Counted from the first letter of the stretch, positions 1 through 46,964 are shown. The stretch: DNA of 46,964 nt from a virus (IMGVR_UViG_3300046733_000848:1-46964); one strand, 5' to 3'. Notes: generated by a model from the letters alone, not told the origin. A program made the numbers and translations.

Positions 1-1
1 C

Positions 2-118
2 ATGCGATTGTTTAATATGACAGTGAGTTGTGAGACAAGTTTGACACCCTGTGGGGCATGTTGGTGGTGTATGGAGAGAGAATGGGCAATAAATGAATCC
101 GCACGAAATCGTTCCTGA
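2..118 (+). CDS. 3' end of a QueC-like PP-loop ATPase (partial)
   Basis: This frame is open from the left edge to the TGA at 116-118, so only the C-terminal ~38 residues are seen. They contain four cysteines spaced C-x6-C-x2-C-x2-C, followed by a Glu-Arg-x-Trp-Ala stretch. That is the arrangement of the C-terminal zinc site of QueC (7-cyano-7-deazaguanine synthase), whose family spacing is near C-x7/8-C-x2-C-x2-C. QueC turns carboxy-deazaguanine into preQ0. FolE, QueE and DpdA-like genes elsewhere in the window make this reading attractive. The end overlaps the next gene by 26 bases. The catalytic PP-loop lies outside the window, so another PP-loop ATPase with the same zinc tail is possible. 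Confidence 0.42.
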   Translation: MRLFNMTVSCETSLTPCGACWWCMEREWAINESARNRS

Positions 119-797
119 TGATTATAGTGTATTAACTGAAAGTTTGCGAGCCAGCTTTAGCGGCGGTGGCTTCGCCACCGGGTTGAATAACCAATTCTGT
201 GGGGTAAAGAAACTCGTGGCAGAAGCAGTATCAGGCAACGGTGCTTGGTTGGATTGTGGCGGTGGCAGTCATCCACGTGGAGATACTGGATTTGATATAC
301 GTGACGGTGTTAGTTTTTCGGATGCACTCCGCATATACAATCCCCAGAGTTTTCCAGTTGTAACGGCATTTGGAAGTTTGCATTCGGGATTGGATATAGT
401 CAGGAATACTGTATTGATACCCGACACGTCAGACATCAGTATTTTATATACAAAACCTACATTAAATCCAGTGCGCAGTTATAGAGTAGACACTGATTTA
501 CTGAGATTTCATGCCAGTTGTTGTGCTTGGTGGAGCAGTGAATTGGTGGGAATCACTGTTAGAACCAGATATACCAATCACACTGAACTCAGCAGTTTAG
601 CCAGTCAGTTTGGTATGATACAAACAGAGGTATTTCATTGTGATCCAGCAGGGTATACTGAACGAATGATTGGGTATTATACTCAAGCGGCTGCAGAATT
701 AGGACCTGGTGGAGCGCAAAGGTTACTGGAAAGAATGTATTTGTTACGTGCTGAATATCTGAGCGCACCAGCAGTGGGTGTGATATGGCGTCGATAA
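93..797 (+). CDS. Hypothetical protein, possibly methyltransferase-like
   Basis: A 234-residue protein not confidently assigned. Residues ~52-70 read WLDCGGGSHPRGDTGFDI, which resembles a class I methyltransferase motif I followed by an acidic residue, but later motifs are not clear. There is no signal peptide or membrane segment. It starts inside the preceding partial gene and its stop overlaps the next gene by 13 bases, so it is translationally coupled. No strong ribosome binding site is visible; GAGAGAG lies ~13 bases upstream. Its place among sulfotransferase-like and carbamoyltransferase genes suggests modification of a surface or small-molecule target, which is inference only. Confidence 0.6.
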   Translation: MNPHEIVPDDYSVLTESLRASFSGGGFATGLNNQFCGVKKLVAEAVSGNGAWLDCGGGSHPRGDTGFDIRDGVSFSDALRIYNPQSFPVVTAFGSLHSGLDIVRNTVLIPDTSDISILYTKPTLNPVRSYRVDTDLLRFHASCCAWWSSELVGITVRTRYTNHTELSSLASQFGMIQTEVFHCDPAGYTERMIGYYTQAAAELGPGGAQRLLERMYLLRAEYLSAPAVGVIWRR

Positions 798-1675
798 ATA
801 TCAATATGATGAACAAAACATTTGATTACGGTATTATCTGGGAACCCGGCGCAGGTGGTAATTTTTTAACCAGCAGACTATTAAAGAATCCTGCTGATTA
901 TGTATATCTAGAACATATAAACGAATATATGTGTGGAGATATAGTTTACAAAGTCAGGCCCACAGTAAGACCAGCCCGAGCAGAACAAAAGATATTAAAC
1001 AGTCACCAACTACCAACAGAGTTTTTCCGTAGCGTGGAAACAGTGCATGTAAAACAATTGCTATGTTTGGCTCCGCATTGGTTTCCGTTCTTGTTGCTAC
1101 AAGCAAAACGATTGTTCAACTATCCGCTCAAGCCAAGCGAAACAACATGGATGGTACAGGAATGCATGAGGTTCCCCAACCCTAGCATTAGATATCATCC
1201 AGGAAAGATACAGGACTTGTGTGATGACATTCATCAACAACATGACTTTAGTGTCCAATGCGATCAGCACCAGTGGATTGCATGTGGAGTATATATATTC
1301 ATTAGCTGGTGTCATGGAAACAATCTTGAAGTTGATGCAAAACACTTTGGTAAGTTTTTAGAGATATATGTATTCAACGAAACAATGCGTTTCCGCAATC
1401 AGGTAAAGACAAAGACATATAAGTTTTTAAAGGCTGTTGAAGAACTCAGCCGCAGTGGACAAGTGGATAAAATTATTGTAGGAGACTACGAGGAATTGTT
1501 TTTCGATTTGCATGTACCCTGGCATATTGGTACTAAACCAGTTGCTGAATACAGTTTGAGAAACATGGGATTGCTAACCAAGATGACAAATGCATTACCT
1601 GTAGAGAGTCGCAATCTCTGGGAAAAGTTTGTTAGCAGTCAGACTACTAGGATATTAAATAGATTGAATCAATAA
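785..1675 (+). CDS. P-loop sulfotransferase-like protein
   Basis: A 296-residue protein whose N-terminus (residues ~18-33) has a glycine-rich loop, EPGAGGNFLTSRLL, after a hydrophobic beta strand. This resembles the 5'-PSB loop that binds PAPS in sulfotransferases. The gene at 43941 has a close counterpart (RGGCGGNFITSSLY), so the two are probably paralogs. The middle is rich in Trp, His and Cys, as in large host-type sulfotransferases, but a conserved 3'-phosphate loop was not pinned down. The ATG at 785 overlaps the upstream gene; in-frame ATGs at 806 and 809 are alternatives. Other P-loop transferases or kinases cannot be excluded. Confidence 0.55.
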   Translation: MASININMMNKTFDYGIIWEPGAGGNFLTSRLLKNPADYVYLEHINEYMCGDIVYKVRPTVRPARAEQKILNSHQLPTEFFRSVETVHVKQLLCLAPHWFPFLLLQAKRLFNYPLKPSETTWMVQECMRFPNPSIRYHPGKIQDLCDDIHQQHDFSVQCDQHQWIACGVYIFISWCHGNNLEVDAKHFGKFLEIYVFNETMRFRNQVKTKTYKFLKAVEELSRSGQVDKIIVGDYEELFFDLHVPWHIGTKPVAEYSLRNMGLLTKMTNALPVESRNLWEKFVSSQTTRILNRLNQ

Positions 1676-2145
1676 TGCGAGTATTAGTATTAACAAATCA
1701 ATACCAGAAGTATTGTGATCAACACACATATGAATATAGAATAATGCCGGGTGCTGGATATATAAACTATGCCAGTATACTCAGGGGATTGACACTGAGT
1801 GATTACAATGCTATATTCATATGTCCTCCTGGAGATACCAATCTATTGCTAAGTAAAGATATATGTTGGAAAACTCAGCCAGGCAGAACAAATGAGGATA
1901 TATACATATACGAAAGAAATGAATTACTATTCACAAATGATATGCAGTGGGCATTAGAAACCAAGTTTTATAATAGAACCCTTGCACAATATAATTTAGC
2001 ATTACGAGTTAATCACTGGCAGTTGCTTAAAGATGTAAGCAACAGTAGAGAGATACCATATATTGATCAGGCAGGTAAATTGCTATGCCGTGATATAATT
2101 CAAACAGCAGGAATACCTGCAATTAAATTAGAGGAGTTAACATGA
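1675..2145 (+). CDS. Hypothetical protein
   Basis: A 156-residue protein of unknown function. It opens with a hydrophobic strand (MRVLVLTN) as in Rossmann-type folds and is rich in Tyr and Asn, without a clear nucleotide-binding motif. Its ATG overlaps the stop of the upstream gene (TAATG) and its own stop overlaps the carbamoyltransferase start (ATGATTAG region at 2142), so it sits in one transcription unit with them. It contains a promoter-like sequence at 1789-1817. Confidence 0.6.
   Translation: MRVLVLTNQYQKYCDQHTYEYRIMPGAGYINYASILRGLTLSDYNAIFICPPGDTNLLLSKDICWKTQPGRTNEDIYIYERNELLFTNDMQWALETKFYNRTLAQYNLALRVNHWQLLKDVSNSREIPYIDQAGKLLCRDIIQTAGIPAIKLEELT
1789..1817 (+). promoter_or_regulatory. 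Sigma70-type promoter, intragenic
   Basis: TTGACA at 1789-1794, a 17-base spacer, then TATATT at 1812-1817. It lies inside the 156-residue hypothetical gene and about 325 bases before the carbamoyltransferase. It fits the TTGACA-N17-TAnnnT pattern found ten more times in the window, but its position inside a gene lowers confidence. Confidence 0.4.
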
Positions 2146-3677
2146 TTAGATGGGGTATTACAGCAGGCGCTCATGATGCAAGTTTAACAGTTGTAAAAAA
2201 TAGTGATATCGTTTTCGCTGGACATGCAGAGAGATACAGCCGTGTAAAAAACGATGCATATCTAAATGAAGCTCTTATTGCTGATGCACTAGAAGCAAGT
2301 GGTGGTGAGGTTCCTAGGGTAACATATTGGTATGAGAATACCTGGTACAAACGTGCTAGGCAAATACGAGCAAAACAATATCGTACAGCATTTACTAAAC
2401 CAACACCACAAATGCAATTGCGTGATGTGGGTGTAATTACCAGAGATAGTTTGGATGAAGATGCTAGCTTTGATTGGGATACCACAAGTGTATTCCAGAT
2501 GAAACATCATCACAGCCACGCCGCCGCAGGATATTATACATCACCATATACTGATGCCGCAGTGTTAGTTGTAGATAGTATTGGTGAATTTGAGACATTA
2601 ACTATCTGGCAGGGCGTGGGTAAGAAACTAAAACAAGTTTGGAGACAACGATTCCCACACAGTTTGGGATTGTGGTACAGTGCTATGACACAGCGCATTG
2701 GTTTAAAACCCAATGAAGATGAATACATATTAATGGGCATGGCGGCTTGTGGAGATCCAGAACGTTTTAAAGATAAGATATACAATGACTTTTTCGAACC
2801 ATTAAATCCATATACACCTGATGTCCGTTTCAAACAAAACCTACATCGGGGATGTCAGTGGTGGGCTCCAGAGCTTAATACCATACAGGACTATGCAGAC
2901 ATTGCCGCGAGTACTCAAGCAGTATATGAGATGGTGTTTGAACATTTGGTACGTCAGACAAAGAGCATGGTAGACAGTCCTAATTTAGTTATTATGGGAG
3001 GTTGTGCATTAAATTGCGTTGCAAATAGTATTGCTCACAAATACTATGACGGCAATGTCTGGATAATGCCTAACCCAGGAGACGCTGGTAGTAGCCTTGG
3101 AGCAATCCTGGCTGGACGCAAAGACTTTATCAATTGGACTGGACCATATCTGGGTACCAACATACCTGGAAAATATCCTATCAATAAAGTACTAAAGGAA
3201 TTAACAACCACAGGATTGTGTGGAGTTGCTAATGGACGTGCAGAGTTTGGACCACGTGCATTGGGTAACAGAAGTTTATTTGCTGACCCACGTGGAGCAG
3301 ATGTAAAGGACTTGGTTAACACAGTTAAGAATCGTCAGGAGTTTCGTCCGTTTGCACCAGTTATACTGGATCAATATGCCAATGATTACTTTGATGGACC
3401 AGTAGGACCTTATATGCAATACACAAGTGTTTGTAGACGTCCTGACTTGTTTCCAGCCATTGCACATTTGGATAACACAAGCCGTGTACAAACAGTAAAA
3501 CAAGATGAGCATCCGGGTTTACACAAGTTGTTGACTGAATGGTATCGAGAAACAGGATGCCCAATGATTTTAAATACAAGTCTAAACGTTAAAGGCGAGC
3601 CAATAGTAAATAGTACTGAGGACGCACAGAGATGGCAAGATAAGTATAACGTAAAGGTATTTACAAAAGATGATTAA
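2142..3677 (+). CDS. Carbamoyltransferase, NodU/CmcH/TobZ family
   Basis: A 511-residue protein that should transfer a carbamoyl group from carbamoyl phosphate, via carbamoyl-adenylate, to a hydroxyl of a sugar or nucleoside-like acceptor. The N-terminal half is an ASKHA/Kae1-like domain: a beginning GITAGAHDASLTV, the metal-binding HHHSHA at residues 122-127, and VVDSIGE at ~143-149. The C-terminal YrdC-like part carries GRAEFGPRALGNRS at ~363-376 and NTSLNVKGEP near the end, all typical of the family, whose usual length is 500-600. Starts within the end of the upstream gene. Members occur in several T4-type marine phages; the acceptor here is unknown (surface glycan or modified nucleotide are both possible). 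Confidence 0.92.
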   Translation: MIRWGITAGAHDASLTVVKNSDIVFAGHAERYSRVKNDAYLNEALIADALEASGGEVPRVTYWYENTWYKRARQIRAKQYRTAFTKPTPQMQLRDVGVITRDSLDEDASFDWDTTSVFQMKHHHSHAAAGYYTSPYTDAAVLVVDSIGEFETLTIWQGVGKKLKQVWRQRFPHSLGLWYSAMTQRIGLKPNEDEYILMGMAACGDPERFKDKIYNDFFEPLNPYTPDVRFKQNLHRGCQWWAPELNTIQDYADIAASTQAVYEMVFEHLVRQTKSMVDSPNLVIMGGCALNCVANSIAHKYYDGNVWIMPNPGDAGSSLGAILAGRKDFINWTGPYLGTNIPGKYPINKVLKELTTTGLCGVANGRAEFGPRALGNRSLFADPRGADVKDLVNTVKNRQEFRPFAPVILDQYANDYFDGPVGPYMQYTSVCRRPDLFPAIAHLDNTSRVQTVKQDEHPGLHKLLTEWYRETGCPMILNTSLNVKGEPIVNSTEDAQRWQDKYNVKVFTKDD

Positions 3678-3774
3678 ATGGATCAAAGGCAAAATTGCCG
3701 ACTACAAGAAGAAAAAGAAGCTAAAAGCTAAACTAAAAAAGCTAAAAGAACAAGACCCTTTTATTTACGAGTAG
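3670..3774 (+). CDS. Small basic protein, 34 residues
   Basis: A short open frame beginning at the ATG inside the carbamoyltransferase stop region (ATGATTAA) and ending TAG at 3772-3774. The product is strongly basic and probably one amphipathic helix, MIKWIKGKIADYKKKKKLKA followed by a Lys/Leu run and the C-terminal DPFIYE. The overlap start, helical pattern and complete filling of the gap before the next gene support real coding. A role in membrane or nucleic-acid binding is only a guess. Confidence 0.55.
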   Translation: MIKWIKGKIADYKKKKKLKAKLKKLKEQDPFIYE

Positions 3775-3786
3775 GAAAAACAAATA

Positions 3787-4212
3787 ATGAAGATACTAAT
3801 CTTTGGACTACCAGGTAGTGGAAAAACTACTCTGGCTAAGCCATTTGCTGAACTAATTGGCGGGGTTCATATAAATGCAGACGCAATACGTGAACGATAT
3901 GACGATTGGGATTTTACTCCTGAAGGTAGACTGAGACAAGCACAGCGTATGAAACATCTATCAGATGGCGTTGTGATGGCAGGTAAAATTGCTGTAACAG
4001 ATTTTATTGCACCAACAGCTCAAGCACGTCTGGCATTTGAACCAGACTTTACAGTGTGGATGGATACTATCAAAGAAGGCAGATTTGCAGATACAAACGC
4101 TATGTTTGAAAAGCCAGGCGATGTTGACTATCACGTGAGTGATTGGTTTGATGATACACATGCACAATTGTTACCAGTTGTTAAAGCATGGATGGAGAGA
4201 AATAATGTTTAA
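3787..4212 (+). CDS. P-loop kinase, adenylylsulfate-kinase-like
   Basis: A 141-residue kinase with a Walker A motif GLPGSGKTT at residues 7-15, an NADAIRERYDDWDF region at ~31-44 matching the DGDNxR region of APS kinases, and a later DFIAPT segment matching the substrate loop. APS kinase phosphorylates adenylyl sulfate to PAPS, the sulfate donor. It is shorter than cellular CysC (~200 residues), so it could instead phosphorylate another small substrate. It overlaps the next gene (an HxGH nucleotidylyltransferase) by 8 bases, and the pair could form an adenylate-then-phosphorylate route. Ribosome binding site GGAAAAACAA precedes the ATG. Confidence 0.65.
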   Translation: MKILIFGLPGSGKTTLAKPFAELIGGVHINADAIRERYDDWDFTPEGRLRQAQRMKHLSDGVVMAGKIAVTDFIAPTAQARLAFEPDFTVWMDTIKEGRFADTNAMFEKPGDVDYHVSDWFDDTHAQLLPVVKAWMERNNV

Positions 4213-4597
4213 TTGGAAAGCACCAACAGTGCAGTTATTGGGTAGATGGCAACCGTGGCATGACGGGCATACCGCTCTATTCCAAAAAGCGTTAGAGAAA
4301 ACAGGACAAGTAATTATTATGTGCAGAGATGTACAGGGTGAAGATGCTGGTCCAGGACAAGATGACAATCCTTTTGATTACTATGTAGTAAGAGATAACA
4401 TTATTGCAGGATTGGCAGAACATGGATATACTATTCATAAAGAATATGAAATAGCAAAAGTACCAAACATTGTAGATATTAGTTATGGTAGAGGTGTCGG
4501 ATATTCATTGACACAACATGACTTGGGTGCTACAATACATGATATTAGTGCCACTAAAATTAGAGCACAAATGAGAGACGAAGGCAAGCTAGAATGA
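4205..4597 (+). CDS. HxGH nucleotidylyltransferase
   Basis: A 130-residue enzyme of the nucleotidylyltransferase superfamily. It has GRWQPWHDGH at residues 13-22 (the HxGH motif) and ISATKIR at 114-120 (the ISxTxxR motif), which together bind and activate ATP or CTP. The start ATG at 4205 overlaps the upstream kinase; the longer frame begins upstream without support. The family includes NMN adenylyltransferase, pantetheine-phosphate adenylyltransferase and ATP sulfurylase-related proteins. The coupling to an APS-kinase-like gene makes a sulfate-activating or related role worth testing, but the substrate cannot be told from sequence. Contains the promoter at 4508-4536. Confidence 0.8.
   Translation: MFNWKAPTVQLLGRWQPWHDGHTALFQKALEKTGQVIIMCRDVQGEDAGPGQDDNPFDYYVVRDNIIAGLAEHGYTIHKEYEIAKVPNIVDISYGRGVGYSLTQHDLGATIHDISATKIRAQMRDEGKLE
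4508..4536 (+). promoter_or_regulatory. Sigma70-type promoter for the methyltransferase
   Basis: TTGACA at 4508-4513, 17-base spacer, TACAAT at 4531-4536, 58 bases before the methyltransferase start and inside the 3' end of the nucleotidylyltransferase gene. The sequence ATTCATTGACACAA around the -35 box is repeated exactly at the promoter at 28705. Confidence 0.62.
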
Positions 4598-5286
4598 ATA
4601 CTAAAATTTACCAAAAAGTTCAACAATTAATTAAAGAACACCCAATGGCGATGATTGATAAAAGCCAGCTTACAAAATTGGTGTCAGGTATCTTTGATGT
4701 TGACATACATGACTTTGATATGACAAACATGAATACCATTAGATTAACTGAAGAAATTGATGAAAAAGTTTTAGAAAAGTATTTTAGTAAAATTTGGCAA
4801 CCACAAACTAAAAAATACAAGTACAGTGGACTTGCTATTGTGGACGAAGCTAACTCTCTAAAACCACGCCGTGTATTAGATATTGGTTGTGGATACAATG
4901 AATTTAAAGGAAAAATTAATAACTTAGTTGGTATTGATCCTTATAACAGTCGTGCAGACGTTAATTGTACTATACTAGATTATCAACCTGAGAATAAGTT
5001 TGATCTAGTTATTAGTTATGGTAGTATCAATTTTGGTAGTACTGATAAAATCTTAAACGAGATTAGCAAAGCATTAAGCATTACAGCACCTGGCGGTTAC
5101 TTGTATTTCAGAGTCAATCCTGGCAAGATGCACGACAAACCAGAAGCAAAGTGGATCGACTTCTTTGAGTGGACACCAGAGTTTATTATGACAATCTCAC
5201 AGTTCTTTGGTTGTGAGATTTTAAGTATGCATCCAGATGCAGACAGACTTTATTTTGTTCTAAGGAAAAGAGCAATAAAAGGATAA
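4594..5286 (+). CDS. Class I SAM-dependent methyltransferase
   Basis: A 230-residue protein with motif I VLDIGCG at 94-100, an acidic post-I position in LVGIDPYN at ~111-118 and a motif IV-like FDLVISYGSINF near 135-146. The first ~85 residues form a helical N-terminal extension. It starts ATGA-coupled to the gene upstream and ends just before a GATAAATAA late-type promoter. The acceptor is unknown. It resembles small-molecule or sugar methyltransferases more than DNA methyltransferases, since no DPPY or PCQ motif is visible. Confidence 0.82.
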   Translation: MNTKIYQKVQQLIKEHPMAMIDKSQLTKLVSGIFDVDIHDFDMTNMNTIRLTEEIDEKVLEKYFSKIWQPQTKKYKYSGLAIVDEANSLKPRRVLDIGCGYNEFKGKINNLVGIDPYNSRADVNCTILDYQPENKFDLVISYGSINFGSTDKILNEISKALSITAPGGYLYFRVNPGKMHDKPEAKWIDFFEWTPEFIMTISQFFGCEILSMHPDADRLYFVLRKRAIKG

Positions 5287-5290
5287 ATAA
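5282..5290 (+). promoter_or_regulatory. T4-late-type promoter GATAAATAA
   Basis: GATAAATAA overlaps the methyltransferase stop and is the only promoter-like element ahead of the ferritin-like gene. It matches the T4 late core TATAAATA in seven of eight positions. No good -35 box lies upstream, as expected for a clamp-dependent late promoter. Confidence 0.5.
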
Positions 5291-5377
5291 AAGTGTGCAA
5301 ATAATATAGAGTATATTGTTTCGCACTAAACACATCAACTTAACACTACAAGCGAGTGCAGTAGTTTTATAGGTGTA

Positions 5378-5457
5378 TTTGTCTAGGAAATAGATGATAC
5401 AACCTATCATTTCCTTTCCAAACAGACAAAATGATTACATTACGAACAATTCGTAAT
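5378..5457 (+). promoter_or_regulatory. Structured leader of the ferritin-like gene
   Basis: Two elements lie in the 205-base untranslated stretch. First, a nested hairpin: TTTGTCT (5378-5384) pairs with AGACAAA (5424-5430), GGAA (5386-5389) with TTCC (5411-5414), and ATGATA (5394-5399) with TATCAT (5405-5410) around the loop CAACC. Second, an 8-bp inverted repeat ATTACGAA-CAA-TTCGTAAT at 5439-5457. No U-run follows either, so neither is a terminator. They could form a regulatory or mRNA-stabilising leader. No known riboswitch was recognised. Confidence 0.4.
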
Positions 5458-5491
5458 TACAATTTTCTTAACCAATTAAAAGGATAAAATC

Positions 5492-6193
5492 ATGACACTT
5501 ACAGGTAAAGAATTCGCAGCTAAAATTGCAGCGGACAACAAAGCACTATTCGACGCATCACGTCTAAATGTACGTGAGTACTTCGACTCAAACCCATCAC
5601 AAGAAGAGCTAGTAGAGCACTTCACAGGTCGTATGGTAAACGAACGCATGAACATGGTAGAAATCTCAAACGCGATTGCTAACATGTCAGCAGACACACC
5701 AGCAGAAGAGCTAGAGCTTCTAACAAAGCAAGCACTAGACGAAGCAGTACACTTCAAAATGGTAAAAGACGTAATTGAGCACATCACAGGTGAAACTCTA
5801 GACGTTGAAGCGGCTATCGAAGCAGAAGCAGCAAAACCAACAGCAAAAGGTGCAGACCTTTTAGAAGCATACGAAGCATCAACAGACATGGCAGCTCTAG
5901 CAGCATACCAGTTAGTTGCTGAAGGCCGTGCGGAAGCAGTATGGGCAGAGATGGCAGATTGCATCGAAGATTCATATATTGCAAAAGCATATGCTAAAAT
6001 TGCATCAGACGAAGGTTTCCACGCAAACATCGGTGGTCTACGTCTAGCTAAACTAGCAGTATCAGGCGAAGAGCAAGCACGTATTGAGTCACTAGTAGAC
6101 CAAATGCGTAAAGATCTGTTCAACATCTCATGTGTGAACACAACAGTAACAGCAGAAGCAAAAGAACTAGTTTCAGAAGCATACGGCTGGTAA
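5492..6193 (+). CDS. Ferritin-like diiron protein (putative)
   Basis: A 233-residue, almost entirely helical protein, rich in Ala and Glu. Two ExxH motifs, EAVH at ~87-90 and EGFH at ~175-178, with Glu residues in preceding helices (ERMNMVE at ~52-58, EDSY at ~159-162), match a four-helix ferritin-like diiron site. Such proteins oxidise or hydroxylate small molecules or store iron; which is unknown. Its codon choice is narrow (TCA for Ser, CTA for Leu, GCA for Ala) and unlike most neighbours, which suggests high expression. It has a clear AAAAGGATAAAATC leader, a long structured 5' region and a hairpin at its end, so it is probably its own transcription unit. Confidence 0.6.
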   Translation: MTLTGKEFAAKIAADNKALFDASRLNVREYFDSNPSQEELVEHFTGRMVNERMNMVEISNAIANMSADTPAEELELLTKQALDEAVHFKMVKDVIEHITGETLDVEAAIEAEAAKPTAKGADLLEAYEASTDMAALAAYQLVAEGRAEAVWAEMADCIEDSYIAKAYAKIASDEGFHANIGGLRLAKLAVSGEEQARIESLVDQMRKDLFNISCVNTTVTAEAKELVSEAYGW

Positions 6194-6209
6194 GTTTTAC
6201 TTACAATTA

Positions 6210-6234
6210 GAGTGTGGACTTAGTGTCCACACTC
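6210..6234 (+). terminator. Hairpin terminator after the ferritin-like gene
   Basis: Perfect 10-bp stem GAGTGTGGAC (6210-6219) and GTCCACACTC (6225-6234) with a TTAGT loop, followed by ACCCTTTCTC. The T-run is weak, so termination may be partial, allowing read-through into the transporter genes. Confidence 0.65.
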
Positions 6235-6261
6235 ACCCTTTCTCAACAAACAGGATTTCAA

Positions 6262-7311
6262 ATGAAAAAATATTTAATTAGCACTATAGCGGCAGTCGCA
6301 TTCGCTACATCAGCTCTTGCGGACATTACAATGATTGTGCCACAAAAACCAGGAGCAGGTACAAGCGTATGGGCTCAAATTATCGCAGTAGAATTACAAA
6401 AACATTTACCTAATGATACACTGACAGTACGACATATTCCAGGTGCTAGAAGTATTCCAGGCTTCAACGATTTCCATAATGAACTACAATATGATGACGA
6501 TGTTATAATGGTGTCTAGCGGATCCAATGCTCTTAGCTTTTTAATGGAGCCTGCGGCAGAATACAATTATGCAGACTATGAATCTATTGGTTTAATGAAT
6601 TTAAACATTGTAACTGGACGTTTAAAAGACGCAGATATGACAAACATCAAGTTTCATTCATACGGCGGACGTCAACCAGAAGCAATGGCAATGGCAATGT
6701 TACTATGTGGTCCAGCAGGAGATCCAGTACAGTGCTTCAAAGACAATGTTGATTGGATCCCAGGCTTTACACAAAGCGAGGGACGCCTAGCATTTAAGCG
6801 TGGCGAGTTAAACGTAACACGTGAAAATCCAGCGGCATTTAAAAAACATATTCAAGCCACAGTTGACAGTGGACGAGCTGAAGTTTGGTTTACACACGGT
6901 ATTCTACAATCAGACGGCTCACATGCAGATGATCCAAACTACCCAGGTAAACAGTTTGAGATCTTATACAAAGAAATCTGGGGCAAAGAGCCATGTGGCG
7001 ACTTTTATGATGCATATGTATTAGCTAAAAGTTTCCGTGATGGACTACAAAAAGCAATTTGGATTCGCAAAGGTAATCCAAATCGAGATAGAATTATACA
7101 AGCAATGAATGCAATGATTAACGATCCAGAATCAGTTGCCGCAATTCAAGCAAAAGTTGGCAATTATGATTGGATTATCGGAGACGATGGAAATGCTCAC
7201 CGAGATACACTGATGTCATTCATTACAGAAGATGCTTTAAAGACATTAGTTGACTTTACTGTAAACTCTCTAAACTTAGATGCAGTTTATAAAGAAGATT
7301 TATTAAATTAA
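6262..7311 (+). CDS. TctC-type periplasmic solute-binding protein 1
   Basis: A 349-residue binding protein of the tripartite tricarboxylate transporter (TTT, Bug) type. The Sec signal peptide ends at Ala-Leu-Ala (residue 20) before Asp. The mature start IVPQKPGAGTSVWAQIIA matches the family's PxxPGGxxD-type ligand loop in altered form. The start is set at the ATG at 6262, which opens the signal peptide and has CAGGA upstream; the longer frame starts at a GTG inside the terminator hairpin and would bury the signal. It is slightly long for the family (~300-325). It is a clear paralog of the gene at 8833 (shared MNLNI, GNYDWIIG-like and RDTLMSFITEDALK segments). It should deliver carboxylates to TctA. 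Confidence 0.85.
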   Translation: MKKYLISTIAAVAFATSALADITMIVPQKPGAGTSVWAQIIAVELQKHLPNDTLTVRHIPGARSIPGFNDFHNELQYDDDVIMVSSGSNALSFLMEPAAEYNYADYESIGLMNLNIVTGRLKDADMTNIKFHSYGGRQPEAMAMAMLLCGPAGDPVQCFKDNVDWIPGFTQSEGRLAFKRGELNVTRENPAAFKKHIQATVDSGRAEVWFTHGILQSDGSHADDPNYPGKQFEILYKEIWGKEPCGDFYDAYVLAKSFRDGLQKAIWIRKGNPNRDRIIQAMNAMINDPESVAAIQAKVGNYDWIIGDDGNAHRDTLMSFITEDALKTLVDFTVNSLNLDAVYKEDLLN

Positions 7312-7314
7312 TTG

Positions 7315-7343
7315 TTGACAAACAGTAACTTATACTATAATAT
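7315..7343 (+). promoter_or_regulatory. Sigma70-type promoter for tctA
   Basis: TTGACA at 7315-7320, 17-base spacer, TAATAT at 7338-7343 (an overlapping TATAAT sits at 7336). It lies in the 63-base gap before TctA, so the permease and second binding protein can be expressed apart from the first. Confidence 0.7.
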
Positions 7344-7374
7344 CTAAACATATATAAACAATACGGAGAAAAGT

Positions 7375-8823
7375 ATGGAAATATTTGCCGCAATTATGGC
7401 AGGTACTTTGTATGGACTAGTGATTGGTATTATACCAAGTGCTGGTGCCACTACGGGTCTTGTCGCCATGTTTGGATTTATTAGCTGGTTTACAGCATTT
7501 GATCCTTATCTTGGAGTAATATTCGTTATGGCAGTTGTTGCGTCAAGTACAACAGGCGATAGCTTCAGTGGAGTTTTATTGGGTATACCTGGTGCTAACA
7601 GTGCCGCCGCTACTATGGTAGACGGCTTTCCACTAGCATTACAAGGTAGAGCAACATATGCACTAACCGCCGCTATTACAACAAGTACAGTAAATGGTTT
7701 ACTTTGGGGAACATTAACGTTTGCCTTGTTACCTTGGTATAGTAATTTGATTATGATATTTGGTATACCAGAACTATGGGCATTTGTGATGTTAGCACTT
7801 GCCACTGTTGGCTTTGTCAGCAGTAAGTTCTGGGTTAGAAGTTTATGTGCAATTGGTATAGGTTGCTTTATTGGACTAATTGGTATGGATCCAGAAACTG
7901 CCGCAAATAGATACACCTTTGGGTGGGACTATTTGGCAGACAGTGTACAGATTATGCCATTTGTTGCAGGACTATTTGCAGTGCCTGAAATTGTCAAAGG
8001 TCTTATGACTAAGACATCAGTAGCTAGTATGGATACCAGTCAAAAAGGACAAACCTGGGAGGGCGTTAAAGCTGTCTGGGAAAATAAATGGGATGGACTA
8101 CGTGGTGGTTTTATCGGAGCGTTTATTGGTTTCTTGCCAGGACTTGGCGGAGCAATGAGCGATTGGATGGCATATGGAGCCACAACCGCATCTAATCCAA
8201 ACGAAAAGGTTCCCTTTGGCCAAGGGAATATTAAAGGCGTTATTGGTCCAGAAGGATCAAACAATGCACAAAAGGCCACAAGTATGATACCAACAGTATT
8301 GTTTGGTATTCCAGGTGCTAGCTTTGCCGCTATTGTTATGGCATTGTTTATGTACTTGGACTTTGAACTTGGTACACCAGACTTGGTGTATGATACTAAG
8401 TTCTTTGATAGCTTGTTTATTGGATTTATGGGAGCAACCGTTGCAGTGTGTATTATCTGTTTGGTATTCACACGTTGGATTGCACTCATTACAGTTGTCC
8501 CATATTGGATCTATGGTCCAGTGTTACTTGTATTTGTAACGTGGGCGTGTGTTCAATATACAGGAGGATGGGAAGATTATGCTATTTTTGCAATGTGTAG
8601 TGTCTTAGGACTCGCCGCAAAGAAATATAAGTTTAGTCGTCCAGCCATGTTAATCGGATTCATTCTAGCAGATAGAATTGAATCATTAAGTTTACAGATG
8701 ACAAGTCTGTATACCATTGATAAACTACTAGATCGTCCAATATTCTTGGGACTATGTGTCGCAGTAATTGGTATGTTCATATATGGTGTGTTTATTAATA
8801 AAAACAAACTAGACTATAGTTAA
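7375..8823 (+). CDS. tctA: TctA-type large permease of a tripartite tricarboxylate transporter
   Basis: A 482-residue polytopic inner-membrane protein with about 10-12 hydrophobic segments. Family motifs are intact: GIIPSAGATTGLVA at ~18-31, the GDSFSGVLLGIPGANSAAAT stretch at ~60-79 and IGFLPGLGGAMSDW at ~251-264, the duplicated half of the same motif. TctA carries the transport path, driven by ion gradient, for tri- or dicarboxylates bound by TctC. The small subunit TctB, normally 4 TM helices and ~150 residues, is absent on either side. Ribosome binding site ACGGAGAAAAGT. Finding a transporter core of this size in a phage-like region is unusual. Confidence 0.93.
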   Translation: MEIFAAIMAGTLYGLVIGIIPSAGATTGLVAMFGFISWFTAFDPYLGVIFVMAVVASSTTGDSFSGVLLGIPGANSAAATMVDGFPLALQGRATYALTAAITTSTVNGLLWGTLTFALLPWYSNLIMIFGIPELWAFVMLALATVGFVSSKFWVRSLCAIGIGCFIGLIGMDPETAANRYTFGWDYLADSVQIMPFVAGLFAVPEIVKGLMTKTSVASMDTSQKGQTWEGVKAVWENKWDGLRGGFIGAFIGFLPGLGGAMSDWMAYGATTASNPNEKVPFGQGNIKGVIGPEGSNNAQKATSMIPTVLFGIPGASFAAIVMALFMYLDFELGTPDLVYDTKFFDSLFIGFMGATVAVCIICLVFTRWIALITVVPYWIYGPVLLVFVTWACVQYTGGWEDYAIFAMCSVLGLAAKKYKFSRPAMLIGFILADRIESLSLQMTSLYTIDKLLDRPIFLGLCVAVIGMFIYGVFINKNKLDYS

Positions 8824-8832
8824 GGAGAAAAC

Positions 8833-9891
8833 ATGTTTAAAAAACTACTAGTAACAGCGGCAGTTGCCGTTTCATTCGCAACCTCTGCTCTAGCAGATGT
8901 GACTTTTGTGGTTCCACAAAAGCCAGGCTCAGGTACAACCGTATGGACTGAGATTGTTGCTAAAGAACTCGAGCCTTTCCTAGGTGAGAAAATTAATATT
9001 AAATTGATTCCAGGTGCCCGTGATATTCCTGGTTTTAATAAATGGCATAATGAACTACGTCAACTAGACGATCACTTTATGGTATCACATGGTGGTAATG
9101 GTGTATCATTTCTAGCAGACAAAGTTGATTATAATTATGACGAGTATGAGTCAATTGGTCTTATGAACTTGAACATTATTGCGGCGCACCGTACTGATGC
9201 AGATAAAAACAAGCCGTCGTTCTCAAGTGGTTCAGGTATGGTACCAGAAGCATTTGCAATGACATTGCTTATTTGTGGACCAGACAAATCAGTTGACGAA
9301 TACATTGAGTGCTTTAAAGATAATGTAACATGGGTTGCAGGTATGAAGGGTTCAGAAAGACGTTTGGCATTCAAACGTGGAGAACTATCTGGTACACGTG
9401 AAAACCCAGCGGCATTTAAAAAGCATGCTCAGCCAGTAATTGATGCAGGTGATGCAGAGCTTTGGTTCCATCACGGTATCCTAGATGCGGCTAATGCATC
9501 ACACTCAGATGATCCAAACTATCCTGGTTATCAGCTAGAGATCCTATTCGAACAAAAATGGGGTGTTGCACCAAGCGGAGACTTTTACAATTCATATGTA
9601 CTAGTTAAATCATTCCGTGATGGTATGCAAAAAGCAATTTGGGCAAACAAAGGAAACCCAAACTCAGCTAGACTACAAGCGGCACTGACAGCAATGTCAC
9701 AAGATGCAGATGCAGTGGCGGCAATCCAGAAAAAAGTTGGTAACTATGAGTGGCTAATTGGTGCAGATGGAGATCAGCAACGTGATACGCTGATGACATT
9801 TATCACTGAAGATGCTCTTAAAAACTTGGTTAAGTTTAATACAGAAGCATTGGCTCTTAAAGCTATCTACAAAGAAGATTTAGTAAAATAA
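8833..9891 (+). CDS. TctC-type periplasmic solute-binding protein 2
   Basis: A 352-residue paralog of the binding protein at 6262. The signal peptide is cleaved after residue 21 (SALA before Asp), and the mature start is TFVVPQKPGSGTTVWTE. The protein keeps family segments such as PGARDIPGFNKWHNEL near 60-75. It follows TctA by 9 bases with AAGGAGAAAAC as ribosome binding site, so it shares the TctA transcript. Its codons are the narrow, host-like set also seen in the ferritin-like gene, suggesting strong expression. Two differing binding proteins with one permease imply a broader substrate range or a specialised second subunit. Confidence 0.87.
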   Translation: MFKKLLVTAAVAVSFATSALADVTFVVPQKPGSGTTVWTEIVAKELEPFLGEKINIKLIPGARDIPGFNKWHNELRQLDDHFMVSHGGNGVSFLADKVDYNYDEYESIGLMNLNIIAAHRTDADKNKPSFSSGSGMVPEAFAMTLLICGPDKSVDEYIECFKDNVTWVAGMKGSERRLAFKRGELSGTRENPAAFKKHAQPVIDAGDAELWFHHGILDAANASHSDDPNYPGYQLEILFEQKWGVAPSGDFYNSYVLVKSFRDGMQKAIWANKGNPNSARLQAALTAMSQDADAVAAIQKKVGNYEWLIGADGDQQRDTLMTFITEDALKNLVKFNTEALALKAIYKEDLVK

Positions 9892-9912
9892 ATCATAATA
9901 AAAATTATAGAC

Positions 9913-9938
9913 AAGGCAGGATTAATTCCTGCCTTTTT
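9913..9938 (+). terminator. Rho-independent terminator, tctA-tctC transcript
   Basis: A 9-bp stem, AAGGCAGGA (9913-9921) with TCCTGCCTT (9927-9935), loop TTAAT, then a run of five T ending at 9938. It could also stop the convergent Fis-like transcript, whose gene ends at 9939. Confidence 0.85.
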
Positions 9939-10166
9939 CTATGACAATCCGTATTTCTTAATCTTGTGTATTAGCAGTGTTCTGCCAATACCTAAACTTT
10001 CAGCCGCCCTAGTGCGGTTGTTCTGATGAGCATACAAAGCATCAATAATTGCTGTCTTTTCAATATCTTCAAGTTTTTTTGATAAGTCTATTGTGTTGTT
10101 TTTAACCCATATGTTGTCGCAGACATCCATTACAGCGTCCCATACGAGATCTTCCTGGTTTGACAT
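9939..10166 (-). CDS. Fis-type helix-turn-helix DNA-binding protein
   Basis: A 75-residue protein whose C-terminal ~42 residues form a Fis/NtrC-type HTH: IEKTAIIDALYAHQNN, then NRTRAAESLGIGR (the turn) and a basic recognition helix LLIHKIKKYGLS. The family domain is the DNA-bending, DNA-binding part of Fis or the tail of NtrC-type activators. The N-terminal half is acidic and helical and may dimerise. It is one of only three minus-strand genes, transcribed away from the surface-protein block at 10260, and could regulate that divergent region or act on host promoters. Leader AAGGATAAAATT before the ATG. Confidence 0.85.
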   Translation of the reverse strand: MSNQEDLVWDAVMDVCDNIWVKNNTIDLSKKLEDIEKTAIIDALYAHQNNRTRAAESLGIGRTLLIHKIKKYGLS

Positions 10167-10178
10167 AATTTTATCCTT

Positions 10179-10186
10179 TATAAATA
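10179..10186 (+). promoter_or_regulatory. Exact T4-late-type TATAAATA
   Basis: TATAAATA, identical to the T4 late promoter core, 74 bases before the plus-strand gene at 10260. It lies just upstream of the Fis-like gene, where the near-palindromic TTATTTATAAA on the minus strand may also serve that gene. Confidence 0.45.
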
Positions 10187-10218
10187 ATTAACCTTATGTA
10201 AATATATTTACATCTACC

Positions 10219-10227
10219 AATAAATAA
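10219..10227 (+). promoter_or_regulatory. Late-type promoter AATAAATAA
   Basis: AATAAATAA 32 bases before the start at 10260, correctly placed for a late promoter of the secreted/structural gene block. No -35 box is found at the usual distance. Confidence 0.5.
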
Positions 10228-10259
10228 CGTTGTAGATAACTTTATCGAGGAGCGTTATT

Positions 10260-10811
10260 ATGCGAGTATTTATTAGTTTAATTTTGGTAACATTTTGTTT
10301 AATGTTACAACCAGCCGTGGCTGAACCAATCGTTACGGAAAGCACTAGTAATAGCACAGTAACAACAAATGGTAACAGCAATACAACAGTTAAAAGTCCA
10401 CCACCAAGTGCAATTTCACCAAGCATTAGCGGTAACAATGCAGACTTATGTACAATTGGTGTAAGTGGTGCAGTACAAACACAAATTTTAGGTATCAGTG
10501 CAGGACAAACTGTACGTGATATGAATTGTGAGAGACTAAAACTGTCAAAAACAATGTATGACATGGGTATGAAGGTTGCGGCTGTCAGCATCATGTGTCA
10601 AGACCCAAGAGTATTTGATGCTATGGAAATGGCAGGCACCCCATGTCCTTTCTTAGGTAAAATTGGTGACGAAGCGCAAGCTGAATGGGGATCTCCGAGA
10701 CCAAAAGCAAGACCAGAGGCACTAACAGTCCAGGAGTTAAGCAATGAAAAGAAAGAAGGTCTCCTTACTGGCGGGCTTGTTGGCGTTCTTCTTATGCTTC
10801 TGCTTATCTAG
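10260..10811 (+). CDS. Exported protein with C-terminal membrane anchor
   Basis: A 183-residue protein of unknown function. A signal peptide ends near residue 21 (PAVA). A Thr/Asn/Ser-rich stretch (~25-48) leads to SPPPSAISPS, then a compact domain with four cysteines (DLCTIG, MNCERL, IMCQDP, TPCPF at ~62-122). The last ~15 residues (LLTGGLVGVLLMLLLI) form a membrane helix after a Lys/Glu-rich segment. The product should sit in the inner membrane with its domain in the periplasm, or be a virion-associated exported protein. It starts the late block and its last 68 bases overlap the giant repeat protein gene. Confidence 0.72.
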   Translation: MRVFISLILVTFCLMLQPAVAEPIVTESTSNSTVTTNGNSNTTVKSPPPSAISPSISGNNADLCTIGVSGAVQTQILGISAGQTVRDMNCERLKLSKTMYDMGMKVAAVSIMCQDPRVFDAMEMAGTPCPFLGKIGDEAQAEWGSPRPKARPEALTVQELSNEKKEGLLTGGLVGVLLMLLLI

Positions 10812-13800
10812 CGTAGCACTGGCCACAGACACAGCAGCACCAGACAATCCAACAACCACACCTCCGTATACATTTGATCCAGATGATGGAACAATAACAA
10901 ACCCTAGTGGCGGATGCCCTAGTGGTACCAGTGCTATGATGGTTACAGAAGATGGCACAGGAATACGTTTTGGCGAATGTGTTAATACGTTTGCAATATC
11001 ATACGCAATCAATCAAGCACTACAAGGTTCAGGAGTTAGCATAGACAAAGTTCACTATAAGTGGAAGTATATACATTGTTTCAACACACCCGATGAATGG
11101 TGTAGTGCAAATATTGAAAACAGAATAAACACAGTAACAGGTGCAGTTACAGATGATACTTATTGGGATGAGTTAGTTGTTGTAATTGAAGTAACTGATG
11201 CAAATGGCAATGTAGTTAAGACTGAAACTTGGACCATGGATAGATGGTATGATTGGCAAAATGAAAATGATCACAGTTTTAATGAAGAAGCTGAAACATG
11301 GACTGATGCAAATGGTAATACGCAAACTACCTATTGGCAGATACATGAAGACAATATAGAACTTTACAATCACATAGATAAGATCGGAACGATATACACT
11401 CCCAATGCGCTAGGCGATATACGATTTAGAATAACAGGATATGACAAAGGTAATTGGGATGGTTACTTTGGTCCTATTATGAAAGACTTACAAACTTGGT
11501 TTACATATAGAGCAAACCCTTGCAATGACACAGCTCTTTATGATCCAAGTTGTCCAGGTTATGCTGAGGCATATGCCACGTATGAATATAATAATAATTG
11601 TAGTGCTAATGCTCTTTATGATCCTGGATGCCCAGGATATGCTGAAGCATATTACAATCAACAGTGTCAGCAGGATCCATTATACGATAGTGGATGCCCA
11701 GGTTATGCAGATGCTTACTACAACCAACAGTGTAGCGCAGATCCATTATATGATAGCGGATGTGATGGATACGATGCGGCATATCTTTCTCAACAATGTG
11801 CAATAGATTCACATCACAGTACAGAATGTCCAAACTATTACTGGGCAAACAGTACAAGCACTAGCACCGCTGAAAATCATGCAGGACAAGGCAGTGACTT
11901 TATTGAAATACTTCAATCAGACGATAGCAATCTTTACAAGATAATATATTACAATTATATGGAAATATCCGCTGACAAATGGCGTGCAATATGTTTCACA
12001 TACGACAATGGTTGTGAAGATGCAGTGATTACGGATATTTCATTTTTCCAATCTAATGGTGTGCAGTATGCATTTCTTTACACAGAAGACGAAGATGGAA
12101 ATACTTATATACCTACAAACGGTCACAAGTATAAATTTGTTAAAGATACATACCTTGATACAGCATGCGACAATAATTCTTTGTATAGCACCATGTGTGA
12201 CGGATATGAAACAGCTTATTACAATCAGCAATGTAATGCAGATCCATTGTATGACAGTGGCTGTCCAGGCTATGCAAGTGCTTACGAAACACAGCAATGC
12301 GAATCTAATCCGTTGTATAGCACAAACTGTAGTGGTTACCAAACAGCATATTACAATCAACAATGTAGTGCAAACCCATTGTATGACAGTGGATGCCCGG
12401 GTTATGATACTGCATACTATAATCAGCAGTGCGAAGCAGACCCATTATATGCCGAAACGTGTCCAGGATATGATACAGCATATTACAATCAACAATGTAG
12501 TGCTGATCCATTATACGATAGTGGATGTAGTGGATATGAAACAGCGTATTATAACCAGCAATGTAGTGCAGATCCGTTATACGATAGTGGATGCAGTGGA
12601 TATGATGAGGCTTATTTTACTCAGCAGTGTAATGCAGACCCTCTATACAACAGCGAATGTAGTGGGTATGATACAGCATATTACAACCAGCAATGTAGTT
12701 TAGATCCACTTTATGACTCGGGTTGTCCGGGTTATTCAGGTGCATACTTTACACAGCAATGTGAGGCAGATCCACTCTACTCTCCAGAATGTAGTGGATA
12801 CGATACAGCATACTACAACCAGCAGTGTAGTGCTGATCCATTATATGATACTGGTTGTCCTGGATATACAGAAGCACACTATGCATATCAGTGTGAAGCA
12901 GATCCACTTTATGATAGTGGTTGTAATGGATACGAAACAGCATATTTTAATCAGCAATGTACAGCAGACCCACTTTATAATAGCGAGTGTTCAGGTTACG
13001 AAACAGCATACTATAATCAACAATGTAATTTAGATCCATTATATGACAGCGGATGTACTGGTTACGATGCCGCATACTTAAATCAGCAATGTACAGCAAA
13101 CACACTCTATAGTAGTGAGTGTCCAGGTTATGATACTGCATATCTAAATCAACAGTGTGGATTAGATACATTATATGATAGCAGTTGTCCTGGTTACGAG
13201 GGGGCGTATTTTAATCAACAATGTGAAGCAGACGCATTATATGACATACGTTGTCCAGGTTATGACACAGCGTATTTTAATCAACAATGTTTACAGAACC
13301 CACAATATGATACACAATGTATAGGTTATGTTGAGCCAGTAGTTGTAGCAGATGCTGAGCCAGTAATAGAAGGTACTAGTACTGGAGATGCAATTGTTGA
13401 TAGTGTTATTGCTACACCTCCTCCAGTGATAGTTGTACCAGTTGTACCTGCCGCACCTCCAGTAACAGTTGTACCAGTTACACCAGCACCTGAGCCAGAG
13501 ATCATAACACCAGAAGTTCAGCAAGAGCAATCAATAGAATCAATAGAGCAACAAGTTGAAGCAGAGATTGAATCGCAAGAAGCACCAGACCCAGAACCAC
13601 AACCAGAACCTGAACCTGAAACTGTAACAGAAGAACCTGTAGAAGAAGTAGTTGAGGAAGAACCTGTAGAAGAAGTAGTTGAGGAAGAACCTGTAGAAGA
13701 AGTAGTCGAGGAAGAGACTGTAGAAGAAACCACTGAGAAAGAAGAAACCGTTGAAGAAGAAACAAAAGAAGAAAACAATACAGAAGAGGAAGCCTCTGAT

Positions 13801-14232
13801 GATAAAGATAATGACGATAATGAACAGACCATTGAAGAAAAGGATAGTAAAACCGACGAAACTATAACAAAACCGACACCTAACAAGAAGCCAAAGTTAA
13901 CAAAAGCACAAAAAGAAAAAGCAAAACGTGCAAAAATGAAAAGGATTATCAAGGATAAACTTAAAAAGTTAGCAGAGGTGATGGGCAAAGCTGCATCATT
14001 AGAACAGCAACAGGCAGTTCAAGCACAGATAGCGGCGCTTATAAATTACGTTCCAGGATTTAATGCCTACGGGCAATTATCGATACCAGGCGTAGAGTTT
14101 TACCAACCAGATGATATGTGGCAATATCGAGAAAAGAAAGTACCAGAGAATCAACGTGGGCTTTTAAATGGTTTAGCAAGCGAACTAAAGCATAAGAAAA
14201 TGGTTGATGAACAATATGAGGGAATGGAATAA
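10744..14232 (+). CDS. Giant secreted Cys/Tyr repeat protein
   Basis: A 1162-residue protein. A signal peptide ends near residue 27. Residues ~28-258 form a beta-rich, Trp-rich domain. Residues 260-367 hold five units of a repeat with consensus CxADPLYDSGCxGYxxAYYNQQ, two Cys per 22 residues. A non-repeat insert (~368-474) follows, then 17 exact-length units and one partial from residue 475 to ~862. Next are a Pro/Val linker, a Glu-rich tract with three near-identical EEPVEEVVE units, a Lys-rich helix and a conserved-looking C-terminal ~100 residues (YVPGFNAYGQLS, PENQRGLLNGLASELKHKKM). The regular Cys and Tyr suggest a stiff disulfide-bonded rod. It starts inside the upstream gene with CAGGAGTTAAGCA as leader. 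Function unknown; a tail fibre, virion fibre or host-surface protein are options. Confidence 0.8.
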   Translation: MKRKKVSLLAGLLAFFLCFCLSSVALATDTAAPDNPTTTPPYTFDPDDGTITNPSGGCPSGTSAMMVTEDGTGIRFGECVNTFAISYAINQALQGSGVSIDKVHYKWKYIHCFNTPDEWCSANIENRINTVTGAVTDDTYWDELVVVIEVTDANGNVVKTETWTMDRWYDWQNENDHSFNEEAETWTDANGNTQTTYWQIHEDNIELYNHIDKIGTIYTPNALGDIRFRITGYDKGNWDGYFGPIMKDLQTWFTYRANPCNDTALYDPSCPGYAEAYATYEYNNNCSANALYDPGCPGYAEAYYNQQCQQDPLYDSGCPGYADAYYNQQCSADPLYDSGCDGYDAAYLSQQCAIDSHHSTECPNYYWANSTSTSTAENHAGQGSDFIEILQSDDSNLYKIIYYNYMEISADKWRAICFTYDNGCEDAVITDISFFQSNGVQYAFLYTEDEDGNTYIPTNGHKYKFVKDTYLDTACDNNSLYSTMCDGYETAYYNQQCNADPLYDSGCPGYASAYETQQCESNPLYSTNCSGYQTAYYNQQCSANPLYDSGCPGYDTAYYNQQCEADPLYAETCPGYDTAYYNQQCSADPLYDSGCSGYETAYYNQQCSADPLYDSGCSGYDEAYFTQQCNADPLYNSECSGYDTAYYNQQCSLDPLYDSGCPGYSGAYFTQQCEADPLYSPECSGYDTAYYNQQCSADPLYDTGCPGYTEAHYAYQCEADPLYDSGCNGYETAYFNQQCTADPLYNSECSGYETAYYNQQCNLDPLYDSGCTGYDAAYLNQQCTANTLYSSECPGYDTAYLNQQCGLDTLYDSSCPGYEGAYFNQQCEADALYDIRCPGYDTAYFNQQCLQNPQYDTQCIGYVEPVVVADAEPVIEGTSTGDAIVDSVIATPPPVIVVPVVPAAPPVTVVPVTPAPEPEIITPEVQQEQSIESIEQQVEAEIESQEAPDPEPQPEPEPETVTEEPVEEVVEEEPVEEVVEEEPVEEVVEEETVEETTEKEETVEEETKEENNTEEEASDDKDNDDNEQTIEEKDSKTDETITKPTPNKKPKLTKAQKEKAKRAKMKRIIKDKLKKLAEVMGKAASLEQQQAVQAQIAALINYVPGFNAYGQLSIPGVEFYQPDDMWQYREKKVPENQRGLLNGLASELKHKKMVDEQYEGME
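11521..11844 (+). repeat. First block of Cys/Tyr coding repeats (5 units)
   Basis: Five units within the giant protein gene. The first is 78 bases, then three of exactly 66 bases starting at 11599, 11665 and 11731, and a degenerate last unit from 11797. Each unit begins with a Cys codon. Confidence 0.85.
12166..13329 (+). repeat. Main block of 66-bp coding repeats (17 plus a partial unit)
   Basis: Units begin at Cys codons every 66 bases from 12166 to 13288 with no indels, 17 full units and a 42-base partial unit. Protein units differ mostly at the positions after the first Cys and around the second Cys. Synonymous sites vary considerably between units, so the repeat is old and held by selection on protein, not freshly duplicated. 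Confidence 0.93.
13630..13710 (+). repeat. Three tandem 27-bp repeats (Glu-rich linker)
   Basis: Three copies of a 27-base unit coding EEPVEEVVE at 13630, 13657 and 13684. The first two are identical; the third differs at one base (GTT to GTC). Near-identity at synonymous sites points to recent duplication, in contrast to the 66-bp repeats upstream. Confidence 0.9.
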
Positions 14233-14558
14233 TGGAGTTTTTATTTGGAATAGCAATGTCTATTCATTTAGGATTAGACAATGATTATAATCAAATGCAT
14301 CCTTACTTTAGAGCAGAGTATGAAGAAATGTTTGCAGGCGTATATTATAATAGTCTAGAAAAAACAAGTCTATATATTGGAACTGAACGTGAGTTGGGAT
14401 CTGATATATCAGTAGAGCTAGGAGTAGTATCAGGATACAAAAAAGATCCAATTGATATTATACCGATGGTTAGACTAAAGTACAAACAATGGTTTGTTAT
14501 GCCCGCCATTGAAGATGAGAACAAGGGCGCAGTAATTGGATATGAATTTAAATTTTAG
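14232..14558 (+). CDS. Small beta-strand protein, possible outer-membrane barrel
   Basis: A 108-residue protein without a typical Sec signal, though residues 1-14 are hydrophobic. Alternating hydrophobic and polar residues, many Tyr and Glu, and a terminal aromatic (GYEFKF) resemble a small beta-barrel or its last strands. It overlaps the stop of the giant repeat protein (TAATGG) and is followed by the coiled-coil membrane protein, so all may act together at the cell envelope. Function not recognised. Confidence 0.6.
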   Translation: MEFLFGIAMSIHLGLDNDYNQMHPYFRAEYEEMFAGVYYNSLEKTSLYIGTERELGSDISVELGVVSGYKKDPIDIIPMVRLKYKQWFVMPAIEDENKGAVIGYEFKF

Positions 14559-14569
14559 GGAGAAATAAA

Positions 14570-15199
14570 ATGTCAGAAGGAAAAACAGAAGTAGAATTTG
14601 CTGGCGTAAAATTTCGAGGCGGCAGAATTTTTGCCATTATATTAGCACTAAGCACACTAAGCGGTGGTTTATATGGAGCCTTTGAGTTTTATAAAGACTA
14701 TATGAATATGAGAGCAAAGATTGAGTCTTATGTTGCGCCAGACTTGTCAGGTTTAGACAAGCAATTAGCAGTATTATTAGAACATCAAAACACAGTTGAA
14801 GCTCATATGGAATTCGTTAGCAAAGAGATAGACCTATTTAAAGAAGAGATAGGATTTATCAAAGAAAATAATGACGAACATACTGTATATGTTAAGGACT
14901 TAAAGAATGGAATAAGAGATGACATTCAGAGAGTTGAGAAAATTATGGATCAGGTTGAAGATGATATTAATGATATGGAAACAGATGTAAGAAGTAAAAT
15001 TGATATTGCTGATCAACGCTTTGAAAACAAACGTGGGCAGTTACAAAATGATTATGATGCTAAAGCAGATAGTTTACGTACAGAAGCAGATCGCAAAAAC
15101 GAATCATTAAGAGCAGATGTTGAACGAGCTCTTAAAGAACTAGAAGCAAGATTAAACAAAAGACTACAAAGAGCACTTGACAATCCGCTAGCACAGTAA
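14570..15199 (+). CDS. Membrane-anchored coiled-coil protein
   Basis: A 209-residue protein with one membrane helix at ~19-41 (IFAIILALSTLSGGLYGAF) and a long charged coiled coil from ~50 to 205 with heptad-like Leu/Ile/Val spacing. The N-terminus is short and cytoplasmic by the positive-inside rule only weakly. Such architecture occurs in phage lysis (spanin- or holin-like) and superinfection proteins, but no specific family was recognised. Leader TAGGGAGAAATAAA. Its 3' end contains the promoter at 15177. Confidence 0.65.
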   Translation: MSEGKTEVEFAGVKFRGGRIFAIILALSTLSGGLYGAFEFYKDYMNMRAKIESYVAPDLSGLDKQLAVLLEHQNTVEAHMEFVSKEIDLFKEEIGFIKENNDEHTVYVKDLKNGIRDDIQRVEKIMDQVEDDINDMETDVRSKIDIADQRFENKRGQLQNDYDAKADSLRTEADRKNESLRADVERALKELEARLNKRLQRALDNPLAQ

Positions 15200-15210
15200 T
15201 ATAATAAATA
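15177..15210 (+). promoter_or_regulatory. Consensus sigma70 promoter fused to ATAAATA
   Basis: TTGACA (15177-15182), 17-base spacer, TATAAT (15200-15205): a perfect consensus promoter. The -10 box runs directly into AATAAATA (15203-15210), the late-type motif. Start codon of the next gene follows at 15227. Confidence 0.75.
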
Positions 15211-15226
15211 TTGCTAGGAGCGACTT

Positions 15227-15850
15227 ATGCCAAGACTGTTAATAGTAACAGGGCCACAAGGTTCTGGAAATCATTTGTTTAGTAAGATATTTGCATTACA
15301 CGATGAGGTGTATGGATGGACAACCCTTCTCAATACTTATTGGGAAGGGCATCATCATGAACCATTTGCTGATGCTTGGCAAAATCCTGACTTGCTACAT
15401 GGCTTTAATTGGAAACAGAGCGAGTACTTTGTAACAAGTATTAGTTGTCCATTTGTTAAAGATAAAATGCCACAGATTCCAGACTACAAGAAGTTTATAG
15501 ACATTGCAAATGTGTATTCTGATGTTGAAATTTGTATTATAGGTAGAGATCAAAATATACTTGAGAGTCAGCAAACACGAGTACGTGGCGAACATACTAC
15601 GCCATTAGCGATTGATTCACTAAATGAACTAATGAAAGATAACGAAGTAAACTTTTTAAGTCAAGAGCTCTTGTATTTGTATAAAGACAAATATCTAGAA
15701 CAATTAGCCGCAGACTTACAGTGGCCTATTGCTTATTGGGATACCGAAGTTATGGAAATATTAAAGGCTGATGCAAATAAAAAGTACGTCAAAGATGTAC
15801 ACGAGTATTGGTTAGATTTTGAAGTCCATAGAGCTATTAGAGAAAGTTAG
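15227..15850 (+). CDS. P-loop sulfotransferase-like protein
   Basis: A 207-residue protein opening with a beta strand and P-loop-like LLIVTGPQGSGNHLFSKIF (residues 3-21), the pattern of a 5'-phosphosulfate-binding loop. A later segment ICIIGRDQNILESQQTR (~102-118) matches the region where sulfotransferases have the 3'-phosphate-binding Arg and Ser. A small nucleotide kinase is the alternative. It resembles the gene at 43157. Its last 39 bases overlap the 3' end of the convergent glycosyltransferase. Confidence 0.58.
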   Translation: MPRLLIVTGPQGSGNHLFSKIFALHDEVYGWTTLLNTYWEGHHHEPFADAWQNPDLLHGFNWKQSEYFVTSISCPFVKDKMPQIPDYKKFIDIANVYSDVEICIIGRDQNILESQQTRVRGEHTTPLAIDSLNELMKDNEVNFLSQELLYLYKDKYLEQLAADLQWPIAYWDTEVMEILKADANKKYVKDVHEYWLDFEVHRAIRES

Positions 15851-16534
15851 TCCTGTCATTTCACGATATAAATCAAGCCACTTATGTTCGTAGTCTTGTC
15901 CCCACACACCATTAAATGGACCACCATTAGTAAAGTGTATGCCTCTTGGTAATCCGTTCTTTGCTTCGTATTCTCCTACTAGGAAATTCCAATCATCGTC
16001 AAGTTCTCCAATCTCACTTTCATCACACCATTCAAAACGATGTAACCATTGTGGGCTTCTATTACTAACACTCATTGGTGTTAAGTTTTTACAGCTTGGA
16101 TGTTCACAGTTAAACAGCATTAAGCTACTCCAGTTCTTCTTTGGAAACATGTGTTGAGTTTCCCCATAGAATTTGGTAGTATTTTTAGGCTGATACATTG
16201 GATGTTTTACACAATACACAGCAGTTTTATCTGCATGTTTATCCCATATTATTCTATCTAAGATAGTAGACACATCATAATTAAAAATAAAATCACTATC
16301 AACAAAAAAAGCCCAACCGCTATAGTCACATAAGAACGGAACTAAGAATCTCAAATAGGTAAACTCAGTGCTATGAGGACTGTCATCATTTCTAAAATAA
16401 TATCCAGCTTCTTCCATGTCAGCTTTCTTCAAGTCAACCGTCTCAATATAGTATCGTTGTTGACGATGGATACTATACTTACAAACCTCACTAGCCGCCT
16501 GTTGTTTAGGATCCCATCCTACAAATATTCTCAT
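15812..16534 (-). CDS. GT8-like glycosyltransferase
   Basis: A 240-residue protein with the GT-A layout: an N-terminal strand MRIFVGWDPKQQ, a helix, then FVDSDFIF with the metal-binding DxD at residues 79-81, and IHFTNGGP near 198-205, matching the HxxGxxKPW-type motif of GT8 retaining enzymes. It should transfer a sugar from UDP-sugar to a glycan or protein. Its start overlaps the stop of the upstream minus-strand gene by 4 bases, so the two are cotranscribed from the divergent region at 17485-17566. Confidence 0.75.
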   Translation of the reverse strand: MRIFVGWDPKQQAASEVCKYSIHRQQRYYIETVDLKKADMEEAGYYFRNDDSPHSTEFTYLRFLVPFLCDYSGWAFFVDSDFIFNYDVSTILDRIIWDKHADKTAVYCVKHPMYQPKNTTKFYGETQHMFPKKNWSSLMLFNCEHPSCKNLTPMSVSNRSPQWLHRFEWCDESEIGELDDDWNFLVGEYEAKNGLPRGIHFTNGGPFNGVWGQDYEHKWLDLYREMTGLTFSNSSMDFKI

Positions 16535-17484
16535 AAGTAATGTCTCCCTTTTCCAATATTAGCTCTAACAGCATTGAACATTTCAGCAGTATTTTCGTCA
16601 AACTTAAACTGGTCGTCTAACAAACTCTTAGGCAAATTGCCTATATGCTGTGGCTGCCATCTGCCATGTTTCATATCAAATATAAAGTCGTCTAAATAAA
16701 ATCTATCACCATCATGTCTAATAAGATCTTTTAAGTTGGGATCTAAATCCATATGATGACGATGCACAGCGTCACGATAGCTGACTGTTTTCAGTGTCAT
16801 GTCTAATCCTGCACGTTTATTTCCGTATTTACGCAATCCCAAGTCTATGCCTTCAGCCCATGGATCAAAATGGTTGTTGTTTAGATGAAACCCATCTTCA
16901 GTAAAACGTATGTCGTCCATCTCTAACACAAAACTATCATCTTCTCGGTGTTCAAACATTTCAACAAACTGTTCAGCCGTTTTAACTTCTTTGTTGTTGA
17001 TAGTCCATATCCATGGATCAGGATCAGTAAGTGGATACCAAATGTAAAAGCAATCAATATGTTGGAGAGGAGTAAGATATGTAATAGCAAACTTCTTATC
17101 GCTTCCTGGATGGGTATGATAATTCCTACCAGCTTGTATAATTTGAAGCGGCATTTTTTGTCCGTTCTTACGGATATCTTTTGCCAGCCACATGATTTTA
17201 TACAAACGATAAATAGTATATAGATCACTATCCTTGTCGCAATCCCAAAAACCAATTCCACCTTTAAAGAATTGATCTTTTGTTTCTTGTGGTATTTCAA
17301 TGTAACGATTAATAAGCGCACTCATCTGAGCTGTGATACCAGTCTCCCAATGGAAGCTAGTATCATAATCAAACAAGTTTTTTAGATCTCTTGCGCTAAC
17401 CGTGAACTTGTATACACGTGCTTGGTTAGTTTTATTGCAGTACTCAAAGAAGTCTTTTGCAATACGATAAAATTTCTGGTTCAT
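16531..17484 (-). CDS. Hypothetical protein with weak ParB-like segment
   Basis: A 317-residue protein of unknown function. Residues ~98-130 (LAKDIRKNGQKMPLQIIQAG, then an HPGSDK loop) are reminiscent of the ParB/sulfiredoxin-like fold, where this strand-loop binds a nucleotide, but the usual GxRR is missing. Several His/Asp clusters (HRHHMDLD, FYLDDFIFD) lie in the C-terminal half. It is coupled to a glycosyltransferase gene and likely shares its pathway. The first ATG at 17484 is preceded by a weak leader (AAAAATG). Confidence 0.6.
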   Translation of the reverse strand: MNQKFYRIAKDFFEYCNKTNQARVYKFTVSARDLKNLFDYDTSFHWETGITAQMSALINRYIEIPQETKDQFFKGGIGFWDCDKDSDLYTIYRLYKIMWLAKDIRKNGQKMPLQIIQAGRNYHTHPGSDKKFAITYLTPLQHIDCFYIWYPLTDPDPWIWTINNKEVKTAEQFVEMFEHREDDSFVLEMDDIRFTEDGFHLNNNHFDPWAEGIDLGLRKYGNKRAGLDMTLKTVSYRDAVHRHHMDLDPNLKDLIRHDGDRFYLDDFIFDMKHGRWQPQHIGNLPKSLLDDQFKFDENTAEMFNAVRANIGKGRHYL

Positions 17485-17491
17485 TTTTAAA

Positions 17492-17525
17492 TTGACTATT
17501 CAGGAGTTTTACACTATAATAAATA
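17492..17525 (+). promoter_or_regulatory. Sigma70 promoter joined to ATAAATA, plus strand
   Basis: TTGACT (17492-17497), 17-base spacer, TATAAT (17515-17520), continuing into AATAAATA (17518-17525). It is the same composite as at 15200 and drives the gene at 17567. Confidence 0.72.
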
Positions 17526-17534
17526 TGTGTGTAG

Positions 17535-17543
17535 TTATTTATC
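17535..17543 (-). promoter_or_regulatory. Late-type promoter GATAAATAA, minus strand
   Basis: The minus strand reads GATAAATAA, identical to the element at 5282, 51 bases before the minus-strand gene start at 17484. With the plus-strand promoter it makes a compact divergent control region. Confidence 0.5.
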
Positions 17544-17566
17544 CACACAACAAATAGAGGAATTTC

Positions 17567-18271
17567 ATGTTAGACGTTTTTATGTTGACCTTTGGAGAAC
17601 CCGAAGCTGACGATAACTTTAAATTATTACAAGAAAAAGCACCAAAAGCAAAACGTATTGATAATATTGAAGGCTTACTAAATGCACACCAAGCATGTGC
17701 AGAGGAAAGCAATACAGATTATTTTTATGTATGTGATGCGGATGCAATCATACAAGAGAACTTTGGATTTAAATTTACTCCAAGTGACAGACGTGAGGCA
17801 TACCCAGGTGTGCCTGAGACTGAATGTGTGTTTACATATAGGAGTCATAATCCTATTAACGATCTTATATATGGATACGGTGCAGTAAAACTATTTCCTA
17901 AAAAAGGATTGCTTAATACAAAAGAGTTTAAAGTTGATATGACTACAAGTATTGGTGCAAAGTTTAAGCCTCTGTTTGAAATTAGTAACATTACTGGATT
18001 TAATACTGATCCATTTAACACCTGGCGCAGTGCCTTCCGTGAATGTACAAAACTATCAAGTGGCATTGTTGATCATAATAAACAGATTGACGATATGTAT
18101 AGACTTGAGGTTTGGTGTACACGTGGAGAGAACAGACGTTATGGTGAATATGCCTTGCTTGGTGCGCAACAAGGAAAAGACTTTGGAGAACATTATAGAG
18201 GTAATGTAGACGCACTCAAAAGAATTAATGACTGGAACTGGTTAAGGAAACAATTTAATGGAGCTCTCTGA
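17567..18271 (+). CDS. Glycosyltransferase, GT-A fold (putative)
   Basis: A 234-residue protein. The strand-acid motif FYVCDADAII puts DAD at residues 57-59, as in the metal-binding site of GT-A enzymes. An early MLTFGEPEAD and a later TGFNTDPFNTWRSAFRE fit donor and acceptor regions of phage glycosyltransferases, but the family number is unsure. It begins under a strong promoter and overlaps the next gene by 14 bases. Confidence 0.62.
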   Translation: MLDVFMLTFGEPEADDNFKLLQEKAPKAKRIDNIEGLLNAHQACAEESNTDYFYVCDADAIIQENFGFKFTPSDRREAYPGVPETECVFTYRSHNPINDLIYGYGAVKLFPKKGLLNTKEFKVDMTTSIGAKFKPLFEISNITGFNTDPFNTWRSAFRECTKLSSGIVDHNKQIDDMYRLEVWCTRGENRRYGEYALLGAQQGKDFGEHYRGNVDALKRINDWNWLRKQFNGAL

Positions 18272-19397
18272 ATTTCACAAACAATATCATTGGATGAATG
18301 GTTTACACGAATACTTTTCGTTTACAGGTAAACTAGAAGAATATGAGATTATTCATAAAGCATTGTATCATGACAATTGGTACAGGAAGCGTGACATACT
18401 TATTGATCTAAATAACATGCCTGGAAGTAACCCACAGCATTATCGTGCTTGGATTAATACATTACTACATGACAAATTAGACGTAGAGCTAAAGCCACAA
18501 TTGGTAGCTAATTTAATTAGGAAGCTGATGCGTGAAGATACTTTTATGACTAATTTGACTCGCTTTATCAATTATTTTGTAGAGAAAGAAATGGCGGCAA
18601 TGTGTCCTGATTTGGGAGACTTCCTAAGTCGTGGACAAGTTAAAAGTAAAATTTGGATGGTTGAGGAACTAGAAAAGATTATTGATGGATCACTAGGCAA
18701 TGTTATCTTTTATGGTGGTTGGTATAATTTCGTAGCACACTTCCTGTTTGAATTTTTCGATCTTAAAAAAGTATACAGCGTAGATTGGAATGAGGATGTA
18801 GTAGACCCAAGCAAAAGACTCTATTTAGATGAAGTAAATGCTGGAAGGTTTATGCCGTTTTCAATGGATGTAAACGAGCTAGAGTGGAAAGAAGAAGGCG
18901 GCGTTTGGTATATGGATTGGGACAAGCGTCAGGAAAGTATTGATGCTTGGATGCAAAAACAAAACGAAGCATGTGATGCCAAGCGACAAGAGATTATTGA
19001 CGATTGGATGTCTAAAGACAGTAACATTGCCAAGGTTAAACAAGGAGTTGTTGACAAAGAAGCTCTGTTTGATGAAATAGCAGGCGATGACTTACGGGCA
19101 TCATATTTTGAAAATAAAGAAGAAGTGTTTGAGAACTATGGCTGGAGAAAAATTGATGACATTAATTTGGTTATCAATACTAGTTGTGAACACATGGACA
19201 ATACATGGTTTGATAAGATACCAGAAGGACAGTTAGTATTACTACAAACTAACGACTACTTTGAAAATGAACAACACAGTAATTGTTGTAAGGATTTAGA
19301 AGATGCAAAGAAAAAGTATCCTATGCAAGAGGTACTATATGAAGGCGAACTGGATACGCAGTTGTACAATAGGTTTATGTTAATTGGCTACAAATAA
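18258..19397 (+). CDS. Methyltransferase-like protein
   Basis: A 379-residue protein. Helical N-terminal ~140 residues precede a Rossmann-like region: GNVIFYGGWYNFVAHF (~147-162) in the position of motif I, VYSVDWNEDVVDPSKR (~173-188) with the acidic post-I residue, and INTSCEHMD with PEGQLVLLQTND (~310-335) as motifs IV-V. A charged insert with many Trp and Lys lies between. The substrate is unknown. It overlaps the preceding glycosyltransferase and the following small gene. Confidence 0.6.
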   Translation: MELSEFHKQYHWMNGLHEYFSFTGKLEEYEIIHKALYHDNWYRKRDILIDLNNMPGSNPQHYRAWINTLLHDKLDVELKPQLVANLIRKLMREDTFMTNLTRFINYFVEKEMAAMCPDLGDFLSRGQVKSKIWMVEELEKIIDGSLGNVIFYGGWYNFVAHFLFEFFDLKKVYSVDWNEDVVDPSKRLYLDEVNAGRFMPFSMDVNELEWKEEGGVWYMDWDKRQESIDAWMQKQNEACDAKRQEIIDDWMSKDSNIAKVKQGVVDKEALFDEIAGDDLRASYFENKEEVFENYGWRKIDDINLVINTSCEHMDNTWFDKIPEGQLVLLQTNDYFENEQHSNCCKDLEDAKKKYPMQEVLYEGELDTQLYNRFMLIGYK

Positions 19398-19647
19398 TCC
19401 ACATAGACTAGAATTTATAGTCAGCGAGCATAGTGTCTACACTGAGGGTGAGACATTTCCAGTATGGGATTGTATTGCTAATATTGTGCATCAGCTAACA
19501 TCAATAAGAATATTTTATGGACAAGACTATGGCATAGCAGAAAGTTACGTAAGTAAAAAAGGACAGCGTATAATGGTTTTGGAATTTAAAGAAGCTGAAA
19601 CTGCCATGATAGTAAAATTGCATGGCGTAAAGAAAGTAAACGAATGA
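19384..19647 (+). CDS. Small hypothetical protein
   Basis: An 87-residue protein starting at a TTG that overlaps the methyltransferase-like gene by 14 bases. No motif recognised; strand-rich with a central VSEHSVYTEGETFPVW. The next gene starts four bases before its stop ends (ATGA), which supports coding. Confidence 0.55.
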   Translation: MATNNPHRLEFIVSEHSVYTEGETFPVWDCIANIVHQLTSIRIFYGQDYGIAESYVSKKGQRIMVLEFKEAETAMIVKLHGVKKVNE

Positions 19648-19910
19648 CAGATGAAGAAGTAGAAATGACAATGGACGAGTTCGATATGTTTTTAGACGAA
19701 CTTACTACCAGACAGTTGCAAAAGGAATGTGCTAGAGCATTGCATGGCATACCTGGAGACAATAATAGTATACACAAGTTTAATAAGAAAGCCCATCACA
19801 ATAGTCTACTTTGGTATAAGGCAGTTATCAAAGAATATGTTTGGGAGCATGGCGGTATGCCTAGTGAAATAGGACCAGGAGTTGATGTTAGGTTTGTAAT
19901 GGATGATTGA
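19644..19910 (+). CDS. Small acidic hypothetical protein
   Basis: An 88-residue protein with an acidic first third (MTDEEVEMTMDEFDMFLDEL) and a basic helical middle. No family recognised. ATGA-coupled upstream and overlaps the membrane protein gene downstream. Confidence 0.55.
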   Translation: MTDEEVEMTMDEFDMFLDELTTRQLQKECARALHGIPGDNNSIHKFNKKAHHNSLLWYKAVIKEYVWEHGGMPSEIGPGVDVRFVMDD

Positions 19911-20256
19911 TTTATTAATTGTAAATGCAACCTATGTGGCTTATAGGTTATTAGTGAGCGCACACATTGTTAAGTTTTTTAACAAGTATGTGAACTACTA
20001 TTGGGCAGTGTTAATTATGAGCCAGTTCAGTTTTGCATATGATAATGGATTGTTTGCATATCTTTATTCAGCGCAAGAAATGCCACAAATAATAGACTTA
20101 ATCACCGCAGATATATTATACACAATTAGAGTATTTGCGGCATGGTTAATTATTAAATGGCTATGGGAAAAATTAAAAAACTATTACGTAGCAGTATTCA
20201 TTGGAGCAGAAATGACCTTTGTTGTAGACTACTTTATATTTGATGGAGTATATTAA
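19903..20256 (+). CDS. Small polytopic membrane protein
   Basis: A 117-residue protein with about four hydrophobic helices (near 3-25, 32-55, 62-88, 96-115), rich in Tyr and Phe. It could be a holin- or PnuC-like small membrane protein but carries no diagnostic motif. Overlaps both neighbours. Confidence 0.6.
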   Translation: MIDLLIVNATYVAYRLLVSAHIVKFFNKYVNYYWAVLIMSQFSFAYDNGLFAYLYSAQEMPQIIDLITADILYTIRVFAAWLIIKWLWEKLKNYYVAVFIGAEMTFVVDYFIFDGVY

Positions 20257-21347
20257 TGTACAATTATGAAGACATTAAAGAGATACATTTAGAAATTACA
20301 CAGCGTTGTAACGCTAGTTGTCCAATGTGTGACCGTAATGAAAACGGCGGTGCAGTTAACAAACATATTAGGAACGATTTACAAGAACTAAGTTTAGATG
20401 ATTGTGAAACTATTTTTACTCCTGAGTTTATTAGCCAGTTAAATGTTATGTACATGTGTGGTAATCTAGGAGATCCAATTAGTGCAAAAGACACATTAGA
20501 AGTGTTCAAATACTTCCGTGAACATAATCCAAATATGTGGTTGAGTATGAACACCAATGCAGGTGGACGTAGTGAGGCATGGTGGAGAGAACTTGCAAAA
20601 GTTATTGGACGCAAAGGTGCAGTTATTTTTAGTGTTGATGGATTAGAAGATACCAACCATTTATATCGTCAAGGTGTACACTGGAATCTAGTAGAGCGAA
20701 ACATGAAAGCATTTATTGATGCAGGAGGCAGAGCTCGTTGGGACTTTATCATCTTTGAATACAATGAGCATCAAGTTGAAGAAGCAGAAGCTCTTGCTGA
20801 GAGTTGGGGTGTTGAGAAGTTTATGAAGAAGAAAACTGGACGCTTCTTCAGCAGTATGAAAAACAAAGGCAAAGAGTCACACCAAGCACAAAACCGAAAA
20901 GGCGAAGCTACTACAGAACTAAAGAAGCCTAAAAAGTTAGAGAATCAAAACTTAGCATTGGCTAAAGAAAAAGAGATTCAAAAAACATATGGTAGCATGA
21001 TGGAGTATTACAACAAAGCAAAGATTGATTGTAAAGTTGCAGGTGCAGGAAACTTGTATGTGACAGCAGAAGGCATTGCGTTGCCTTGTTGTTGGACAGC
21101 CGGGCGTATGTACAAGTGGTGGCATGATGATCCACGTGCAGAACAAATATGGGACTTTATTGACGAAGCTGGCGGCAAAGACGCAATCAATGCCAAGTAT
21201 ATGGGATTACAAGGTGTCTTTGACAGTGGCATAATGAAGAACATACAAGCAAGTTGGAAATTAAAGAGTATTAAAGAAGGCAAGCTAGGCATTTGTAGTC
21301 AAAAATGCGGCACTGAGTTTGATCCATTTGCGGAGCAATTTAAATAA
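20256..21347 (+). CDS. Radical SAM protein with C-terminal SPASM-like cysteines
   Basis: A 363-residue enzyme. The CxxxCxxC that binds the [4Fe-4S] cluster is at Cys18, Cys22 and Cys25, followed by a GNLGDP SAM-contact segment at ~69-74. A charged insert (~190-245) precedes five cysteines at 259, 278, 279, 347 and 351, as in SPASM/twitch auxiliary clusters. It should use SAM to start a radical reaction on a peptide or small molecule. The gene at 36434 is a shorter relative with the same GNLGDPI, DGLEDTxHLYRxG and LPCCW-like segments. Starts by TAATG overlap. Confidence 0.88.
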   Translation: MYNYEDIKEIHLEITQRCNASCPMCDRNENGGAVNKHIRNDLQELSLDDCETIFTPEFISQLNVMYMCGNLGDPISAKDTLEVFKYFREHNPNMWLSMNTNAGGRSEAWWRELAKVIGRKGAVIFSVDGLEDTNHLYRQGVHWNLVERNMKAFIDAGGRARWDFIIFEYNEHQVEEAEALAESWGVEKFMKKKTGRFFSSMKNKGKESHQAQNRKGEATTELKKPKKLENQNLALAKEKEIQKTYGSMMEYYNKAKIDCKVAGAGNLYVTAEGIALPCCWTAGRMYKWWHDDPRAEQIWDFIDEAGGKDAINAKYMGLQGVFDSGIMKNIQASWKLKSIKEGKLGICSQKCGTEFDPFAEQFK

Positions 21348-21985
21348 TGGAATATAATGAAATACTAAAAAATAGATTTACAACATTTGCTTGGAGCGAA
21401 GAAAAAGTATCAGACGAAGTTATTCGTGATGTAGCAAAAGAGGTGTACGATCATTATCCAAGTAAAAACCTAAAGTTTCCTTACACAGTTGATGTAGTTG
21501 ACAACACTGACTATCAACAACGGAAAGAACTACATCTGATGTGCCATCGTAATACAGATATGAATGTAGAGAATGACAAAGGCAACCCACAAGTATTAGC
21601 GCCTACGTTGCTAGTGTTTTGTAACCGCAATGTAGAAGATTTAGAAGTTGTATTTCAAAAAGTAGAAAAAAGGAAAGCAATTGGTGTTGTGAATACGGAC
21701 AACATTGAAATAGGAATAGCAGTCACTGGATTTATTTTAGGTCTAACTGCTCGAGGTGTACACACAGCATTATGTCAGTGTCTACGTGAACAAGAAAAAA
21801 TTGCAAAACTTCTTGACATTGATGGATTTCCGTATATTATATTAGGTGTAGGTTATAACAGTGAGTCCATGTATTACATGGATCCACGCAATGATAAAGA
21901 ACGTAGAATACCATATGATTCACGCATTAAAACACCGTACATTAAACCTGACTTTGAATCAATTTATAGATTTAAAGACAAATAA
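21347..21985 (+). CDS. Nitroreductase-family protein
   Basis: A 212-residue protein resembling FMN-dependent nitroreductases: N-terminal LKNRFTTFAWSEEKVSDEVI in place of the RRSxRxF FMN motif, a central LAPTLLVFCN strand and GIAVTGFILGLTARGVHT at ~125-142 matching the conserved helix that packs on FMN. The usual first Arg pair is altered. It may reduce a quinone, nitro or nucleotide-like substrate. Coupled to the radical SAM gene upstream by TAATGG, so the two may act in one pathway. Confidence 0.7.
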   Translation: MEYNEILKNRFTTFAWSEEKVSDEVIRDVAKEVYDHYPSKNLKFPYTVDVVDNTDYQQRKELHLMCHRNTDMNVENDKGNPQVLAPTLLVFCNRNVEDLEVVFQKVEKRKAIGVVNTDNIEIGIAVTGFILGLTARGVHTALCQCLREQEKIAKLLDIDGFPYIILGVGYNSESMYYMDPRNDKERRIPYDSRIKTPYIKPDFESIYRFKDK

Positions 21986-21989
21986 GTTA

Positions 21990-22018
21990 TTGACAAATAA
22001 CAAAAAATCGTGTAATAT
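21990..22018 (+). promoter_or_regulatory. Sigma70-type promoter for the sliding clamp
   Basis: TTGACA (21990-21995), 17-base spacer, TAATAT (22013-22018) in the 66-base gap before the clamp gene. A weaker TTGACA-N16-TATTAT lies upstream at 21813. Confidence 0.78.
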
Positions 22019-22051
22019 CAATACAATAAACAAATCACAAGGAGACTCATA

Positions 22052-22804
22052 ATGAGTACAATTAAAGACGTAGTACAGGACGTGGTAAAGATGACTGCGA
22101 GTCTTGGTATCTTTTCCTTTGTCAAAGTAGATGGCGATGATGAAAATACTAAGTTTGCGGCTATTGATGCTGACCAGACAGTAATCGTTAATGCAAAGCT
22201 ACATGAATCAGTTGCTGATCTAAAAGGTAACTTTGGCTTTGGCAACCTAGCTTTTTTAAGCGGTATTTGCGGACTTCGCGGATACAAAGAAGATGGCGCA
22301 AAAGTAGAAGTTCTACAGCGTGAACGCAATGGCGTTAATGAACCTGAAGCATTGCAGTTTAGCGATGAGTTTGGTAACAACGATCGATATCGTCTAATGA
22401 ATGAAGTACAAGTGCGTTCAGCATTTGTTGAAATGGAATTTAATGGCGTATCTGAATGGGATGTAGTGTTTGAACCTACAAAGCAAAAAGTAGGAGAGCT
22501 ACAAGAGATTGCTGGCATTTATGGTGGTATCGAACCTAACTTTGCTATTAAAACTGATGGTAGTGACTTGATTGTTACTGTTGGAGACTCAGGCGGAAGT
22601 TACACAGGTAAGCGAACATTTGCAACCGGTGTAAAAGGATCAATGCCAGAAGGATTTACATGGCCATTGTCACAGTTTTTAAATATCCTAAAACTTGGTA
22701 TGACTGCACAGTGTACAGTGCGAGTAAGTTCACTAGGTGTTATTATGGTTAACATTGATACAGGTGTCGCTGAGTACGAGTATTTGCTACCAGCATTTTC
22801 ATAA
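22052..22804 (+). CDS. DNA polymerase sliding clamp, gp45-like
   Basis: A 250-residue protein with the alternating strand pattern and two-domain repeat of T4 gp45 (228 residues). N-terminal LGIFSFVKV, FAAIDADQTVIVNAKL and a central YRLMNEVQVRSAFVEMEFNG, then IYGGIEPNFAIKTDG and a C-terminal strand YEYLLPAF. A trimeric clamp would tether the phage polymerase and, in T4-like phages, also activates late transcription. It has its own promoter and an AAGGAGACTCATA leader. Identification rests on fold-like pattern and context with the Rnh-like nuclease rather than a short motif. Confidence 0.7.
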   Translation: MSTIKDVVQDVVKMTASLGIFSFVKVDGDDENTKFAAIDADQTVIVNAKLHESVADLKGNFGFGNLAFLSGICGLRGYKEDGAKVEVLQRERNGVNEPEALQFSDEFGNNDRYRLMNEVQVRSAFVEMEFNGVSEWDVVFEPTKQKVGELQEIAGIYGGIEPNFAIKTDGSDLIVTVGDSGGSYTGKRTFATGVKGSMPEGFTWPLSQFLNILKLGMTAQCTVRVSSLGVIMVNIDTGVAEYEYLLPAFS

Positions 22805-22814
22805 AGTGGGAACA

Positions 22815-24317
22815 ATGGATATAAATTTAACAAAACGGAATAAAGATTATAGTGTATTTTTGCCTAGCATTAGTACGTTCTATAATAACGTTATTGCCAA
22901 GTACAAAGCACAAGGCACTGACTTTATTCCAGATGAACGCATACCAGCCGGCTTTGATAAAGGTATTGAAGGCATGGACTTTTTGCGATCAGATAGTTAC
23001 TTTCCTTATAAGTGGGGGCTATACTCAGCAGGACATGCTCAGTTAAATCTCGATAAGGCAGATGTAAGTGACTATATGGTGCAAAAACGAGACAGAGAAA
23101 ATACTTTTATCCTCGGTGATAGTGGTGGGTTCCAGATTATTAAAGGTGTTATCCAGTGTGACTGGAAAAACTTTAAAACTGATGACACTCTGCGTGAAAC
23201 AATTCTTAATTGGCTTGAGTACACAGCAGACTACAGTATGATTTTGGATATTCCAACACTAGCGGCAGATCCAACGTTTACTGAACGTACAGGTATCACA
23301 AGTTTTAATCAGTGTTTAGAGTATACAGATTTTAATGTAGAATGGTTTAAGCGTAACCGAAAGTACCAAACAAAGTACTTGAATGTTATGCAAGGACGCA
23401 ATTGGGATGAAGCAGAGTACTGGTACGATCATATGAAGAAGCATGACTTGGAAGGTTTTGCATTTGGTGGTAGTGCTAAGAATGACATCAACATTGTTTT
23501 ACGTACACTAATTAAAATGCGTGATGATAAACAGCTTGAGCGTGGTAAACGAGACTTGCTACACTATCTAGGTATTAGTAAACTAGAGTGGGCAGTAGCA
23601 TACACTGCAATCAAACGTGCATTGCGTAAGACAGTAAACGAAGACATTGAAGTAATGTTTGATTGTGCATCTCCATTTATTGCAACAGCAATGGGTCAGA
23701 TGTATACGCAACACTCGCATCGTAATAATAAGTTTGGTTATGTTATGGACAGTGCAGTAGATAATAAAGCACTAGCAGGAAGTGACATTCCGTTTCCTTG
23801 GGGAAGCCCTATTGGAGATAGACTTACAATGGGTGATGTTTGTTGGTACAAACCAGGTATGCTTAACAAAAATGGTAAAGAAGGCAAAACATCTTGGGAT
23901 AGTTTTAGTTACTTCTTACTAATGGGTCACAATGTTTATAGTCATTTGGAAAGTGTACAACGTGCGAATGAATTAACTGATGCAGTTCGCAAACAATACT
24001 CTCCATCATATACTGATTGGACAAAAATTAAAAGTGGTAGTAAAGAAGATCAGTTTGATCCTTGGGTACCACGTAACGTAGTTTACATGACGAGTTTCAT
24101 TGAACAATTGTTTGAAAGTGAAACTCCCATGCAAATGTTGGATGATGCCGCACCTATGTTGGCAAACTTCAACGGCGTCAAGTCACTATCAACGACAGGC
24201 AAATCAACAAAATCACTGTTTACTGTAAAAACGGTTTTGGATGACGTCACAAACGAAGAGTTCTCAGACGAGGATCTTGAAAACGCAAATAACATTATGG
24301 AAAATATGGAGGCTTAA
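22815..24317 (+). CDS. DpdA-like 7-deazaguanine transglycosylase
   Basis: A 500-residue protein of the tRNA-guanine transglycosylase superfamily. It has GDSGGFQI at residues 101-108 (the SGGFQ base-binding motif with the catalytic-region Asp102), LDIPTLAAD at ~144-152, LNVMQGRN and FAFGGSAKND further on. Length and lack of the C-terminal CxCxxC zinc site fit DpdA, which swaps guanine in DNA for preQ0-type bases, rather than tRNA Tgt. The start ATG at 22815 overlaps no gene and is preferred over an upstream in-frame start that lies inside the clamp. FolE, QueE and QueC/QueD-like genes nearby support a DNA-modification role. Confidence 0.82.
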   Translation: MDINLTKRNKDYSVFLPSISTFYNNVIAKYKAQGTDFIPDERIPAGFDKGIEGMDFLRSDSYFPYKWGLYSAGHAQLNLDKADVSDYMVQKRDRENTFILGDSGGFQIIKGVIQCDWKNFKTDDTLRETILNWLEYTADYSMILDIPTLAADPTFTERTGITSFNQCLEYTDFNVEWFKRNRKYQTKYLNVMQGRNWDEAEYWYDHMKKHDLEGFAFGGSAKNDINIVLRTLIKMRDDKQLERGKRDLLHYLGISKLEWAVAYTAIKRALRKTVNEDIEVMFDCASPFIATAMGQMYTQHSHRNNKFGYVMDSAVDNKALAGSDIPFPWGSPIGDRLTMGDVCWYKPGMLNKNGKEGKTSWDSFSYFLLMGHNVYSHLESVQRANELTDAVRKQYSPSYTDWTKIKSGSKEDQFDPWVPRNVVYMTSFIEQLFESETPMQMLDDAAPMLANFNGVKSLSTTGKSTKSLFTVKTVLDDVTNEEFSDEDLENANNIMENMEA

Positions 24318-24318
24318 T

Positions 24319-24495
24319 ATGGCTAAAAAAATTCGACTAATTGATGAAGATGCAACAGAAGCAACAACAGATGAAACATCTTCTGTTGTTATTGATGGCA
24401 TCGATCCAGAAGCTTTTATGAAGTATATCGAAGCAATCGATTGGAAACTTTGGGAACTTCTAAAGCTAGCACGTAAACACATGGGCGAGGAGTAA
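24319..24495 (+). CDS. Small acidic protein
   Basis: A 58-residue protein starting at the ATG two bases after the DpdA-like stop with GGAGGC as ribosome binding site inside the DpdA end. The first half is acidic and disordered-looking, the second a helix (AFMKYIEAIDWKLWELLKLA). Function unknown; its position between DpdA and the QueD-like gene may link it to base modification. Confidence 0.6.
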   Translation: MAKKIRLIDEDATEATTDETSSVVIDGIDPEAFMKYIEAIDWKLWELLKLARKHMGEE

Positions 24496-24499
24496 GATT

Positions 24500-24883
24500 G
24501 TGCTAAGTGTATCTAAAAGACAAATTTGGGTTACTTTCCAAAAGGAAGGTATCCATTTGTATCCTGCCGCAAAAGACGATCCAGCGTTGGCAACAGGCGG
24601 ATGGGACGATGTGTCATTCCTCGGCGTAGCCCATAGACACATCTTTCACTTTCGGGTAGCAATCGATGTGCAACACAATGATAGAGATATTGAATTTATC
24701 CAATTCAAGCGGTGGCTGGAATCACTGTATTCAGACGGAACTCTGGAGTTGAATCATCGTAGTTGTGAAATGATTGCAGAAGAACTAGCACAACAAATTA
24801 ATAACAAATATCCGAATCGTTCTATTACTATCAGCGTAGCTGAAGATAATGAGAACGGTGCAACCTTAACTTTCACATCATAA
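24500..24883 (+). CDS. QueD-like T-fold protein (tentative)
   Basis: A 127-residue protein starting at GTG after GAGGAGTAAGATT. The segment AHRHIFHFRVAIDV (44-57) resembles the HGHxYxVxV zinc and strand motif of QueD/PTPS proteins, and NHRSCEMIAEELAQQI (85-100) resembles the LN...PTAENLAxxI helix. ITISVAEDNENG matches the late VxVxET strand. The expected N-terminal zinc His and catalytic Cys are not clear, so it may be a divergent or non-catalytic T-fold member. Its place right after the DpdA gene supports a role with 7-deazaguanine. Confidence 0.42.
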   Translation: MLSVSKRQIWVTFQKEGIHLYPAAKDDPALATGGWDDVSFLGVAHRHIFHFRVAIDVQHNDRDIEFIQFKRWLESLYSDGTLELNHRSCEMIAEELAQQINNKYPNRSITISVAEDNENGATLTFTS

Positions 24884-24895
24884 AGGAATAATGTG

Positions 24896-25216
24896 ATGAC
24901 TACTCAGTATCGTATTGGTGGAATGTACACCATTCAAGATATTAAATTTGATCTTCTAAAGATCATCCAGCCATATGATGGCTATATTGCAGGTCCGAAA
25001 CAAACTGCTCAAGTTGAAAAATTGTTTCGTGCTTTCTTGTCAGATTTGCAAGGAAGCTGGAAGATTCGGGAGTATGAGATTTCATCTACCGAGAAAGAGA
25101 ACGCTGTGACGTTCGACATTAATGTCAAAATTCACAAAGACCGAGCGCCAAAGCGTTTAAAAATTCATGTTGGACGTTATGTTCACTTCCGTGACAAGCA
25201 GGAACAGGCGGCATGA
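24896..25216 (+). CDS. Hypothetical protein
   Basis: A 106-residue protein, no family recognised. A GTG at 24893 is possible, but the ATG at 24896 has the better spacing from AAGGA (24883-24887). Mixed helix and strand, basic C-terminus (RAPKRLKIHVGRYVHF). Cotranscribed with the QueD-like gene. Confidence 0.62.
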   Translation: MTTQYRIGGMYTIQDIKFDLLKIIQPYDGYIAGPKQTAQVEKLFRAFLSDLQGSWKIREYEISSTEKENAVTFDINVKIHKDRAPKRLKIHVGRYVHFRDKQEQAA

Positions 25217-25217
25217 T

Positions 25218-25976
25218 ATGAGTAAAGTTGTTTTAGTCACTGGTGGCTTTGACCCCTTACACAGAGGTCATATTGCATATTTTAAAGCCGCAAGGGAACT
25301 AGGCAACGAGCTTTGGGTAGGAGTAAACAGTGACGAATGGCTGACCCGTAAAAAAGGTCAGCCGTTTATGTCTTGGACTGATCGTCATGATATTATTAAC
25401 GAGCTCGGTTGCGTAGATAGAGTAATTGCATTTAACGATGATGACAATACAGCATGTGATGCAATTACAAAAGTATTAGAAATGCATCTTGGTGATGTTA
25501 TATTTGCTAATGGTGGAGACCGAGGCAAAGATAATATTCCTGAAATGTCAGTAAACAATGATCGTGTATCGTTTGCATTTAGTGTTGGCGGCGATGATAA
25601 AAAGAATTCAAGTAGCTGGATTTTAAAAGAGTGGAGCCAACCTACTACACAAAGAGCTTGGGGTAGTTACACAGTACTACACAAAGGACCAGGCTGGCAA
25701 GTAAAAGAACTTGCGTTTGGAAATAAAACTCCGCTCAGTGATCAACGACACTTTATCCGTAGTGAGCATTGGCATGTAATTGAAGGAACCATTCTTATGG
25801 ATTTAGAATTTCCTAATGGCGACAAGGAAAGCAAAAGATATGGTCCAGGTGAAAGCATCGACATTCCAGTATGTACATGGCACAAAGCACACAATGTAGG
25901 CAGTGGGACTGCCAAGGTTATTGAAGTATGGATGGGTGAAGAACTAACAGAAGATGATATTGAAAGGAGAGACTAA
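25218..25976 (+). CDS. Nucleotidylyltransferase-cupin fusion
   Basis: A 252-residue two-domain protein. Residues 1-~135 are a cytidylyltransferase-like domain with GGFDPLHRGHI (HxGH at 15-18), as in TagD, RfaE-C and related sugar- or alditol-activating enzymes. Residues ~146-252 are a cupin like that of type II phosphomannose isomerase, with HFIRSEHWHVIEG (His at 178, 184, 186), PGESIDIP and WHKAHN (His222) as probable metal ligands. Fusion of activation and isomerase-like steps suggests making a nucleotide-sugar. The start ATG at 25218 follows CAGGAACAGGCGGC; the longer frame overlaps the upstream gene. Confidence 0.8.
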   Translation: MSKVVLVTGGFDPLHRGHIAYFKAARELGNELWVGVNSDEWLTRKKGQPFMSWTDRHDIINELGCVDRVIAFNDDDNTACDAITKVLEMHLGDVIFANGGDRGKDNIPEMSVNNDRVSFAFSVGGDDKKNSSSWILKEWSQPTTQRAWGSYTVLHKGPGWQVKELAFGNKTPLSDQRHFIRSEHWHVIEGTILMDLEFPNGDKESKRYGPGESIDIPVCTWHKAHNVGSGTAKVIEVWMGEELTEDDIERRD

Positions 25977-26242
25977 TGACTGATTATTATGCATTACACT
26001 GGAGCGACATATTTGGAAACATGGGGGTATTACTTCTAGTGTCAACCTACTTGTTGCTACAGGCAGATAAAATTGACGCTAAAGGTTTCTTTTATAGTTT
26101 CGCAAACTTGATGGTAGCATTGCTATTATTTGTTAACTTGTATTTTAAACCAGTACTAGCAAATATTACACTTGAGATATTTTGGGCGGCTATCAGCATA
26201 TACGGATTGTATAAGTGGAACAAAAAAAGGAAAAACAAGTGA
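25976..26242 (+). CDS. Small membrane protein, CBU_0592-like
   Basis: An 88-residue protein with three hydrophobic helices (near 13-28, 38-56, 65-80) and a basic tail. The pattern IFGNMGVLLLVSTYLLLQ, a middle SFANLMVALLL and ITLEIFWAAISIYGLYK matches the CBU_0592-type membrane domain, of unknown function. Coupled to the fusion gene upstream (TAATGA) and the HAD gene downstream (GTGA). Confidence 0.62.
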   Translation: MTDYYALHWSDIFGNMGVLLLVSTYLLLQADKIDAKGFFYSFANLMVALLLFVNLYFKPVLANITLEIFWAAISIYGLYKWNKKRKNK

Positions 26243-26577
26243 AATATGTTATCGATATTGACGGCACTATTTGCAAAGAAGTAATTATACCTGACAGTGG
26301 TGGTAAAAAAGACTATGCCAATCACATTCCAATGCCAGAGCGTATTGCAAAAGTAAACGCATTGTACGATGCAGGACATACAATTAAATACATGACTGCA
26401 CGTGGTATTACAAGCGGTGTTGACTATTATAATTTAACAAACAACCAACTCATTGAATGGGGTTGTAAGTTTCATGAACTAAGCGTAGGTAAAAAAGAAC
26501 ACTACGACATTTGGATTGACGACAAAGCATTTTGGAGTGAAAACTTCTTCCGTGAAACAGGCGAGAGCTATGAGTAA
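26239..26577 (+). CDS. HAD-superfamily hydrolase
   Basis: A 112-residue protein with the HAD motif I YVIDIDGTICKE (nucleophile and acid Asp at 5 and 7) and a motif III/IV-like IWIDDKAFW near the end. Motif II is probably MTARG. Start chosen at the GTG (26239) with AAAGG 8 bases upstream and a GTGA overlap; an in-frame ATG at 26215 lies within the upstream gene. It resembles small phage and capsule-cluster phosphatases acting on sugar or nucleotide phosphates. Confidence 0.75.
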   Translation: MKYVIDIDGTICKEVIIPDSGGKKDYANHIPMPERIAKVNALYDAGHTIKYMTARGITSGVDYYNLTNNQLIEWGCKFHELSVGKKEHYDIWIDDKAFWSENFFRETGESYE

Positions 26578-27772
26578 CATTGAAATTGAAACACACCCAA
26601 CAGGACGTAGTCCAGAAAACAAATACTTTTTTGGAGATAAAACAAAGCACTTGGATCTAACAAGACCCAAGTACAATAAAATTGGTAAAGAAGAGGACTT
26701 TCAAAAGTTCTATGATCAGCTTATTGAATATACCTACAAGCACAGTTTGATTTTTTATACATCTGGCTTCTGCTTTCGAGTAGATACAAATGATGATAGG
26801 CATGCACAGTTTGTTCGCAATATGTTTACAGTTGAAGACAATGCAGGAGATCATTTTCCAGCATGGGTTATTACGCATAACACAGAAATTGATCTTCCTG
26901 AGCCAAAGATATATGTCCACTTGGACAGAAGAAGAATGTTAATTGGTGGTACAACCTTTTTAGGAGAGATTAAAAAAGGTGTATTTGGTATCATTAGTTT
27001 TGAGTTGCCTGATAAAGGATACCTCCCTATGCATTGTAGTGCCTTTACCTATAAAGATACTGTCAATGTTATGTTTGGTTTAAGCGGCACAGGTAAAACT
27101 ACATTAAGTAGTGATCCAGACTATCAATTAATTAGTGATGATGAAGTTGCATGGATGCAAGAAGGCATCAATATGATAGAAACAGGATGCTATGCAAAGA
27201 GCGAAGGATTATCTCCTGATACACATAAAACAATTTATGATGCAGTAGAGCTAGCACGTAGTAGAGACACCTTAGTTGTAGAAAATCCACAGGCGGCAAA
27301 TGCCAGATTGAGCTATCCAATTGATTGTGTTGAAAATGCATATCATGAACCTGAAGGTTGGGATCACCCACACAATATTTTCTTCCTAACAATGGATGCA
27401 ACAGGAACGTTTCCAGCAGTAAGTAAAATTACTGGACAAACTGTCAGACGTTTCTTTGAAACTGGATATACCAGTCAAATGCCAGGAACAGAAGCTGGTA
27501 GTAATGAAATTAAAAAAGTGTTTAGTCCATGTTATGGATCACCGTTTATGCCTAGAGATGTTAGTGTTTATTCTGACATGCTTATGGATAAGATTACAAA
27601 GCATTCCTGTGATGTATACTTAATTAATACTGGAATGAATAATGAAGGCAGACGCTTTCCTCTAGACTACACACGCAAATGTGTCAAAGATGCCATCCAA
27701 GAAACAGCAATTGACAACAGTGTCGAATGTTTAGAACACTTGGAGAAAATGATAGATGGATCCGACACCTGA
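26570..27772 (+). CDS. ATP-type phosphoenolpyruvate carboxykinase-like enzyme
   Basis: A 400-residue protein matching PckA: GTTFLGEIKKGVFGIISFELP region at ~127-147, the P-loop GLSGTGKTT at 170-178 (kinase-1a), LISDDE at 187-192 (kinase-2 metal site), GCYAKSEGLSPD, then FLTMDATGTFPAVSKIT and AGTEAGSNE. The enzyme makes PEP from oxaloacetate with ATP and is the entry step to gluconeogenesis. Cellular PckA is ~530-540 residues; here the N-terminal part is trimmed and ~100 C-terminal residues are missing, so activity needs testing. It overlaps the HAD gene and sits directly before the aldolase, one small gene between. Confidence 0.88.
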   Translation: MSNIEIETHPTGRSPENKYFFGDKTKHLDLTRPKYNKIGKEEDFQKFYDQLIEYTYKHSLIFYTSGFCFRVDTNDDRHAQFVRNMFTVEDNAGDHFPAWVITHNTEIDLPEPKIYVHLDRRRMLIGGTTFLGEIKKGVFGIISFELPDKGYLPMHCSAFTYKDTVNVMFGLSGTGKTTLSSDPDYQLISDDEVAWMQEGINMIETGCYAKSEGLSPDTHKTIYDAVELARSRDTLVVENPQAANARLSYPIDCVENAYHEPEGWDHPHNIFFLTMDATGTFPAVSKITGQTVRRFFETGYTSQMPGTEAGSNEIKKVFSPCYGSPFMPRDVSVYSDMLMDKITKHSCDVYLINTGMNNEGRRFPLDYTRKCVKDAIQETAIDNSVECLEHLEKMIDGSDT

Positions 27773-27971
27773 GGAAATTAAAGAAGCATTTAGATTATTC
27801 TTTTTGGTCAAAGGCCATATGGATATAACAGAAGAAATGGCACTAGCAAGTGCGCCAGGATATTTTAGAAGACTTTGGATTGCTGGATGTAATGGTGCTC
27901 CATTATATGATTACGATGAACAATTTGAAATAGAATGGGAAACGTTTAAAAAGGAAAGAGGATATGACTGA
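27756..27971 (+). CDS. Small hypothetical protein between pckA-like and aldolase genes
   Basis: A 71-residue acidic protein, no family recognised. Starts in the PEP carboxykinase-like gene and its stop overlaps the aldolase start by 8 bases, so it is part of the same transcript. Confidence 0.55.
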   Translation: MDPTPEEIKEAFRLFFLVKGHMDITEEMALASAPGYFRRLWIAGCNGAPLYDYDEQFEIEWETFKKERGYD

Positions 27972-28770
27972 TCATAGATTTATTGCAGCAATGGATCACA
28001 GTGGTGGTTCAACAGGCGGCGTACTAGAACGCTACGGACAAGAATACACAGAAGAAGATAAAATGGAGAAAGTTCATGCTATGCGTCTTAGAATGGTCAA
28101 CAGTCCTGACTTCAACGACTCAAACATCTGGGGAGCAATCCTCTACCAAGACACAGTTACACGTGGCATGGTTAACATCTTGGATGAAAAAGGTATTGAC
28201 ACGTTCTTAAAGATTGACAGTGGATGTGATGCTGACGGAACACTCAAACAATTTCCAGTAAAGCAGATGTTGGAGTTTGCTACAAACGGTATTGGTCCTA
28301 AAATATATGGAACAAAGATGCGAAGTATTGTACATGGGTCAGGAATGATTCATCCTGTACTTAAACAACAGTTTACACTTGCTCGTACTATTTGGGATCA
28401 TGGACTTGTTCCTATTATTGAACCAGAAGTGCCTATTGATCATCCAATAAAGGAACAAGTAGAAGATGATTTAGAATATCATTTACTTGAGTTCTTAGAC
28501 ACTTATCCAGGTAAGTGTATTTTAAAACTAACACCACCAGAAAAGCCAAACCTATATCACAATCTTACAGTGCTACCTAATGTAGAACGTGTCGTGTTTT
28601 TAAGTGGCGGGTATCCTACAATAGAAGCCTGCCGTAGATTAAAAGCCAATGAAAATGTCACTGCTAGTTTTAGCCGTGCATTAAGTGAAGGGTTAAAATA
28701 TTCATTGACACAATCAGAGTTTGATGCTAAAATGAAACAGAATATTAAAATGATTACAGAGGCTAGTTAA
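27964..28770 (+). CDS. Fructose-bisphosphate aldolase, class I
   Basis: A 268-residue enzyme close in pattern to the bacterial Fda type (~296 residues in Staphylococcus aureus). Conserved segments are FIAAMDHSGGSTGG (6-19), FLKIDSG (81-87), LVPIIEPEV (148-156), CILKLTPPEKPNLY (185-198) with Lys188 as likely Schiff-base lysine, and VVFLSGGY (210-217). It interconverts fructose 1,6-bisphosphate with two triose phosphates and, after PEP carboxykinase, would run in the gluconeogenic direction. One change, KIDSG for KVDKG, lies in an active-site segment. No metal-dependent class II motifs. Confidence 0.92.
   Translation: MTDHRFIAAMDHSGGSTGGVLERYGQEYTEEDKMEKVHAMRLRMVNSPDFNDSNIWGAILYQDTVTRGMVNILDEKGIDTFLKIDSGCDADGTLKQFPVKQMLEFATNGIGPKIYGTKMRSIVHGSGMIHPVLKQQFTLARTIWDHGLVPIIEPEVPIDHPIKEQVEDDLEYHLLEFLDTYPGKCILKLTPPEKPNLYHNLTVLPNVERVVFLSGGYPTIEACRRLKANENVTASFSRALSEGLKYSLTQSEFDAKMKQNIKMITEAS
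28705..28733 (+). promoter_or_regulatory. Sigma70-type promoter for the glycosyltransferase-folE group
   Basis: TTGACA (28705-28710), 17-base spacer, TAAAAT (28728-28733), 37 bases before the next start and inside the aldolase 3' end. Shares ATTCATTGACACAA with the promoter at 4508. Confidence 0.55.
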
Positions 28771-29819
28771 TGAATACAATTTGGATTATACCAATTGAAC
28801 CAATTGATCAAAGATATACCAAACAATGGTATGACAACATTCCAGTGATGTTACGCAACAGTACTGATAAATATAATGTAGTTACAATTGACGGTGAAGA
28901 TTTTGCTCCAGAGCAACGTAGTGAAGGAGCATTTTTGGACTTTGGTGCGACAAATGTATATAAAGCATCACAGACAGTTGAAGTGAGTAAGCTCTTTAGC
29001 AACGGTAAAGTTAAAGCTGGCGATAAGTTTTTAGTAACAGACGCATGGAACTTTATAATTACTCCAATAAAATACATGAGTGACTTACTAGACATTCCTG
29101 TAGAAATACACAGCATCTGGCATGCAGGTGCTTATGATCCAAGTGACATACTTGGGTATAAAATGAATAAACCTTGGCCTTGGGATGCAGAGCGTAGTTG
29201 GTTCCATAGCAGTGACTATAACTATTATGCAAGCAATTCTCATCGTGATATGTTCTTAAAAAACTTAGACATTCCCGAAGAGTTTCATCACAAGGCAATA
29301 CGTAGTGGACAACCACATGAGCTTATTATTGATAAGCTAACCTGTTATCTGGATACTCCCAAAAAGAAACAAGTTATGTGGCCACATCGTTACAATGCTG
29401 ACAAACAACCAGAAATTGCAGAGGATATCTCAAAAGACGTTGACATGATTATCACACAAAAGATGAACTTGTCAAAAGAAGATTACTACGCAACGATGGG
29501 AGAAAGTCAGGTTATCTTTAGTTGTGCATTACATGAAAATTTAGGCATCAGCGTTATGGAGGCAGTATTGGCAGGATGTATTCCTCTTGTTCCAGATCGT
29601 TGTAGCTATAGTGAAATGTATTTAGACGAGTTCAAATATCCAGAAAAGTGGACTCGTGATTGGGATAATTTTATAGGACACAGACATAAACTTATGGTAC
29701 GTTTAATGGATATGGTAAATGAACCATCTAATTATGTTGAACTAATGGAAAAGCAACGAAAAATATTGATCGATAATTATCTCAATAGTAGCATAATGAT
29801 CAATAATTTAATACAATAA
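28770..29819 (+). CDS. Glycosyltransferase, GT-B (GT1/GT4-like)
   Basis: A 349-residue protein with an N-terminal Rossmann half (GDKFLVTDAWNF at ~89-100) and a C-terminal half with LHENLGISVMEAVLAGCIPL (~255-274), the ExxxxxxxE-type donor-binding motif of retaining GT-B enzymes. Similar proteins occur in T4-type marine phages. It could glycosylate phage DNA bases or a surface polymer. Its start overlaps the aldolase stop (TTAATGA) and a promoter sits just upstream. Confidence 0.8.
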   Translation: MNTIWIIPIEPIDQRYTKQWYDNIPVMLRNSTDKYNVVTIDGEDFAPEQRSEGAFLDFGATNVYKASQTVEVSKLFSNGKVKAGDKFLVTDAWNFIITPIKYMSDLLDIPVEIHSIWHAGAYDPSDILGYKMNKPWPWDAERSWFHSSDYNYYASNSHRDMFLKNLDIPEEFHHKAIRSGQPHELIIDKLTCYLDTPKKKQVMWPHRYNADKQPEIAEDISKDVDMIITQKMNLSKEDYYATMGESQVIFSCALHENLGISVMEAVLAGCIPLVPDRCSYSEMYLDEFKYPEKWTRDWDNFIGHRHKLMVRLMDMVNEPSNYVELMEKQRKILIDNYLNSSIMINNLIQ

Positions 29820-29833
29820 GGAACATAGTATAA

Positions 29834-30535
29834 ATGAAAAAGACTTCCACAATTCTAAAAAGCCGTTTAGAGGATGCCGGCATCCGCTATTGGGCAGGAG
29901 ATAATATATCTCAAATTATGCAAAAAGGCGATAAAGAAGGCCTCATTGAAGAACTTACACCGAAATTCGAAGAGGTGTTAGACAGTCTAGTAATTGACAG
30001 ACACACTGATCCAAACAGTATGGATACAGGTAGACGACTTGCTAAAATGTATATCAATGAATTAATGTCTGGTCGTTATGACCAAATGCCTAGTGCAACA
30101 GCATTTCCAAATGAACCTGATAATATTACTAACGAGAAATATGAAGGAATGTTGGTAGTGAGAAGTGAACTAACAAGTGTTTGCTCGCACCACCATCAAC
30201 CAGTTAAAGGTGTCGCTTATATCGGTATTATTGCCGCTGACAGATTAATTGGATTAAGCAAGTATACACGTATAGCGCAATGGTGTGCAAGGCGTGGTAC
30301 ATTACAAGAAGAACTAGCAATGGATATTGCACGTGAGATAATGTCCGCCACAGGAAGCAATGATGTAGGAGTCTACATTCAAGCCACTCATGGGTGTTGT
30401 GAAAATCGCGGCATAATGGCACACAGTTCACTTACACAAACTACAGTATTGAAAGGAAGTTTTCATACAGACAAGTTTTGTAAACAAGAGTTCTTCGAAA
30501 ACATTAAACTGCAACAGGAATTTGCGCCTAGATGA
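29834..30535 (+). CDS. folE: GTP cyclohydrolase I (FolE)
   Basis: A 233-residue enzyme that opens GTP to dihydroneopterin triphosphate, the first step to both folate and 7-deazaguanine. Family motifs are SVCSHHHQPVKGVAYIG (115-131) with the zinc ligands Cys117 and His119/120, LIGLSKYTRI (138-147), RRGTLQEEL and QATHGCCENRG (183-193) with the third zinc ligand Cys188. Length is usual. With QueE and DpdA elsewhere in the window it likely feeds DNA base modification. ATGA overlap with the next gene. Confidence 0.94.
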   Translation: MKKTSTILKSRLEDAGIRYWAGDNISQIMQKGDKEGLIEELTPKFEEVLDSLVIDRHTDPNSMDTGRRLAKMYINELMSGRYDQMPSATAFPNEPDNITNEKYEGMLVVRSELTSVCSHHHQPVKGVAYIGIIAADRLIGLSKYTRIAQWCARRGTLQEELAMDIAREIMSATGSNDVGVYIQATHGCCENRGIMAHSSLTQTTVLKGSFHTDKFCKQEFFENIKLQQEFAPR

Positions 30536-30753
30536 TGCGCCGCAGTCGATACAATTTATCATCTGAAGAACAAGAGGCAAAAGTTAAACGAAGAAATACC
30601 TTGATAGAGAAGAAGGAAAAAGTATACGTGGAAAATTTTAATGGCTACTGTGATAATACTGATCATCCTTTATTCTCTATCAAGGTTAATAAAGACAAGA
30701 AATTTGCCGCTTGTTACTATTGCAGTAAACTCTGGATCTATAGGGAGAAATAA
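30532..30753 (+). CDS. Small basic protein with C-terminal Cys pair
   Basis: A 73-residue protein, highly charged N-terminus, then a strand-rich part with Cys at ~40, 61 and 64 (NGYCDN, CYYC) and His45 that could form a small zinc site. Starts within the FolE stop (ATGATG). Function unknown. Confidence 0.58.
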   Translation: MMRRSRYNLSSEEQEAKVKRRNTLIEKKEKVYVENFNGYCDNTDHPLFSIKVNKDKKFAACYYCSKLWIYREK

Positions 30754-30754
30754 T

Positions 30755-30934
30755 ATGGCAACCGGAAACAAAAGCAAAAACGCACGTAGGCTGAAAAGCA
30801 TGCATGATTATTTGCATACAAAAGTTGAAGAAGCTGAAGCGGTACGTGAAAGCGATAGATCAGCAAACGGCAAAATGGAGTTACAAACTCTTAAAAAGCA
30901 AAAATTAGCATTGAAAGACAAACTAAAAGGATAA
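30755..30934 (+). CDS. DUF465/YdcH-like small helical protein
   Basis: A 59-residue helical protein ending LQTLKKQKLALKDKLKG, the typical tail of DUF465 (YdcH) proteins, with the helical hairpin MHDYLHTKVEEAEAV before it. Start at 30755 with GGGAGAAATA upstream; the longer in-frame extension overlaps the previous gene. The role is unknown; phages often carry it. Confidence 0.7.
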   Translation: MATGNKSKNARRLKSMHDYLHTKVEEAEAVRESDRSANGKMELQTLKKQKLALKDKLKG

Positions 30935-30939
30935 CTAAC

Positions 30940-31494
30940 ATGTCAATAAAAAAGGTACACTATACTTGGAAAGACATCGAACATATGATTACAACAATTA
31001 ATAATCTTATGTTCGCAGATAATTGGCGCCCAGATTACATTGTGGGATTAACACGTGGAGGTCTTGTGCCAGCAGTTATTATGTCAAACATGACAGGAAT
31101 TCCAATGCATGCATTGGATGTTCGATTCCGTGATGTTGGTGACGATTATAGTGGTCCAGAAAGCAATTGCTGGATGGCAGAAGATGCATTTGGTTACCAA
31201 GGCGACGGATTATCTCACGTCAGTCATAGAAAGAATATTTTAATCTTTGATGACATTAATGATAGTGGTAACACACTAAATTGGATACGTGATGACTGGC
31301 CATCAGGTTGCTTACCTAATGACAAAGGTTGGGAAACGGTTTGGGGAAATAATGTTAGAGTGGCAACACTTATGGACAATGCACAAAGTAAATTTGAGCA
31401 TGTAGACTATACAGCATTAGAAATCGACAAAGCCGAGAACCCAACCTGGATTGTATTTCCGTGGGAAGGTGAACGAGATTACGGAAACTTTTAA
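30940..31494 (+). CDS. Phosphoribosyltransferase
   Basis: A 184-residue type I PRTase-like protein with YIVGLTRGGLVPAVIMS (~33-49) and the PRPP-binding loop ILIFDDINDSGNTL (~102-115). The family links a base to PRPP (hypoxanthine/xanthine/guanine salvage). Hood residues suggest a purine base, not certain. Preceded by AAAGGATAACTAAC. Fits with nucleotide supply along with thymidine kinase and MazG. Confidence 0.85.
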   Translation: MSIKKVHYTWKDIEHMITTINNLMFADNWRPDYIVGLTRGGLVPAVIMSNMTGIPMHALDVRFRDVGDDYSGPESNCWMAEDAFGYQGDGLSHVSHRKNILIFDDINDSGNTLNWIRDDWPSGCLPNDKGWETVWGNNVRVATLMDNAQSKFEHVDYTALEIDKAENPTWIVFPWEGERDYGNF

Positions 31495-31706
31495 TGATAG
31501 ATCCGTTTAGCCGAGGAAAAGAGATAGATTTTCTACTTGAAAAATATGACGATATATCTCTTCGGCTAACGGTTCTAAGCGAAGTAATGGACGACATTTT
31601 ACTTGAAGGTAAAACCAAGAGTAAATTTACCATTGAAGAAAGAGTACAACATAAGTTGATGCTAAGAAGATTATCAGGAGAAAGTAATGGCAACATACGA
31701 GATTGA
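31494..31706 (+). CDS. Small hypothetical protein
   Basis: A 70-residue, helical, charged protein without recognised motif. TAATG overlap with the upstream gene and a 20-base overlap with the next support translation coupling. Confidence 0.55.
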   Translation: MIDPFSRGKEIDFLLEKYDDISLRLTVLSEVMDDILLEGKTKSKFTIEERVQHKLMLRRLSGESNGNIRD

Positions 31707-32256
31707 AATAAATGGTTATGGAGGAGAAGTCGTCCTCGGCAAAATAACCAAGGAAGCATTTGAGCATTGGGGAACCAGAGACGAAGATGATGAGGCATTG
31801 TGTCATCATTTGTTTTGGGATCCGTATGAGGAAGCAGATGGTAATGATGTAACTGATGATGAGGATCCACGCTGGCTTGGACAGTGGCATGAAATTGATG
31901 ACATTGAGCATACCTTTGGTGCCAATCTTGAAAGTTGCACAGTAGTTGTTATGGATGAAGATGGCGAAGAGATTCATACAGATGATGATCCTAAATCAGA
32001 ACATACAACATTTGCTGATCCAGAAGACCAGCCAGAGGGTTATTACTTTAAAGGCTGGAGTACAGAAAAAGGACAGTTTTTTCATGCTGAATTTGAGTGT
32101 GAAGAATTTGATCCAACAAAGCTCAAGTATTCAGTAACTGACATTGATGGTGATGTTATTATTGATAGTGTAGAGTATGACGGAGAAGCTCTCGACAATG
32201 ACGGCGGAGATACTCGTGGCAAAAGCTCAGGCTTTGAGTTTTACGAAATATTATAA
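31687..32256 (+). CDS. Acidic hypothetical protein
   Basis: A 189-residue, very acidic protein (runs of Asp/Glu around 35-65 and 88-105) with many strands and Trp. No signal peptide or family recognised. The acidity and repeated EDxDGE-type runs suggest metal binding or DNA mimicry, both only guesses. AAGGAG-type site (CAGGAGAAAGTA) upstream. Confidence 0.62.
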   Translation: MATYEIEINGYGGEVVLGKITKEAFEHWGTRDEDDEALCHHLFWDPYEEADGNDVTDDEDPRWLGQWHEIDDIEHTFGANLESCTVVVMDEDGEEIHTDDDPKSEHTTFADPEDQPEGYYFKGWSTEKGQFFHAEFECEEFDPTKLKYSVTDIDGDVIIDSVEYDGEALDNDGGDTRGKSSGFEFYEIL

Positions 32257-32265
32257 GAGAAGATT

Positions 32266-32664
32266 ATGAGAACATACTTAAAAATTATATCCATTATTGG
32301 AATAATGACTGCTGGATTAGCACATGCGCAATCCATTGGTCCAGATAGTTTAATACAGGAGCCTATGACTCCACCACCAGTTCAGCCACAAGCACCAGAC
32401 CAATCTCAACTTCAGTTTAAAATGTTACAGCGGCAAATGGGATGTCAGTCTATACCAAATGTTAGACTATTCCTAGAAGCACGTGGTATTATAACCTGGG
32501 CTAGCGGGTTTAATCAAAGTCAGCCTGATGTCTTTGATGGTGTGATTATTTCTAGAAATCCTGAAACATTGGAATATGCAGTTCTTCTAGTAAATCTTCA
32601 GAACAGCGTAGCATGTATTATTGCTATAGGTGACGAGATAAAACTTCTAGAAGAAATGGAATAA
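32266..32664 (+). CDS. Small exported protein
   Basis: A 132-residue protein with a signal peptide cleaved after residue 21 (GLAHA before Gln), a Pro/Gln-rich linker (MTPPPVQPQAPDQSQ) and a compact domain with two cysteines (~60 and 117) that may form a disulfide. Function unknown. Separated from the secreted subtilase by the regulated promoter at 32680. Confidence 0.68.
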   Translation: MRTYLKIISIIGIMTAGLAHAQSIGPDSLIQEPMTPPPVQPQAPDQSQLQFKMLQRQMGCQSIPNVRLFLEARGIITWASGFNQSQPDVFDGVIISRNPETLEYAVLLVNLQNSVACIIAIGDEIKLLEEME

Positions 32665-32679
32665 AATGTAAATTAATGC

Positions 32680-32708
32680 TTGACAAGTAAGACGTCTTAC
32701 TGTATATT
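32680..32708 (+). promoter_or_regulatory. Sigma70 promoter with a palindromic operator in its spacer
   Basis: TTGACA (32680-32685), 17-base spacer, TATATT (32703-32708). The spacer contains a perfect 14-bp palindrome GTAAGACGTCTTAC (32687-32700). A dimeric regulator bound there would block RNA polymerase or, as in MerR-type control, distort the spacer. Downstream is the subtilase, start at 32744. Confidence 0.72.
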
Positions 32709-32743
32709 GGTATAGTAAGTTAAAAAAGGTCAGGAGACTGAAA

Positions 32744-35419
32744 ATGAAAAAGACAGTTTTAACCATGCTAATGGCGGCGGCTCTATTTACTGCGCCGCTT
32801 TCTGCGTCTGCGGCACAGCGTAGTTTTTATGACTATGCATCCGGCTTAACAGACCAAAACAGCCAAACAAATTTTGTTAATCGTATGATTAGATCATACA
32901 CAGATAGTAACAAACGTTATAAGTCATTCTTAGACAAATACAAGCGTTTTGCCGCTTATAGTTTTTATCAGCGATTAAAAGATCGTTATGATTTCCAAGT
33001 AGCAGAGATTGAAAAGTATCAAGAACTTATCTCACATACGCCAGTTGTAACAGTTGTTGATGTACAAACAACCACTGAGCCCTACACTATCTCACGTGAC
33101 AATCCAACGACTGTTAGTAGTGAAACATCTACTGTAGTTGAGGAGCGTACCGAGACTGAGGTTACTGAGTGGGCAGTGAAAACTATTGTTTACGAGACAG
33201 TAACACGTACTTGGCATTATAATCGACACACCACTGTAACCAAGTATAGTGATGGTGCAGTAACAACATCACAAAAAAGTGACTATTTGCGTGTTGAAAA
33301 TGCATCAGCATTTGAGACAGTTGTAGAGCGTGAAAAGATCCGTTCATATGCAATAGTTATTGAACAAGAAGAACAGACTGATGAAGTTTCGCAAGAAACT
33401 ACCACTGTACTGACTGAGGAAGAATATCTTGCTCGTTCTGATGTTAAACTACAAGGTACTGATGTGTATCGTGAAGCAGTACACAAACTGAATAGTCGTA
33501 TCAATGTTGACTATATTACACGTGATAGTGGACTAGGACTTTATGGTAACATGCTAGAGCAAATTGGTGCACCTACAGCATGGAGTCGTGGATATACTGG
33601 TAAAGGTAGTACTATTGCTATCCTCGATACAGGTATTGACTTAGATCATTCAGAATTTGATGGACGCATTGCAGGTACTGGTTGCTTTACTTCGGAATGT
33701 TTAGATGGTTATGCTACAGTAGATGACGAGAATCGTAAATCACATGGTACACATGTTGCAGGTATTGCGGCGGCGGCATTAGATGGATCAGGTACAACCG
33801 GTGTTGCACCAGATGCAGAATTGCTTATTGCTAAAACAGCATACAACAGTGGTTACTTTGAGTTTTCCAAAGTAGATGAAGCCATTGCATGGGCAGTTGA
33901 TAATGGTGCTGACGTAATTAATATGAGTGCTAACATGAATGTTGATCGCACATATAAGAGTAGCCTAGAACAGATTGATAATGGATTTTATTACTCAACT
34001 GACACACGTGGCACATATCAGTCAACTGGTTATAATGAACTTTATGTAAGTGACAGTCACTACAAAAACATTGTTGAAGCAATGAAGGATCATGAAGCAG
34101 TGCTAGTAATGGCGGCAGGCAATCAAGGATTGGATGTTGCAGGTTTACCAAGTAACCTAGCAATTGATCCAGATGTTGGCAACCGTGTACTAGTTGTAGG
34201 CAATTGGGATGTACGTAAGAATGACTTGCATCGTTCATCTAACCGTGCCGGTACACTATGCTTAGAGAAAGCATCTGATGGCACTTGTGCAAATAAAGCA
34301 AAGGTTAGTGATCGTTACATTATGGCTCCTGGCATGTATGTTGCAAGTACCGACAAAGATGGCGAGTATGTTGTTTCAAGTGGTACATCAATGGCGGCTC
34401 CAGTTGTAAGTGGTGCAGTTGCGGTAGTACACCAAATGTGGCCACATATGACAGGTGAAAATGTTTCACAGTTGTTGTTGAATACGGCTAGCAAAGACAT
34501 TACAAACTACAATGTAGATGTGCATGGACAAGGACTATTGGACTTGGCTGAAGCTACTAGCCCTCAAGGTGCAGTTGGACTACCAACAACAGGTCGTGTT
34601 GAAGGAGGCATAGCACAAGTTAGCAATGGTACAATGGCATTGTCTGGAGGATCCATTAGCGCACTTGAAGAAGTTATGTTGATTGATGATTATGATCGTG
34701 ACTTTTACTTTGATGCTAACCAAGTTGTACAGGTAATGGATACTCGTACAGCAAGTGCAACCCAAGCGGCACAACATGGTGTTGTTCCTGATTATTACTT
34801 TGGCTACGCAAGTGGTACAGTGCTTCCTATAAATAATGGTGCAGTAAGTATTAATGACGACACACATGAAGTTGCTATTGCATATCAAGCAGATGGTATT
34901 TCGTTTGGACTTACTAATGAATCTAAGAGCTTTCTTGGTAACATTGCTGATAGTGATATGATGCGAGTAACAGGTGCAACCACAGCATATGCTGGTTACA
35001 GCTTTGATGATGGTAACTTGTTTGGCGGAGCGCAGTTTGGTGCAACCAGTGTTGATGTTGACAGTAGTAGCTATCTAAAAAATGTTGACACTATCCTTAG
35101 CTACAGTGCAACACTTGGTGTAAAGCAAACAATTGGTAGCGAAACATTTGGTTTTGTTACTAGCCTTCCAGTTAGTATTGCAGAAGGTAATGCACAGTTT
35201 AGTATGCCAGGCTCAGTAAGCTCAAATGGTGATATTGTAAATACAAATGTAAACAGTTCGTTTACTACAGATCGTCAAGAAGTTGATTTTGGATTGTTTT
35301 ACAATAATCAAATTACTGACGCAGTGAGTGTTGATTCGTTTGCAGAAGTTCGTACAAACTATGCAGGTACAAGCGATAACACATATGAAGTTGGTTTAAA
35401 CCTAAAGGTAACATTTTAA
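32744..35419 (+). CDS. Secreted S8 subtilase with probable C-terminal autotransporter-like domain
   Basis: An 891-residue exported protease. The signal peptide ends near residue 23. Residues ~24-270 form a pro-region with a helical start and a Thr/Val/Glu-rich central part. The subtilase domain has all four catalytic residues: Asp295 (AILDTGIDLDH), His334 (SHGTHVAGIA), Asn460 (MAAGNQG) and Ser549 (SSGTSMAAPVVSG). The C-terminal ~280 residues are strand-rich and end with a Phe (LNLKVTF), like an outer-membrane barrel. It should act outside the host cell or on its surface. A secreted protease in a phage genome is unusual. CAGGAGACTGAAA leader, regulated promoter upstream. Confidence 0.88.
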   Translation: MKKTVLTMLMAAALFTAPLSASAAQRSFYDYASGLTDQNSQTNFVNRMIRSYTDSNKRYKSFLDKYKRFAAYSFYQRLKDRYDFQVAEIEKYQELISHTPVVTVVDVQTTTEPYTISRDNPTTVSSETSTVVEERTETEVTEWAVKTIVYETVTRTWHYNRHTTVTKYSDGAVTTSQKSDYLRVENASAFETVVEREKIRSYAIVIEQEEQTDEVSQETTTVLTEEEYLARSDVKLQGTDVYREAVHKLNSRINVDYITRDSGLGLYGNMLEQIGAPTAWSRGYTGKGSTIAILDTGIDLDHSEFDGRIAGTGCFTSECLDGYATVDDENRKSHGTHVAGIAAAALDGSGTTGVAPDAELLIAKTAYNSGYFEFSKVDEAIAWAVDNGADVINMSANMNVDRTYKSSLEQIDNGFYYSTDTRGTYQSTGYNELYVSDSHYKNIVEAMKDHEAVLVMAAGNQGLDVAGLPSNLAIDPDVGNRVLVVGNWDVRKNDLHRSSNRAGTLCLEKASDGTCANKAKVSDRYIMAPGMYVASTDKDGEYVVSSGTSMAAPVVSGAVAVVHQMWPHMTGENVSQLLLNTASKDITNYNVDVHGQGLLDLAEATSPQGAVGLPTTGRVEGGIAQVSNGTMALSGGSISALEEVMLIDDYDRDFYFDANQVVQVMDTRTASATQAAQHGVVPDYYFGYASGTVLPINNGAVSINDDTHEVAIAYQADGISFGLTNESKSFLGNIADSDMMRVTGATTAYAGYSFDDGNLFGGAQFGATSVDVDSSSYLKNVDTILSYSATLGVKQTIGSETFGFVTSLPVSIAEGNAQFSMPGSVSSNGDIVNTNVNSSFTTDRQEVDFGLFYNNQITDAVSVDSFAEVRTNYAGTSDNTYEVGLNLKVTF

Positions 35420-35985
35420 TGAAGTACACATACAATCGGGGCCGGCTAGAAGTTATAGCCGGTCCCATGTTCGCAGGAAAGAGTAGTGAACTATTAAAGC
35501 GCATACTCTTTTTAGAACACGGAGGAAGTAAAGTACTGGTACTTAAACCAGTAATAGACGACAGATACGATGCAAATAGTATTGTAACACACAACCAGTT
35601 AAGTCATCCAGCATCAGCAGTTATTGACTTGGAACTAGTTAAAGACAATTATACAATTAAGCCATACAATTTCCATACAATTTTTATTGATGAAGTTCAG
35701 TTTTTTGATCCAAAAGAAACATTATGGTTTGTAGAAGAAGGATTAAGAGAAGGTGTTAACTTTGTATGCAGTGGCCTTGACCAGGACTCGAGAGGAGTAC
35801 CTTTTGACACAACAGCACGTATGCTTGCATTGGCTGATGATGTTCACAAAATTACAGCGTTCTGTAATGTATGTGGTCAGACTGCTAGCAAAACCCAACG
35901 GTTGAGAAAAGGTGGTGGAAGAGTAAACGTAGGTGGTTCAGAAACATATGAGCCACGTTGCCATGAACATTGGGATTCAAAATAA
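35419..35985 (+). CDS. tdk: Thymidine kinase, type II
   Basis: A 188-residue enzyme phosphorylating thymidine to dTMP. Walker A GPMFAGKS at 15-22, the lid and DEVQFF segment (~91-96), then the two CxxC-type zinc pairs (FCNVCG at ~148-153 and RCHEH near 180), as in the Tdk/TK1 family. Length is standard. Starts TAATG after the subtilase stop. Confidence 0.95.
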   Translation: MKYTYNRGRLEVIAGPMFAGKSSELLKRILFLEHGGSKVLVLKPVIDDRYDANSIVTHNQLSHPASAVIDLELVKDNYTIKPYNFHTIFIDEVQFFDPKETLWFVEEGLREGVNFVCSGLDQDSRGVPFDTTARMLALADDVHKITAFCNVCGQTASKTQRLRKGGGRVNVGGSETYEPRCHEHWDSK

Positions 35986-36437
35986 TGTATCATGAAGTAG
36001 ATAACGAAATACAAGACAAAATTGACGACTTGTTAGTAAATTATCAACAGGCGGCATTAGGTACAATGGGTGAAAGATTTCCTCACGTGTCAAAAGTTAT
36101 GCCGCTATTTCACAACGGAGAAATATATCTTCTTTTAAGTGATTTGTCAGAGCATACAAAAAATATAATGGAAAGCAAACGTGTAAGTATCTATTTTGCG
36201 GCAGAAGAAGAACATGGAACTAGGCTCAACAATCCACGATATACTATGATGGGAAAATTGTATCCTGTACCATACACAAATGACAAGCAAGGCGATCAGT
36301 ATCAGAGTATGTTGCAAAAGTTTGACGAAGTAGACAAAGGCGCCTCATTTTATGGAACGTTTGGAGATTTTAATATCTATCGCTTCGAGATGTTTGATCA
36401 TTTATATGTAGAAGGATTTGGTAAGGCGTATAAATGA
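35985..36437 (+). CDS. FMN-binding split-barrel protein (PNPOx-like)
   Basis: A 150-residue protein with the pyridoxamine-phosphate-oxidase-like fold: AALGTMGERFPHVSKVMPLF (~24-43), then IYLLLSDLSEHTKNIMES and VSIYFA, which match the flavin-binding strands and loop of HugZ-type proteins. It might reduce or oxidise a flavin- or heme-related substrate. Start at the ATG 35985 overlapping the thymidine kinase stop; an in-frame ATG at 35970 is inside that gene. Confidence 0.75.
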   Translation: MYHEVDNEIQDKIDDLLVNYQQAALGTMGERFPHVSKVMPLFHNGEIYLLLSDLSEHTKNIMESKRVSIYFAAEEEHGTRLNNPRYTMMGKLYPVPYTNDKQGDQYQSMLQKFDEVDKGASFYGTFGDFNIYRFEMFDHLYVEGFGKAYK

Positions 36438-37295
36438 TTGAAGAATTGCATCTTGAGCTTACAAGTAGATGTTTGTTGCAATGTCCAAAATGTCCTAGAA
36501 CAATTTATCGAGGAACATACGACATTAGTGATTTAGATTATGATTTGTATACTGATTTATTAACTAAGTTGGATCCAAAGGTAGTAAATTTTTGTGGTAA
36601 CTTAGGAGACCCAATATACCATCCAAAGTTTATAGATTTTGTAAAGTTTGCTCATAGTTTAGACAAGCCAATATTATTGTCAACAGCCGCATATGGTAAA
36701 AAGACTGCCTGGTGGCAAGAGCTTTTTGATAGTTATAAGTCTGGTGAGATTAGAGTTGGCTTGGATGGATTAGAAGATACTGCTCACTTATATCGTGTAG
36801 GTACAAAATACAAACAAGTGTTTGATGTAATGCGTATGGGAGCAAAACAAGACAAACGTATAGTATGGCAATGGATACCATTTAGTTTTAATGAACACCA
36901 AATAGAAGAAGCAAGAAAGATAGCTCAAGATAATGGAATAGTTTTTGAAGTTAGAGTGAGCAGTAGATTTGAAGGTCCTGATGATCCTATGAGACCTAAT
37001 CGAAAGGAATATCAACTTGGATATCAACCCCAAATGCCAAAACGGCGATAAACTTTATGTACATCACACAGGTACCTTACGCCCATGTTGTTGGATAGGG
37101 CATGTACTTAGTAATACTGTTTTTGAGCGTAGCAAGAGCTGGAACCCTGAACACACCTCAATAGAGGAAATTAAAGACAAAGTGTTACCAGATTTTGCAG
37201 AACAAATGAAAAGACAACCATTTCCTGTTTGTCAGGAGATGTGTAGTGTAGAGAGTGGGCTTTCTAATCCTACTCAAAGGATTGACAGAACTTAA
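36434..37295 (+). CDS. Radical SAM protein split by a +1 frameshift
   Basis: The first frame (36434-37051) codes 205 residues with the cluster motif Cys13, Cys17, Cys20 (CLLQCPKC), GNLGDPIYHP and DGLEDTAHLYRVG, then ends at TAA. The +1 frame (open from 37017 to 37295) continues with CQNGDKLYVHHTGTLRPCCW and EMCSVES, the C-terminal Cys segments seen in the related enzyme at 20256. The two frames meet around CAACCCCAAA (37025-37034). A +1 slip from CCC to CCC there would give one protein of ~286 residues. It may be programmed frameshifting, a true mutation, or a base-calling error in the C run. The gene at 20256 has no such break. Confidence 0.65.
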
Positions 37296-37310
37296 AAATT
37301 TTGTTACAAT
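37282..37310 (+). promoter_or_regulatory. Sigma70-type promoter for the MazE-like gene
   Basis: TTGACA (37282-37287), 17-base spacer, TACAAT (37305-37310), inside the last codons of the split radical SAM gene and 19 bases before the next start. Confidence 0.68.
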
Positions 37311-37329
37311 ACAAGAGAAAGGAAAAGCA

Positions 37330-37635
37330 ATGAATAATCCTAAACAAACAGGGCAACATAGTTGGACTGTAGAAGTACAAGAAAATGGCAAAACAAAGGA
37401 ACTGTTTATTGAGTTTCCTCCAGACTGTTTGGATCAGGTTGGATGGGATGTAGGCGATACATTGATTTGGGAAGAACTTGATCATGGCGGTTGGGCTATT
37501 ACAAAAAAAGTCGAACCCAAAAAAGAGAGCGAATATCCAGTAGACGGTGAAATTACTAAAGGTACTAGGATGGACGATAACTATTATTTTTTTAGAAAAG
37601 AGGAAGATGAAGATGCCGGATCCGATGATAATTGA
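37330..37635 (+). CDS. MazE/AbrB-like DNA-binding small protein
   Basis: A 101-residue protein. Residues ~10-60 give the swapped-hairpin pattern: WTVEVQENGKTKELFIEFPP, CLDQVGWDVGDTLIWEEL and GGWAITKK, as in AbrB/SpoVT/MazE domains. The acidic tail (EDEDAGSDD) follows. Similar single-domain proteins are common in T4-type marine phages without a paired toxin; none is seen here. Start at 37330 by AAAGGAAAAGCA leader; the longer frame lies inside the radical SAM gene. Confidence 0.68.
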   Translation: MNNPKQTGQHSWTVEVQENGKTKELFIEFPPDCLDQVGWDVGDTLIWEELDHGGWAITKKVEPKKESEYPVDGEITKGTRMDDNYYFFRKEEDEDAGSDDN

Positions 37636-37987
37636 TCCAGAACCCGAACGTTACTATGATTGGATGTTATGGAAAGGAAGACAATTGGACAAAGAGCTAC
37701 AAAAATCTGTACCAGTTCACGAAAAAGAAGTTGTTGATCAGATGATGTACGTAACAGCCGAGGAGTGCGGCGAGTTAGTACAAGCATGTATGAAGATTGC
37801 CCGTTGGGGCATTGATAAAAAGAAGCACACAAGTTTATTAGAAGAGGCAGGCGATGTAAAATGCATGCTAGACTTACTTGTGGAGAACGGAATGTTTACT
37901 AAACAGGAACTGAAAGATGCCGCTAAACATAAACGTAATAAACTAAAGCGGTATACTCCAGTTATAGTAAAGGAACCAAATGGCTAA
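37613..37987 (+). CDS. MazG-like nucleotide pyrophosphohydrolase
   Basis: A 124-residue protein with the MazG pattern EECGELVQACMKIARWG followed by LLEEAGDVKCMLDLL, giving the ExxE and ExxD metal sites. The family removes pyrophosphate from nucleoside triphosphates and can reset (p)ppGpp-linked state in infected cells, as argued for marine phages. ATG at 37613 has GAGGA at best distance; ATG at 37607 is possible. It begins within the MazE-like gene and ends overlapping the small gene at 37980. Confidence 0.85.
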   Translation: MPDPMIIDPEPERYYDWMLWKGRQLDKELQKSVPVHEKEVVDQMMYVTAEECGELVQACMKIARWGIDKKKHTSLLEEAGDVKCMLDLLVENGMFTKQELKDAAKHKRNKLKRYTPVIVKEPNG

Positions 37988-38126
37988 AACAGAAATCAAT
38001 AAAGAAGAAAGCGATGCAGTAAAAGAGTATTTGAAAAAAGGAGGCAAAATTACCAAATGTCCGCCTAATGCAGTTACAGAAGACATTGTTTACAAATATC
38101 AAATTGGAAGGAAGAAGAAGAAATGA
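37980..38126 (+). CDS. Small basic protein, 48 residues
   Basis: A short frame starting at the ATG inside the MazG end (AAATGGCTAA) and stopping at TGA 38124-38126, overlapping the aminopeptidase start (ATGA). The product begins MAKTEINKEESDAVKEYLKK and ends in a Lys-rich tail. The double overlap and fit in the 135-base gap between MazG and the aminopeptidase gene support coding. No function recognised. Confidence 0.58.
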   Translation: MAKTEINKEESDAVKEYLKKGGKITKCPPNAVTEDIVYKYQIGRKKKK

Positions 38127-39496
38127 CAAATGCATTAGTAGTTTTTAAAGACTCAGTGCAAGCCAAAAAATTAGGCAAAATTGCAACAAGAGTAAAAGAT
38201 ATTGAAGGCAATGTAGATATTACCTACAGTCATGATGAATATGATTTTATTACCATTGTAGACACCAAAGGTAAATTTAAGAAAAAAGATTTACGTGAGC
38301 TTGGTGGTGAGATGTACACCAAGTATAAAGATAAAGTTACATCTTTAACACTAGACTTTGAAGGTGTAGATAGTAATGCAGTTGCTGAAGGTGTAGCAAT
38401 GGCAGGTTATACATTTCAGCGTTACAAAACAAGTCCAAAGGATCCAAAAATTTGGCCAGAAGATGTGACTGTTGTTGGTGCTGAAGATAGAGGCATTGCA
38501 GAAAGTATTTGGTTAGCACGTGACCTTGTAAGTGAACCAGGCAATGTATTATTTCCAGCAGAGTATGCACGTAGGATTACAACCGCATTAACAGCATTTC
38601 CAAATGTAACTGTGAAGGTATATCACGAAGCACAATTACGTGACATGGGATTTAATCTTCTACTAAGTGTAGGACAAGGATCAGAAAAAGACAGTTACGT
38701 AGTTGTAATGGAATACATGAACGGCAAACAAGGCGAACGTCCACTTGCATTAGTAGGCAAAGGCGTTACATTTGACACAGGTGGTATCAGTCTAAAGCCA
38801 GGACGTGGCATGGGCGATATGAAATATGACATGGGTGGTAGTGCCGCAGTTGTTGGTGCTATGCATGCAATTGTATCAAATCAATTAAAACGTAATGTGA
38901 TTGGTATTGTAGGCTTAGTAGAGAATATGCCAGATGGTAAAGCAATCAAGCCAGGCGATGTTGTTACATCACTAAGCGGACAAACTGTAGAAAATCTAAA
39001 TACAGATGCAGAAGGACGATTAGTACTAGCAGACATACTACATCATGTACAAGAGGAATATGATCCAGACACTGTGATTGATCTTGCTACACTAACTGGT
39101 GCTATTCTTGTATCACTTGGCAAAGAGATGGCAGGGTTGTTTACTAACTCTAGTGATCTTGAGGAACTTATTCTAGCTGCAGGCAAAGATGCAGGCGAAG
39201 GATTTTATCGCATGCCAATGGGTGAGAACTGGAATAAAATGATTGATAGTGATATTGCAGATATGCAGAACATTGGCGGGCCGCATGGTGGCTCTACAAC
39301 AGCCGCAGAGTTTTTGTATAGATTTGTAGATAAAAAACGTGCATTTGCACATTTGGATATTGCTGGTATGGCATGGGCAGATAAGCCAAACAAAGTAACA
39401 CCCAAGGGTGCTATGGGATTTGGTGTTCGTACACTATACAACATTGCATGTAAATCTCCTCAGCCTCTGTCAATTGATAAGGATATGAAATATTGA
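38123..39496 (+). CDS. Leucyl aminopeptidase, M17
   Basis: A 457-residue cytosolic metalloprotease. Active-site segments are VGKGVTFDTGGISLKP (211-226, Lys213 and Asp218), KYDMGGSAAV (234-243, Asp236) and NTDAEGRL (293-300, Asp295 and Glu297), the metal ligands of PepA-type enzymes. Length is close to PepA (~500) with a shortened N-terminal domain. It removes N-terminal residues from peptides, which could recycle host protein; PepA also can bind DNA in bacteria. No secretion signal. Coupled to the next gene by TTGA. Confidence 0.94.
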   Translation: MTNALVVFKDSVQAKKLGKIATRVKDIEGNVDITYSHDEYDFITIVDTKGKFKKKDLRELGGEMYTKYKDKVTSLTLDFEGVDSNAVAEGVAMAGYTFQRYKTSPKDPKIWPEDVTVVGAEDRGIAESIWLARDLVSEPGNVLFPAEYARRITTALTAFPNVTVKVYHEAQLRDMGFNLLLSVGQGSEKDSYVVVMEYMNGKQGERPLALVGKGVTFDTGGISLKPGRGMGDMKYDMGGSAAVVGAMHAIVSNQLKRNVIGIVGLVENMPDGKAIKPGDVVTSLSGQTVENLNTDAEGRLVLADILHHVQEEYDPDTVIDLATLTGAILVSLGKEMAGLFTNSSDLEELILAAGKDAGEGFYRMPMGENWNKMIDSDIADMQNIGGPHGGSTTAAEFLYRFVDKKRAFAHLDIAGMAWADKPNKVTPKGAMGFGVRTLYNIACKSPQPLSIDKDMKY

Positions 39497-40239
39497 AAAT
39501 AGCAGTTTTTGGATGTGGATTTGTAGGCGGAACAGTTGCTAATTTTTTAGAGAATCGCAATGTTGAAGTCATTAGAGTAGATCCAAAATTATACCCAAAC
39601 ATAGATCCAGTTGAGTCTGTTATGTACAGTGATGGTATCATTATTTGTGTACCGACACCGTCTTCGGATGATGGTACATGTGACGATAGTATAGTTAGAG
39701 AAGTATTAGAGCTAACTGACTATCGCACTCGTATACTTTTGAAGAGTACAGTTACATATGATAACGTAAAGACTTATCCAACGCAGTTGGTTTATAATCC
39801 AGAGTTCTTACGTGAGAAACATGCCAAAGATGACTTTTATAATCAGCAGTTTGCGGTGTATGGATACAATGAACATGCCGCTGACGATGCAGTTTGGTGG
39901 AATGAACTATTTGGATTTGAACCAGTGTACACTGATCTAGTTACAGCTAGTTTAATCAAATATGTACACAATAGTTGGCTAGCAACAAAGGTAGCTTGGT
40001 TCCATGAGTTGTATAAAAATATGCCTCCAGGTGCAAACTATCATGATTTAACAAAGACGCTGTCAATGTTTCCTAATATCGGACCTTCGCATATGTCAGC
40101 ACCAAACGATCAAGGCACATTAGGTTACACTGGACATTGTTTTCCAAAGGACGTTTCTGCCTTGACAAAAGCACTAGATCATAGTATATTAGAGTATGTA
40201 CATAAAATAAATCAGAGTTTGAATAAGCATAAAATTTAA
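39493..40239 (+). CDS. UDP-glucose/GDP-mannose dehydrogenase-like, short form
   Basis: A 248-residue protein with an N-terminal NAD-binding motif IAVFGCGFVGGTVA (3-16), STV at 85-87, NPEFLREKHA (102-111) and catalytic Cys216 in TGHCFPKD, the hallmarks of the family, which oxidises a UDP-sugar to the uronate. Cellular forms are ~390-440 residues; this one lacks the C-terminal UDP-binding domain, so its substrate may differ. It starts at a TTG overlapping the aminopeptidase stop. Contains the promoter at 40162. Confidence 0.85.
   Translation: MKIAVFGCGFVGGTVANFLENRNVEVIRVDPKLYPNIDPVESVMYSDGIIICVPTPSSDDGTCDDSIVREVLELTDYRTRILLKSTVTYDNVKTYPTQLVYNPEFLREKHAKDDFYNQQFAVYGYNEHAADDAVWWNELFGFEPVYTDLVTASLIKYVHNSWLATKVAWFHELYKNMPPGANYHDLTKTLSMFPNIGPSHMSAPNDQGTLGYTGHCFPKDVSALTKALDHSILEYVHKINQSLNKHKI
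40162..40190 (+). promoter_or_regulatory. Sigma70-type promoter for queE
   Basis: TTGACA (40162-40167), 17-base spacer, TATATT (40185-40190), 69 bases before the QueE start and inside the dehydrogenase gene. Confidence 0.55.
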
Positions 40240-40258
40240 ACCTGTAACAGGAGTTAAT

Positions 40259-41152
40259 ATGAAACTTAGATATTCAGAAGCGTTTTACAGCGTACAAGGT
40301 GAAGGTAAATTTGTAGGAGTGCCTAGTGTATTTTTGCGCACCTTTGGTTGTAACTTCCGTTGTATGAACTTTGGTGTTGATACTAAAAAAGATCGTTGGG
40401 AGCAACACAAAGAAGGCAATCGATATAATGCAGAAGTAAAAGCATTATTGGATGCTGGTGTACATGAAACCACAGACAAGTTTGAGGACTTGCCTATTAT
40501 ACACACAGGGTGTGATACATATGCTAGTATCTATCCTGAGTTTAAAGACTTCAATCGACTCGCAGAAGTTGATGAAGTTGTCGAGCATTTACTAAGTCTT
40601 ACACCCAATGGTAAATGGGTACAAGACAATGGTCAAGATGTACATTTGATCATTACTGGCGGCGAGCCGTTGTTAGCGTGGCAACGGTTATACGTTGATT
40701 TATTTGAACACCCACGCATGCAGGATTTAAAAAATGTCACATTTGAAACAAACACTACACAACATCTACACGATGATTTCTACAATTATCTCAACGACAG
40801 CGATAGGATTGAAGTCACTTGGAGTTGTTCCCCAAAACTTAGCGTTAGCGGAGAATCTTGGAGCGATGCTATTAAGCCTGATGTTGCTCGTGAGTACCAG
40901 TGTGTTACTGATAGTGAACTTTATCTTAAGTTTGTTGTCGCTACTCGTGATGACTTTGCAGAAGTTGAGCGAGCTGTTCAAGAATACCGTGATGCAGGCG
41001 TCGAGTGTCCAGTATATCTTATGCCGCTTGGCGGACGTTCCGAAGAGTATAGTCTCAACGTTAAAGACGTTGCAGAGTTCTGTATGGAAAAAGGATGGAG
41101 ATTCACTCCCAGACTCCACATCAGCTTATTCGGAAATGCCTGGGGAACTTAG
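40259..41152 (+). CDS. queE: QueE, 7-carboxy-7-deazaguanine synthase (variant)
   Basis: A 297-residue radical SAM enzyme converting 6-carboxytetrahydropterin to 7-carboxy-7-deazaguanine. FYSVQGEGKFVGVPSVFLRT (9-28) and LIITGGEPLLAWQ are typical of QueE. Cluster Cys are 31 and 35 (GCNFRC), but the usual third Cys, three positions on, is Phe38. The best candidate is Cys85 (HTGCDTYAS) after a ~50-residue insert. The protein is longer than usual QueE (~210-240). Preceded by a promoter and ACAGGAGTTAAT. Confidence 0.88.
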   Translation: MKLRYSEAFYSVQGEGKFVGVPSVFLRTFGCNFRCMNFGVDTKKDRWEQHKEGNRYNAEVKALLDAGVHETTDKFEDLPIIHTGCDTYASIYPEFKDFNRLAEVDEVVEHLLSLTPNGKWVQDNGQDVHLIITGGEPLLAWQRLYVDLFEHPRMQDLKNVTFETNTTQHLHDDFYNYLNDSDRIEVTWSCSPKLSVSGESWSDAIKPDVAREYQCVTDSELYLKFVVATRDDFAEVERAVQEYRDAGVECPVYLMPLGGRSEEYSLNVKDVAEFCMEKGWRFTPRLHISLFGNAWGT

Positions 41153-41231
41153 CAAATATAAAAATGCACAACATGAGCGGGCGATGAAAGCGCCTATTGA
41201 TCAAGATGCACTTAGAAAGGCAGGTTTATAA
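41136..41231 (+). CDS. Small protein, 31 residues
   Basis: A short frame from the ATG at 41136 inside the end of queE to the TAA overlapping the next ATG (TAATG at 41229-41233). Product starts MPGELSKYKNAQHERAMKAP and is helical and basic. It fills the gap between queE and the next gene with overlaps at both ends, but no motif is known. Confidence 0.45.
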   Translation: MPGELSKYKNAQHERAMKAPIDQDALRKAGL

Positions 41232-41416
41232 TGAAAGATCCTAAAGTTGCAGAGCTTGTTAAAGAGCTAAAATCAAATATTAAGAAGCTAAATAGTATTA
41301 ACACAAAACTATACAAACAAGGTGTTACCTATCGTTTAGAAGATGGCTATGACGAAGAAACTAGTTCTAAGGTAGTTTCAATCAATTATCTCAAACAGGA
41401 AGTTACTTATGAATAA
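41231..41416 (+). CDS. Small helical protein
   Basis: A 61-residue protein with a Lys-rich N-terminal helix and a C-terminal strand part. Unknown function. TAATG start and an 8-base overlap with sufE place it in the queE-sufE-metK transcript. Confidence 0.55.
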   Translation: MKDPKVAELVKELKSNIKKLNSINTKLYKQGVTYRLEDGYDEETSSKVVSINYLKQEVTYE

Positions 41417-41804
41417 GATCGAGTACTACTCTGATGAATTCAGTTGGCTCGATGATGATGACCGACTCACTTATTTAATAGACTTAGCAAAAAAGGCAAC
41501 AACATTGCCACAAGAGCTACGTACTGAAGAGCGTCTTGTTCCAGGATGTATGAGTAAGATTTGGATTGATGTTGGACTTCAAGAAAGTACTGTTCAAGTC
41601 TACTATGATAGTGATGCTATGATTACAAAAGGTATAACCAGTGTTATATGTGATTGCTTTTCTGACATGGACGTCAATGAAGCAAAACAATTAAAAAAAG
41701 AAGACTTTGAAAGTCTCGGAATCAAGGAACTACTAACTTCTCAACGAAGGAACGGTTTAGCAAATTTGATTTCAATTATTATTGAAAAGGTAAATAATTT
41801 ATGA
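41409..41804 (+). CDS. sufE: SufE-like sulfur acceptor
   Basis: A 131-residue protein matching SufE (138 residues in E. coli). The active Cys47 lies in VPGCMSKIW (V-x-GC-x-S-x-V/I-W), and the C-terminal LLTSQRRNGLANLISII matches the LSPSRxxGLxxM helix. SufE takes persulfide sulfur from cysteine desulfurase SufS and hands it to the Fe-S scaffold. The phage would then rely on host SufS. Overlaps the small gene upstream and metK downstream. Confidence 0.9.
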   Translation: MNKIEYYSDEFSWLDDDDRLTYLIDLAKKATTLPQELRTEERLVPGCMSKIWIDVGLQESTVQVYYDSDAMITKGITSVICDCFSDMDVNEAKQLKKEDFESLGIKELLTSQRRNGLANLISIIIEKVNNL

Positions 41805-42880
41805 ATAACTATATTTTTACAAGCGAAAGTGTTAGTGCTGGGCATCCAGATAAAGTAGCAGATCAAATCAGTGATGCACTGGTTGATGCTGGTTTAGCTA
41901 ACGGAGACGAGACTACTCGTGTAGCAGTTGAAACACTTGTAACCACTAACCATGTAACGGTAGCGGGTGAAGTAAAAAACTTTAACGTAGATAACGTAGA
42001 AGAAATTATACGAAACAAGGTTAAAGAAATTGGATATGAGCAAGAAGGTTTTCATTGGGAAAATCTAAAAATTTATAATGAAATACATGCACAGAGTGGA
42101 GACATTGGTTTAGGTACTGATAATTTTGGTGCAGGTGACCAGGGTATTATGTTTGGTTATGCATGTAATGACACACCTAGTATGATGCCAGCACCTATCC
42201 ATTATAGTCATGAGATTCTAAAGAGCTTAGAGCAACGTAGATTAGAAAATTTGGACATTTTAGGACCAGATGCAAAAAGCCAAGTCAGTGTTAAATACGA
42301 AGACGGCAAACCAAAGTATGCAACAAACGTGGTTTGTAGTACACAACACGCTGAAGGCAAGGGAAACGATGCCAAAGAGCTCGCAAGGTTAGTGATGCGT
42401 GATCAATTAGGAGAGCTATATGATGCAGAGCGCACTAAATTTTTTATTAATCCTACTGGCAATTTTGTTATTGGTGGGCCTGACGGTGATAGTGGTGTCA
42501 CTGGACGTAAGATTATCGTTGATACTTATGGGGGCTATGCTCCCCATGGTGGCGGCGCTTTTTCTGGCAAAGATCCAACAAAGGTTGACAGATCAGCGGC
42601 ATACATGGCGAGATGGCTCGCCAAGCAAGCAGTGGCCAAAGGGTATTGCGAGTGGGCGACAATCCAACTATCGTACGCCATTGGAGTAAAAGCACCTATG
42701 GCAGTATATATTGACTGTAACGACGGTGGCAACAAAACAGCCATTCAAAACTGGATCAGTACTGTTGATTTAACCCCATTGGGTATCATCAGAAAGTTTG
42801 ATCTATTTAACTTCCATGAGTATAGTGCAAATTGTACCTATGGACATTTTGGGAATAAAAACGTTCCTTGGGAGAAGTAA
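41801..42880 (+). CDS. metK: S-adenosylmethionine synthetase
   Basis: A 359-residue enzyme making SAM from methionine and ATP. FTSESVSAGHPDKVADQISD (6-25), GAGDQGIMFGYA (110-121) and the HGGGAFSGKDPTKVDRSAAY stretch are the family signatures, all intact. Length is slightly short of cellular MetK (~384). ATGA overlap with sufE. Together they would supply SAM and Fe-S clusters to the radical SAM and methyltransferase proteins in the window. Confidence 0.96.
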   Translation: MNNYIFTSESVSAGHPDKVADQISDALVDAGLANGDETTRVAVETLVTTNHVTVAGEVKNFNVDNVEEIIRNKVKEIGYEQEGFHWENLKIYNEIHAQSGDIGLGTDNFGAGDQGIMFGYACNDTPSMMPAPIHYSHEILKSLEQRRLENLDILGPDAKSQVSVKYEDGKPKYATNVVCSTQHAEGKGNDAKELARLVMRDQLGELYDAERTKFFINPTGNFVIGGPDGDSGVTGRKIIVDTYGGYAPHGGGAFSGKDPTKVDRSAAYMARWLAKQAVAKGYCEWATIQLSYAIGVKAPMAVYIDCNDGGNKTAIQNWISTVDLTPLGIIRKFDLFNFHEYSANCTYGHFGNKNVPWEK

Positions 42881-42881
42881 T

Positions 42882-43157
42882 ATGTTTGATAAACTAAAGT
42901 CTATTTTTTCTTTAGGTAAGAAGTCTGATGTGATTGCTGAAAAAGATCAAGCAACCGCAAAAGGCGAACCTTTTGTTAAAGTTTTAAGTACACAATTTGA
43001 TCCAGAAAATCCAGCTGATGGATATTTTGAACTTGAGTGGAACAATATCTTTGTAAGGAAATTACTTGATGCAGGCTACAGTGGTAGCACTGAAGAAGAA
43101 ATCGTAGACGCATGGTTTACTGCTCTATGTAGACAAATTGCTGAAGAAGTAAAGTAA
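42882..43157 (+). CDS. Small conserved-looking phage protein
   Basis: A 91-residue protein starting at the ATG two bases after metK with GGGAGAAGTA as leader. The C-terminal part, GYFELEWNNIFVRKLL then GSTEEEIVDAWFTALCRQI, looks like a small conserved protein of T4-type marine phages. Function unknown. Confidence 0.62.
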   Translation: MFDKLKSIFSLGKKSDVIAEKDQATAKGEPFVKVLSTQFDPENPADGYFELEWNNIFVRKLLDAGYSGSTEEEIVDAWFTALCRQIAEEVK

Positions 43158-43951
43158 TGGCTAATCTAGTCGTAACAGCTGGACCAGGCCACGGCCACAA
43201 CGAATTATTATCCTATATATTCAATCATAACAGCACAATTTATAGCGACTATGATGATAGATGGCAAATGTATCCTGGTGAATACGGTAATTATATCCGT
43301 GTATCTGACGATTGGAATATTAATCATTCAGCAGAGTATCATAACTTATATCATAATGAACTTAGACATACAGGACCACAAAGTATAACTCCTTCTGAAG
43401 TTATTAGTAAACTTAGAAAAGCAATACATGGCTTTCAGGATCGTGGAGATCTGTCTAGAATAACATCAAACTCATATATGTCTCAATATGTGAATTGCAT
43501 GAACCTAGAAGATGTAACTGAATATTCACATGCACTGGGTTTACCAGTGATAACATGCAAGGCTGATCTGAAAGAAAGCAAGCATAGAAGTTCATTAGCA
43601 CAAATGGAATTCAGTGTGCATGGTGCTGAACCTGGCGCATATTCTGAAGTTAACGAACAAGTTATTTGTAGATGGCTCAGCGTTAAAGAATCTAGACAAG
43701 AACATTATGATGAACTAAAAGTTGATGTAGTAGTGAGTGCTAATGATTTGCTTACTGATGATAAAGAGTTATTTGACTATACGGTTGATAGTTTATACAA
43801 AACTGTAGGCTGTGCTGGTATATGGAATCCAAAACTATGGGATAAAATACAGTATATTAAATTAATAAACGATCCGATCCATCCATTTATGATGCAGCTG
43901 GATAGGATGTCTTGGGAAGAACTAGAAGAGATAAGATTTAATGGATTATAA
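43157..43951 (+). CDS. P-loop sulfotransferase-like protein
   Basis: A 264-residue protein. The N-terminal LVVTAGPGHGHNELLSYIF (4-22) is a P-loop-like 5'-PSB motif with His in place of the usual Lys. The gene at 15227 has the same plan. Later LPVITCKADLKESKHRSS may correspond to the 3'-phosphate region. It overlaps the next, also P-loop-like, gene by 11 bases, making a tandem pair. Substrate unknown, and a kinase-like role is possible. Confidence 0.5.
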   Translation: MANLVVTAGPGHGHNELLSYIFNHNSTIYSDYDDRWQMYPGEYGNYIRVSDDWNINHSAEYHNLYHNELRHTGPQSITPSEVISKLRKAIHGFQDRGDLSRITSNSYMSQYVNCMNLEDVTEYSHALGLPVITCKADLKESKHRSSLAQMEFSVHGAEPGAYSEVNEQVICRWLSVKESRQEHYDELKVDVVVSANDLLTDDKELFDYTVDSLYKTVGCAGIWNPKLWDKIQYIKLINDPIHPFMMQLDRMSWEELEEIRFNGL

Positions 43952-44651
43952 AAACTGGCCAGTACCTGATAATTTGGTAATGTTTCGAGGAGGGTGCGGT
44001 GGTAATTTTATTACTAGCTCACTCTATAAGCATTTGTTTCCAAAAGACGACCACCATTATGAATTTTTATACGATACTGTACAAAATGAATATCAGTTTT
44101 GGACTAATCACTTTGATTGGAAAACCCCAGAAATCAGACCAATACTAGATCAAACTCACTTAAATGTTTGGTTTAAGCCGACAAAAGATACAGAATATGG
44201 TTCTGAAATATATACAAAAGCAAGATATCGGGATCGATTACAAGCATATAAAAACACTAATATAATTATGATCCAGCCAGGATTACATAACATTGCCTAT
44301 ACTGAACACTTGGGAAAAATGAAAATACTGGAAAGATCTGGAGTATTAACAACCTCAAAAGAGGATGGTGAGCATGGAATTAATCCTCACGTATACTCTT
44401 ATATTGAAAGTACAATACGTCATTATAAGTTTGCAAGCTGGATAATGAGAAAAAGTGGTATAAATGTTCTAGATGTTGATTATGGTCAACTCATGAAGTT
44501 TGATACTAAAAATCAAGTGATCCGTATATGTAAGTTTTTAAAAAAACCATATGCACCAGGAATTGCATTGGACTGTATTAATTACAGCAAACATAACCAA
44601 AAATTAATGGATCAATATGGTTATGGACTTCAACTAAAACGGTTGACATAA
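43941..44651 (+). CDS. P-loop sulfotransferase-like protein
   Basis: A 236-residue protein with LVMFRGGCGGNFITSSLYKH (12-31), a glycine-rich loop close to that of the gene at 785. IIMIQPGLHNIAYTEHLG and VLDVDYGQLMKFD-type strands follow the sulfotransferase or kinase fold order. The tandem pair with 43157 and the APS-kinase-like gene at 3787 make a sulfation role plausible, though not shown. Confidence 0.52.
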   Translation: MDYKNWPVPDNLVMFRGGCGGNFITSSLYKHLFPKDDHHYEFLYDTVQNEYQFWTNHFDWKTPEIRPILDQTHLNVWFKPTKDTEYGSEIYTKARYRDRLQAYKNTNIIMIQPGLHNIAYTEHLGKMKILERSGVLTTSKEDGEHGINPHVYSYIESTIRHYKFASWIMRKSGINVLDVDYGQLMKFDTKNQVIRICKFLKKPYAPGIALDCINYSKHNQKLMDQYGYGLQLKRLT

Positions 44652-44689
44652 CGTCACCATTATGTTACATTAAGTATGATAAAGTAACA
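44643..44689 (+). promoter_or_regulatory. Promoter and inverted repeat before the Rnh-like nuclease
   Basis: TTGACA (44643-44648), 17-base spacer, TACATT (44666-44671). An inverted repeat TGTTAC (44663-44668) and GTAACA (44684-44689) brackets the probable start of transcription. The -10 box is weaker than in the other promoters. Confidence 0.45.
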
Positions 44690-44704
44690 GTGAGATAACA
44701 TTAC

Positions 44705-45691
44705 ATGACTTATATTCTAGTAGACGCCGCTAACATGTTTATGCGAGCCCGCCATGTCGTGCGTGGTGCCGATATGTACACTAAAATTGGTATGAGCTAT
44801 CATATCATGTTTAATAGTATTAGCAAAGCATGGCGTGATCAAAATGGTACACATGTTGTTATGTGTTTTGAAGGTCGCAGTTGGCGCAAAGATTATTATG
44901 AACCTTACAAGCGCAACCGTGCCGCAATAGCATCTGCTAAAACAGAACAACAGCAACAAGAGGACCAGGAGTTCTGGGATGCCTTTGATGCGTTCCGTAC
45001 ATTTATGACAGATAAAACTAATTGCACTATTTTACAGAGCAAGCATTGTGAAGCTGATGATTATATTGCTCGTTGGATACAGAATCATCCTAACGACAAG
45101 CATTGTATTGTAAGTAGTGACAGTGACTTTTATCAATTGCTTTCCTCTAACGTTACACAGTACAACGGTATCTCACAAGAGCTTATTACAGTAGAAGGTG
45201 TGTTTAATGATAAAGGTAATCCTGTACTAGACAAGAAAACTAAAGAGCCTAAACAAATAGGTGATCCTGAATGGCTGTTGTTTGAGAAATGTATCCGTGG
45301 TGATACAGCAGACAATGTGTTTAGTGCATTTCCTGGCGCTCGTAAAAAAGGCACTAAGAATAAAGTAGGTATGTTAGAAGCGTTTGCTGATAAAGATAGT
45401 AAAGGCTATAACTGGAATAACTTTATGCTACAGCGTTGGGTAGATCATGAGAATGTAGAGCATCGTGTGCTTGAAGACTATCAGCGTAATCGTGAGATTA
45501 TTGATCTAACTATGCAACCTGATGAGATTAAAGCAGAGCTTGATGAGACTATTGTTAATCAAGTGCAAAAGGAACGTAAGAGCCAAGTGGGCATTCACTT
45601 TATGCGTTTTTGTGGATTACACAGTTTAGATCGTGTAAGTCAGAATGCAACAGATCATACTGATTATCTAAACGCCGCTTATATCAAATAA
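44705..45691 (+). CDS. T4 Rnh-like 5'-3' exonuclease/flap endonuclease
   Basis: A 328-residue FEN-family nuclease. Acidic metal-site segments: YILVDAANM (3-11), CFEGRSWRKDYYEPYKRNR (the conserved Arg/Tyr-rich loop), CEADDYIARW (~117-126) and IVSSDSDFYQLL (~134-145), then IRGDTADNV for the H3TH region. T4 Rnh (305 residues) removes RNA primers and flaps during lagging-strand synthesis. It follows the promoter at 44643 and is coupled to the next gene by immediate adjacency. Confidence 0.9.
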   Translation: MTYILVDAANMFMRARHVVRGADMYTKIGMSYHIMFNSISKAWRDQNGTHVVMCFEGRSWRKDYYEPYKRNRAAIASAKTEQQQQEDQEFWDAFDAFRTFMTDKTNCTILQSKHCEADDYIARWIQNHPNDKHCIVSSDSDFYQLLSSNVTQYNGISQELITVEGVFNDKGNPVLDKKTKEPKQIGDPEWLLFEKCIRGDTADNVFSAFPGARKKGTKNKVGMLEAFADKDSKGYNWNNFMLQRWVDHENVEHRVLEDYQRNREIIDLTMQPDEIKAELDETIVNQVQKERKSQVGIHFMRFCGLHSLDRVSQNATDHTDYLNAAYIK

Positions 45692-46135
45692 ATGTACACC
45701 GCACAGGAAGTCATAGCAGGTCGCTTTTGGATCGTAAAGAACCAACAAGGTAAAGTTGGTACTTTACGTATGATTGAAGATGACATGTATGAGTTCTTTG
45801 ATCAACGTAGTGATGAAAAGACTACAGTTAACAGCCTAGAAGAGATGTTTAGGTTAGAAACAGTAGCCCGAGAAGGAAGCATCACAGGCACTAGCATGGT
45901 AAATGGATATCCATGTGGCTTTGAATCTCCTATACCAGTAGAACATGAACTTCCTCTGTTTAAAAAATCTCCCACAAGTAAAACATTAATAGCGGCTGGA
46001 TATTATATTATTGAGTTTAAAAAATGGTTGCCAAGTTTTTGCCCCAAGTATCAAACTCTTGAAAAATATCCTTTCCGTGGACCATATCCAACCGAATGGG
46101 AGATGAATTTAGAGCTAAAAAAAGCTAAACGATAA
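45692..46135 (+). CDS. Hypothetical phage protein
   Basis: A 147-residue protein starting directly after the nuclease stop. Strand-rich N-terminal half and a C-terminal AGYYIIEFKKWLPSFCPK with KYPFRGPYPTEWEM, a pattern that looks familiar from T4-type marine phages but has no assigned role. No signal peptide. Confidence 0.65.
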   Translation: MYTAQEVIAGRFWIVKNQQGKVGTLRMIEDDMYEFFDQRSDEKTTVNSLEEMFRLETVAREGSITGTSMVNGYPCGFESPIPVEHELPLFKKSPTSKTLIAAGYYIIEFKKWLPSFCPKYQTLEKYPFRGPYPTEWEMNLELKKAKR

Positions 46136-46166
46136 CCGTCAAACCCATAATTATCTGCTTGTTTAA

Positions 46167-46174
46167 CTAAATAG
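46167..46174 (+). promoter_or_regulatory. Possible late-type promoter CTAAATAG
   Basis: CTAAATAG, a weaker version of the ATAAATA motif, 21 bases before the next start in the 59-base gap. Confidence 0.25.
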
Positions 46175-46194
46175 TTGTATAAAGGAGATAGTTT

Positions 46195-46497
46195 ATGGCT
46201 AGACCTAAACCTAATATCATTATTGAGTCTGTTGATAAGAAATACAATAGTGATCAAATTCTAGAAGCAGACGCAATTTATGCCGTATTTTATCAAAATA
46301 AACCAATTAACATCAGGACTCTAAATAAGCTAGTAAACTATCCAGGTCCTAAATATAAAAAGGTAAGTTTTAGTAATAGTGGACACGCTTTTAATTTAAG
46401 AGACAGACTGAATAAAAAATTTAACACTGATGAATTCAGTGTTGTGAAGTTAACACATGGAGAAACAATCACCAGAGATCAACCAAATACAGGCTAA
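46195..46497 (+). CDS. Small basic hypothetical protein
   Basis: A 100-residue protein, basic, mixed strand and helix. No family recognised. AAAGGAGATAGTTT is a strong ribosome binding site. Overlaps the following gene by 41 bases in another frame. Confidence 0.6.
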   Translation: MARPKPNIIIESVDKKYNSDQILEADAIYAVFYQNKPINIRTLNKLVNYPGPKYKKVSFSNSGHAFNLRDRLNKKFNTDEFSVVKLTHGETITRDQPNTG

Positions 46498-46777
46498 AGT
46501 AATAGCCCTACTTTGTGATGACTCGTTGAAACCTACCGACATATTTCAAAATACTAATACCTTGAGGCTCAAAAGAAAAGGCGCTCGTGCTATGCAAAGA
46601 AAGTTCGAGAGTTGGGAACTAGAGCCTCCAGTTATGACGGCAGGCAATATGATTAATTTTATACGTAAGATGACTTTTCCATATTATATAGATAAGAAAC
46701 GACTCGTATTGTTTACTGAAGTTGATGCAATGTTTGCGAAGCTAGCAGGAGCGCAAGGCTGGTTAGATGGCAAATAG
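46457..46777 (+). CDS. Small hypothetical protein
   Basis: A 106-residue protein, helical and basic, starting within the previous gene (CACATGGAG leader is weak) and ending within the next. No motif. The double overlap suggests coupling to the radical SAM-type gene. Confidence 0.52.
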   Translation: MEKQSPEINQIQAKVIALLCDDSLKPTDIFQNTNTLRLKRKGARAMQRKFESWELEPPVMTAGNMINFIRKMTFPYYIDKKRLVLFTEVDAMFAKLAGAQGWLDGK

Positions 46778-46964
46778 ATTACAACGATTGAAATTACCAG
46801 AGAGCTTTTGCTTTGCACCATACACTAATATAGATCTGGATCAATCTGGAGGAGTATTGCCTTGCTATCGTAGCAAAGAGTTTCAAGGCAAATGGAAACA
46901 AGGCCATAATGCTACAGAAACAATTAACAATGACAATATGAGAAAACTTCGCCGCCAGTTATGG
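46767..46964 (+). CDS. Radical SAM/SPASM-type protein, N-terminus (partial)
   Basis: The frame starts at ATG 46767, overlaps the upstream stop, and runs off the right edge; 66 codons are visible. Residues ~14-36 (SFCFAPYTNIDLDQSGGV then LPCYRS) resemble the FCxxPWxxxxxxxxGxxxPC opening of phage radical SAM/SPASM proteins. The CxxxCxxC lies beyond the window, so this is tentative. Confidence 0.5.
   Translation, partial: MANRLQRLKLPESFCFAPYTNIDLDQSGGVLPCYRSKEFQGKWKQGHNATETINNDNMRKLRRQLW

Follow-up and report, generated by a model that had tools for sequence, protein, structure and literature searches.

Whether a phage can carry a binding-protein-dependent carboxylate importer that dispenses with one of its customary subunits is the question raised by a transporter locus in the IMG/VR virus record IMGVR_UViG_3300046733_000848:1-46964. 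This record, a linear fragment (47 kb) of 46,964 bases, is the window analyzed here. An earlier note had placed a TctC-TctA-TctC cassette of the tripartite tricarboxylate transporter (TTT) type, lacking TctB, at 6262-9891. Three intact ORFs were found on the plus strand at these coordinates and in this order, and no TctB was found in the window.

Gene content and layout of the cassette

The first gene (6262..7311, +) encodes TctC1, a periplasmic solute-binding protein of a divergent subtype with a predicted signal peptide (MKKYLISTIAAVAFATSALA). Its ATG start is internal to a longer, GTG-started ORF beginning at 6214. It is followed by TctA (7375..8823, +), a TTT permease of 482 aa without a C-terminal TctB domain (Pfam PF01970, E 1.4e-90), and by TctC2 (8833..9891, +), a periplasmic solute-binding protein of the common viral subtype with a signal peptide (MFKKLLVTAAVAVSFATSALA). 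Strong ribosome-binding sites precede both TctA (GGAG) and TctC2 (AAGGAG). Comparisons between pairs of near relatives gave dN/dS ratios of 0.06-0.11 for TctA and both TctCs (TctA, 0.07-0.10; TctC1, 0.11 versus its counterpart in locus L002; TctC2, 0.085), which indicates that the cassette is kept under purifying selection. Hence, all three proteins are functional.

The match of TctA to its Pfam family reached 304 bits (cut-off 28.9) and covered positions 2-422 (421/423). The G-x3-G-x3-G-x2-P-G-x-G repeats of TctA, taken from a review (PMC5812351), are conserved in both halves of the protein across the viral family. The second repeat is complete, with P255, G256, G258, and G259 invariant among viral relatives, and the first is invariant save for the Gly after Pro, where viral variants often have P-S, P-A, P-T, or P-V. 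A Foldseek comparison of the TctA AlphaFold model (pLDDT 83.5) with the PDB, which is without a TctA fold for comparison, yielded no meaningful match.

Regulatory signals and a codon signature had also been proposed for this unit. The site suggested as its own promoter, at 7315, scores 10/12, but was rejected as not above background because promoter-like sequences occur about as often as chance predicts (22 observed versus 21.1 expected). At the suggested terminator, a well-formed GC hairpin with T's trailing it closes the unit (9913..9935, +; AAGGCAGGA-TTAAT-TCCTGCCTT; 9 pairs, 5 GC), although the region shows no excess of terminator-like sites (5 observed versus 4.3 expected). The ferritin-like gene upstream (5492-6193, +), common only to L002 among the loci compared, has extremely narrow codon use (Nc 27.6). 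A codon set shared between this gene and one of the binding proteins was not supported, since TctC1 (Nc 41.1) and TctC2 (Nc 38.0) both fall inside the range of other window genes and are not above background.

Several further genes in the window were recorded. Right after the cassette lies a 75-aa free-standing Fis-type helix-turn-helix protein (9939-10166, -; Pfam HTH_8, E 9e-13), which none of the other compared loci contains. The gene at 10744-14232 (+) encodes a 1,162-aa secreted protein with repeated Cys/Tyr units (..QQCxADPLYDSGCPGYxxAYY..), and both it and a 183-aa partner are conserved in several related phages. An M17 leucyl aminopeptidase (38123-39496, +) and an S-adenosylmethionine synthetase (41801-42880, +) are also phage-encoded.

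The cassette in phage genomes

TTT genes are common in bacteria and TctA alone is readily recognized, so the cassette could in principle stem from bacterial DNA misjoined to phage sequence or from contamination across IMG/VR. A chimera with a bacterial chromosome at 5.3-10 kb, which the earlier note had named as a possible flaw, was rejected on the evidence of other viral contigs. L002 reproduces the left cassette junction with the same gene order (carbamoyltransferase, methyltransferase-like, ferritin-like, TctC1, and TctA) and L003 the right junction (TctA, TctC2, the 183-aa protein, and the Cys/Tyr-repeat protein), at ~90% protein identity, and G040 covers 13711-46964 at 99.5-99.9%, save for one missing 0.8-kb gene. 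The latter gene (43157-43951, +; 264 aa, no Pfam match) represents a recent gain or loss and is possibly mobile. Contamination is also contradicted by the recurrence of the same neighborhood in independent contigs, the lack of any close relative among the genomes of 84,980 bacterial and archaeal species, and the presence of the T4 portal and gp23 on long cassette-bearing contigs. The T4 portal or gp23 was found on at least seven TctA-TctC contigs (G003, G014, G020, G030, G053, G057, and G061), and the portal also on G038, where TctC lies at the contig end. TctA-TctC lies in genuine phage genomes, and a contaminated or misjoined origin, to which we give almost no credence, is refuted for practical purposes.

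The pairing is also widespread. A TctA alignment search of IMG/VR recovered ~510 loci with relatives (sequences were taken from the best 80 of ~510), and 71 relatives of TctC2 were found in viral contigs. Among 65 distinct viral TctAs, picked by TctA alone with TctC ignored, every one had a TctC within ~2 kb, in most cases immediately downstream (downstream in 62, solely upstream in 3, absent in 0), and in a wider set the two genes abut or overlap in 44 of 83 loci. TctA and TctC distances were moreover correlated (Mantel r 0.67; 0/2,000 permutations). The commonest neighbor of TctA-TctC in related phages is a methyltransferase-like gene (family f2), located at 4594..5286 (+) in the window (weak Pfam Methyltransf_23, E 6e-6) and present in 31 of 38 viral loci. 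TctA-TctC is a widespread phage cassette, not one phage's oddity. The TctC-TctA-TctC order is, by comparison, real but peculiar to this window, which was the only one of 40 cassette records searched to have two TctCs (0/39 others); the unit found in general is TctA-TctC, with a single copy on each contig.

Relationship to bacterial transporters

The nearest relatives of the cassette genes are in viral contigs (66-90% identity) and not in bacteria (25-35%). The outcome considered in the earlier note, that TctA and TctC would have relatives only in bacterial operons with tctB, was therefore not what we found. A close bacterial origin was rejected, as none was detected in two scans of the 84,980 species genomes, in plasmids, or in phage isolates. 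The scan with TctC2 had no match, and the scan with a mixed viral-bacterial TctC alignment retrieved 324 relatives, the best ~27% identical over their length. Plasmids held no close relative (best 25-27% for TctC and 36% for TctA), and phage isolates gave no TctC match and TctA matches of 25-29% that are apparently bacterial-type.

In phylogenetic analysis, the viral TctA sequences fell into a single clade with a long stem (support 100), and its sister group comprised bacterial TctA::TctB fusions (support 94); viral TctC also forms one clade. Among the 80 best-matching bacterial relatives of TctC, 70 adjoin a fused permease; this sample was picked by TctC similarity and may over-represent the fused class. 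These fusions (~650 aa) are the closest bacterial kin of viral TctC (24-27%) and TctA (~32-36%) and share its two-gene layout (e.g., Paracoccus marcusii WP_217846452.1 and Sagittula stellata WP_040604922.1). The viral permease, however, stops before the TctB domain, its C-terminal end being where a fused TctB domain would start, and the viral clade is sister to, not within, the fused clade. The ancestral permease may have been fused and then lost its TctB domain, or the domain may never have been present. Bacterial relatives often lie near 4-oxalomesaconate tautomerase or tricarballylate genes, a neighborhood that suggests di- or tricarboxylates, although the substrate is not transferable from these relatives because identity is only ~25%.

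Two binding protein subtypes

Neither TctC1 nor TctC2 matches Pfam TctC (PF03401) at E 1, and their identity as TctC proteins therefore required other support, namely from the fold. The same Pfam family does match distant bacterial relatives of the viral TctCs, a PDB sequence search with TctC gave weak Bug matches only, and tblastn related TctC2 to bacterial TTT binding proteins at 25-27% identity. An AlphaFold model of TctC2 built on 30 viral sequences (pLDDT 91.5) placed solved TctC/Bug proteins at the top of a Foldseek search (MatC with malate, E 1e-9, followed by BugD, TphC, AdpC, and Bug27; probability 1.00). As modeled, TctC2 has the two-lobed TctC/Bug fold.

With 59% identity, TctC1 and TctC2 are divergent paralogs, as had been claimed. 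In the tree, L002 shares the branch of TctC1 and L070 lies close by; this branch is separate from TctC2 and L003 and falls outside the main clade of viral TctCs. We rejected the idea that TctC1 is a recent copy of TctC2 because of this separate branch. TctC1 deviates at 23 family-conserved sites (including H86S, G88S, G90A, R176G, and H213T), and several of its deviations are also present in L070. From the changes at conserved residues and the separate branching, we infer that the ligand of TctC1 differs from that of TctC2, with both proteins presumably served by the same permease.

Absence of TctB

Bacterial TTT systems ordinarily include TctB (PMC5812351). The earlier note's statement that TTT systems normally need it holds to that extent but is too strong, since archaeal TctA exists without TctB or TctC; the same review lists the function of TctB as unknown and proposes that TTT systems may have started from TctA as their core (PMC5812351).

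A search of the window, a 47-kb fragment, with our own TctB profile identified no TctB-like ORF. Of 62 viral records, 61 had no match to Pfam TctB (PF07331), among them the contigs of 184, 204, 316, and 328 kb, a negative result limited by most contigs being fragments and by the very poor conservation of TctB, owing to which a diverged TctB could be missed. A broader profile, built from 23 TctBs of both the separate and the fused kind, matched one protein in G003 (3e-25) and gave no other hit when run over the window, the viral loci, and, piecewise, the contigs of 184 and 316 kb. An overlooked TctB in long contigs was rejected after screening of their four-helix ORFs, none of which was TctB-like except that of G003.

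G003 (182 kb, T4-like) carries the only viral TctB, which lies directly before a second, classical, and unrelated TctA (tctB-tctA pair at L079:6986-8919), 45 kb from the cassette. In G030 (316 kb, T4-like), a very divergent TctA (444 aa) precedes a putative secreted protein of 299 aa that matches no Pfam family (L193:9497-11813); this locus may represent a third acquisition of TTT genes by phages. The separate permeases of G003 and G030 thus show that phages acquired TTT permeases more than once.

These data bear on whether phage TctA belongs to a normal three-subunit transporter that borrows TctB from the host. The rule in bacteria and the carriage of TctB by one phage, G003, would both fit borrowing. 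Nonetheless, the TctB of G003 is positioned beside its own classical TctA and far from the cassette, and viral TctA is long-diverged, with a bacterial sister group that has TctB fused, so that a free TctB partner is no obvious fit; we regard borrowing as unlikely. A small phage membrane protein might otherwise substitute for TctB, such as DUF6552, a two-helix protein of 73-76 aa that starts at or near the TctC end in several phages (e.g., L021:9053-9274 and L027:4801-5031). Eight of 38 loci encode DUF6552, whose gene begins at the TctC stop codon in several cases. Substitution by this 73-aa protein, which is missing from the window and most loci and has two predicted helices versus four, appears very unlikely.

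Proposed function

We consider it fairly probable that the cassette is a virus-specific two-component TTT importer of small carboxylates, an auxiliary metabolic module in which TctB is unused. TctC would be exported to the periplasm, bind a small carboxylate, and hand the ligand to TctA, which would bring it into the cell using an ion gradient, with no use of TctB. In this phage, two binding-protein subtypes would feed one permease and could widen the substrate range. The earlier proposal of a phage-borne transporter core is sustained as regards a TTT permease with binding proteins and no TctB, and its role as an auxiliary metabolic module carried by phage is plausible. Given the missing subunit, the proteins could conceivably serve a purpose other than import, with TctC sequestering a ligand or blocking a receptor, or TctA jamming the host TTT system during infection. 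This is distinctly unlikely in light of the purifying selection, the secretion signals, the conserved permease motifs, and the retention of both proteins together, since a decoy would not need both.

For the importer reading, the window also contains candidate users of imported carbon. An ATP-dependent phosphoenolpyruvate carboxykinase (PEPCK; 26570..27772, +; Pfam PF01293, E 1e-95) resembles PDB 1j3b (E 1e-64), has the nucleotide- and substrate-site (catalytic) motifs, and is a possible user of imported C4 carbon. The next gluconeogenic candidate is a class-I fructose-bisphosphate aldolase (27964..28770, +; PDB 2iqt, E 3e-45, residues 6-268). Imported carbon might thereby pass via phage PEPCK (oxaloacetate to PEP) and aldolase into sugar phosphates for nucleotides and glycans. 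Further viral PEPCK loci comprise ten at 65-70% identity and one 100% overlap of this phage, and PEPCK and aldolase share a contig in two other viral contigs (G046 and G048). PEPCK was, however, absent in the 29 other TctA-TctC records searched and was rejected as a general cassette partner (0/29), and the gluconeogenic link may therefore be a coincidence of this phage; the connection between cassette and PEPCK/aldolase is at most suggestive. A bolder reading, which we find possible but doubtful, is that marine T4-like phages evolved their own class of TctB-free, two-component, binding-protein-dependent secondary transporter, found widely among ocean phages and not known from cells, which is here coupled to PEPCK and aldolase such that infection would turn imported carboxylates into sugar phosphates.

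Relation to known systems and implications

The viral cassette resembles TTT systems (TC 2.A.80; Salmonella TctCBA) in its TctA family, its TctC/Bug fold, and a secreted binding protein adjoining the permease, but differs in lacking TctB, in a TctC too diverged for Pfam TctC, and in forming a virus-only clade. TTT genes in marine phages have been mentioned previously: SUP05 viral contigs were listed as carrying tctA (eLife 2014, PMC4164917), and genes for "tricarboxylate transport" were noted next to viral norB/nirK (ISME J 2020, PMC8115048). Both are one-line mentions ("protein domain hit only") and describe neither a pairing with TctC nor a loss of TctB nor a clade confined to viruses. Phage-encoded Bug-fold proteins are also represented by BFVD entries from uncultured Caudovirales (PBP2_Bug_TTT or "Bordetella uptake protein"), although their identity is only 12-14% and they represent a different acquisition. 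No description of this viral TctA-TctC clade was found in the literature searched. What is new is the TctB-less, virus-specific TctA-TctC pairing; the component families were known, as was tctA in phages since 2014.

A natural TctB-less TctA-TctC pair, kept by selection in many phages, offers a ready system for testing the need for TctB. Many large ocean phages carry genes for a binding protein and a membrane pump, a pair that probably allows an infected host to take in small organic acids without the third subunit usual in bacterial counterparts. If true, large marine phages would commonly re-plumb small organic acid uptake in the bacteria they infect, which would add a new clade of binding proteins and tie infection directly to the turnover of dissolved organic carbon.
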